Positions 1 through 37,313 of a DNA stretch of 37,313 nt are shown here, in pieces. The stretch lies in contig CALYZE010000021.1 in the NCBI GenBank assembly GCA_945607605.1, forward strand, positions 1-37,313. Direction: 5' to 3'. A program made the translations under genes and the position numbers. Position 1 is the stretch's first letter; each line of letters begins with the position of its first letter. The notes below the pieces were generated by a model. That model saw nothing but the letters and a program-made list of their open reading frames with translations. It was not told the origin of the DNA and did not search any database. The DNA is from an uncultured Bacteroides sp. (GTDB lineage Bacteria; Bacteroidota; Bacteroidia; Bacteroidales; Bacteroidaceae).

Positions 1-2036
1 TCTTTTGAGGTTACTGTACGCACTTCTTTTTTGTAATCGGTTGCTTCCCGATCAGCATTCGCTCCATCAGAAAATATTTCAGCTTCATACCTACCTTCTC
101 CAAGGAAAGAAAGATCGATCGCAATCTCACGTGGAGTCCAGTTAGTCATGGAGGCCAAATACCATGTATCTTCTTTACAGCGGGCTATAGTGATGTATTC
201 ACCAACTTCACCGTTCAAGGCGATGGTTTCGTCGAAAACAGTGGGTACTTTAGAAATGAAATCTGTGCATTCCTGTTCTTTCATGTATTTACTAGGACTG
301 TCTGCTAACATTTGTAATGGGGCTTCGAAAATAGTGTACATAGCCATTTGATGTACACGTGTGCCTTGGCTCATGGGGTGGTCATTGATTCCACGGAATG
401 TTTCACGGGTTGCATTGATCATGGCACCTGGGGTATAATCCATAGGACCTGCCAACATACGCAGATAGGGAGCAGTTACATCATAACGCGGAAAATCATG
501 TAGGGGTAGCCCATTTATGACCGGTTCCCATTTGGCATTTTCCAATCCTTTCACGCCTTCAAAATTGACAATATTAGGATAGGTGCGTTGGATGCCATTT
601 GGTTTCAAACCGTGTAGGTTGAGCAATAGTTTATGATGAGCTGCACTGGCTGCAATCTGCTCTACTGAAACAATCAATGCCTGGTCATCACGATCGAAAA
701 AGTCGATTTTGAAACCTTTAATGCCCATTTTAGAATAATGGTTGAACACAGCATCTGTTTCTTTGGCTGCGTTACGCCAGCTTGCCCAAAGGATGATGTT
801 GACTCCTTTCTGATTACCATACGCAACTAATTCCTCTAGATTTATTTCTGGATTCAGTTCTTCTAGTAATGATTCTTTGCCACTCCAACCTTCGTCAATA
901 ATGATATATTCCAATGCATTGTTGGCGGCAAAGTCGATGAAAGCTTTGTAAGTCGGTGTATTCATACCGGCTTTGAAATCTACTCCGGTTAGGTTACAAG
1001 TATTCCACCAGTCCCAAGCAACTTTACCTGGTTTGATCCAAGATGTATCTTTAATACGGCAAACCGGAGCGAGGCGTTGCACCATATCGTTGTCGGCAAG
1101 TTGCGTATCCTCAGTCGTAACAAGTACAATGCGCCACGGGAAAGTACGCTGAGAACTGTTTGTTGCGGAAGATGTTTGTAAAGCATCGGTAGACAGAAGC
1201 TTAGCTTCTCCTAAATCACCGTTGCGGTGATGTGGTACACGAGCTATAAAATCAGCACGTTTCGTTGGAATCAAGTTCAATCGATTGTGCCCTCCGATAG
1301 TCTCTTCTAATGGATAGGGAGCAAAATTGGCTTGTAATCCTTGCCTTGTATCCGGATTGATGGTGAGAAACATGCCTGGATAACTTTCCAATCCACTCTC
1401 CATGATGACAGCTTTCTTACCTTTGCCCAGATCAACCATCAGTGGAGTGATAGCAAGTGAATCTGCGTACATTTTGGAAAGGGATGTTACGTCATAGTAC
1501 GATTCAAAAGAGTAGCAATAGCGTTCACCGTTACGGTTGTCGTTGATATAAGGAATAAAAGCTGGATAGTCGCGATCAAAGTTGAAATCTGCAGTCTCCT
1601 CTTTAATGATAAACGGTTTGTGTTGTTCGGATAAGAAACGATAGGCGGCGCCGTCATTATAAACACGAAATTGTATGCTATAACCACCACGACATTTCAA
1701 GGTCAGTTGGTTGTAGTGGTCCTTTATGCTGGCTCTTTTATAAAAAGGGGTCAAAAAGGATGTATCTACAGATTTTCGTTCGGCACGAAGCACTTTTACG
1801 TTCTTACCAAAAGATATTTCTTTTTTAGGAGAGTGCTCCTCTTGTCCTTGCAATGCGATGCTAGAAGGTTGGAGAAAAACTGTTCCGTCATGAGTGATCT
1901 TCCAGTTAAGAACTCTTCCTGCATCTACAGTAACAGTCAGTTTTCCGTCCGGTGACATTAATTGGTATTGCTGTGCATGAATAGACCCCAAGCATAGAAA
2001 TAATAAACAAAATAGGTGAACTACAGTGTTTCTCAT
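1..2036 (-). CDS. GH97 family glycoside hydrolase, probable alpha-galactosidase (partial, C-terminus off the left edge)
   Basis: Reading the minus strand from the ATG at 2036 gives 678 codons with no stop, so the gene continues beyond the window. The N-terminus is a signal peptide ending LGSIHAQQ, so the enzyme is exported to the periplasm. After an N-terminal beta-sandwich comes the GH97 catalytic barrel, with WDWWNT, EYIIIDEGWS, KGFKIDFFDRDDQ around residue 445, NFEGVKGLE around 491-499 and YTIFEAPLQ. GH97 contains inverting alpha-glucosidases (SusB) and retaining alpha-galactosidases (BT1871 type). The latter use an Asp nucleophile at the end of strand 4. D445 and the Glu about 54 residues later (E499) match that layout as I recall it, so alpha-galactosidase is favoured but not proven. 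The gene starts 7 bp after the aldo/keto reductase stop and is probably co-transcribed with it. The PUL context suggests removal of alpha-galactose side chains from a mannan. Confidence 0.88.
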   Translation of the reverse strand, partial: MRNTVVHLFCLLFLCLGSIHAQQYQLMSPDGKLTVTVDAGRVLNWKITHDGTVFLQPSSIALQGQEEHSPKKEISFGKNVKVLRAERKSVDTSFLTPFYKRASIKDHYNQLTLKCRGGYSIQFRVYNDGAAYRFLSEQHKPFIIKEETADFNFDRDYPAFIPYINDNRNGERYCYSFESYYDVTSLSKMYADSLAITPLMVDLGKGKKAVIMESGLESYPGMFLTINPDTRQGLQANFAPYPLEETIGGHNRLNLIPTKRADFIARVPHHRNGDLGEAKLLSTDALQTSSATNSSQRTFPWRIVLVTTEDTQLADNDMVQRLAPVCRIKDTSWIKPGKVAWDWWNTCNLTGVDFKAGMNTPTYKAFIDFAANNALEYIIIDEGWSGKESLLEELNPEINLEELVAYGNQKGVNIILWASWRNAAKETDAVFNHYSKMGIKGFKIDFFDRDDQALIVSVEQIAASAAHHKLLLNLHGLKPNGIQRTYPNIVNFEGVKGLENAKWEPVINGLPLHDFPRYDVTAPYLRMLAGPMDYTPGAMINATRETFRGINDHPMSQGTRVHQMAMYTIFEAPLQMLADSPSKYMKEQECTDFISKVPTVFDETIALNGEVGEYITIARCKEDTWYLASMTNWTPREIAIDLSFLGEGRYEAEIFSDGANADREATDYKKEVRTVTSK

Positions 2037-2043
2037 ATTGGTT

Positions 2044-3045
2044 TTATTTAGTTACTATCCTTTTTATATTTTCGATCTCTTCGACAGAGAAGGATGTGTT
2101 CTCAATGGATTTTAGATTATCGGCCAACTGCGTTACGGAACTTGCTCCAACAATAACGGACGTGACCAAATCATCTTTCAACAGCCAGGCAAGTGCCATT
2201 TCGGCGAGCGTCTGTCCCCGTTGAACTGCTGCTGCATTCAATGCCTTGATTTTTAACACGACCTCATTGGTCAGTACTTCTTGTTTTAGGAATTTACCTT
2301 TGGCCATGCGGGAATCTGCGGGGATACCATTCAAATAACGGTTAGTCAGCAAGCCTTGTGCCAATGGAGAAAAAGCGATAAAACCAGTTCCATATTCTTT
2401 GACCTGTTGCAGTGTGCCTTCTTCTAGTTCGCGATTGAATATATTGTATCTACCTTGGTATAGCAAACAATGTACGTCTCGTTCTTCCAGATATTTATAT
2501 GCGAATTCAGCAGCTTCTTTCGGATATTTGGAAATCCCTACATAAAGTGCTTTCCCTTGGCGCACGATATCCACCAATGTTTGAAGGGTTTCTTCGAGAG
2601 GTGTATTGGGGTCGTAGCGATGGCTGTAGAAGATGTCCACATAATCCAGATTCATCCGTCTCAAACTTTGATCGAGACTATTCATTAAAGTTTTGCGAGA
2701 TCCCCATTCACCGTAGGGCCCTGGCCACATCTCATGTCCTGCTTTGGTAGAGATAAATAATTCGTCCCGATAGGGTCTAAAAGATTTCTTCATAATCATA
2801 CCGAAAGTCTCCTCGGCAGAACCGAAAGAAGGACCATAATTATTGGCAAGGTCGAAGAGAGTGATGCCTTTGTCGAAAGCGAAATGTGCCATAGCTTGAG
2901 AGTTGGCAAACGTATTCACATCGCCGAAGTTATGCCATAAGCCTAATGATATTTCGGGCAGTAAGATGCCACTTTTACCACAACGACGATACTTCATGCC
3001 GTTGTCATACCGTTCAGGTAGTGGCGAGTAAATAGGGTTTATCAT
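2044..3045 (-). CDS. aldo/keto reductase, YghZ/Kv-beta-like subfamily
   Basis: This is a cytoplasmic NADPH-dependent aldo/keto reductase of about 333 residues. It closely resembles E. coli YghZ (L-glyceraldehyde-3-phosphate reductase), with shared stretches such as SLGLWHNFG, FDLANNYGP, ISTKAGHEMWPGPYG, VDIFYSHR and FSPLAQGLLT. The catalytic tetrad can be placed at D65, Y70, K101 and H142. The frame stays open upstream to an ATG at 3120, but a good -7 box (3110-3117) overlaps that codon. I therefore chose the ATG at 3045, which gives the family-like start MINPIYSPLPERYDNGMKYR; the ATG at 3081 is an alternative. There is no signal peptide. It lies directly upstream of the GH97 gene on the same strand, 7 bp apart. 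Its physiological carbonyl substrate in this locus is unknown. Confidence 0.9.
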   Translation of the reverse strand: MINPIYSPLPERYDNGMKYRRCGKSGILLPEISLGLWHNFGDVNTFANSQAMAHFAFDKGITLFDLANNYGPSFGSAEETFGMIMKKSFRPYRDELFISTKAGHEMWPGPYGEWGSRKTLMNSLDQSLRRMNLDYVDIFYSHRYDPNTPLEETLQTLVDIVRQGKALYVGISKYPKEAAEFAYKYLEERDVHCLLYQGRYNIFNRELEEGTLQQVKEYGTGFIAFSPLAQGLLTNRYLNGIPADSRMAKGKFLKQEVLTNEVVLKIKALNAAAVQRGQTLAEMALAWLLKDDLVTSVIVGASSVTQLADNLKSIENTSFSVEEIENIKRIVTK

Positions 3046-3109
3046 ATCTAATCTATTAAAAATGAATATTCTTGAAGCCATTCTGGCTTTAAACAAGAAG
3101 GCAACGATA

Positions 3110-3117
3110 CAAAAATA
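3110..3117 (-). promoter_or_regulatory. Bacteroides -7 box for the aldo/keto reductase-GH97 operon
   Basis: Read on the minus strand this is TATTTTTG, a full match to TAnnTTTG. It would start transcription near 3103, about 58 bases before the chosen start at 3045. No clear TTTG -33 element is seen. This box argues against the longer reading frame that begins at 3120. Confidence 0.5.
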
Positions 3118-3245
3118 CACAAATTCTTTAGAATAGACTCCTTTTTATTTATCCAAAACGAATAGATAACAACCGATGAGGTAGCTGGAAACAAATAATA
3201 CTATGATTGGATAAAATAATGCTACTGCATTTCTACCGAAGCTGC

Positions 3246-3253
3246 TATCTTTG
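3246..3253 (+). promoter_or_regulatory. Bacteroides -7 box for the GH3-GH2 operon
   Basis: TATCTTTG matches TAnnTTTG exactly and lies 87 bases upstream of the GH3 start. The -33 element is not convincing. With the divergent box at 3110-3117, the 294-base spacer 3046-3339 is a two-way control region and a plausible place for the AraC regulator to bind. No gene is seen in it. Confidence 0.5.
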
Positions 3254-3339
3254 CCAAGCGAAGATAAGAATGTTGGGAACAAAGAACTTTAAATCACCCA
3301 TTGATCGATTTTTGACAAATTATCAACAACATATGTTCA

Positions 3340-5640
3340 ATGAAAAACAAACTAATCGTTATGGCAATATCAATTTGCTTGGCATCTTGCGGAGGTAGTA
3401 AGACAGAAGTGTATAAAGATTCTGCGGCTCCGATAAAGAATAGAGTCGAAGATCTTCTCGGTAGAATGACTTTGGAGGAAAAAGTAGGTCAGATGAATCA
3501 GTTCGTAGGCTTGGAACATATCAAAGCAAACAGTGCTGTAATGACTGAAGAAGAGTTGAAAAATAATACGGCAAATGCTTTTTATCCCGGTGTTACAGAT
3601 CAAGATGTGGCCGCATGGACGGAGCAGGGACTCATCGGTTCCTTCCTTCATGTACTTACACTTGAAGAAGCCAACTATTTACAATCTTTAGCCATGAAAA
3701 GTCGTTTACAAATACCTATCATTTTTGGTATTGATGCTATTCATGGCAATGCCAATGCACCTGATAATACGGTATATCCCACAAACATTAATCTTGCTTG
3801 TTCTTTTGATACGCTGTTGGCTTATCGGATAGCTCGGGAAACTGCTAAAGAAATGCGCGCAATGAATATGCATTGGACGTTCAATCCAAATGTAGAAGTT
3901 GCCCGAGATGCCCGTTGGGGACGTGTGGGTGAAACTTATGGAGAAGATCCGTATTTGGTAACATTGATGGGCGTACAATCTGTCAAAGGCTATCAAGGAG
4001 ATCTGAATAGCAAGGAAGATGTGTTGGCCTGCATCAAGCACTTTGTAGGTGGCAGTGAGCCAATCAATGGTACAAACGGTTCTCCGACTGATTTGTCTGA
4101 GCGTACGCTTCGTGAAGTTTTCTTTCCGCCGTTTGAAGCCGGAGTACAGGCAGGTGCCATGTCATTGATGACAGCACATAATGAGTTGAATGGAGTTCCT
4201 TGCCACAGCAATGAGTGGTTGATAACGGATGTGCTTCGCGGTGAATGGAATTTTCCTGGTTTCGTAGTTAGTGACTGGATGGATATCGAACATATTCATG
4301 ATTTACATGGTACAGCAGAAAATATCAAGGAAGCTTTTTTTCAGTCGATTATGTCCGGTATGGATATGCATATGCACGGGATTCACTGGAATGAAATGGT
4401 AGTGGAATTGGTGAAGGAAGGTCGCATTTCGGAAACTCGTATTGATGAATCTGTACGTCGTATTCTGGATATTAAATTCCGTCTCGGTTTGTTCGAGCAA
4501 CCTTATGCTGATGAACAGGAAACTATGAAAATACGCCTTTGCGACGAACACCGGGCAACTGCTCTCGAGGCTGCTCGAAACGGTATCGTTCTTTTAAAGA
4601 ATGAGGGCGTATTACCACTCGATGCCTCTAAATACAGAAAGGTAATGGTTACAGGCATCAATGCCGATGATCAGAATATCCTCGGTGATTGGAGTGCTCC
4701 TGAAAAAGAAGAGAATGTAACGACCATTCTCGAAGGTTTGAAGATGATAGCTCCTGATACACAATTTGATTTCGTAGATCAGGGTTGGGACCCGCGGAAT
4801 ATGGATCCTGAGAAAGTAGCTGAGGCGGAAGCCCGTGCCAAGCATGCTGATTTGAACATTGTAGTGGCTGGTGAATATATGATGCGTTTCCGTTGGAATG
4901 ATCGTACAGATGGTGAAGACACAGATCGCAGTGATCTCGATCTTGTTGGTCTACAAGAAGAATTGATCGAAAAAGTCGCTGCTTCTGGTAAACCAACGAT
5001 TTTGGTTCTTGTTAATGGACGTCCGCTGAGTATACGTTGGGCAGCAGAAAATCTGCCGGCTATTGTAGAAGCGTGGGCTCCGGGTATGCAAGGCGGGCAG
5101 GCTGTGGCTGAGATTTTGTATGGTAAGGTGAACCCTTCTGCTAAGCTGGCCATTACTATCCCTCATAGTGTGGGGCAGTTGCAAATGATTTACAATCATA
5201 AGCCTTCTCAATATTTCCATCCTTATGTGGCAGGCAAGCCGAGTACGCCGTTGTATCCCTTCGGCCATGGATTGTCTTACACCACTTATAAATATGAAGA
5301 CTTACAATTGACTCAAAAGGAGATCAATAAAGATGGCAGCGTTGATGTGAGTGTCAAAGTAACGAATATAGGAGATCGGGAGGGTGTGGAGATTATCCAA
5401 CTTTATATACGTGATAAGTTCAGTTGCGTTACCCGTCCGGTCAAAGAATTGAAAGATTTTGCACGAGTCCCTCTGAAAGTGGGAGAAAGTAAGGTGGTAA
5501 ACTTTAAAATTACTCCTGATAAGCTTGCTTTTTATGATATTCAGATGAAGAAAATTGTGGAACCGGGTGAATTTATCGTTATGGTGGGACCCTCTTCGGA
5601 TGACAAGGATTTGTTGAAGGATACTTTTACAGTAAAATAA
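3340..5640 (+). CDS. GH3 beta-glucosidase (BglX-like), lipoprotein
   Basis: This 766-residue exo-acting glycosidase probably releases beta-linked glucose from the non-reducing end of oligosaccharides. The signal peptide ends in the lipobox LASC (C17), so it should be lipidated. The GH3 barrel carries MTLEEKVGQMNQF, FGIDAIHGN, GETYGEDPYLV and KHFVGG, and the nucleophile motif FVVSDW places the catalytic Asp at D312. The alpha/beta sandwich domain follows (ARNGIVLLKNEGVLPL), then a C-terminal fibronectin-III-like domain (YPFGHGLSYTTYKYEDL onwards). The length is typical of BglX-type enzymes. The stop codon abuts the ATG of the GH2 gene with no gap, so the two are one operon. In this locus it would remove backbone glucose from glucomannan or cello-oligosaccharides, but GH3 specificity cannot be read from sequence alone. 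Confidence 0.95.
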   Translation: MKNKLIVMAISICLASCGGSKTEVYKDSAAPIKNRVEDLLGRMTLEEKVGQMNQFVGLEHIKANSAVMTEEELKNNTANAFYPGVTDQDVAAWTEQGLIGSFLHVLTLEEANYLQSLAMKSRLQIPIIFGIDAIHGNANAPDNTVYPTNINLACSFDTLLAYRIARETAKEMRAMNMHWTFNPNVEVARDARWGRVGETYGEDPYLVTLMGVQSVKGYQGDLNSKEDVLACIKHFVGGSEPINGTNGSPTDLSERTLREVFFPPFEAGVQAGAMSLMTAHNELNGVPCHSNEWLITDVLRGEWNFPGFVVSDWMDIEHIHDLHGTAENIKEAFFQSIMSGMDMHMHGIHWNEMVVELVKEGRISETRIDESVRRILDIKFRLGLFEQPYADEQETMKIRLCDEHRATALEAARNGIVLLKNEGVLPLDASKYRKVMVTGINADDQNILGDWSAPEKEENVTTILEGLKMIAPDTQFDFVDQGWDPRNMDPEKVAEAEARAKHADLNIVVAGEYMMRFRWNDRTDGEDTDRSDLDLVGLQEELIEKVAASGKPTILVLVNGRPLSIRWAAENLPAIVEAWAPGMQGGQAVAEILYGKVNPSAKLAITIPHSVGQLQMIYNHKPSQYFHPYVAGKPSTPLYPFGHGLSYTTYKYEDLQLTQKEINKDGSVDVSVKVTNIGDREGVEIIQLYIRDKFSCVTRPVKELKDFARVPLKVGESKVVNFKITPDKLAFYDIQMKKIVEPGEFIVMVGPSSDDKDLLKDTFTVK

Positions 5641-8133
5641 ATGAGAAGAACCATTTTATTCTATGTAGCATTGCTAGGGATATTACTCCCTTCGTGGGGG
5701 CAGCAGTCTGTGCGAGAACGTGTTTTGTTGGATGATGACTGGCAGTTTGCTTTTGGAAACGCCTCAGATCCTGCCAAAGACTTTGGGTGTGGAACGGAGT
5801 ATTTCAATTATCTGACGAAAGCGGCCTCTATCCATAACGCAGGTCCTTATTCCATGAAGTTTGATGCTTCAGATTGGAAACGGGTAAACTTGCCTCATGA
5901 TTGGGTGGTTGATCTGCCTTTTGATGCACAAGCGAGTCATAGTCATGGTTATAAGACAGTAGGGTATCAATATCCTGAAACCAGTGTAGGATGGTATCGT
6001 AAAACATTCACCGTTCCTCAGTCAGATTTAGGCAAGCATCTTTACCTCCAGTTCGATGGCGTTTTTCGGGACGCACGTATCTGGATAAATGGTTTTTACC
6101 TTGGGCATGAACCGAGTGGTTATGCCACTCAGGTCTATGATATAACCGAGTATCTGAACTATGGTGAAGAAAATTTGATTACTGTTCGTGCGGATGCCAC
6201 ACTTGAAGAAGGGTGGTTTTATGAAGGTGGAGGTATTTATCGTCACGTCTGGCTGAATAAGATGGCACCGCTGCACGTAGCTCCTTTCGGCACCTTTGTA
6301 CACAGTAGTTTATCATCTGATTTTAGCAAGGCTATTGTGAATATCGAAACTACGATTGAGAACTCTTCTGTCAATACAATGACCTGCAGTTATCGCCATA
6401 CGCTGCAAAACGCAGAAGGGCAAACGGTAAGTACGTTGGAACAGGACGGTAGGCAGATTAAATTACTTCCCAAACAGAAGTTTACTGATACCCTCTCTTT
6501 TGAGTTCCAGAACCCTCATCTTTGGAGTGTAGATAGACCTTATTTATACAAAGTATTTACAGAAGTTTATCAAGACAATAGGCTGGTTGATACTTACACT
6601 ACTACTACCGGAATCCGTAGTGTTGTTTTTGATGCAAATCGCGGATTTTTGCTAAATGGAAAGCCTTTGAAATTGAAAGGTGTCAATATGCATCAAGACC
6701 ATCCTGGAGTAGGGGTAGGAATACCTGATGCACTGCAAATTTATCGCCTCAAACAATTGAAGGCTATAGGGTGTAATGCCTATCGATCTTCCCACAATCC
6801 AATGACTCCTGAACTGTTGGATGCTTGCGACAGTATTGGTGTCCTTGTCATTGAGGAGAATCGTCTGATGGGAGTGAACCATGAACATATCAACTTGTTG
6901 AATCGCATGATAGTACGTGACCGAAACCATCCAAGCATTATTCTGTGGAGTGTAGGTAACGAAGAGTGGGGAATTGAATGGGAAGAAAGCGGAGCCCGTA
7001 TCGCTGCTTCCATGCGTGAGTACTGTCATCGTGCAGACCCCACACGCCTGATGACGGTTGCATCAAGTAGTGGTCCTACTGTTTTGCTTCCGGCAGATGT
7101 GGCGGGTTACAATTATATACTTCAGAATCCTGTGGAACAACATCGCAAGGATTATCCGGAACGTTGTGCGCTTGGTTCGGAAGAGACCACTGGCTGTGGA
7201 ACCCGTGGTATTTATTTTGACCACAAAGAATTGATAACGCATACTGAAGAGTCGTTGATACCAAATCTTCGTAATTCTGCCGGTTGGATGGCTGCTCATA
7301 ACCGGAGACCAAACGGACCGGACAGCCTTTTAAATTGTATAGAACGTGGTTGGAAATTTTATGATGAGCGTCCTTATTTGAGTGGTTTGTTCTATTGGAC
7401 GGGTTTTGATTATCGGGGGGAACCTAACCCGATGAAATTTCCTGCTACCGGTTCGCAATTTGGCATTCTAGACTATTGCGGTTTTCTCAAAGATGAGGCC
7501 TATTATCTGAAATCCTGGTGGACAGATGAGCCAATATTGCATATGTTTCCGCATTGGAATTTGCAGGGGCATGAAGGAGATAGCATCGACGTATGGGTAT
7601 ATAGCAATTGTGATGAAGTGGAACTCATCGTAAATGGAAAAAAAATGGAACGTAAAACTATGATAAAGAATGGTCATCTTTCTTGGAAAACGGTTTATTA
7701 TCCCGGCAAAGTAAAAGCGATAGGATATAAACATGGAAAAGTAGTTCTTAGTCGAATGCTGGAAACAACAGATGCTCCCGCCCGTCTGTCTCTCACTGCG
7801 GATCGTTCGATCATTCAAGCTGATAATCGGGATGTAGCAGTTGTTCGTGTGGAACTCCAAGATGCGAAGAAACGTTTTGTCCCTAATGCTTGCAATGAAT
7901 TGATGCTTACGGTTTCTGGTCCGATACGTATTCTTGGGGTAGGGAATGGAGACCCGGCTTATAGGTCTACGGAACGTCCGGCAAAGGTCCATGCTCGTTC
8001 TTATCGGGTAAAAGCGTTTAATGGACTGGCCCAAGTATTACTACAAAGTACCGGAGAAGTAGGAAATGCTAAGTTGACGGTTCACGCAGAAGGCTTTCAA
8101 GAGACATCTTTTAAACTAAACATACAAGAATGA
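5641..8133 (+). CDS. GH2 glycoside hydrolase, probable beta-galactosidase
   Basis: This is an 830-residue secreted GH2 enzyme with a type I-like signal peptide ending LPSWGQQ. It has an N-terminal jelly-roll sugar-binding domain (VNLPHDW, GWYRKTF, FDGVFRDARIWINGFYLG), an immunoglobulin-like domain, and a (beta/alpha)8 barrel (GKPLKLKGVNMHQDH, YRSSHNPM). WSVGNEEWG places the acid/base at E441, and the nucleophile is probably E514 or E515 in GSEETTG. The C-terminal 250 residues look like additional beta-sandwich domains. GH2 covers beta-galactosidase, beta-mannosidase and beta-glucuronidase. The overall layout resembles Bacteroides beta-galactosidases, but beta-mannosidase remains possible given the mannanase nearby. 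It starts immediately after the GH3 stop and is followed by a strong terminator. Confidence 0.92.
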   Translation: MRRTILFYVALLGILLPSWGQQSVRERVLLDDDWQFAFGNASDPAKDFGCGTEYFNYLTKAASIHNAGPYSMKFDASDWKRVNLPHDWVVDLPFDAQASHSHGYKTVGYQYPETSVGWYRKTFTVPQSDLGKHLYLQFDGVFRDARIWINGFYLGHEPSGYATQVYDITEYLNYGEENLITVRADATLEEGWFYEGGGIYRHVWLNKMAPLHVAPFGTFVHSSLSSDFSKAIVNIETTIENSSVNTMTCSYRHTLQNAEGQTVSTLEQDGRQIKLLPKQKFTDTLSFEFQNPHLWSVDRPYLYKVFTEVYQDNRLVDTYTTTTGIRSVVFDANRGFLLNGKPLKLKGVNMHQDHPGVGVGIPDALQIYRLKQLKAIGCNAYRSSHNPMTPELLDACDSIGVLVIEENRLMGVNHEHINLLNRMIVRDRNHPSIILWSVGNEEWGIEWEESGARIAASMREYCHRADPTRLMTVASSSGPTVLLPADVAGYNYILQNPVEQHRKDYPERCALGSEETTGCGTRGIYFDHKELITHTEESLIPNLRNSAGWMAAHNRRPNGPDSLLNCIERGWKFYDERPYLSGLFYWTGFDYRGEPNPMKFPATGSQFGILDYCGFLKDEAYYLKSWWTDEPILHMFPHWNLQGHEGDSIDVWVYSNCDEVELIVNGKKMERKTMIKNGHLSWKTVYYPGKVKAIGYKHGKVVLSRMLETTDAPARLSLTADRSIIQADNRDVAVVRVELQDAKKRFVPNACNELMLTVSGPIRILGVGNGDPAYRSTERPAKVHARSYRVKAFNGLAQVLLQSTGEVGNAKLTVHAEGFQETSFKLNIQE

Positions 8134-8159
8134 CAGGTCTCTTTTTAGACTTGTTCAAT

Positions 8160-8200
8160 AAGGGTTATGCCTCGAACTATGAGAGGCATAACCCTTTTTA
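8160..8200 (+). terminator. rho-independent terminator after the GH3-GH2 operon
   Basis: This is a perfect 14-bp inverted repeat: 8160-8173 (aagggttatgcctc) pairs with 8183-8196. The loop has 9 bases and a short T run follows. It lies 27 bases after the GH2 stop and separates that operon from the AraC gene. Confidence 0.9.
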
Positions 8201-8278
8201 GATGATAAATGGGAGGATATAACAATTATTACCCCAAAATGTAACAATTAGTGCTATAGAGTGATTTAAAAGAATGAC

Positions 8279-8286
8279 TATATTTG
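8279..8286 (+). promoter_or_regulatory. Bacteroides -7 box for the AraC-type regulator
   Basis: TATATTTG is an exact TAnnTTTG match 28 bases upstream of the regulator ATG. It lies just after the terminator, so the regulator is probably transcribed on its own. No clear -33 element is seen. Confidence 0.55.
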
Positions 8287-8314
8287 TTGCATGATACTTT
8301 TTTAACCGTATACC

Positions 8315-9202
8315 ATGGAAAACAAACCTTGTATAATGAGGGAGATTACCCCTTTGTCTGAACGGGATTGCTTTTACATAGCTGACCGTCATAAAACTGA
8401 ATTTACATATCCTATCCATTGCCATGCTGAATATGAATTGAATTTCACTGAACATGCTGCGGGAGTGCGGCGAGTAGTGGGAGATTCGACTGAAATCATA
8501 GGTGATTATGATCTCGTATTGATTACCGGTAAGGAATTGGAGCATGTTTGGGAACAGCACGATTGTATTTCTAAAGATATCCGCGAAATCACGATCCAAT
8601 TCTCTCCCGATCTTTTTTTTGGAAACATTGTTAATAAGAACCAGTTTGATAGCATTCGCCGTATGCTTGAACGTGCGCAGTGCGGGCTTTCTTTTCCTAT
8701 GCAAGCCATTATGAAGGTTTATAATTGGTTGGATAAGCTAGCTTCTGAAGAACAAGGATTCTATGCAGTAATGGACTTACTTAGAATACTTTATGAGCTC
8801 TCTTTGTATGATAGTGCAAAAGTACTTTCCACGTCTTCTTTTGCGAAAATGGAAACTTTCTCGGATAGTCGTCGCGTACAAAAAGTGCAGAAGTATATTG
8901 CTGACCACTACCAAGAAGAAATTCGTCTGCCCGTCTTGGCCGACATGGTTGGAATGACTCCTGTCTCTTTCAGTCGATTCTTTCGTCTTCGTACGGGAAA
9001 GACGCTTTCTGATTATATCATTGATCTCCGTTTGGGGTTTGCTACCCGATTGTTGGTTGACTCTACCCGTACCATTGCTGAAATTTGTTATGATTGTGGA
9101 TTTAATAATCTTTCAAATTTCAATCGTATGTTCAAACGGAAGAAGGGGTGCTCGCCGAAGGAATTTCGAGGAAATTATAGAAAGAAGAAGATTGTTATAT
9201 GA
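8315..9202 (+). CDS. AraC-family transcriptional regulator with cupin-like sensor domain
   Basis: This cytoplasmic regulator has 295 residues. The N-terminal part (about 20-110) looks like the cupin sensor of AraC proteins (YPIHCHAEYELNF, then a GDYDLVLI beta segment). The last 100 residues form the double helix-turn-helix: VQKYIADHYQEEIRLPVLAD, GMTPVSFSRFFR, then TIAEICYDCGFNNLSNFNRMFKRKKGCSPKEFR split over the second motif. There are no membrane segments and no histidine kinase part, so it is not a hybrid two-component sensor. It sits between the two forward enzyme operons and is the only regulator in the locus, so it is the likely local switch responding to an intracellular sugar. A start at the in-frame ATG 8336 is possible but less likely. 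Confidence 0.93.
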   Translation: MENKPCIMREITPLSERDCFYIADRHKTEFTYPIHCHAEYELNFTEHAAGVRRVVGDSTEIIGDYDLVLITGKELEHVWEQHDCISKDIREITIQFSPDLFFGNIVNKNQFDSIRRMLERAQCGLSFPMQAIMKVYNWLDKLASEEQGFYAVMDLLRILYELSLYDSAKVLSTSSFAKMETFSDSRRVQKVQKYIADHYQEEIRLPVLADMVGMTPVSFSRFFRLRTGKTLSDYIIDLRLGFATRLLVDSTRTIAEICYDCGFNNLSNFNRMFKRKKGCSPKEFRGNYRKKKIVI

Positions 9203-9236
9203 TAATATAGTATCAGTATTCTTCGTGTAAACTGCC

Positions 9237-9244
9237 TACTTTTG
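9237..9244 (+). promoter_or_regulatory. Bacteroides -7 box for the esterase-GH5-GH5 operon
   Basis: TACTTTTG is an exact TAnnTTTG match 26 bases upstream of the esterase ATG, giving a short leader. The -33 region is not well conserved. Confidence 0.55.
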
Positions 9245-9270
9245 CAACAGACGTATAATCTGTTTTTACT

Positions 9271-10551
9271 ATGAAAAAGATCTCCATTTTATTCATTACT
9301 CTTTTATGTGTATGGGCTGCTTCGGCACAAATTCGCGGCGATGAAATTCGCGTGGTTGTTTCTCCGAATCATGCCGACTGGGTATATCGTTTGAATGAGA
9401 AAAGCACGTTTACCATTCAGATTTGGAAGGCGCAAAACCTATTGTCGAATGTGACGGTAGATTATGAATTAGGACCTGAAATGTATCCTGTTGAAACCAG
9501 GAAAGGTGTGTTGCTGAAAGACGGAACATTGAAACTAGGAGCTTCGATGAAAACGCCGGGGTTCCTTCGTTGTAAAGTCAAAGCATATGTGGGAGGACGG
9601 ACGTATGAAGGTCTGGCAACGACTGCTTATGCTCCTGAACTATTACAACCGATAACCAAACTACCTACTGACTTTAGTACCTATTGGACAAGAACGTTGG
9701 AGTCAGCCCGGAATACTCCTTTGAATCCAGTGATGACTTTGCTTCCCCAACGTTGTACAGAGACAGATAACGTGTATCACGTAAGTTTCCAGACGAAAAA
9801 TGGAGGCGGACGCTTCTACGGTATACTCAGCATTCCCAAAAAGGAAGGAACATATCCGGCCTTGTTGCGGGTCCCTGGTGCGGGTGTACGCCCCTATGGA
9901 GGCGATACCTATACAGCACCGGGAAAAATCATCACTTTGGAAATAGGTATTCATGGCATTCCTGTCACGATGGATCAAATGTTTTATGATGCTTTGGCAA
10001 GTGGAGCTTTGAGTAATTATTGGACCTTCTGCCGCCATAGCCGAGATGCTTTTTATTATAATCGCGTAATTGTAGGTGCTTTGCGTGCGGTTGATTTTAT
10101 TTGCTCTTTGTCTCAATATAACGGAACATCTTTGGGAGTGACAGGTTCCAGTCAAGGAGGCGCACTCTCCGTAATTACAGCTGCTCTCGATTCACGTGTC
10201 ACCTTTTTGGCGGCTGTACATCCTGCTTTGTGTGACCATGAAGCCTACTTTCAAAAGCGTGCTTGCGGATGGCCACATTATTTCTTTTACGACGGTACTC
10301 CTAGTGAAAAAGAACTCGAAACTGTTCGCTATTATGATACAGCTAATTTTGCTCGTATGCTGACAGTACCCGGTTGGTTTAGTTGGGGATATAATGATGA
10401 GGTCTGTCCTCCTACTTCCATGCATGCTGCATACAACGCAATTACTGCTCCGAAAGAATTGCACCCTTATCTGGAAACGGGTCATTATTGGTATCAGGAA
10501 CAATGGGAGGAGTGGCTGCAATGGCTAAGACAACAGTTAGGAGTTGAATAA
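9271..10551 (+). CDS. acetyl (xylan) esterase family protein, CE7/AXE1-like
   Basis: This is a 426-residue secreted alpha/beta hydrolase. A signal peptide ends AASAQ, and an N-terminal beta-rich domain of about 110 residues precedes the esterase domain. The CE7/AXE1 features are the nucleophile elbow TGSSQGG (S294), WGYNDEVCPP with the catalytic Asp (D376), and ETGHYW with the catalytic His (H405). CE7 enzymes remove O-acetyl groups from xylo-oligosaccharides and other acetylated sugars. It lies 30 bp upstream of the mannanase gene in the same operon. Since plant glucomannans are often O-acetylated, deacetylation of mannan fragments is the likely job here (inference). The N-terminal extension is typical of Bacteroides PUL esterases but has no clear function. 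Confidence 0.88.
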   Translation: MKKISILFITLLCVWAASAQIRGDEIRVVVSPNHADWVYRLNEKSTFTIQIWKAQNLLSNVTVDYELGPEMYPVETRKGVLLKDGTLKLGASMKTPGFLRCKVKAYVGGRTYEGLATTAYAPELLQPITKLPTDFSTYWTRTLESARNTPLNPVMTLLPQRCTETDNVYHVSFQTKNGGGRFYGILSIPKKEGTYPALLRVPGAGVRPYGGDTYTAPGKIITLEIGIHGIPVTMDQMFYDALASGALSNYWTFCRHSRDAFYYNRVIVGALRAVDFICSLSQYNGTSLGVTGSSQGGALSVITAALDSRVTFLAAVHPALCDHEAYFQKRACGWPHYFFYDGTPSEKELETVRYYDTANFARMLTVPGWFSWGYNDEVCPPTSMHAAYNAITAPKELHPYLETGHYWYQEQWEEWLQWLRQQLGVE

Positions 10552-10581
10552 ATCAAGCTTATTACTTAAACGTTAATCATC

Positions 10582-11871
10582 ATGAAGAATTATTTTTTCT
10601 TATTGTCCATTCTGCTATCTCTTTTAGGAGCTTGTACGACTAAACAAGGAGAGCATTCATTTATAAAGGTTAATGCCGATGGACAGTTTATCCGCAACGG
10701 GAAACCTTATTATTACGTGGGAACAAATTTTTGGTATGGAGCAATTCTCGGTTCAGAGGGAGAGGGCGGTAATCGTGAACGCCTGCATAAGGAACTTGAC
10801 TTCTTGAACAGTATAGGTGTCAGCAATCTCCGTGTTTTGGTAGGTGCTGATGGTGAAAATGGAGTAGAAACCCGCGTACAACCCTCCTTGCAAATAGCTC
10901 CCGGTATTTATAATGATACCATTTTAGCCGGCTTAGATTATTTTATGAACGAATTGCGCGAGCGAAACATGACAGCCGTTCTCTATCTTAACAATTCCTG
11001 GGAATGGAGTGGTGGATACTCGGTGTACCTACAATGGTCGGGGTATGGCAAAGCAGTGGTACCCGCTGTAGATGGATGGCCGGCTTACATGGAGTATGTA
11101 CAACAATATCCACAATCAGACAGTGCAAAGGTTCTGTTTGCCAATCACGTGGAATATATTGTTTCAAGAACGAATCGGTATAACCAACTAAAGTATGTAG
11201 ATGATCCCACTATTATGTCTTGGCAAATAGGTAATGAACCACGTGCTTTTTCTGCAGACAATAAAGAACCGTTTGCTCGTTGGATGGCTGAAGTAGCAGC
11301 ACAGATTAAATCACTTGACTCCAACCATATGGTTTCTTCGGGTAATGAGGGGACAGCAGGATGTGAAGAGGATATGGCTCTTTATGAGAAAATTCATGCC
11401 GATCCCAACATCGATTATCTGAATATTCATATTTGGCCTTACAATTGGGGTTGGGTAACTGCCGATAGTTTGAAAGAACTTCTACCTCAGGCAAAGCAGA
11501 AGACGAAAGAATATATAGACAATCACATGGTCATTGCTAAAAAGTATAATAAACCGATAGTACTCGAAGAATTTGGTTTTCCGCGTGACGATTTTCAGTT
11601 CTCTAAAGATGCGCCGACTACAGTGCGTGATGCCTATTATAGTTATGTGTTCGATTTGATTCGTCAAGATCGGGAGAGAGGGGGACTATTTGCCGGATGT
11701 AACTTCTGGGCATGGGGTGGCTTTGCCGAACAAACTCCCGATCATATCTATTGGGAAAAAGGGGATGATTATACGGGGGATCCTGCACAGGAACAACAAG
11801 GTCTGAATTCGGTATTTGCGACTGATACAACGATTGAAATCATTCAAGCAGAAAATGAAAAACTGAAATGA
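10582..11871 (+). CDS. GH5_7 endo-beta-1,4-mannanase, lipoprotein
   Basis: This 429-residue endo-acting hydrolase cleaves beta-1,4-mannan or glucomannan backbones. The signal peptide ends LLGAC (C18), so it is a lipoprotein, possibly at the cell surface. The single GH5 domain shows the subfamily 7 signatures: YYYVGTNFWYGA near the N-terminus, NNSWEWSGG, SWQIGNEPRA with acid/base E219, HIWPYNWGW, and VLEEFGFPRD with nucleophile E330 (E329 is adjacent). A Trp-rich FWAWGG follows near residue 380. Its length is normal for a single-domain mannanase and no carbohydrate-binding module is attached. Its stop codon overlaps the start of the next GH5 gene by 4 bp (ATGA), which implies coupled translation. 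Confidence 0.93.
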   Translation: MKNYFFLLSILLSLLGACTTKQGEHSFIKVNADGQFIRNGKPYYYVGTNFWYGAILGSEGEGGNRERLHKELDFLNSIGVSNLRVLVGADGENGVETRVQPSLQIAPGIYNDTILAGLDYFMNELRERNMTAVLYLNNSWEWSGGYSVYLQWSGYGKAVVPAVDGWPAYMEYVQQYPQSDSAKVLFANHVEYIVSRTNRYNQLKYVDDPTIMSWQIGNEPRAFSADNKEPFARWMAEVAAQIKSLDSNHMVSSGNEGTAGCEEDMALYEKIHADPNIDYLNIHIWPYNWGWVTADSLKELLPQAKQKTKEYIDNHMVIAKKYNKPIVLEEFGFPRDDFQFSKDAPTTVRDAYYSYVFDLIRQDRERGGLFAGCNFWAWGGFAEQTPDHIYWEKGDDYTGDPAQEQQGLNSVFATDTTIEIIQAENEKLK

Positions 11872-12851
11872 AAATGAAGAAATTACTGAAAATTACGTTA
11901 CTGATTGGTTGTTTAACTATAGTAGTAGGATGCAATGCGCACTCTTCAAAGAGTGGTGAAACGAAGGAAACGTTGCCTGCTCTGAAAGTTTGTGGCACTC
12001 AATTGATGAATAGTGAAGGTGATACAGTAGTATTGCAGGGGGTCAGCTACGGTTGGCATCAATTTTGGCCTCGCTTTTACAACTCCTCTTCTGTGTCTTA
12101 TCTTGCAAAGGAATGGGGTGCTCAGGTTCTTCGGGCTTCTATGGGGGTAGATCTGGATAGTGCCTGTTATGTCTATCAGCCGGAGTTCGGCATAGAGTGT
12201 GTGAAGAAAGTAGTGGATGCAGCTATTGAGCATAATGTATATGTCATTATAGACTGGCATAGCCACCATCTGCTTCTGGAGGAAGCCAAAAATTTCTTTA
12301 CCCAGATGGCAACTCTCTATAAAGGAGTCCCTAATGTGATGTATGAAATCTATAATGAACCGGTAGAGGATAGTTGGGAAGAGGTCAAAGCCTACTCCAT
12401 TGAAATTATCAAAGCCATTCGTTCCATAGAGACGGATGCTATCATCTTAGTCGGTACTCCTCATTGGGCTCAGGATGTGCATTTGGCGGCTGATTCCCCA
12501 ATTACCGGAGTGAATAATATCATGTACACACTCCATTTTTATGCCAATACACACAAACAATATTTGCGTGATCGTGCAGATTATGCATTAAGTAAAGGCT
12601 TGCCTTTGTTTGTATCTGAATGTGCCGGTATGGAAGCGTCCGGTGACGGCATCATTGATAAAGATGAATGGAACAGCTGGCTGGATTGGATGCAACAACA
12701 TTCTATCAGCTGGGTGGCTTGGTCTGTGTCAGATAAAGATGAAACTTGTTCCATGCTTTATCCGTCAGCATCTTCCGAAGGTGTTTGGAAAGATAAGGAT
12801 ATGAAGGAGTGGGGGCATATTGTGCGTGAAACTCTGAAAGGAAGGAAATAG
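11868..12851 (+). CDS. GH5_2 endo-beta-1,4-glucanase, lipoprotein
   Basis: This is a 327-residue lipoprotein (lipobox VVGC, C22) with one GH5 domain. It follows the layout of Bacillus Cel5A-type subfamily 2 enzymes: LQGVSYGWHQFWP, DWHSHH, NVMYEIYNEP with acid/base E164, YTLHFYANTH, FVSECAGM with nucleophile E251, and SWVAWSVSDKDET. The activity is probably endo-cleavage next to beta-1,4-glucose in cellulosic or glucomannan backbones. The Trp-Gly that usually follows the nucleophile is replaced by Cys-Ala. Translation is coupled to the mannanase by a 4-bp overlap; a start at the next ATG (11874) is also possible. An endo-glucanase paired with an endo-mannanase fits a mixed Glc/Man backbone. 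Confidence 0.9.
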   Translation: MKMKKLLKITLLIGCLTIVVGCNAHSSKSGETKETLPALKVCGTQLMNSEGDTVVLQGVSYGWHQFWPRFYNSSSVSYLAKEWGAQVLRASMGVDLDSACYVYQPEFGIECVKKVVDAAIEHNVYVIIDWHSHHLLLEEAKNFFTQMATLYKGVPNVMYEIYNEPVEDSWEEVKAYSIEIIKAIRSIETDAIILVGTPHWAQDVHLAADSPITGVNNIMYTLHFYANTHKQYLRDRADYALSKGLPLFVSECAGMEASGDGIIDKDEWNSWLDWMQQHSISWVAWSVSDKDETCSMLYPSASSEGVWKDKDMKEWGHIVRETLKGRK

Positions 12852-12879
12852 CTTTTCTCTCTCTTTTTTCTGCATTAGG

Positions 12880-12908
12880 GCAGATAAGGATATTTATGCC
12901 TTATTTGC
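12880..12908. repeat. inverted repeat downstream of the GH5_2 gene
   Basis: A 10-bp stem (12880-12889 with 12899-12908, one G-T pair) flanks a 9-base loop. It is followed by an A run rather than a T run, so it is not a standard terminator for the plus strand. It may be an attenuating or mRNA-end structure between the GH5 genes and susC. Confidence 0.4.
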
Positions 12909-12983
12909 TAAAAAAAAACAGGTGGCGTTAAGCAAGTATCATGATATGATAAAATAGTATATTTCTCTCTTGTTTTTTAACTC

Positions 12984-12991
12984 TACTTTTG
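12984..12991 (+). promoter_or_regulatory. Bacteroides -7 box for the susCD operon
   Basis: TACTTTTG is an exact TAnnTTTG match 238 bases upstream of the SusC start. It would give a leader of about 230 nt. The spacer 12852-13229 holds this box, an inverted repeat, a small upstream reading frame (13045-13092) and a hairpin (13182-13197), and no full gene. Confidence 0.55.
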
Positions 12992-13044
12992 TCATACACA
13001 AAGGAATACAATTTTTGATATTAACTACAAATGTTTAACCACCG

Positions 13045-13092
13045 ATGAAAATGAAAAATGCCTATGAGGAAGGAATAGCATCTCCGTTGTAA
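13045..13092 (+). other. possible 15-codon upstream ORF in the susC leader
   Basis: An ATG at 13045 opens a frame of 15 codons, MKMKNAYEEGIASPL, ending in TAA. It is preceded by an even shorter frame (13031-13048, MFNHR) whose stop overlaps the ATG. It lies within the expected susC leader. Such a short frame can occur by chance, and no coding evidence exists beyond the open frame. Confidence 0.25.
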
Positions 13093-13181
13093 CTAATCAA
13101 CTTTTTGAGTAAAGGTTTTTATTAATAAAAGGTCTATTTGCTTCCAAAAGAAAGTTTAACCTTATATTAAAAACTCGGTAG

Positions 13182-13197
13182 TTGCCAAACGTGGCAA
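13182..13197 (+). promoter_or_regulatory. small hairpin in the susC 5' leader
   Basis: TTGCCA (13182-13187) and TGGCAA (13192-13197) form a 6-bp perfect stem with a 4-base loop. It lies 32 bases upstream of the SusC ATG. It could act on the mRNA leader or, as a dyad, bind a protein. The function is not known. Confidence 0.35.
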
Positions 13198-13229
13198 TGC
13201 CAATATATTAATCTAAGAAAAATACAAGT

Positions 13230-16200
13230 ATGAATTTGAATTTCAGAAGAACCGCGCTGCTTGTGGGGATCTGTTCGGCTGTCAGCCTGATCTATACTCC
13301 GCAACTTTTTGCCGCATCAATAGATGCAACTGAGGCTGTGCAGCAAGCAAAAAAAATCACAGGTACCGTATCAGATGCAATGGGCCCGGTTATTGGTGCC
13401 AATATTTTAGAGAAAGGTACGACCAATGGTGTGATTACCGATATGAATGGTAACTTTTCATTAAACGTACATCCGGGTGCTACAATTGTTGTTTCTTTTG
13501 TAGGTTATCAACCACAAGAAATGGTGGTAGGCAATCAATCCTCTTTCAATATCCAATTGAAAGAAGATACCGAACTGCTGGACGAAGTAGTAGTAATGGG
13601 TTATGGTGTGCAGAAAAAGAAATTAGTGACAGGTGCTACGGTTGAAGTAAAAGGGGAAGATATTGCACGGTTGAATACAACCCAAGCGTTGGGTGCTCTG
13701 CAAAGTCAGTCTCCGGGTGTTAATATTCAGGCTGTTTCGGGCCAGCCGGGTGATGGTTTTAAGGTGACGATTCGTGGTGCCGGTACGAACGGTGATACGA
13801 AACCTCTCTATATCATTGATGGGGTGAGCGGTGATATCAACAATCTGAACCCCGCAGACATTGAGCGTATTGATGTGCTGAAAGATGCTGCTTCTTGCGC
13901 CATCTATGGTTCGGCTGCTGCCAATGGAGTTGTTTTGGTGACGACGAAACAGGGCAAAGAAGGCAAAATACAGGTGAGCTATGATGGAAATATCGGTTGG
14001 CAAGATGTTTATAAGATGCCTGATTTGCTAAACGCTAAACAATACATGGAAGTACAGAACATGGTTCGTTACAACAGTGGAGCTGAACCGCATGACTGGT
14101 CACGTTTCATTGATGCTAATTTGTTGGCCGCTTATCAGAATGGTTCGAATGAAGGTTCTAATTTTATGGAAGCTTTGCGTAACGAAAATGCAGTAACTAC
14201 CAATCATGCACTTAACATTACCAGTGGTACAGATCGTACCAAATTCTCTACTGGTTTGGGTTATCAATACCAAGATGGTGTGTTTGGCAATGTAGCTAAA
14301 TCAGACTATCGTCGTTTCACCGCCCGCATGAATTCCGAACATGTGATTTACCGTAACGATGACGGTCTTGATGTGGTAAAAATCGGTGAGAATCTTTATT
14401 ACCAACATATACAGAAGCAAGGCCTCGATAATGGTAATCAATATGGTAACATGCTTTCAAATATGTTGCGTGCCAATCCGTTGGTTCCCATTTATAATGA
14501 AAATGGTGAATACTTCGGTTATGAGGATCTGAAAAATTCAGGTTCTGAAGGGTGGTTTAATTATAACTCATATACTACCAATCCCGTTGCTTCCATGATG
14601 AATGGGCAGAGTGCCAATAACAAAAGCACTAATTTTGGCTTTAACCTCAGCGGATGGTTGGAGATTCAGCCTATCAAGAATCTAGTCTATCGTGGGCAAG
14701 TAAATTATAATCAAAGTTCTTGGTCATGGCGGGCTTACTTGCCTGTTTATAAGTTGAACGATCAAGGAGATAGCCGTTCTATTGATCAGGTAACCAATCA
14801 AACCGGTTTAGGCTGGGGATGGAGTACCACGAATACCATCAATTACAAATTCAACCTTGCTAAACATGATTTCGATGTATTGGTAGGTACAGAATACGGT
14901 GAATCCCGTCCGGATTATGGTTTTTCTCTGAATGCCACTGCTACTAATTCTGTGTTTGGCGATTTGGATCATGCTTATATGTCTTTTGTGAAGAATAATA
15001 CCGGTAAGGCAACTGTGTCTGGAAAACCTTACGGTGACTCTCGCGGTATGTCTTATTTTGGTCGTTTGAATTACAACTTCAACGAAACCTATATGGTGTC
15101 GGCCATTATTCGTGCCGATGGTTCATCTGTATTTGCACCGGGCAAACGCTGGGGATATTTCCCTTCATTCTCTGCCGGTTGGGTAGTATCTAATGAAAAG
15201 TTTATGGAAAATGCGCAACGTTGGCTTGAGTTCTTGAAACTGCGTGCGGGTTGGGGCCAGAACGGTAATAAGAATGCTGTGGACGCATTTGCTTATCAAG
15301 CTACGTTTGCGTATGATGCTTACAGTAACTATTCTTTTGGCAACAACAAGGATGGTTACACCTCAGGAGCTTCTCCTGCGCGTTTGGCGAATGAAGAGAT
15401 TACCTGGGAAACCTCGGAACAAATGAATATCGGTTTGGATGCACGCTTTTTGAGCGGTCGTCTAGGACTTACTTTCGATTTGTATGAGAAGCAAACCAAA
15501 GATTTGCTGTTGAAAGTACCTGTAACTCCTACTACTGGTTTCTCTGAACAATTGAAAAATGCGGGTACCGTGCGTAATCGTGGTATAGAACTGGCATTAA
15601 ACTGGAATGACCGTATCGGCAAAGATATTACGTATGGCATTAATTGGAATATGGCATATAACCAGAATGAAGTGACTGAAGTGAACAGTACCCGTAAATA
15701 TAACAATGGCGGCAACGACCTTCTTTCTCAAGGCACCGGCTATATGACCCGTTTTGAAGAAGGACATGCTATCGGTTATTTCTGGGGATATAAGACAAAC
15801 GGAGTGATTCAGAATCAAGAGGATTTGGCTGCCTATGCTGCTACATTAAAAGATGGAAAAGCAGCTAATTCATTGCAAGGTGCTGGATTGAAACCGGGCG
15901 ACTTGAAGTTTGTGGATGTAAATGGAGATGGCGTAATCAATGCAGAAGATAAGACTGATCTTGGCAATCCTCATCCTGACGTGACAATGGGGCTCAGCTT
16001 GAACTTTGGCTATAAAGGTTTTGATGTGTCTGTTACCGGATTTGCAGCTTTGGGTCAGCAAGTAGCTCGTTCTTATCGTAAGTTTACTGACGGTGAACAA
16101 GAAAACTACACCACCGAAGTGTATAACTACTGGCATGGCGAAGGAACTTCCAATAAATACCCTCTGATTGCACGTATGAACGAAGGTGTGAACTGGCAGT

Positions 16201-16475
16201 CTATTTCTGACATTTATGTAGAGAATGCAGATTATTTCCGCCTGCAGAATTTGACGGTTGGTTACGACTTCAAGCGATTGTGGAAGAACTGTCCGTTCCA
16301 GCAACTACGTGTATATGCTGCTGCGCAAAACTTATTCACCATTACGGGCTACAAGGGTATGGATCCCGAAAATGGTCGTGCCATCAATAACAATGAACCT
16401 TGGGTGACGGGTGTGGACGTAGGTAACTATCCTATGCCTCGTACTTATATGTTTGGTGTTAATGTTAAATTCTAA
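13230..16475 (+). CDS. SusC-like TonB-dependent outer membrane transporter
   Basis: This 1081-residue outer membrane importer moves oligosaccharides into the periplasm using TonB energy, together with the SusD lid encoded next. After the signal peptide (cleavage near residue 29) comes a carboxypeptidase-regulatory-like domain (ITGTVSDAMGPVIGANIL to about 112). The SusC-type TonB box DEVVVMGYG is at 119-126. The plug domain holds PGVNIQAVSGQPG, PLYIIDGVSG and IERIDVLKDAASCAIYGSAA. The rest is a beta-barrel ending in the aromatic strand TYMFGVNVKF, the usual outer membrane terminus. No extra N-terminal signalling domain is present. The gene is 13 bp upstream of susD and has its own promoter and long leader. 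Confidence 0.97.
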   Translation: MNLNFRRTALLVGICSAVSLIYTPQLFAASIDATEAVQQAKKITGTVSDAMGPVIGANILEKGTTNGVITDMNGNFSLNVHPGATIVVSFVGYQPQEMVVGNQSSFNIQLKEDTELLDEVVVMGYGVQKKKLVTGATVEVKGEDIARLNTTQALGALQSQSPGVNIQAVSGQPGDGFKVTIRGAGTNGDTKPLYIIDGVSGDINNLNPADIERIDVLKDAASCAIYGSAAANGVVLVTTKQGKEGKIQVSYDGNIGWQDVYKMPDLLNAKQYMEVQNMVRYNSGAEPHDWSRFIDANLLAAYQNGSNEGSNFMEALRNENAVTTNHALNITSGTDRTKFSTGLGYQYQDGVFGNVAKSDYRRFTARMNSEHVIYRNDDGLDVVKIGENLYYQHIQKQGLDNGNQYGNMLSNMLRANPLVPIYNENGEYFGYEDLKNSGSEGWFNYNSYTTNPVASMMNGQSANNKSTNFGFNLSGWLEIQPIKNLVYRGQVNYNQSSWSWRAYLPVYKLNDQGDSRSIDQVTNQTGLGWGWSTTNTINYKFNLAKHDFDVLVGTEYGESRPDYGFSLNATATNSVFGDLDHAYMSFVKNNTGKATVSGKPYGDSRGMSYFGRLNYNFNETYMVSAIIRADGSSVFAPGKRWGYFPSFSAGWVVSNEKFMENAQRWLEFLKLRAGWGQNGNKNAVDAFAYQATFAYDAYSNYSFGNNKDGYTSGASPARLANEEITWETSEQMNIGLDARFLSGRLGLTFDLYEKQTKDLLLKVPVTPTTGFSEQLKNAGTVRNRGIELALNWNDRIGKDITYGINWNMAYNQNEVTEVNSTRKYNNGGNDLLSQGTGYMTRFEEGHAIGYFWGYKTNGVIQNQEDLAAYAATLKDGKAANSLQGAGLKPGDLKFVDVNGDGVINAEDKTDLGNPHPDVTMGLSLNFGYKGFDVSVTGFAALGQQVARSYRKFTDGEQENYTTEVYNYWHGEGTSNKYPLIARMNEGVNWQSISDIYVENADYFRLQNLTVGYDFKRLWKNCPFQQLRVYAAAQNLFTITGYKGMDPENGRAINNNEPWVTGVDVGNYPMPRTYMFGVNVKF

Positions 16476-16488
16476 AAATGATTACACA

Positions 16489-18276
16489 ATGAAAAAAATA
16501 ACCTATTTGTTGACTTCTGCATGTATTGCAATGGGCGTTGCCTCTTGTGATATTAATAATGTAGAAAATATGGGTGAACTGTCAACCGAAAACTTCCCGG
16601 TATCCGAAGCAGATGGTATTGCTGCTTTGGCGGGTATTTATCAGAACCTGAATGCAGTGCATGCCAATCCCCAGGAATCGTTTTTGTATTATGCACAGTT
16701 GGCCAGCGATGATGCATTAGGTGGCGGTGGAACGAATGATAAACTGATGCAGGCTATGGACTTGATCACCAACTACAATGCTGATATGACCAATAATTTC
16801 TGGGTACAGCGTTATCAAGGTATCAACCGTGCCAATACATTAATCAGCTCATTGCCCAATACCGCTATGAGCGATGACAGTAAAGCACAATTCCTGGGCG
16901 AGGCACTTTTCCTTCGTGCCTATTATCATTTTGACTTGGCCAGTATGTATGGCAATGTTCCTTTGGTAACGGTTCCTTCGGGAGATTTGGTTGTCCAGGG
17001 AGATGTATCCGTGCTCTATGGACAAATGTTGCAAGATTTGCGTGATGCTATTGAGATGATGCCCGCTGTTCGCAACACCGATGGACATGTAGATAAATAC
17101 ACAGCCGAAGCGTTATTGGCTCGTATCTTCTTGTTCTATACAGGTATGTATGGCAATGGTGCAACGTTGGCCGACCTTACCAGTACTACTTATAATCCAA
17201 TGCCTTCTGTTGCGCTGCCTGATGGTTCTACGTTGACCAAAGAAAATGTGATTGACTATTTGGATGACTGTGTGAACAACTCCGGTTATACCCTTGTGTC
17301 GGACTATCGCGCTTTGTGGGCGTATACCAATCGTTATACGGTAAATGATTACAAATATACGAAAGAACAAGGATTGAAATGGGCGGAAGATGACAATGCT
17401 GTTAATCCGGAATCGATGTTTGCCATCAAATTCAACAAATTAGCTTCATGGAATACGACGATTGGTTATGGGAATGGAATTGCCTTGCACGTGGGTGTAC
17501 GCGGAGGCCAAACCTATGAAAATACTTTCCCTTTTGGACAAGGTTGGGGAGCAGGTCCTGTAGCACCTAACTTGGTAGATGATTGGAAAAGTGCCGATCG
17601 TGAGGGTAAAGACATCCGTCGGGAAGCGACCATTCAAGATTGGACTACGCAGTCTACTTACACGTATGGTGGTTGGGCCGACTTTGTGCAGGAAACTGAT
17701 TTTTATGCCAAGAAATGGGCACCTATCTCTTGTGTGAATGATGGCTCGCAAGAAGAATACATCAAAGTCAGCGAGAATCCATACGTATGTTGTTTTGAAA
17801 ACTTAATGTATGGAGCTTCAGGTTGGGATCAAGGTGCCAATAATATGCAGTTGAACAATATACATGATTTGGTTCTCATCCGTTTTGCTGATGTGCTGCT
17901 GATGCAGAGTGAACTGAAGGAAGATGTGTCCGGCATCAATAGAGTGCGTAAACGTGCGGGCTTAGATCCGATTGGGGCGTATTCGCTTACAGCTTTGCAA
18001 AACGAACGTCGTTGGGAGTTGGCTCTTGAAGGTATTCGCTGGAATGACATTCGTCGTTGGCACATTGCTGCTGCTGCATTGTCTAAACAAGAAAACCAGC
18101 CGGTTTATTATTGCGGTCAGCCTGATAAAAACAAACCTCACAATGGCGGGTATGTGGCTCGATACAATGCTACTGCCGGTTTCCATAAAATGCCTGAAAG
18201 CCAAGTTGCCATTGGTAGTGTAGTGCAGAATGAAGGATGGACGGGTGCCGACAGTGAATACAACGGTTGGAAATAA
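16489..18276 (+). CDS. SusD/RagB-like surface glycan-binding lipoprotein
   Basis: This outer membrane lipoprotein pairs with SusC and captures oligosaccharides as the lid of the transporter. I chose the ATG at 16489 because it gives a clean signal peptide (MKKITYLLTSACIAMGVASC, lipobox C20). The frame is open to 16453, but that would overlap the susC end and add 12 unlikely residues. The family shows in the helical TPR-like segments (NNFWVQRYQGINRANTLI, FLGEALFLRAYYHFDLASMY, YTAEALLARIFLFYTGMYG) and the C-terminal RWELALEGIRWNDIRRW signature. The length of about 595 residues is normal. It follows SusC by 13 bp and is followed by a third surface lipoprotein. Confidence 0.96.
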   Translation: MKKITYLLTSACIAMGVASCDINNVENMGELSTENFPVSEADGIAALAGIYQNLNAVHANPQESFLYYAQLASDDALGGGGTNDKLMQAMDLITNYNADMTNNFWVQRYQGINRANTLISSLPNTAMSDDSKAQFLGEALFLRAYYHFDLASMYGNVPLVTVPSGDLVVQGDVSVLYGQMLQDLRDAIEMMPAVRNTDGHVDKYTAEALLARIFLFYTGMYGNGATLADLTSTTYNPMPSVALPDGSTLTKENVIDYLDDCVNNSGYTLVSDYRALWAYTNRYTVNDYKYTKEQGLKWAEDDNAVNPESMFAIKFNKLASWNTTIGYGNGIALHVGVRGGQTYENTFPFGQGWGAGPVAPNLVDDWKSADREGKDIRREATIQDWTTQSTYTYGGWADFVQETDFYAKKWAPISCVNDGSQEEYIKVSENPYVCCFENLMYGASGWDQGANNMQLNNIHDLVLIRFADVLLMQSELKEDVSGINRVRKRAGLDPIGAYSLTALQNERRWELALEGIRWNDIRRWHIAAAALSKQENQPVYYCGQPDKNKPHNGGYVARYNATAGFHKMPESQVAIGSVVQNEGWTGADSEYNGWK

Positions 18277-18315
18277 GTCCGACTCAATGTCTAATTTTAA
18301 CAAGCAACTTATAGT

Positions 18316-19152
18316 ATGAAAAGAATAATATTTGCAGTTTCCTTGTTGTCTTTGCTTTTTGCAGCCTGCGATCCTATCGTGGACGAAATTGAAAAGGGGG
18401 ACAATATTACCGCTGAAGAATTAACCGGTTCGTTTACCATCTCTGCCAAGAGTGAAGGAAATAATAACTTGAATTTCAATGTTTCTCCTACTCGATACAT
18501 CAAAGTATATGATGCAAGTTCTGACGTATGTGTAGCCATGGGTACCATGCCTACCTGTCAGATTGTGCCCCCTGCACGTAGCCTTGATTTTTATGTGACT
18601 ACAATCAATCAGGACGGTTCTATAACCAAGTCGGAAACGAAAAACATCCATGTAAGTGAGTTCACCGACTTACCTGCTATCTTTAATGACATCTTCGGTG
18701 ATGGTCAGGGTGGATTCACCACCCATACGTGGGTTTGGGATGATACAGCCAGCAGTGGTGTATGGGGCAATGGTGCTTATTTAGAGAATGAGGGTCCGGG
18801 TTGGTGGATTGTGCAACTAGATGGCATTGACGAACAAGCCACAGAAAAAAAACTGCCTAAAGATGGTAAGGATGGCTGGATGAAGATGAGTCTGACCGGT
18901 GTAGAGATGAGTCGCGGTGACAAAGGATCTGTCAACGTGAATGAAGAGATCGTGAAGGCCGGCTGGGATAAAGGTACTATGACCTTTAGCGGTACTTATC
19001 CATTGATGGGTATTCAACCCAATGGAGGAAATGCTCCCCAGTATGTTTATCATATTTTGAAGACTGACGGCGAACATCTTACACTTTGTGCAGGGGAGCC
19101 TGGAGCCGGCGATTGGGGAACAGCTTGGTTTTGGAATTTTAAGAAAAAGTAA
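18316..19152 (+). CDS. surface glycan-binding lipoprotein (SusE/SGBP-like position)
   Basis: This is a 278-residue lipoprotein with lipobox LFAAC (C18). An immunoglobulin-like N-terminal part (about 35-115) is followed by a domain rich in Trp, Gly and Asp (HTWVWDD, GPGWWIVQLD, GDWGTAWFWNFKKK). This looks like a beta-sandwich sugar-binding domain with exposed aromatic residues. I do not recognise a named family with certainty. Its position directly after SusD, 39 bp downstream and before the terminator, is where Bacteroides PULs encode the additional surface glycan-binding protein. It probably binds the target glycan at the cell surface and has no catalytic motif. It closes the susCD operon. 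Confidence 0.8.
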   Translation: MKRIIFAVSLLSLLFAACDPIVDEIEKGDNITAEELTGSFTISAKSEGNNNLNFNVSPTRYIKVYDASSDVCVAMGTMPTCQIVPPARSLDFYVTTINQDGSITKSETKNIHVSEFTDLPAIFNDIFGDGQGGFTTHTWVWDDTASSGVWGNGAYLENEGPGWWIVQLDGIDEQATEKKLPKDGKDGWMKMSLTGVEMSRGDKGSVNVNEEIVKAGWDKGTMTFSGTYPLMGIQPNGGNAPQYVYHILKTDGEHLTLCAGEPGAGDWGTAWFWNFKKK

Positions 19153-19294
19153 ATTGGAGGTAGAAAGAATAATAGGTAGGGATATGCCACTAAAAAACAA
19201 TTGTCGTTACCCTCGGTCTTATGTACTGTGCGTAACAGTTGGTAATTGTAAAGGCTTTGACCAAACTATACAATTGTTTAATGGTTAAATCCGG

Positions 19295-19323
19295 AAAAGG
19301 TGGGTCGTGAGATTCGCCTTTTT
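19295..19323 (+). terminator. rho-independent terminator of the susCD operon
   Basis: AAAAGGTG (19295-19302) pairs with CGCCTTTT (19315-19322), an 8-bp stem with one G-T pair, a 12-base loop and a short T run. It lies about 140 bases after the last PUL gene. The bases between (19153-19294) hold no convincing gene. Confidence 0.6.
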
Positions 19324-19381
19324 ACTGTTCATAAAAGAAGAAGAGGAGTGCTACCTTTCTTTTCAGAAGACAGAACAGTCT

Positions 19382-19471
19382 GTTTCAATAGTCAGTATAC
19401 TTTGTTTCAAACGCAAGAAACGCTTTGTTCCAAACGCAAGAAACACTGTGTTCTCTCTATTGAAACAAAGT
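19382..19471. repeat. intergenic tandem and inverted repeat cluster
   Basis: Two tandem 23-base units (19400-19422 and 19423-19445, core CAAACGCAAGAAAC) differ at two positions. ACTTTGTTTCAA (19399-19410) is the exact reverse complement of 19460-19471, and GTTTCAATAG (19382-19391) matches the reverse complement at 19458-19467. Weaker related bases continue to about 19510. Related degenerate units occur at 33226-33308. The block lies in the 501-base spacer 19153-19653, between the PUL terminator and the promoter of the next operon. Reading frames across it look like translated repeat and are not called as genes. Confidence 0.7.
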
Positions 19472-19619
19472 GTTCAAATAGGAATGAACACTTGTTCGGC
19501 TCTCTGAACGGATGAAACAACTTGAATCTTCTTCGGCAGAAGATGGCTTGAACGATGATCAAGTTCCCTAGGGATCGTACTTTCTTTCACTTGTTCCACT
19601 CACAATTAAATTTAAACTT

Positions 19620-19627
19620 TACCTTTG
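19620..19627 (+). promoter_or_regulatory. Bacteroides -7 box upstream of the Rid-like gene
   Basis: TACCTTTG is an exact TAnnTTTG match 26 bases upstream of the ATG at 19654. It is the likely promoter for the operon that runs to about 24313 or 27680. No clear -33 element is seen. Confidence 0.55.
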
Positions 19628-19653
19628 CGGGTAATTAATTTCTTGCCAATGAT

Positions 19654-20775
19654 ATGAAATACACATCATACTCTTATCCTTCCGGAAAGGCTGAAGTGGC
19701 GACATTTACAGCAGACGATGGAGTGACCGAATATCACTTGATGATACATGCCACCGATCCGAAACAAACCTATCGGGAACAAATGAATGCTGTGCTGGAT
19801 GTCTATGCCACGGTACAAAAAAAGGAGCTTCCCGGAGCTGTGGCTGTCTTCAAAAGATATTTTCTGAGCGATGCCGCCAATCAGGCGGAACTGTTGCTGG
19901 CCGCTACAACAGATCTTTCCGATGGTGCTTTGTCGGTGGTAGAACAGCCGCCGTTGGATGGAACAAAAATAGCTTTGTGGGTTTATCTGCAAACCAATGT
20001 ACAGACTAGAGCGTTGTCTAATGGATGGTATGAAGTGAAACACGGAGCTTGCCGTCAGTTATGGATGGGAGGTAGTTTCAATCGCGCCGCCAATGCAGCG
20101 TGTCAGATGCAACTTCTACTCAATGATTATGTCAGGCAGTTGGTGGAGCAGGGGTGTTCTTTGGCCGACAACTGTTTACGTACTTGGATTTTTGTGCAGA
20201 ATGTAGACTCCAATTATGCCGGTGTGGTGAAAGCGCGTAATGACGTGTTTGGTACACAAAACCTAACGGAAAAGACGCACTACATTGCCAGTACGGGTAT
20301 TGGTGGACGTCACGCCGATCCCAAAGCCTTGGTGATGTTGGATGCTTTGGCTATGGAAGGGCTGAAGCCTGAGCAGATAAAACACCTTTATGCTCGTACC
20401 CATCTGAACCCTACTAGTGAGTATGGAGTCAGCTTTGAACGGGGCACGGCCGTGGATTATGAAGGTCGCAGGCTTGTGCTGATTTCCGGTACGGCAAGTA
20501 TCAACAATCGTGGTGAAATAGTGCACGCCGGAGATGTGCGCCAACAAACAGAACGGATGTGGGAGAATGTGGAGATGTTGCTGAAGGAGGCTGATTGCGG
20601 TTTTGAAAACATGGGGCATGTCATTGTCTACCTGCGTGATATAGCAGATTATACCGTGGTGAAGGAGATGTTTGACCAACGTTTCCCCGAGGTTCCCAAA
20701 ATTATAACCCTGGCTCCGGTTTGCCGTCCGGGGTGGTTGGTTGAGATGGAGTGTATGGCAGTCAGGAAACTTTAA
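19654..20775 (+). CDS. Rid/YjgF-superfamily protein, chorismatase (FkbO/Hyg5)-like
   Basis: This is a 373-residue soluble protein without a signal peptide. The second half carries Rid/YjgF-type segments: RTWIFVQNVDSNYAGVVKARN, LVLISGTASINNRGEIVHAG, VEMLLKEADCGFENMGHVIV, FDQRFPEVPKIITLAPVCRP and a C-terminal LVEMECMAVRKL. The order and spacing, with an N-terminal domain of similar size, recall chorismatases of the FkbO/Hyg5 type. Those hydrolyse chorismate and are built from two Rid-like folds. Whether this protein acts on chorismate, on an imine or enamine, or only binds a ligand cannot be decided from sequence. It is the first gene of the operon, 12 bp before the DUF4369-like lipoprotein, which ties it to the envelope genes that follow. 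Confidence 0.72.
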   Translation: MKYTSYSYPSGKAEVATFTADDGVTEYHLMIHATDPKQTYREQMNAVLDVYATVQKKELPGAVAVFKRYFLSDAANQAELLLAATTDLSDGALSVVEQPPLDGTKIALWVYLQTNVQTRALSNGWYEVKHGACRQLWMGGSFNRAANAACQMQLLLNDYVRQLVEQGCSLADNCLRTWIFVQNVDSNYAGVVKARNDVFGTQNLTEKTHYIASTGIGGRHADPKALVMLDALAMEGLKPEQIKHLYARTHLNPTSEYGVSFERGTAVDYEGRRLVLISGTASINNRGEIVHAGDVRQQTERMWENVEMLLKEADCGFENMGHVIVYLRDIADYTVVKEMFDQRFPEVPKIITLAPVCRPGWLVEMECMAVRKL

Positions 20776-20787
20776 TCAGTGAAGGAA

Positions 20788-21402
20788 ATGAAGATACGTT
20801 TCTTACTTCTTTGTTTAGGATGCTTCCTTTGGGGAGGTTGCGGAAATCAAGGACAGCATTATGTGATTGAAGGAACATTGCCGTCGGTAAGCTACGACGG
20901 GGAATGGATATACCTTGTGCCAATGGAGAATGCACACGGACGGGTAGATTCTGCAAAGATTACTGATGCTACTTTTACTTTTTCCGGAATAGGAGAAGAG
21001 ATGAAGGTGTTGCGTTTGCGCCCTCTTTTACGCATGCAGATTCAAGAACTGCTGGTAGTGACGGAGCCGGGACTCATTGGTGTAAAGGCTGATTCACTCG
21101 GCTCGGTAACAGGTACTCCACAGAACGATGCTCTTCAAAAATGGAAAGAAGGAAGAGAACGGCAGCAGATGGCCTATCGCTCCGTTCGAACAGGACTGCA
21201 ATCGGCCACCGGAAGAGATTCGCTGTTGCTGATGCAGCGTTATGACACCTTGAGAAAACAGGAGCAAGAGATGAATTTTCTCTTGATGAAAGAACAGAAA
21301 AACAATACGTTAGGGATTTTCGTGCAGAAGATGCTGCGTGGCTCTCTGACGGAAGAACAACAAAAGCTGTTGGATGAAAATCTGCCAAAGGAAATACATT
21401 GA
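20788..21402 (+). CDS. small lipoprotein with DUF4369-like domain
   Basis: This is a 204-residue lipoprotein. I chose the ATG at 20788 because it gives a compact signal peptide ending LWGGC (C18); a GTG at 20779 is in frame. The mature part begins HYVIEGTLPSVSYDGEWIYL and continues with RVDSAKITDATFTFSG. This is the beta-rich pattern of the DUF4369 domain found at the N-terminus of Bacteroidetes thioredoxin-like lipoproteins. No thioredoxin CxxC domain follows; instead there is a charged helical C-terminus (about 115-204), possibly coiled coil. It overlaps the next gene by 29 bp, which suggests coupled expression. The function is unknown; attachment to the periplasmic face or outer membrane is likely. 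Confidence 0.75.
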   Translation: MKIRFLLLCLGCFLWGGCGNQGQHYVIEGTLPSVSYDGEWIYLVPMENAHGRVDSAKITDATFTFSGIGEEMKVLRLRPLLRMQIQELLVVTEPGLIGVKADSLGSVTGTPQNDALQKWKEGRERQQMAYRSVRTGLQSATGRDSLLLMQRYDTLRKQEQEMNFLLMKEQKNNTLGIFVQKMLRGSLTEEQQKLLDENLPKEIH

Positions 21403-22840
21403 ATGGGCCTTGATAGGAATAGGCACCTTGATGCTATTCCTCTTTTTCTTTCGAATACTGCCCTATCATCTGTTCCACAGGGAGCAGACCTTGCTCTTTT
21501 TGTGTACCACCGAAACGGTTGCTGATTACTTGAAGCATCCCGCGGCATTGGCTTGTTTGTCAGGAGATTTCTTAACTCAATATTTTTATTACGAAGGAGC
21601 GGGACCGGCAATCATGGCAGGGGTACTGCTGCTTTGGGGAGTGGTTGTGTTCCGGCTGTTGCTGCCCTATATGGGACGTTGGGCTTGGCTTCCAACGGTG
21701 TTGGCGGTGTTCTGGGAGGGAGGAAGACAGTGTGGACTGGCATATCCGCTTTCTGGCACCATTGCTTTGATAGGTATCGGAGGTGTCCTGCTGCTGTGCC
21801 GTAACTGTTTGCAGCGTTCGTGGAAAACAGGCTTGCCACTCAGTGTGCTGTTGGTAGTGTCTGGCTATGGGTTATTTGGCTATGGACATTGGACATCACG
21901 GTGGTACGATACGCCCGACTTGGTGCGGGAATCTCTGTTAGCAGTAGATTCGGAAATGTACTTCGGCCGTTGGGACAAGGCCCGGAAACTGCTGGAGGAA
22001 GGCGAATATCATTCACCCTTTACGACCTATTATTATAACTTGTTGAATGCGGAGCAGAATCAGCTTCCCGACAGACTGACTGACTATTATCAACCTGCTT
22101 CTCAAGGTTTATTTTTGCCTGTAACGCCCCGTTCCAATTACTTCACTATCTATGCGGCCAATGAAGTTTGGTTTGCTTTGGGAGACATGACTATGGCGGA
22201 ACATGCCGCTATTTTGGGAATGATCTTTTCTCCACGGCACACTGGAGTAAGAGCTATTAAACGACTGGCGGAGATTAATCTGGTGAATGGAGATGAGGCT
22301 GCGGCGCTAAAGTATCTTCGGCTTCTGCAAAAGACAAAGTGTCACGATGAATGGGCAGAACGACGGATTCCCGGCAAACAGACGACTGAAGTACGTCAGT
22401 GGCTGGAAAGGAAACAACAAATGCTGCCTCTTACAGATACTTTGCGCTCTTCTGCCAATGTACCGCTTTCGCTTCGCCATCTGTTGCGGGCGAATCCGGA
22501 CAATGAAGCGGCGTGTCATTATCTCCTCTGTTTGGATTTGCTGAACAAAGACATCGGAGCTTTTGGAGAAGACTATCAGGAGTTTGCTGCGAAGAAGGTT
22601 TCTTCCAGATTGTATGAGGAGGGTTTATTGGTTTATCTTGCCGGCAAAAATGCCTCGCAAGACGAAGTGAAAAGTTGGAATCTATCACCTCAAGTGTTGG
22701 ATGCGTTCAGTGAATACACCCGGAGGTATGAGGCAAACGATGGGAATGGCACATCGTTGCAAGCTAACTATGGAAAGACTTATTGGTTTTATTTTCATTA
22801 CGCCACGAAGGAAGAAAAGAGCAACACTGAAAAGGAATAG
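21374..22840 (+). CDS. DUF6057-like membrane protein with helical-repeat C-terminus (copy A)
   Basis: This 488-residue inner membrane protein has no known function; I recognise it as DUF6057-like with moderate certainty. The first 170 residues contain about five hydrophobic segments (WALIGIGTLMLFLFFFRILP near the start, MAGVLLLWGVVVF, ALIGIGGVLLL, LPLSVLLVVSGYGLFGYG). The remaining 300 residues are soluble and helical, with TPR-like repeats such as RLAEINLVNGDEAAALKYLR and ACHYLLCLDLLNKDIGAF. It ends with YGKTYWFYFHY. Conserved features shared with copy B are the N-terminal LPYHLFHREQTLLFL, the RLAE-NL-NG repeat, the WNLSPQV segment and the terminal YW. It overlaps the upstream lipoprotein by 29 bp and lies 3 bp before its heme-propeller partner. 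It has about 100 residues fewer than copy B, mostly in the membrane region. Confidence 0.85.
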   Translation: MKICQRKYIEWALIGIGTLMLFLFFFRILPYHLFHREQTLLFLCTTETVADYLKHPAALACLSGDFLTQYFYYEGAGPAIMAGVLLLWGVVVFRLLLPYMGRWAWLPTVLAVFWEGGRQCGLAYPLSGTIALIGIGGVLLLCRNCLQRSWKTGLPLSVLLVVSGYGLFGYGHWTSRWYDTPDLVRESLLAVDSEMYFGRWDKARKLLEEGEYHSPFTTYYYNLLNAEQNQLPDRLTDYYQPASQGLFLPVTPRSNYFTIYAANEVWFALGDMTMAEHAAILGMIFSPRHTGVRAIKRLAEINLVNGDEAAALKYLRLLQKTKCHDEWAERRIPGKQTTEVRQWLERKQQMLPLTDTLRSSANVPLSLRHLLRANPDNEAACHYLLCLDLLNKDIGAFGEDYQEFAAKKVSSRLYEEGLLVYLAGKNASQDEVKSWNLSPQVLDAFSEYTRRYEANDGNGTSLQANYGKTYWFYFHYATKEEKSNTEKE

Positions 22841-22843
22841 AAG

Positions 22844-24313
22844 ATGAAAAATAGAAGAATGTGGTATTTAGTGTTTCTGTTTGGAGTGTTGTACAGTTTG
22901 CAAGCTTGTACGCCACATCCTGAATCTGTGAAACCTGCAGACCAGCCTTTGGTGATTTATCCGGAGTATCAGGAGGTAACCATTCCTTTCAATGTGGCTC
23001 CTTTGAATTTTTTGTTGAGAAACGAAGGAGTAGATGCAGTCAATGTCTCTGTGAAGGGAGCCTCGGATAGTCTGCAAATCAATGCACGCGGACATAAGGT
23101 GGTGTTTCCCTTGAAGGCTTGGCATGCGTTGTTGGAAGCGGAAAAAGGGGGCATGCTGGAGGTATCTGTCACTGCTCGTGTGGGTGGTCAGTGGTTGCGT
23201 TATCTTCCTTTTACCTGGCAGGTAGTGTCTGATAGGCTCGATGCTTATGTCAGCTATCGCTTGATAGAGCCCGGTTATGAGGTTTGGAATGCTTTGCAGA
23301 TACGCGAGCGTTGCTTGGAAAATTTTGAAGAGCGTGTGCTGGCGGATAATGGACAGACAGGAGGTAAATGCATGAACTGTCATGTGCATGGACAGAACAA
23401 TGGAAACCTTTCCATGTTTCACTTGCGTGGTGAGGGAGGGGGAACGATTCTGAACCGGAACGGTAAACTCCGTAAGTTGACATTAAAAAACGAACACATG
23501 GTATCTGCTGCCGTTTATGGTGATTTCCATCCCAACGGACGATATGGTGTGTTTTCTTCCAATATCATTCTTCCTATGTTTCACACTGAAAGTAATCGGC
23601 GTTTGGAAGTTTATGACACCGTTTCCGATTTGGCTATTGCTGACTTTGACGAAAATAGGATGCTTATTTCTCCTCTGACAGCAGATAGTGCAACCTTGGA
23701 AACCTTTCCTACTTTTTCTGCTGACGGTAAATGGGTTTATTATTGCTCAGCTCCGTGGGTTACGCTGCCGGACCAAGTGTCCCAACTCCGCTATTCACTC
23801 TGTCGTATTGCATTTGATGTAGAGAAAGGTGCATGGGGCAACCAGATAGATACACTTTGGGATGCTCGTTTGAATAAGGGATCTGTTTGCCATCCAAAGG
23901 CTTCACCGGACGGGCGTTATCTGCTCTATACCGTAGCCGATTATGGTACATTCCCCATCTGGCATCGCGAAACAGATCTTCAACTGATGGATTTACAGAC
24001 GGGAGCGATTGACTCTCTGTCGGTAGTGAATTCCAACCGTTCGGATACTTATCATAGTTGGTCATCCGATAGCCGTTGGTTTGCTTTTGCCAGCAAACGA
24101 GGAGATGGGCAGTACGGACGGATTTATTTTTCTTATTTGGATGCGGACGGAAAGGTGCATAAGCCTTTTGTTTTGCCTCAATCAGATCCAGAAAAAGACG
24201 ATTTAATGTTGAAATCTTATAACATACCCGATTTGTCGGCAACTCCCGTTCCGTTTGATGCTTCTTCTATCAAGCGAATCAATAAGGAGCTAAAAGCGGA
24301 AAGATTTGATTGA
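22844..24313 (+). CDS. CxxCH heme-c-type TolB/PD40 beta-propeller lipoprotein (copy A)
   Basis: This is a 489-residue lipoprotein (lipobox LQAC, C22). The mature N-terminus carries YPEYQEVTIPFNVAPLNF, a block also found in copy B, followed by a beta-sandwich region. At 176-180 the motif CMNCH matches the c-type heme attachment signature CxxCH, followed by FHLRG. From about residue 225 there are PD40/TolB-like propeller blades (DFHPNGRYGVF, TFPTFSADGKWVYY, PKASPDGRYLLYT, YHSWSSDSRWFAFASKRGDG). I infer a periplasmic or surface-exposed single-heme protein with a propeller platform. No enzymatic activity can be assigned. It follows DUF6057-like copy A by 3 bp, so the two are surely co-transcribed. 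The CxxCH could instead bind a metal or form a disulfide if heme is not attached. Confidence 0.85.
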   Translation: MKNRRMWYLVFLFGVLYSLQACTPHPESVKPADQPLVIYPEYQEVTIPFNVAPLNFLLRNEGVDAVNVSVKGASDSLQINARGHKVVFPLKAWHALLEAEKGGMLEVSVTARVGGQWLRYLPFTWQVVSDRLDAYVSYRLIEPGYEVWNALQIRERCLENFEERVLADNGQTGGKCMNCHVHGQNNGNLSMFHLRGEGGGTILNRNGKLRKLTLKNEHMVSAAVYGDFHPNGRYGVFSSNIILPMFHTESNRRLEVYDTVSDLAIADFDENRMLISPLTADSATLETFPTFSADGKWVYYCSAPWVTLPDQVSQLRYSLCRIAFDVEKGAWGNQIDTLWDARLNKGSVCHPKASPDGRYLLYTVADYGTFPIWHRETDLQLMDLQTGAIDSLSVVNSNRSDTYHSWSSDSRWFAFASKRGDGQYGRIYFSYLDADGKVHKPFVLPQSDPEKDDLMLKSYNIPDLSATPVPFDASSIKRINKELKAERFD

Positions 24314-24440
24314 GGAAACGGCTTTATCCGTCATTTCTCCTAGTATGAATGCGAAAGATGAGATTTTGAATGAAGCAGAGAATGGGAGGATGCGGTATCC
24401 ATTGATTGGATATATTTAAAGAAAATAAAAATTCAAAGAT

Positions 24441-26207
24441 ATGAATGTAATTCTGAAAAAAACATGGAAGATTGGACTGTCGATTCTTTTCGGTGTGGCG
24501 GTGCTACTTTTTTGGGGAAGGGTTTATCCGGCCCATCTTTCCTATCAGGAGCAGTTTCAGCTTTTCTTGTTCGATGCGGATTATTGGTGGGAACGGGTAA
24601 CAATTCCCGGTGGATGGGCCGATTATATTGCTGAATTTCTGATACAGTTTTATTATCATGTGTGGACGGGTGCTTGTATCTTGGCTATATTATATGTGTT
24701 GCTGCAACGTCTGGTTTGGCAATTGTTCAAGAGTCAGGGAGTGTCTGATGTCTATTATCCGTTAAGTTTTCTGCCCGTGCTCGTCTTGTGGTATTTCATG
24801 GGCGATGAGAATGTAATGTTATCACTGGTGGTGGCTTTGTTGCTAACACTGCTTGTTTCTTACTTGTATACCGATTTAAAAGGGAAATGGAAACGTCTTA
24901 CCTATGTGTTGATGGTTCTTCCATTACTTTATTGGACGGTGGGCCCCGCTCATTTTATTTTTATGGGGTGGGTGATGATACGCGAGTTTGGAATGAATCT
25001 CAAAAAACAGAATCTCTGGGGAGGCATAGGAATGTTTTTAGGCGTGGGGTTGTGGGGAGTCAGTGCCCCGCTGCTAGTCAGTATGTGGGTGCAATATCCC
25101 TTATATCGTTTGTGGATAGGCATCGGATATTACCGTTTCCCGATTGGTATGCCGTGGATAGGGGTAGGACTTGCAGTATTGCTGGTCGTCCTTCCTTTCT
25201 TATTAGCTGCCCTTCCTGACTTAAAGAAGAAACAGTCTTTATTTGGAATGTTATTGATGACAGCAGTAGGTTTGTTAGGTTATTATAGTGTGAATGTAGG
25301 TTGTGATTTAGATAAGGAAGAGGCCATGAAATATGATCAGTTGGTGCGTAACAAACAGTGGCAGTTAATCATAGACAAGGCAGAGCAGAAATCACCAACT
25401 TCACCTTTCAGTGTGACTTGTTTAAATCTTGCTTTGGGAAAGACCGGACAGATGGGAGATCGTATGTTTGAGTTTTATCAGAACGGAACGGAAGGATTGT
25501 TGCCCGAATTCCAGCGCGATTTCACTTCACCGTTACCTACCAGTGAGGCTTATTATCATTTGGGAATGATTAATACGGCACAGCGGTTTACCTTTGAAGC
25601 TATGGAAGCAATACCGAATTTTCGTAAAAGTGGACGTTGTTTCAAGCGTTTGGCAGAAACTAATTTGATTAACGGGCAGTATGAAGTTGCCGCCAAATAT
25701 CTGCGAGCATTGAGAAAAACTCTTTTTTATAAAGATTGGGCACAGGATGCCATGACCTATCTGTATAATGAAGAGAAAATCAATGCCCACAAAGAATGGG
25801 GTTGGTTAAGAGAGATACGATATACAGAAGATTTTTTGTTTAGCGACAGAGAGGTGGATAGCATGCTGGGGTTGCTGTATCAGCGCAACTATCGGAATCG
25901 CATGGCCTTTGAGTATATGTTGGCATACGTGCTACAACAGCGTGATCTGGAAACTTTCATGAAATATTATCCTTTAGGAAGAGATGCGGGTTACGATCAT
26001 ATCCCTCGTAGCTACCAGGAAGCATTGGTGTATGTATGGACGCAGACGCACAAAAACTTTCAAGGTATGCCTTGGAGCATTTCGCCTCAAGTGGTACAAA
26101 ATGTGATAGCCTTTGCACAAATCTATACCTCCCAGTCAAATGCCCAACAAATGTTACAGACGCGGTTTCGTGATACATACTGGAGTTATTTGTTAGTAAA
26201 AAAATAA
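24441..26207 (+). CDS. DUF6057-like membrane protein with helical-repeat C-terminus (copy B)
   Basis: This 588-residue inner membrane protein is paralogous to the one at 21374-22840. Roughly the first 290 residues are rich in hydrophobic segments, about eight to ten (for example SILFGVAVLLFWGRVYP, ACILAILYVLLQRLVW, VMLSLVVALLLTLLVSYLY, MFLGVGLWGVSAPLLVSMWV, MLLMTAVGLLGYYSVNVG). The last 290 residues form a soluble TPR-like helical domain (RLAETNLINGQYEVAAKYLR, YMLAYVLQQRDLETFMKYY) and end FRDTYWSYLLV. The shared motif after the first membrane segment is YPAHLSYQEQFQLFLF. The gap to the preceding gene is 127 bp without a good promoter or terminator, so it may belong to the same transcript. Its partner lipoprotein follows after 9 bp. 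The function is unknown. Confidence 0.85.
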   Translation: MNVILKKTWKIGLSILFGVAVLLFWGRVYPAHLSYQEQFQLFLFDADYWWERVTIPGGWADYIAEFLIQFYYHVWTGACILAILYVLLQRLVWQLFKSQGVSDVYYPLSFLPVLVLWYFMGDENVMLSLVVALLLTLLVSYLYTDLKGKWKRLTYVLMVLPLLYWTVGPAHFIFMGWVMIREFGMNLKKQNLWGGIGMFLGVGLWGVSAPLLVSMWVQYPLYRLWIGIGYYRFPIGMPWIGVGLAVLLVVLPFLLAALPDLKKKQSLFGMLLMTAVGLLGYYSVNVGCDLDKEEAMKYDQLVRNKQWQLIIDKAEQKSPTSPFSVTCLNLALGKTGQMGDRMFEFYQNGTEGLLPEFQRDFTSPLPTSEAYYHLGMINTAQRFTFEAMEAIPNFRKSGRCFKRLAETNLINGQYEVAAKYLRALRKTLFYKDWAQDAMTYLYNEEKINAHKEWGWLREIRYTEDFLFSDREVDSMLGLLYQRNYRNRMAFEYMLAYVLQQRDLETFMKYYPLGRDAGYDHIPRSYQEALVYVWTQTHKNFQGMPWSISPQVVQNVIAFAQIYTSQSNAQQMLQTRFRDTYWSYLLVKK

Positions 26208-26216
26208 GATGAGAAG

Positions 26217-27680
26217 ATGAAAAGAATAGTTATATATATGATGATTGCGGGGTGGCTGCTCGCTTGCAGCGATCCGGTGACTACTCCGGAACCTGTGGAT
26301 GAATGGCCGACTATGTATCCCGACTATGCAGGTGTGACAATTCCTGCAACCATTGCTCCCATGAATTTCAACTGTATCGGGAAAGAGTATGAGCGAGTGG
26401 ATGTGATGATAACTGGTGGGAAAACCGGAAAAGTTCATGTAAATGATAAAATCATATCTTTTCCACAGAATGATTGGCGTAAACTTTTGGAAGCGAACAA
26501 GGGGGACAGTCTTTTATTTACGGTCTGCCTCAAAACAGATGGTAAATGGATTCAATATCGTTCTTTTTCAATGTACGTTAGTCCTTATCCTATAGATTAC
26601 GGAGTAGTTTATCGCAAGATTGCGCCGGGATATGAGGTCTATAGCAAGATGGGTATTTATGAACGCGACCTTTCTTCTTTCAACGAGCGTGCTCTATTGG
26701 AGAATACGATGGTCCCAGGTATGTGTCTGAATTGTCATGCTTTCAATAAGACCCGCTCGAATGAGTTGAGTTTGCATATTCGTGGAAAGAATGGTGGTAC
26801 TTTGATGCAGATTAACGGAGAACGGGAAATGTTGGATACGAAAACGGATTCTACGCTCTCGGCAGGCGTCTATCCTTATTGGCATCCGAGCGGAAAGTAT
26901 ATCGCCTATTCGGTTAATGATACGCGTCAATCTTTTCATTCAGTGAAGGATGAGCGAGTAGAGGTTTTCGATTTGAAGTCGGATATCATCGTTTATCAAC
27001 CTGAGACACACGAATTATTGCTTTCACCTTTACTGCAGAAAAAGGAGGTTCTCGAGACATTTCCGGTATTCTCATCAGATGGATGTAAATTATATTTCTG
27101 TGCTGCGGAAGTCAAGTCGATACCGGCAGAGTATAAGGAAATTCGTTATAGCTTGTGCAGTATCGATTTTAATCCGCTTGATGGAACGTTTGGTGAGCGA
27201 ATAGATACATTGGTCAATGCGGAAACTATGGGAAAAAGTATCTCTTTCCCAAGACCTTCGTACGACGGAAGGTATATCATGTTTACCTTGTCAGATTATG
27301 GAAACTTTTCGATTTGGCACAAGGAAGCTGATTTGTGGCTATTGAATCTGCAAGATGGTAGCATGCGTCCAATGGAAGAAGTGAACAGTGAGGATACAGA
27401 AAGCTTTCACAATTGGAGCAGTAATTCTCGCTGGTTTGTTTTTAGTAGCCGTAGAGGCGATGGGCTTTACACACGTCTGTATTTGGCAAGCATAAATGAA
27501 AACGGCATAGTAGGAAAGCCCTTCCTATTGCCTCAAAAAAATCCTTTGGAGTATTATGACCGGTTGATTTATTCGTATAACGTTCCGGAGTTCGTGAGCG
27601 AACCGATTAAACTGGAAGGTTGGAAAGTAGAGCGGGATATCGTTGCAAAAAAACGGACTCGAGTAAGGGTGAGAGACTAA
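26217..27680 (+). CDS. CxxCH heme-c-type TolB/PD40 beta-propeller lipoprotein (copy B)
   Basis: This 487-residue lipoprotein (lipobox LLAC, C17) is paralogous to the one at 22844-24313 over its whole length. It has the same mature start, YPDYAGVTIPATIAPMNF. The heme-c-type motif CLNCH is at 170-174, followed by LHIRGKNGGTL, and the propeller blades are the same (YWHPSGKYIAYSVN, TFPVFSSDGCKLYF, PRPSYDGRYIMFTLSDYGNF, FHNWSSNSRWFVFSSRRGDG). The two copies have diverged in surface loops but keep CxxCH and the HxRG that follows, so these are probably functional. It is the last gene of the operon and points at the tRNA gene on the other strand. Its role is unknown; attached heme would require cytochrome c maturation in the periplasm. 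Confidence 0.85.
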   Translation: MKRIVIYMMIAGWLLACSDPVTTPEPVDEWPTMYPDYAGVTIPATIAPMNFNCIGKEYERVDVMITGGKTGKVHVNDKIISFPQNDWRKLLEANKGDSLLFTVCLKTDGKWIQYRSFSMYVSPYPIDYGVVYRKIAPGYEVYSKMGIYERDLSSFNERALLENTMVPGMCLNCHAFNKTRSNELSLHIRGKNGGTLMQINGEREMLDTKTDSTLSAGVYPYWHPSGKYIAYSVNDTRQSFHSVKDERVEVFDLKSDIIVYQPETHELLLSPLLQKKEVLETFPVFSSDGCKLYFCAAEVKSIPAEYKEIRYSLCSIDFNPLDGTFGERIDTLVNAETMGKSISFPRPSYDGRYIMFTLSDYGNFSIWHKEADLWLLNLQDGSMRPMEEVNSEDTESFHNWSSNSRWFVFSSRRGDGLYTRLYLASINENGIVGKPFLLPQKNPLEYYDRLIYSYNVPEFVSEPIKLEGWKVERDIVAKKRTRVRVRD

Positions 27681-27748
27681 TGCATAAAAAAAAGACAACC
27701 AAGAGTGGAAGCCTCCTAATTGCCTAATTCTAAAATCTTTCGACTTTG

Positions 27749-27822
27749 TAGCGGGACCCGGGTATGATCCGGGGACCTCATGATTATGAATCATGCGCTC
27801 TAACCAGCTGAGCTATCCCGCC
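27749..27822 (-). tRNA. tRNA-Met (anticodon CAT)
   Basis: A full cloverleaf can be drawn on the minus strand. The acceptor stem is GGCGGGA with TCCCGCT (the first pair is G-T), with T8 and A9. The D stem is GCTC/GAGC with loop AGCTGGTTA. The anticodon stem CATGA/TCATG has loop TTCATAA, a 5-base variable loop AGGTC follows, and the T stem is CCCGG/CCGGG, then discriminator A. CCA is not encoded. The anticodon stem lacks the three G-C pairs of initiator tRNA, so this is the elongator, or possibly tRNA-Ile with modified CAT. The T loop reads ATCATAC instead of the usual TTCRANN. Confidence 0.93.
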
Positions 27823-27843
27823 ATCATTTCTAGATTGCGGGTG

Positions 27844-27873
27844 CAAAGATATAGCTTTTTTTTAACTGCCAAA
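27844..27873 (-). promoter_or_regulatory. promoter of the tRNA-Met gene
   Basis: On the minus strand a TTTG at 27870-27873 is followed after 18 bases by TATCTTTG (27844-27851). This is a full Bacteroides -33/-7 promoter, 21 bases upstream of the tRNA 5' end. It is the best-formed promoter in the window besides that of dnaX. Confidence 0.75.
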
Positions 27874-28044
27874 ACTTTTAGAATAGTTTTTTTGATGTTT
27901 GGATTGTTGGTATTTGTAGAAGCCGTGAAAATAGAATAATTGTATTTTGAGATTTGTATAACATTATCAATGGGTTATGATGGCTGTAAAAGGCTTATCT
28001 AAATTAATTTAATGAATTATTTTTTCTAATTAGAAAAAAGTATT

Positions 28045-28052
28045 TATCTTGG
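28045..28052 (+). promoter_or_regulatory. possible -7 box for the START-like gene
   Basis: TATCTTGG differs from TAnnTTTG at one position and lies 26 bases before the ATG, the spacing seen at several other genes here. The remainder of 27874-28078 is AT-rich with no gene. Confidence 0.35.
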
Positions 28053-28078
28053 CAACGCATATAAAAGCAAAATAAACT

Positions 28079-28465
28079 ATGGACAGAAAAAAAGTACATT
28101 TAGAATTTCTCTTGAATGCGACTTCTAAAAGTATTCTTTGGACAGCAATAAGTACCCCTAACGGTTTGGAGGGCTGGTTTGCTGACAGGGTGCAATCTGA
28201 CGATAAGATCGTCACCTTCTTTTGGGGCAAGGCCGAAAAGCGCGGTGCAGAGATTATTGCCATGCGAGCCTATTCCTTTATACGTTTCCGTTGGTTGGAT
28301 GATGAAAATCCTCGCGAGTATTTTGAATTAAAAATGACAAATAGTGAACTTACTAATGATTTTGTATTGGAAATTACTGATTTCACTGATGCAGACGAAG
28401 TTGTCGATTTGCGTGAATTATGGGAGTCGCAGGTCGATACTCTACGTAGAACGTGTGGTTTTTAG
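28079..28465 (+). CDS. START-like domain protein
   Basis: This is a 128-residue cytoplasmic protein with no signal peptide or membrane segment. The pattern KVHLEFLLNATSKSILWTAI, then STPNGLEGWFAD, FFWGKAEKRGAEIIAM, YSFIRFRWLDD and a C-terminal helix LRELWESQVDTLRRTCGF is that of the small START/AHSA1-like proteins conserved in Bacteroidales. They have a hydrophobic cavity, but no ligand is assigned. The gene stands alone, with its own promoter and with a separate promoter for the downstream permease 43 bases after its stop. Confidence 0.82.
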   Translation: MDRKKVHLEFLLNATSKSILWTAISTPNGLEGWFADRVQSDDKIVTFFWGKAEKRGAEIIAMRAYSFIRFRWLDDENPREYFELKMTNSELTNDFVLEITDFTDADEVVDLRELWESQVDTLRRTCGF

Positions 28466-28507
28466 TTAACTTTCAATTAAAAATTTTACGTACTCCCTTT
28501 TTTATGC

Positions 28508-28515
28508 TACTTTTG
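28508..28515 (+). promoter_or_regulatory. Bacteroides -7 box for the LptF/G-type gene
   Basis: TACTTTTG is an exact TAnnTTTG match. It overlaps an in-frame GTG at 28515, which rules that codon out as the start and supports the ATG at 28542, 26 bases downstream. Confidence 0.6.
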
Positions 28516-28541
28516 TGTCCTTATTGCATGAAAAGAGTAAA

Positions 28542-30443
28542 ATGCTGCGCATAAAAAAGTTAGATATATTTATTCTAAAGAGCTTTTGCATGCTCTTTAT
28601 GGGCACTTTCTTCATCTGCCTCTTCATCTTCATGATGCAGTTTCTGTGGAAGTATGTAGATGAAATGGTTGGAAAAGGATTGGAGATGACTGTCCTAGCA
28701 CAGTTTTTCTTTTATTCGGCGTTGTCATTGGTTCCTGCCTCATTACCGCTGGCTATTCTGTTGGCTGCTCTTATCACTTTCGGAAACTTTGGTGAGCGTT
28801 TTGAACTGCTTGCTATGAAAGCTGCTGGTATTTCATTACTTAAAATCATGCGGCCGCTGATTGTTTTCATTTGTTTTATATGCTGTGTTTCCTTCTATTT
28901 TCAGAATGTGATTGGACCACAGGCCCAGACCAAATTATGGACTTTGTTGCTGTCTATGAAGCAAAAATCGCCGGAAGTGGACATTCCGGAAGGTGTGTTT
29001 TATGACGAGATAGACGGTTATAATCTTTATGTAAAGCATAAAAATCGTAATACGGGTATGCTTTATGATGTCTTGATCTATAATTTTGAAAAGGGATTTG
29101 AAAATGCACAGATTATCAAGGCTGATTCTGGCAGATTAGAGATGACGGCGGATAAACAACATTTATATTTACACTTGTTTAGCGGTGAGCAGTTTGAGAA
29201 TCTGAAATCTCAAAACATGAACCAGCAGAATGTTCCCTACCGTCGTGAAACCTTCCGAGAGAAACATGCAATCATTGAATTTAACTCAGACTTTAATATG
29301 ATGGACACCGGTATTATGAGTAACCAATCCAATAGTAAGGATATGAAGATGTTGCAGGCCGGTATCGATTCAATGACCATTCAAAATGACAGTGTGGGAC
29401 GAACTTACTATAAAGAAGCGATGTCTGGCACCTACAATGTCACGACTAGTCTGAGTAAAGAGGATACGATTAAGATTGAAAATGCTCGTTTGGGTGACTA
29501 TGATGTAGATAGCTTATTTCATGTTGCCACATTAATGCAGAAACAAAAAATAATCTCTGGTGCGGTGAGTCGCGCAGAAAGTGCCGGAAGCGATTGGAGC
29601 TTTAAGGGGTTTAATATCTCTCAAACCGATACCAGTCTTCGTCGCCACATGACTTCCTGGCATGAAAAGTTAACGCTTTCATTGGCATGTCTTATCTTCT
29701 TTTTTATAGGGGCTCCACTTGGAGGGATTATCCGTAAAGGCGGTTTGGGTATGCCGGTGGTTGTATCTGTTTTGATATTCATTATTTACTATATTATCAA
29801 TAATACGGGATATAAAATGGCTCGTGATGGAAAGTGGATTGTTTGGATGGGTATGTGGACCAGTACTGCAATCTTGGCCCCATTGGGAGCGTTTCTTACT
29901 TATAAATCCAATAATGACTCCGTGGTGTTGAATGCAGATGCCTATGTGAATTGGATCAAAAAGTTCATAGGGATTCGAAGTGTTCGTCACATGTTCCGCA
30001 AGGAGGTCATCATTCATGATCCGGAATATACCCGTCTTCCCGGAGATTTACGAACCTTATCTGAGGACTGTCGCATATATGCGGAAAAGAAGGCGTTAAG
30101 GCGTGCCCCCAATTACTTCAAATTGTGGATGAGCGGTACGCAAGACCTTGAGATAGTGGATATCAATGAACGTATGGAGGGTTTGATTGAAGAAATGTCT
30201 AATACGAAATCTATTCCACTGTTAATGGCGCTGAATAACTATCCCATCATTGCCGTTCATGCACATGTACGGCCCTTTCATAACTATTGGTTGAGTCTGC
30301 TTTGCGGGCTTGTTGTCCCAATCGGAATGTTTTTTTATTTCCGTATCTGGGCTTTTCGAATTCGTTTGAATAAAGATATGGAACGAATCATTCGAAATAA
30401 TGGGGAGATAGTCAAAATTATAGAAACCAATCAGAATATATAA
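28542..30443 (+). CDS. LptF/LptG-family permease (YjgP/YjgQ)
   Basis: This 633-residue inner membrane protein belongs to the lipopolysaccharide export permease family, which works with the LptB ATPase to pull LPS out of the inner membrane. The N-terminal membrane domain holds the family motif [26 protein letters not shown], split between cytoplasmic coupling helix and TM3. A periplasmic beta-jellyroll-like region (about 145-370) is followed by three more membrane segments ([61 protein letters not shown]). A C-terminal extension of about 150 residues, with a further membrane segment near residue 600, goes beyond the approximately 360 residues of the E. coli proteins. I recall such long forms from Bacteroides. 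The GTG at 28515 overlaps the promoter, so the ATG at 28542 is chosen. It lies 14 bp upstream of ribBA. Confidence 0.92.
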
Positions 30444-30457
30444 AAACAGGATATAAT

Positions 30458-31672
30458 ATGGAAAATGTTAAGTTAAGTACAATAGAAGAAGCTATTGAGG
30501 ACTTTAAGGCTGGTAATTTTGTGATTGTGGTTGACGATGAAGACCGTGAAAACGAAGGCGATTTGATTATTGCTGCCGAGAAGATTACACCTGAAAAGGT
30601 TAACTTCATGTTGAAACATGCACGTGGTGTGCTTTGTGCACCTATTACGGTTTCACGTTGTAAAGAACTTGATTTACCCCACCAAGTATCGGATAATACT
30701 TCCGTACTAGGTACTCCTTTCACTGTAACCATTGATAAACTGGAGGGCTGTTCTACCGGTGTTTCAGCAGCTGATCGTGCTGCAACTATACAAGCATTGG
30801 CCGATCCCACTTCTACTCCGGGCACCTTTGGCCGTCCAGGACACATCAATCCGCTGTATGCTCAAGAAAAGGGCGTGTTGCGACGTGCAGGGCATACAGA
30901 GGCTGCTATTGACATGGCGCGCCTGGCAGGGTTATATCCGGCAGGTGCATTAATGGAAATAATGAACGAGGATGGTAGCATGGCGCGTCTGCCCGAATTA
31001 CACAAGATGGCTGAGAAATTTAATTTGAAGTTGATTTCTATCCGCGATTTGATTGCATATCGTCTAAAACAAGAGTCTATTGTAGAGCAAGGCGTGGAGG
31101 TAGATATGCCTACAGAGCATGGTCACTTCCGTTTGATTCCTTTCCGTCAAAAATCCAATGGTTTGGAACATGTGGCTTTATTTAAAGGAACTTGGGCACC
31201 GGATGAACCGATCTTGGTACGCGTGCATTCTTCTTGTGCAACAGGTGATATTTTCGGTTCCAAGCGTTGCGACTGTGGTGATCAATTGCACAAAGCAATG
31301 GCAATGATAGAGAAAGCTGAGAAGGGTGTAGTTGTTTACTTGAATCAAGAAGGACGTGGCATCGGTTTGATGGAGAAAATGAGAGCTTATAAATTACAAG
31401 AAAATGGACTAGATACGGTAGATGCTAATGTTTGCCTAGGTCATCTGGTTGATGAACGTGATTATGGTGTAGGTGCTCAAATCCTTCGCGAAATCGGTGT
31501 GCATAAGATGCGACTGATGACAAATAATCCTGTAAAACGCGTTGGCTTAGAGGCTTATGGATTGGAAATTACTGAAAACGTACCTATTGAGTCTATCCCA
31601 AATAAGTATAATGAGCGTTATCTACGTACAAAGAAAGAACGTATGGGACATAATCTTCATTTTAATAAGTAA
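30458..31672 (+). CDS. ribBA: bifunctional 3,4-dihydroxy-2-butanone-4-phosphate synthase / GTP cyclohydrolase II
   Basis: This 404-residue cytoplasmic enzyme supplies both precursors of riboflavin. The RibB half (1-200) makes dihydroxybutanone phosphate from ribulose 5-phosphate and shows [38 protein letters not shown] and [16 protein letters not shown]. The RibA half (from about 205) opens the GTP ring and carries the zinc cysteines in [20 protein letters not shown] and the catalytic segment [20 protein letters not shown]. All key motifs are intact. It follows the permease gene by 14 bp and may share its transcript. No FMN riboswitch is seen upstream. Confidence 0.97.
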
Positions 31673-31755
31673 ACTATCCTTTTTGCTTTCATATTTCAAA
31701 GAAAATCGTTTATTTTGCAGCCGAATTTGCATAACAACCATTAATCAGAAACAAA

Positions 31756-32949
31756 ATGAATCAATTATCAGATCGCTTGAACAGTTTGTCGCCCTCTGCG
31801 ACACTGGCTATGTCCCAAAAAAGCGGTGAGCTGAAGGCTCAAGGTGTAGATGTTATTAACTTGAGTGTGGGCGAACCTGACTTCAATACCCCCGACCACA
31901 TTAAAGAGGCTGCAAAAAAGGCGGTAGATGATAACTTTTCGCGTTACTCTCCAGTTCCGGGTTATCCGGCTTTGCGCAACGCTATTGTGGAAAAATTAAA
32001 GAAAGAAAACAATCTGGAATATACTGCTGCGCAAATTTCTTGTGCCAACGGTGCGAAACAATCTGTTTGTAATGCGGTTTTAGTGTTGGTGAATCCGGGC
32101 GATGAAGTGATTGTACCTGCCCCCTATTGGGTAAGTTATCCTGAGATGGTGAAGTTGGCTGAGGGCACTCCGGTGATTGTTACTGCTGGTATTGAACAGG
32201 ATTTTAAAATTACTCCTGCACAGTTGGAAACTGCTATCACTCCGAAGACGAAAGCATTGATTCTTTGTTCTCCTTCCAATCCGACAGGCTCTGTATATAG
32301 CAAAGAGGAATTGACTGGGTTGGCAGCCGTATTAGCGAAACATCCGCAAATCATTGTAATAGCTGACGAGATTTATGAACACATCAATTATATTGGCAAA
32401 CATCAAAGCATTGCACAACTTCCCGGAATGAAGGAACGTACCGTGATTGTAAACGGTGTTTCCAAAGCTTATGCTATGACGGGCTGGCGCATCGGATTCC
32501 TTGCCGGACCGGAATGGATTGTGAAGGCTTGCAATAATTTGCAAGGTCAGTATACTTCAGGACCTTGTTCTGTATCGCAAAAGGCTGCTGAAGCTGCCTA
32601 TACAGGTTCACAAGCTCCTGTAGAAGAAATGCGTCAGGCTTTTGAACGTCGTCGTACTCTGATTGTAGAACTAGCTAAGGAGATTCCGGGGTTTGAAGTA
32701 AATGTACCTGAAGGTGCTTTCTATCTATTTCCAAAATGTAGCTCTTACTTTGGTAAATCTGCTGATGGTCATAAAATTAATGATTCTGATGATTTAGCTT
32801 TGTACTTGCTGGCAGTAGCACACGTAGCTTGTGTGGGTGGTGCTTCGTTCGGCGCTCCTGAATGTATTCGTATGAGTTATGCTACTAGTGATGAAAACAT
32901 TGTGGAGGCTATTCGCCGTATCAAAGAAGCATTAGCAAAACTAAATTAA
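31756..32949 (+). CDS. aspC: class I/II aminotransferase, aspartate aminotransferase type
   Basis: This 397-residue cytoplasmic PLP enzyme probably converts aspartate and 2-oxoglutarate to oxaloacetate and glutamate. Family motifs are INLSVGEPDFNTPDHI, RYSPVPGYPALRNAI, GAKQSVCNA, PAPYWVSYPEM, LCSPSNPTGSVYS, IADEIYEHI and VNGVSKAYAMTGWRIGFLAG with the PLP lysine K237; a C-terminal arginine lies in ECIRMSYATS. The length is normal for the thermophilic-type (Ib) aspartate aminotransferases. It is separated from ribBA by 83 bp. Some relatives also use aromatic amino acids or prephenate, so the exact substrate range is not fixed by sequence. Confidence 0.93.
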   Translation: MNQLSDRLNSLSPSATLAMSQKSGELKAQGVDVINLSVGEPDFNTPDHIKEAAKKAVDDNFSRYSPVPGYPALRNAIVEKLKKENNLEYTAAQISCANGAKQSVCNAVLVLVNPGDEVIVPAPYWVSYPEMVKLAEGTPVIVTAGIEQDFKITPAQLETAITPKTKALILCSPSNPTGSVYSKEELTGLAAVLAKHPQIIVIADEIYEHINYIGKHQSIAQLPGMKERTVIVNGVSKAYAMTGWRIGFLAGPEWIVKACNNLQGQYTSGPCSVSQKAAEAAYTGSQAPVEEMRQAFERRRTLIVELAKEIPGFEVNVPEGAFYLFPKCSSYFGKSADGHKINDSDDLALYLLAVAHVACVGGASFGAPECIRMSYATSDENIVEAIRRIKEALAKLN

Positions 32950-33016
32950 TAAGAGTATATCCACAAGAGGCTTTGTGTTAAAACTTCCTTGTAAGATATT
33001 CCTTAAAAGATAGAGT

Positions 33017-33050
33017 AGGAGGGCGTGTCAGTTGTGGCATGCCTTCTTTT
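33017..33050 (+). terminator. rho-independent terminator after the aminotransferase gene
   Basis: AGGAGGGCGTG (33017-33027) pairs with CATGCCTTCTT (33038-33048) in an 11-bp stem with three G-T pairs, a 10-base loop and a T run. It lies 68 bases after the stop codon. Confidence 0.75.
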
Positions 33051-33225
33051 CGTTAGATAGAAGCAGATTGTTCTGTGCAGCTATTTGGGAAGTGTGAGAC
33101 TTATGACTAATTCTCGCTAACTGTCACTGGCTTATCAGGCAGTAATCGTTTTTTAAGCTTATGCTGCTTTTGTTGTTTGCTCTGCATGGCAAAACTATCT
33201 GCTATGCAAGGAGGATTTAGAATAC

Positions 33226-33308
33226 AACTTTTGTTTCTAAGAACCAAAGTTCTGTTTGTATAAATAAAGCTTTTGGTTGTAAGAATGAAGCCTTCGTTTT
33301 AAGAAATA
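33226..33308. repeat. degenerate 20-22 bp tandem repeats
   Basis: About four imperfect units begin near 33226, 33246, 33266 and 33287, each following the pattern AAnnTTTTGTTTnTAAGAA. On the minus strand a reading frame through them shows a 7-residue period (FLKTKAS, FLQPKAL, FIQTELW, FLETKVV), which reflects the DNA repeat, not a real protein. They resemble the block at 19399-19445. The rest of the 618-base spacer 32950-33567 holds two terminators and no gene that I can support. Confidence 0.6.
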
Positions 33309-33519
33309 GTAGGGGCAAAGCTAATTGTTTATCGGCAAGGAAATATCTTTTCTCTGGTAGAGTTTTGGGAAGAAATGAGGGCAGATAGAGAATGGTAGTC
33401 AAGAACGGATAGATCTGAATGATGTTTATCCCAAATAACTGCTAGAGTCTTGTCTCGGATAATTAGGCTCTTCTCCTCTTTTTGTTAACTATATTTATTG
33501 TTTTGTCTCTAAAGAATAA

Positions 33520-33548
33520 AAGGCTCAGCTTCTTAGAAACCGAGCCTT
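33520..33548. terminator. terminator of the ferredoxin gene, probably bidirectional
   Basis: AAGGCTC (33520-33526) pairs with GAGCCTT (33542-33548). Read on the minus strand the stem is followed by TTTATTCTTT, 20 bases after the ferredoxin stop. Read on the plus strand it is followed by a T-rich run as well. Confidence 0.7.
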
Positions 33549-33567
33549 CTTTTTCAAAAGGGATTTA

Positions 33568-33738
33568 TTATTCTCCCGGATGAATTGCTTCAGACGGACA
33601 AACATCTGCGCAAGTACCGCAGTCTGTACAAGTCTCAGGGTCGATAGAATAGATATCGCCTTCAGAGATAGCGCCTACCGGACACTCGTCGATGCAAGTG
33701 CCACAAGCAATACAATCGTCACTAATTACGTAAGCCAT
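33568..33738 (-). CDS. 2[4Fe-4S] bacterial-type ferredoxin
   Basis: This 56-residue cytoplasmic electron carrier was found by reading the minus strand directly. It starts MAYVISDDCIACGTC. Two complete cluster motifs are visible: CIACGTCIDECPVGAI (cysteines 9, 12, 15, 19) and CTDCGTCADVCPSEAI (cysteines 37, 40, 43, 47), with the usual Pro after each fourth Cys. The length is that of clostridial-type ferredoxins used by pyruvate:ferredoxin oxidoreductase and hydrogenases in anaerobes. Two consecutive stop codons end the frame, and a terminator follows. The gene is monocistronic with its own -7 box. Confidence 0.97.
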   Translation of the reverse strand: MAYVISDDCIACGTCIDECPVGAISEGDIYSIDPETCTDCGTCADVCPSEAIHPGE

Positions 33739-33778
33739 TTTCTTTTAGATTTTTAATTATTAGTACTAATTTGTTTGG

Positions 33779-33786
33779 CAAAAATA
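33779..33786 (-). promoter_or_regulatory. Bacteroides -7 box for the ferredoxin gene
   Basis: Read on the minus strand, TATTTTTG matches TAnnTTTG and lies 40 bases upstream of the ATG. No -33 element at good spacing is seen. Confidence 0.5.
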
Positions 33787-33999
33787 GCGGTTTTCTTTGT
33801 TAGTTGGTATCAATCTTAATTAAAAACGTTTAATTTGTATGTTGTCTAAATAAGTTTGGGTGGGAATAAAGCAGATAAAGGGGGTGATATAGCTTCTTTT
33901 TTAGAGAGGTTATTGTATCATAGAAAAGTGAATCTATTTGGAAGACAGTAAGTAATCTTTTGATTATCTGTAGGTAATAATGCTTTTACGGAAGTGGCT

Positions 34000-35814
34000 T
34001 TAGTAAAGCTCCAATCCAAATTCATTTTTCAAATCCATCAGCGCGTTGTTTTTTTGTGTCATCATCTGAAATTTTTCTACCCTGCCATAAGCGCGGACTT
34101 TTTCTTCAGGGTCACTGATGCGCACAGTCATGGAGATTTTTCTGTTTTTTAGCTGCTCACGCATATAGTTTTCTAAGGTGGGTATCAGGGCTACAAATTC
34201 TTTGGCAATGATTTCATTATCCACTATGACTTCAAAAGTGGTGTCATTCAGTAGGGTGGCACGCATGTTTTGCATACGTTTGGCAATGGCAACTTGCTCT
34301 ATAGGCATACGTCCGGCATACTCTTGCCAGTAATAATTCACATCTCTTTCGTTGAAAATGAAATCTTCTTCGAGTTGTGCTGTTGGCTGAGTGAGGGTGG
34401 AGCGGGTAACTGTTTTCTGTTGTTCTTCTGTGTGCGGACGTTTTATGGATACTCCTAGTCCGGATCTTTTCATGACCGGAATTTTTGTTTCCTCTTTACT
34501 CTGTGTTATAAGCCCGGCACTAGGCATATGCTGAGTCGTGTTGTTGTGTGTAGAAGCAGTTGTGCTTTTAGGAGCTTTACCTGCCTGTATAGCAGGTTGT
34601 GTTGTTGCTTGCGGGCGTGACACAGCAGGAGTGGCCTGTTGCTGCTGAGCGGCGGCAGGCTGAGTGAATATGGGTTTTATAGTTTGCTTAGGGCTACGCC
34701 CACCAGATATGTCATCTCCCTCGGCAGTAAGTTGAGTTACCTGTATCAAGGTTAACTCTACTAATAGCCGTTTGTTTTTGCTGATTCGGTAATTTAGGTC
34801 GCAATCATTACAAAGTTTCATGGCACGATATAAGAAAGGTAGAGGGCATTTCTGTGCTTGTGCTTGGTAGTGATCGCGGATGCTGGCACCAACTTCAAGT
34901 AGGGGTAGGGTTGCAGAGTCTTTGCTAATTAGCAAATCGCGCAAGTGGGAGGAAAGACCGGTGATGAAGTGGCTGCCGTCGAATCCTTTATTTAGCACAT
35001 CGTTCAACAATAGCAAAGCATCACTTACCTTGTTTTCAAGGAAGAAGTCGGTTAGTTTGAAGTAATATTCATAATCTAGTACATTCAGATTTTCAATCAC
35101 ACTTTTGTAAGTAATGTGTCCTCCGGTGAAACTTACTACTTGGTCGAAAATGGAAAGCGCGTCGCGCATCCCTCCATCTGCTTTCAAAGCAATGACGTTC
35201 AAAGCTTCAGGTTCAGCGGTGATGCCTTCTTTGGAGGCAACGTACACCAGATGTGCTACGGTGTCTTCCACACCAATGCGACTGAAGTCGTATATCTGGC
35301 AACGTGAAAGGATCGTAGGCAGGATTTTATGTTTCTCGGTCGTTGCAAGGATGAAAATGGCATGACGTGGGGGTTCTTCCAAGGTCTTTAAAAATGCATT
35401 GAAGGCAGAAGCAGATAACATGTGTACCTCATCAATGATGTATACCTTGTATTTACCAATTTGTGGCGGAATGCGTACTTGCTCCACTAATTGACGAATG
35501 TCGTCCACTGAGTTGTTAGAAGCGGCATCTAGCTCATGAATATTATAGGATCGCTGCTCGTTGAAAGCGGTGCACGATTCGCATTGGTTGCACGCTTCCC
35601 CATCAGCTGTAGGACTCATGCAGTTGATTGTTTTAGCGAAAATACGGGCGCAAGTGGTTTTTCCCACACCTCTTGGTCCGCAGAAAAGGTAGGCATGAGC
35701 CAGTTTACCGGTGGCAATGGCGTTTTTCAGAGTGGTGGTTAAGGCGCGTTGCCCTACCACTGATTCAAAAGTTGAAGGACGGTATTTTCGTGCTGATACA
35801 ATATAATTTTCCAT
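34000..35814 (-). CDS. dnaX: DNA polymerase III subunit gamma/tau
   Basis: This 604-residue cytoplasmic clamp-loader ATPase loads the sliding clamp and ties the replicative polymerases together. The AAA+ region has Walker A GPRGVGKTT (residues 46-54), the four zinc cysteines C65, C75, C78 and C81 (ending CNQCESC), Walker B YIIDEVHML, sensor 1 ILATTEKHKILPTILSRCQ and the DnaX-type collar (about 240-370). A low-complexity Gln/Ala/Thr-rich linker (about 375-470) leads to a C-terminal tau-like domain (NYYWQEYAGRM to the end), as in Bacteroidetes. The ATG at 35814 is supported by a strong promoter 33 bases upstream. The gene is divergent from divIC. Confidence 0.96.
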   Translation of the reverse strand: MENYIVSARKYRPSTFESVVGQRALTTTLKNAIATGKLAHAYLFCGPRGVGKTTCARIFAKTINCMSPTADGEACNQCESCTAFNEQRSYNIHELDAASNNSVDDIRQLVEQVRIPPQIGKYKVYIIDEVHMLSASAFNAFLKTLEEPPRHAIFILATTEKHKILPTILSRCQIYDFSRIGVEDTVAHLVYVASKEGITAEPEALNVIALKADGGMRDALSIFDQVVSFTGGHITYKSVIENLNVLDYEYYFKLTDFFLENKVSDALLLLNDVLNKGFDGSHFITGLSSHLRDLLISKDSATLPLLEVGASIRDHYQAQAQKCPLPFLYRAMKLCNDCDLNYRISKNKRLLVELTLIQVTQLTAEGDDISGGRSPKQTIKPIFTQPAAAQQQQATPAVSRPQATTQPAIQAGKAPKSTTASTHNNTTQHMPSAGLITQSKEETKIPVMKRSGLGVSIKRPHTEEQQKTVTRSTLTQPTAQLEEDFIFNERDVNYYWQEYAGRMPIEQVAIAKRMQNMRATLLNDTTFEVIVDNEIIAKEFVALIPTLENYMREQLKNRKISMTVRISDPEEKVRAYGRVEKFQMMTQKNNALMDLKNEFGLELY

Positions 35815-35846
35815 ATCCAGGTTGTTCTTTTCACTTACTTGATGCG

Positions 35847-35877
35847 CAAAGATAATGTAAACTGAAGGCAGTACAAA
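35847..35877 (-). promoter_or_regulatory. promoter of dnaX
   Basis: On the minus strand TTTG (35874-35877) is followed after 19 bases by TATCTTTG (35847-35854), a complete Bacteroides -33/-7 promoter. It lies 33 bases upstream of the dnaX ATG. Confidence 0.75.
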
Positions 35878-35963
35878 ATAAGCTGACTTATTTTTCTTGT
35901 TGTGCCGGGACTAATCTTTCTATAAATGTGCGTGAAAAAAAGGATTTTTTCAGTTATTCATCT

Positions 35964-35971
35964 TATCTTTG
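35964..35971 (+). promoter_or_regulatory. Bacteroides -7 box for the divIC operon
   Basis: TATCTTTG is an exact TAnnTTTG match 88 bases upstream of the divIC-like ATG. It is divergent from the dnaX promoter. No good -33 is seen. Confidence 0.55.
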
Positions 35972-35995
35972 TACTCAAAGAAAATCGGAACGGTG

Positions 35996-36040
35996 ATGAC
36001 AGATGCTGTAGGTCGTTCATCATGGAATCCTAATCCTTAA
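35996..36040 (+). other. possible 14-codon upstream ORF before divIC
   Basis: An ATG at 35996 opens MTDAVGRSSWNPNP and then a stop at 36038-36040, 19 bases before the divIC ATG and inside the expected leader. It may be chance. There is no run of one amino acid as in classical attenuators. Confidence 0.2.
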
Positions 36041-36059
36041 TTATTAATCACTAAGTCTT

Positions 36060-36368
36060 ATGGACAAACTCGCTTCCCTTTGGTCTTTAGTTCGCAAGCA
36101 TAAATATCTTATTACGCTAGTGATGTTTGTGGTGATAGTTGGTTTTCTCGATGAAAACAGTATGGTGCGTCGTTTAGGATATACAAGAGAGGAAAGCCGT
36201 TTACACGAAGAAATAGACAAATATCGCAAGGAATACGAGGAAAATACAGAACGTCTTAATGAACTTTCTGTCGATTCCGGGGCTATTGAACGTATTGCGC
36301 GCGAAAAATATTTGATGAAGAAACCCAACGAGGATATTTATGTATTTGAAGGAGATATAGAAGAATGA
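36060..36368 (+). CDS. DivIC/FtsB-like septum formation protein
   Basis: This 102-residue bitopic membrane protein belongs to the divisome. A short cytoplasmic N-terminus is followed by one membrane segment (YLITLVMFVVIVGFL, about 17-31). Then comes a charged coiled coil (ESRLHEEIDKYRKEYEENTE and on, about 45-75) and the DivIC/FtsB signature IERIAREKYLMKKPNEDIYVF. In other bacteria FtsB/DivIC forms a complex with FtsL and FtsQ/DivIB that activates septal peptidoglycan synthesis. It overlaps the next gene by 4 bp (ATGA). The length and layout are normal for Bacteroidetes. Confidence 0.9.
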   Translation: MDKLASLWSLVRKHKYLITLVMFVVIVGFLDENSMVRRLGYTREESRLHEEIDKYRKEYEENTERLNELSVDSGAIERIAREKYLMKKPNEDIYVFEGDIEE

Positions 36369-36706
36369 AACAACTGATACCCGCCCTTTTTACAGTGGGA
36401 GCTATAATGGTTTTGACTGGAGCTGTCATTTATATTACTGGTTGGAAGCTTGCACCTTATATATATACGGTGGGTGCTACTCTGGTTGCATTGGCACAGA
36501 TTAACTCTCCATCCCCAATTAAGAGTCCCACTATTAGACGTTTGCGCCGCCAACAGATTTTTGGTGCTCTTTTGCTGATCTTAACAGGTGCATTTATGCT
36601 TTTTACACGTGGTAATGAGTGGATTGTTTCTTTGACGATTGCTGCAATTATAGAACTTTATACGTCTATACGTATTCCGCAGGAGGAAGCGAAGGAGATT
36701 AAATAA
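36365..36706 (+). CDS. small membrane protein of unknown function
   Basis: This 113-residue protein has about four predicted membrane segments arranged as two pairs: ALFTVGAIMVLTGAVIYITG and PYIYTVGATLVALAQI, then IFGALLLILTGAFMLFT and WIVSLTIAAIIELYTSIRIP. The loop between the pairs is basic (SPTIRRLRRQQ), so it probably faces the cytoplasm. I do not recognise a characterised family. It is translationally coupled to the divIC-like gene by a 4-bp overlap, which suggests an envelope or division-related role, without proof. Confidence 0.8.
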   Translation: MKQLIPALFTVGAIMVLTGAVIYITGWKLAPYIYTVGATLVALAQINSPSPIKSPTIRRLRRQQIFGALLLILTGAFMLFTRGNEWIVSLTIAAIIELYTSIRIPQEEAKEIK

Positions 36707-37313
36707 AAAAGGAGCAAGCAGATAAAAAAAACATCATACCGAAGGAGATGTCAAATAAATGCTGGAGGTAATGAAATAGGAGAAGATAGAGATAAACAGC
36801 GTTTCCTTCATAAAATTCTTTTTTTTCCTATTTTTGATTGTTTATTCAGTTTGTTAGTGCATTTCTGCCTTCCTTTGTCTCTTATACTTGACTGTCGGAT
36901 TTAGATGTATGTCGGAGAGAAGATTCAGATAGGTGATCCTATCGTTTGCGTATACGAAAAAAAAACAGGATCTTTGTTAGGTTAGCTGAGTGGCGGCCAA
37001 CTTTATTTCTTTTTGTATGACTACTAAACCTTTTTTTCTTCATCCATTTTCCCTCTACTTATCCGGATTTATCTTTTTATTATTCAAAAATCCAGTACTC
37101 ACCCTTCTATAAAAAGCATCTTCTGGCACTTAAAAAACAGAAACTTCTTTTAAAAAACACCGGCAGCATCCTCTTTTTTATTTTTTCCCTCCCTTCTTCC
37201 CCCTCCTTCTTAGGTTCTTGCATATATAATAAGGTGTCCCCCTTCTTTTTGTTCATGCCCGTTTCCAATATTATGTTTTACAACACCTATCTGTATCAGT
37301 GATTTACCTATTT
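36707..37313. other. non-coding 607-base right end
   Basis: No convincing gene is seen on either strand; a 26-codon frame at 36905 is the longest I examined and is probably chance. There is a small dyad GATAGG-TGAT-CCTATC at 36928-36943. The stretch about 37160-37220 is strongly pyrimidine-rich on the plus strand (runs of T and C broken by few purines). It may be the upstream region of a gene beyond the window. Confidence 0.5.

Follow-up and report, generated by a model that had tools for sequence, protein, structure and literature searches.

What do two gene pairs, each encoding a membrane protein and a lipoprotein with a haem-c-type motif, contribute at the end of a polysaccharide utilisation locus (PUL)? 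The usual picture of a PUL comprises outer-membrane uptake, enzymes and a regulator. In the window (the whole stretch of 37,313 nucleotides that was analysed), adjacent SusC and SusD genes (13230-18276) are accompanied by carbohydrate-active enzymes (GH3, GH2, CE7 and two GH5, one of them under the cut-off) and an AraC regulator, and the block studied here is the end of this hemicellulose PUL, which has the order GH3-GH2-AraC-CE7-GH5-GH5-SusC-SusD:

3340-5640, plus strand: GH3 (Pfam)
5641-8133, plus strand: GH2 (Pfam)
8315-9202, plus strand: AraC regulator (Pfam)
9271-10551, plus strand: CE7/AXE1 esterase (Pfam)
10582-11871, plus strand: first GH5 (Pfam, E 5.9e-4, under Pfam's cut-off)
11868-12851, plus strand: second GH5 (Pfam)
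13230-16475, plus strand: SusC, outer-membrane glycan uptake (Pfam and NCBIfam; SusC/SusD pair TIGR04056 at 1.3e-272)
16453-18276, plus strand: SusD, outer-membrane glycan uptake partner of SusC (Pfam and NCBIfam)
18316-19152, plus strand: SusX, lipoprotein beside SusD, family unassigned

SusX has no match in Pfam and is kept beside SusD in relatives of the window. The substrate of this PUL is probably beta-mannan. By length alone, the window's enzymes of 327, 429 and 426 aa resemble the GH5_2 (326 aa), GH5_7 (430 aa) and CE7 (427 aa) that PMC5238381 gives for a clone resembling a PUL of B. uniformis. SusC or SusD occurs in 46 of the 80 nearest loci, and GH26 and GH130 occur together in 8 of them; against a general PUL link, just 15/60 M/L loci among L135-L196 of the 236-genome sample showed SusC or SusD, in stretches that are short and with divergent SusD proteins missed. 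The census of neighbouring genes covered 93/151 neighbours and 93/167 control genes (loci by number order, proteins of up to 1100 aa) and reports the commonest 25 of 128 and of 131 families. A plain envelope system with no glycan link was set aside because the module sits in a PUL. This setting, and the cytochrome operons that neighbour relatives of the first gene of the block, are connections absent from the first-pass annotation.

The block comprises six ORFs on one strand (19654-27680). The ORF list bears out the layout proposed in the first-pass annotation, including two successive pairs of a membrane protein (M) and a lipoprotein (L) at 21374-24313 and 24441-27680:

19620-19628, plus strand: TACCTTTGC, resembles the Bacteroidetes -7 promoter box, 25 bases ahead of the RID start codon
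19654-20775, plus strand: RID, chorismatase-family protein; Ribonuc_L-PSP (Pfam)
20779-21402, plus strand: DUF4369 lipoprotein, PF14289 at 5.7e-12 as sole Pfam match
21374-22840, plus strand: MA, DUF6057 membrane protein with shortened membrane part
22844-24313, plus strand: LA, lipoprotein with CMNCH and PD40 propeller, partner of MA
24441-26207, plus strand: MB, full-length DUF6057 membrane protein with 7 predicted membrane segments
26217-27680, plus strand: LB, lipoprotein with CLNCH and PD40 propeller, partner of MB
27748-27822, minus strand: tRNA-Met, which bounds the block; sole Rfam match

The family names of the first-pass annotation are backed by Pfam for DUF6057 (both M), PD40 (both L), DUF4369 and Ribonuc_L-PSP; a thioredoxin domain recognised by Pfam was not found in the DUF4369 lipoprotein. 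The block had been set to start at 19620, which takes in the promoter-like TACCTTTGC; the RID ORF itself begins at 19654. The label of this site follows what we take to be the Bacteroidetes -7 consensus. The window holds 17 such -7-like sites (7.5 expected), with no further one on the same strand in the gaps between RID and LB. A separate promoter scan of the window was near chance (18 vs 16.6 expected), and terminator-like sites number 15 (vs 8.1). Two genus-mates have tRNA-Met, START_2, LptF and ribB grouped without the block.

First, we focus on the pairing: judged from their sequences, M and L belong together as dedicated pairs. Of 236 Bacteroidales genomes, 31 have full-length L, and exactly these also match DUF6057, in scans that scored at most 5 or 6 candidates per genome. 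The module is also present in the gut species B. rodentium and B. muris. In this sample a same-strand M adjoins 57 of the 67 L genes. Homologues commonly found alone had been named as evidence against a joint role, and here just 9/67 full-length L and 8/64 full-length M stand alone. Furthermore, the trees of M and L agree with r 0.93 over 184 pairs, compared with a mean of 0.37 and a maximum of 0.54 in 500 swaps within loci, a null that controls for species. Clustering assigns 151/184 pairs to A/A or B/B and the remainder to other clusters, with no crossed pair. The suggestion that each membrane protein has its own lipoprotein is thus well founded. A and B pairs cluster separately, and both are present in 46 of the 78 loci with pairs, across families. 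Hence the duplication is not recent, and a recent tandem duplication is contradicted by both trees; the long co-retention of both partners that was originally proposed holds. M and L quite likely form a physical complex. We found no literature on SusC with a haem lipoprotein, and among the titles listed for c-type cytochromes with PULs or TolB with SusC none concerned the module.

The M proteins are 31% identical to each other and match DUF6057 (PF19529) far over its cut-off of 29.8 bits (MA 6.8e-134, 448 bits; MB 3e-201, 671 bits). MA matches model positions 2-168 and 270-569, with a gap of about 100 positions in the membrane part, and has 3 hydrophobic segments versus 7 in MB. This shortening is not general because the A-type M of locus L008 has 545 aa. 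In the eight near relatives listed, the shorter M measures 483-489 aa, the longer one has 584-600 aa, and a single M of 415 aa lies at a contig end. The C-terminal soluble domain of MB spans about 300 aa. The TPR-like tail of M is weakly supported: TPR_14 matches at E 0.0037, under Pfam's cut-off. Neither a histidine pair conserved as for haem b nor a recognised quinone site was found in M. A search for solved relatives of M or L returned just TolB-like and apparently chance matches.

The L proteins of the window are 38% identical. The haem-c-type motif CxxCH noticed at the outset (CMNCH in LA, CLNCH in LB) proved truly conserved, with CxNCH in 216 of 217 full-length L (430-660 aa) and L189 as the one exception. 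This set leaves out 15/237 L-labelled ORFs outside the length range, 5 copies identical over the last 400 residues and the match G347 C6 109530. The lipobox cysteine is present in 97% of full-length L. The motif histidine H174 equals the cysteines in invariance, and H398 of LB (99%) and R133, R150 and R189 (each at least 98%) are conserved as well. H398, H368 (92%) and H187 (82%) are candidate distal ligands by alignment alone. We regard L as a probable c-type haem protein, with covalent attachment of haem c to the motif being likely. Across 53 L proteins the 25 Pfam families listed of 43 (E up to 10) include no cytochrome domain, so the haem pocket, if any, would not be of the classic cytochrome c fold; NCBIfam yielded just weak hits of cytochrome or cupredoxin type, each for a single member (PsbV2 at 0.07, rusticyanin at 0.014). 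ResB is matched in 31/31 L genomes and in 137/205 others (Fisher 2e-5, uncorrected for kinship), which is weak evidence because ResB is common anyway. The genome of the window has a CcsA-family gene two and three ORFs away from ORFs with four CxxCH each (L199).

With regard to location, L probably faces the periplasm because the acidic surface-export signal of SusD is mostly missing: at least two D/E at +2 to +7 occur in 32/186 L vs 46/50 SusD. The same signal is present in 29/33 SusX and 2/46 DUF4369 lipoproteins. The underlying lipobox search made no call on 51/237 L ORFs and occasionally chose a wrong cysteine.

The leading gene points in the same direction as the motif, towards redox chemistry. 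RID keeps the Hyg5 signature (G215, G279, C357; Gly, Gly and Cys according to PMC7170507) and the catalytic glutamate E364, mapped by hand on the alignment and invariant in the 21 aligned proteins. RID probably converts chorismate to 3-hydroxybenzoate. RID is present in 30/31 L genomes vs 17/205 others. Cytochrome genes lie near 29 of 49 RID genes vs 4/124 in the background, whose contexts are shorter (on average 5.3 neighbour genes vs 8.4 for RID), so that 4/124 is somewhat low (about 5% if simply scaled, which is still a far smaller share than 29/49). The 29 comprise 13 di-haem/PSCyt, 7 hydrazine-synthase-like and 8 L or L-like cases and 1 probably spurious ORF (L129); CcsBA lies within five genes in 3 of the other 20. 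In other Bacteroidales, hydrazine-synthase-like genes adjoin RID. We found no literature on a chorismatase in Bacteroides or on hydrazine synthase homologues with imelysin or CcsBA.

The DNA itself shows that M and L are paired and strictly co-inherited, that the motif is conserved, that the window's pairs lie in a PUL and that haem-c maturation genes are present. We propose, tentatively and at slightly less than an even chance, that the M-L pairs each act as a redox unit in the periplasm that belongs to a hemicellulose PUL. L would covalently bind one haem c via CxNCH, carry a TolB-like PD40 propeller and probably be held at the periplasmic face of a membrane. M would be its dedicated inner-membrane partner with about seven membrane segments, and its periplasmic C-terminal domain would dock L. 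The pair might then connect the inner membrane with the Sus-type uptake machinery by relaying electrons or else a redox or ligand state. Taken on its own, this relay is possible but doubtful; that M-L serves in redox sensing or electron transfer is what we infer.

PD40 propellers often bind peptides or partners, and M-L might instead serve the PUL structurally or in glycan handling, as a unit in which the propeller binds a ligand or partner and a haem or metal at CxNCH merely stabilises the fold without electron transfer. Hemicellulose genes are linked to the pairs, and TolB is the nearest named profile for 53/53 L members scanned, with the window's pair far under the cut-off. We consider this reading rather unlikely, as the near-invariance of CxNCH and a RID neighbour that tracks cytochromes elsewhere both point to redox chemistry. 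It is likewise unlikely that M reads the haem state of L as a redox or ligand sensor and signals to gene control or uptake. A lone M (L113) adjoins what by sequence we take to be a hybrid two-component regulator, followed by RID, and another (L163) adjoins a periplasmic-binding/SpoIIE protein whose relatives lie close to M in L060 and L159. However, the 25 Pfam families listed of 43 across 44 M proteins include no recognised signalling domain, the PUL already has an AraC regulator, and a search of the 80 nearest loci with two regulator seeds placed AraC-like genes close to a minority of the pairs.

CxNCH is a short motif by itself, and together with the missing cytochrome match among the listed families this might indicate a zinc site or a disulfide instead of a haem site. 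The invariance of H174 alongside the cysteines, ResB in every L genome and the link of RID to di-haem operons make this distinctly improbable. Finally, M as a GT-C-type glycosyltransferase with L as accessory of a glycosylation system is highly improbable: M does have a conserved E37-Q38 in its first outside loop and the TPR-like tail, which we take to be features of GT-C enzymes, but comparing its profile with that of 24 TMEM260-like proteins from Bacteroidales (fragments of 711-741 aa), the sole GT-C family compared, gave no support (hhalign probability 1%), and GT-C enzymes are absent from the 25 Pfam families listed of 43 over 44 M proteins and from the six PDB matches of M.

The redox-unit reading would give DUF6057 a testable role. 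Hemicellulose PULs of anaerobes would gain a redox component from a conserved, ancient and often multi-copy M-L pair placed inside or close to them, and the in-step evolution of the partners hints at a role for redox proteins in the use of fibre. The chorismatase-type gene is linked to three kinds of cytochrome gene set, which raises the question of its product and of the haem protein that depends on it. It is conceivable, and quite unlikely at present, that several unrelated families of periplasmic c-type haem proteins in Bacteroidales use an aromatic made from chorismate (3-hydroxybenzoate or one of its products) as cofactor, ligand or diffusible mediator. The families concerned are the M-L pairs of hemicellulose PULs, the di-haem/imelysin/porin operon and the hydrazine-synthase-like proteins, with the RID gene as common factor. 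If true, a new redox chain in the periplasm would be coupled to fibre uptake.

How does the locus compare with known systems? The beta-mannan PUL of Bacteroides cellulosilyticus and B. uniformis shares GH3, GH5, CE7 and SusC/D with the window, and GH26, GH130 and an MFS transporter are common to such PULs and the window's relatives (PMC13357471, PMC13276840); the words cytochrome and TolB are absent from the main texts of these two papers. The B. cellulosilyticus mannan locus includes two hypothetical proteins. MA and MB are full members of the DUF6057 Pfam entry, which is without function, and no source found states a haem-motif lipoprotein partner or a PUL setting for it. No literature using the term DUF6057 was found either, in line with the initial description of the system as undescribed. 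The RID profile matches the Hyg5/FkbO chorismatases 5ag3 (3.8e-35) and 4bps (4.3e-25), whereas RID scores 42.5 bits with NCBIfam FkbO/Hyg5, under the cut-off of 325. Its context, PUL genes here and often cytochrome operons elsewhere, is unlike theirs. L shares PD40 repeats with TolB but differs in being a lipoprotein with CxNCH. Membership of LA and LB in TolB was rejected (28.1 and 18.9 bits vs an equivalog cut-off of 343), and no recognised Tol-Pal gene adjoins L in the window. Cytochrome cd1 nitrite reductase holds a propeller and haem c in one protein. L likewise combines a haem-c motif with a propeller, as do cytochrome cd1 and hydrazine synthase subunits. Membership of L among the hydrazine synthase alpha proteins found no support (profile probability 1.8%); hydrazine synthase beta/gamma-like proteins resemble L in the propeller part alone, with a profile probability of 79.9%.

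All six genes of the module lie on the plus strand, at the positions reported by the first-pass annotation, and Pfam backs the family names given there:

19654-20775, plus strand, RID (chorismatase-like ORF)
20779-21402, plus strand, DUF4369 lipoprotein ORF
21374-22840, plus strand, MA (DUF6057 membrane protein ORF)
22844-24313, plus strand, LA (PD40 propeller lipoprotein ORF)
24441-26207, plus strand, MB (DUF6057 membrane protein ORF)
26217-27680, plus strand, LB (PD40 propeller lipoprotein ORF)

The genes are close-packed, with the largest gap (127 bases) between LA and MB. Because TACCTTTGC at 19620 is the sole promoter-box-like site in plus-strand gaps from just upstream of RID to the end of LB, RID through LB are probably a single transcription unit. 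Identity is 38% between LA and LB and 31% between MA and MB. MA (21374-22840) is missing roughly 100 positions from the DUF6057 membrane part, a loss shared by several near relatives but not by locus L008.

Upstream of the module, the window encodes GH3, GH2, AraC, CE7, two GH5, SusC, SusD and a small lipoprotein. Relatives of both the GH26 and the GH130 seed occur in 8 of the 80 nearest loci, downstream of the module in L004, L007, L008, L019, L023, L027 and L062 (GH3 or small ORFs may lie between) and divergent from it in L075; all eight hold a sugar transporter and 7 an epimerase. The published beta-mannan locus of B. cellulosilyticus and B. uniformis includes these enzymes (PMC13357471, PMC13276840, PMC5238381) apart from the epimerase, which PMC13276840 reports outside it. 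Since the enzymes of the window and its relatives match these described parts, block 3340-27680 reads as a hemicellulose polysaccharide utilisation locus (PUL) that closes with the module. Among the 80 nearest loci, SusC or SusD is present in 46, DUF4369 in 48, RID in 23 and at least two L-labelled ORFs in 61. The SusC/D link is weaker in a 236-genome Bacteroidales sample (15 of 60 M/L loci, L135-L196). A census of unlabelled neighbours (93 of 151 taken) gave GH10 (5), SASA esterase (3), GH5 (3), SusD (3) and GH43 (2), none of which is among the 25 families listed for a control set of 93 genes, drawn from RID loci that have neither M nor L; GH92 and GH95 appear in that set once each. In two genus-mates, tRNA-Met, START_2, LptF and ribB stay together while the PUL block is missing at that place, and neither genome matches the L or DUF6057 profile. 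In the window the block borders tRNA-Met, whose neighbours START_2, LptF and ribB are retained in these block-less genomes; the stretch 27680-30443 is a possible site of gain or loss.

The inheritance of M and L is closely linked. Across the 236 Bacteroidales genomes, the L profile at 1e-20 was matched in 33 and full-length L found in 31; DUF6057 matches fall in the same 31, plus a 32nd (G129) with a partial protein only. Of 197 genomes sampled across the class, 5 passed the DUF6057 cut-off, three of them (G000, G155, G099) with L as well. Full-length L has an adjoining M on its own strand in 150 of 153 cases among the 80 nearest loci and in 57 of 67 cases across the 236-genome sample (of the others there, one has M on the opposite strand and nine have none); in that sample 8 of 64 M lack an L neighbour. 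The M and L trees of 184 pairs agree with r 0.93, against a mean of 0.37 and a maximum of 0.54 when partners are swapped inside one locus (500 trials); sorted by cluster, 151 of these pairs join A with A or B with B, and there is no crossed A/B pair. From this agreement and the lack of crossed pairs we infer that each M has its own L, as the first-pass annotation had proposed. The A and B clusters are co-present in 46 of the 78 loci that have pairs, including Bacteroides, Parabacteroides, Prevotella and Prolixibacteraceae, hence the A/B split seems to predate these groups, unless transfer took place between them. In three genomes (L169, L197, L200) a short DUF6057 protein of 385-400 aa, with no L beside it, is encoded downstream of one conserved larger gene; these proteins are perhaps a distinct DUF6057 branch.

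Almost every full-length L protein (216 of 217) has CxNCH. H174 and the two cysteines of this motif are invariant, one protein excepted, and Y132, R133, R150, R189 and H398 are conserved at at least 98%. A ResB-family match occurs in 31 of 31 L genomes versus 137 of 205 others, and in the window's genome a CcsA-family gene lies two and three ORFs from ORFs with four CxxCH each, resembling an NrfHA set. L probably carries haem c. A full-length L in L189 (5062-6459) has lost CxNCH and has no adjoining M. Larger L-like PD40 proteins (563-916 aa; L120, L122, L133, L134) carry CGNCH or CANCH, and two directly adjoin RID.

RID matches the chorismatases Hyg5 and FkbO and has the marker residues of the 3-hydroxybenzoate type, namely its glycines, its cysteine and its glutamate (PMC7170507). 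It is present in 30 of 31 L genomes versus 17 of 205 others. A CxxCH gene lies at most five genes from 29 of 49 RID genes versus 4 of 124 genes in the background set, which has shorter contexts (5.3 versus 8.4 genes). Setting aside 8 L or L-like cases and one probably spurious, 20 cases link RID with cytochromes independently of L; 20 of the 49 RID genes have no CxxCH neighbour, three of them with CcsBA. The L083 operon reads porin, imelysin, di-haem oxidoreductase, porin, PSCyt1-like protein, RID, CcsBA. Bacteroidales operons with porins, imelysin, di-haem oxidoreductase, PSCyt1-like lipoprotein and RID occur in L083, L084, L089, L090, L091, L096, L104, L105 and L112, several with a fused CcsBA. 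RID also adjoins hydrazine-synthase-like genes: Bacteroidales operons in L093, L094, L100 and L126 (also L099, L130, L131) combine RID and a small protein with two hydrazine-synthase-like proteins, one a beta/gamma-like propeller-dihaem protein and the other containing the alpha middle domain of hydrazine synthase (PF18582 at 2.4e-37 in L093, where it is joined to an FGE-sulfatase-like domain); CcsBA lies close by in L093, L094 and L126. In L101 and L128, RID adjoins genes that from sequence resemble DUF1501 (one match) and related families, which often accompany planctomycete-type cytochromes.

A simple hydropathy scan gave seven hydrophobic segments for MB and only three for MA, and seven is the most frequent number in the set of 184 M proteins (68 of them). 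Charge bias places the first loop of M outside, therefore the C-terminal domain of a seven-segment M would lie outside too. Acidic residues after the lipid cysteine serve as an export signal; they occur in 32 of 186 L and 2 of 46 DUF4369 proteins versus 46 of 50 SusD and 29 of 33 SusX, the small lipoprotein adjoining SusD. Since they are mostly missing from L, L is predicted on the periplasmic side.

The best reading is that the module is a periplasmic redox unit serving the hemicellulose PUL. The haem lipoprotein L would dock on its own membrane partner, meeting the C-terminal domain of M in the periplasm, and RID would provide an aromatic product for the unit. The electron or redox relay itself is a tentative proposal, possible but doubtful. 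The pairing of M with L might instead reflect a ligand-binding or structural role, or a sensor. CxNCH might also be a non-haem site; among the Pfam families listed for 53 L proteins (25 of 43), no cytochrome domain was recognised. That M is a GT-C enzyme gained no support from comparison with one GT-C family. In the open-licence literature we found no paper on DUF6057 or on a chorismatase with Bacteroides, no title on a haem module of PULs, and no description of the M-L pair or its combination with a PUL and a chorismatase. PULs, cytochromes and chorismatases are each of a known kind.
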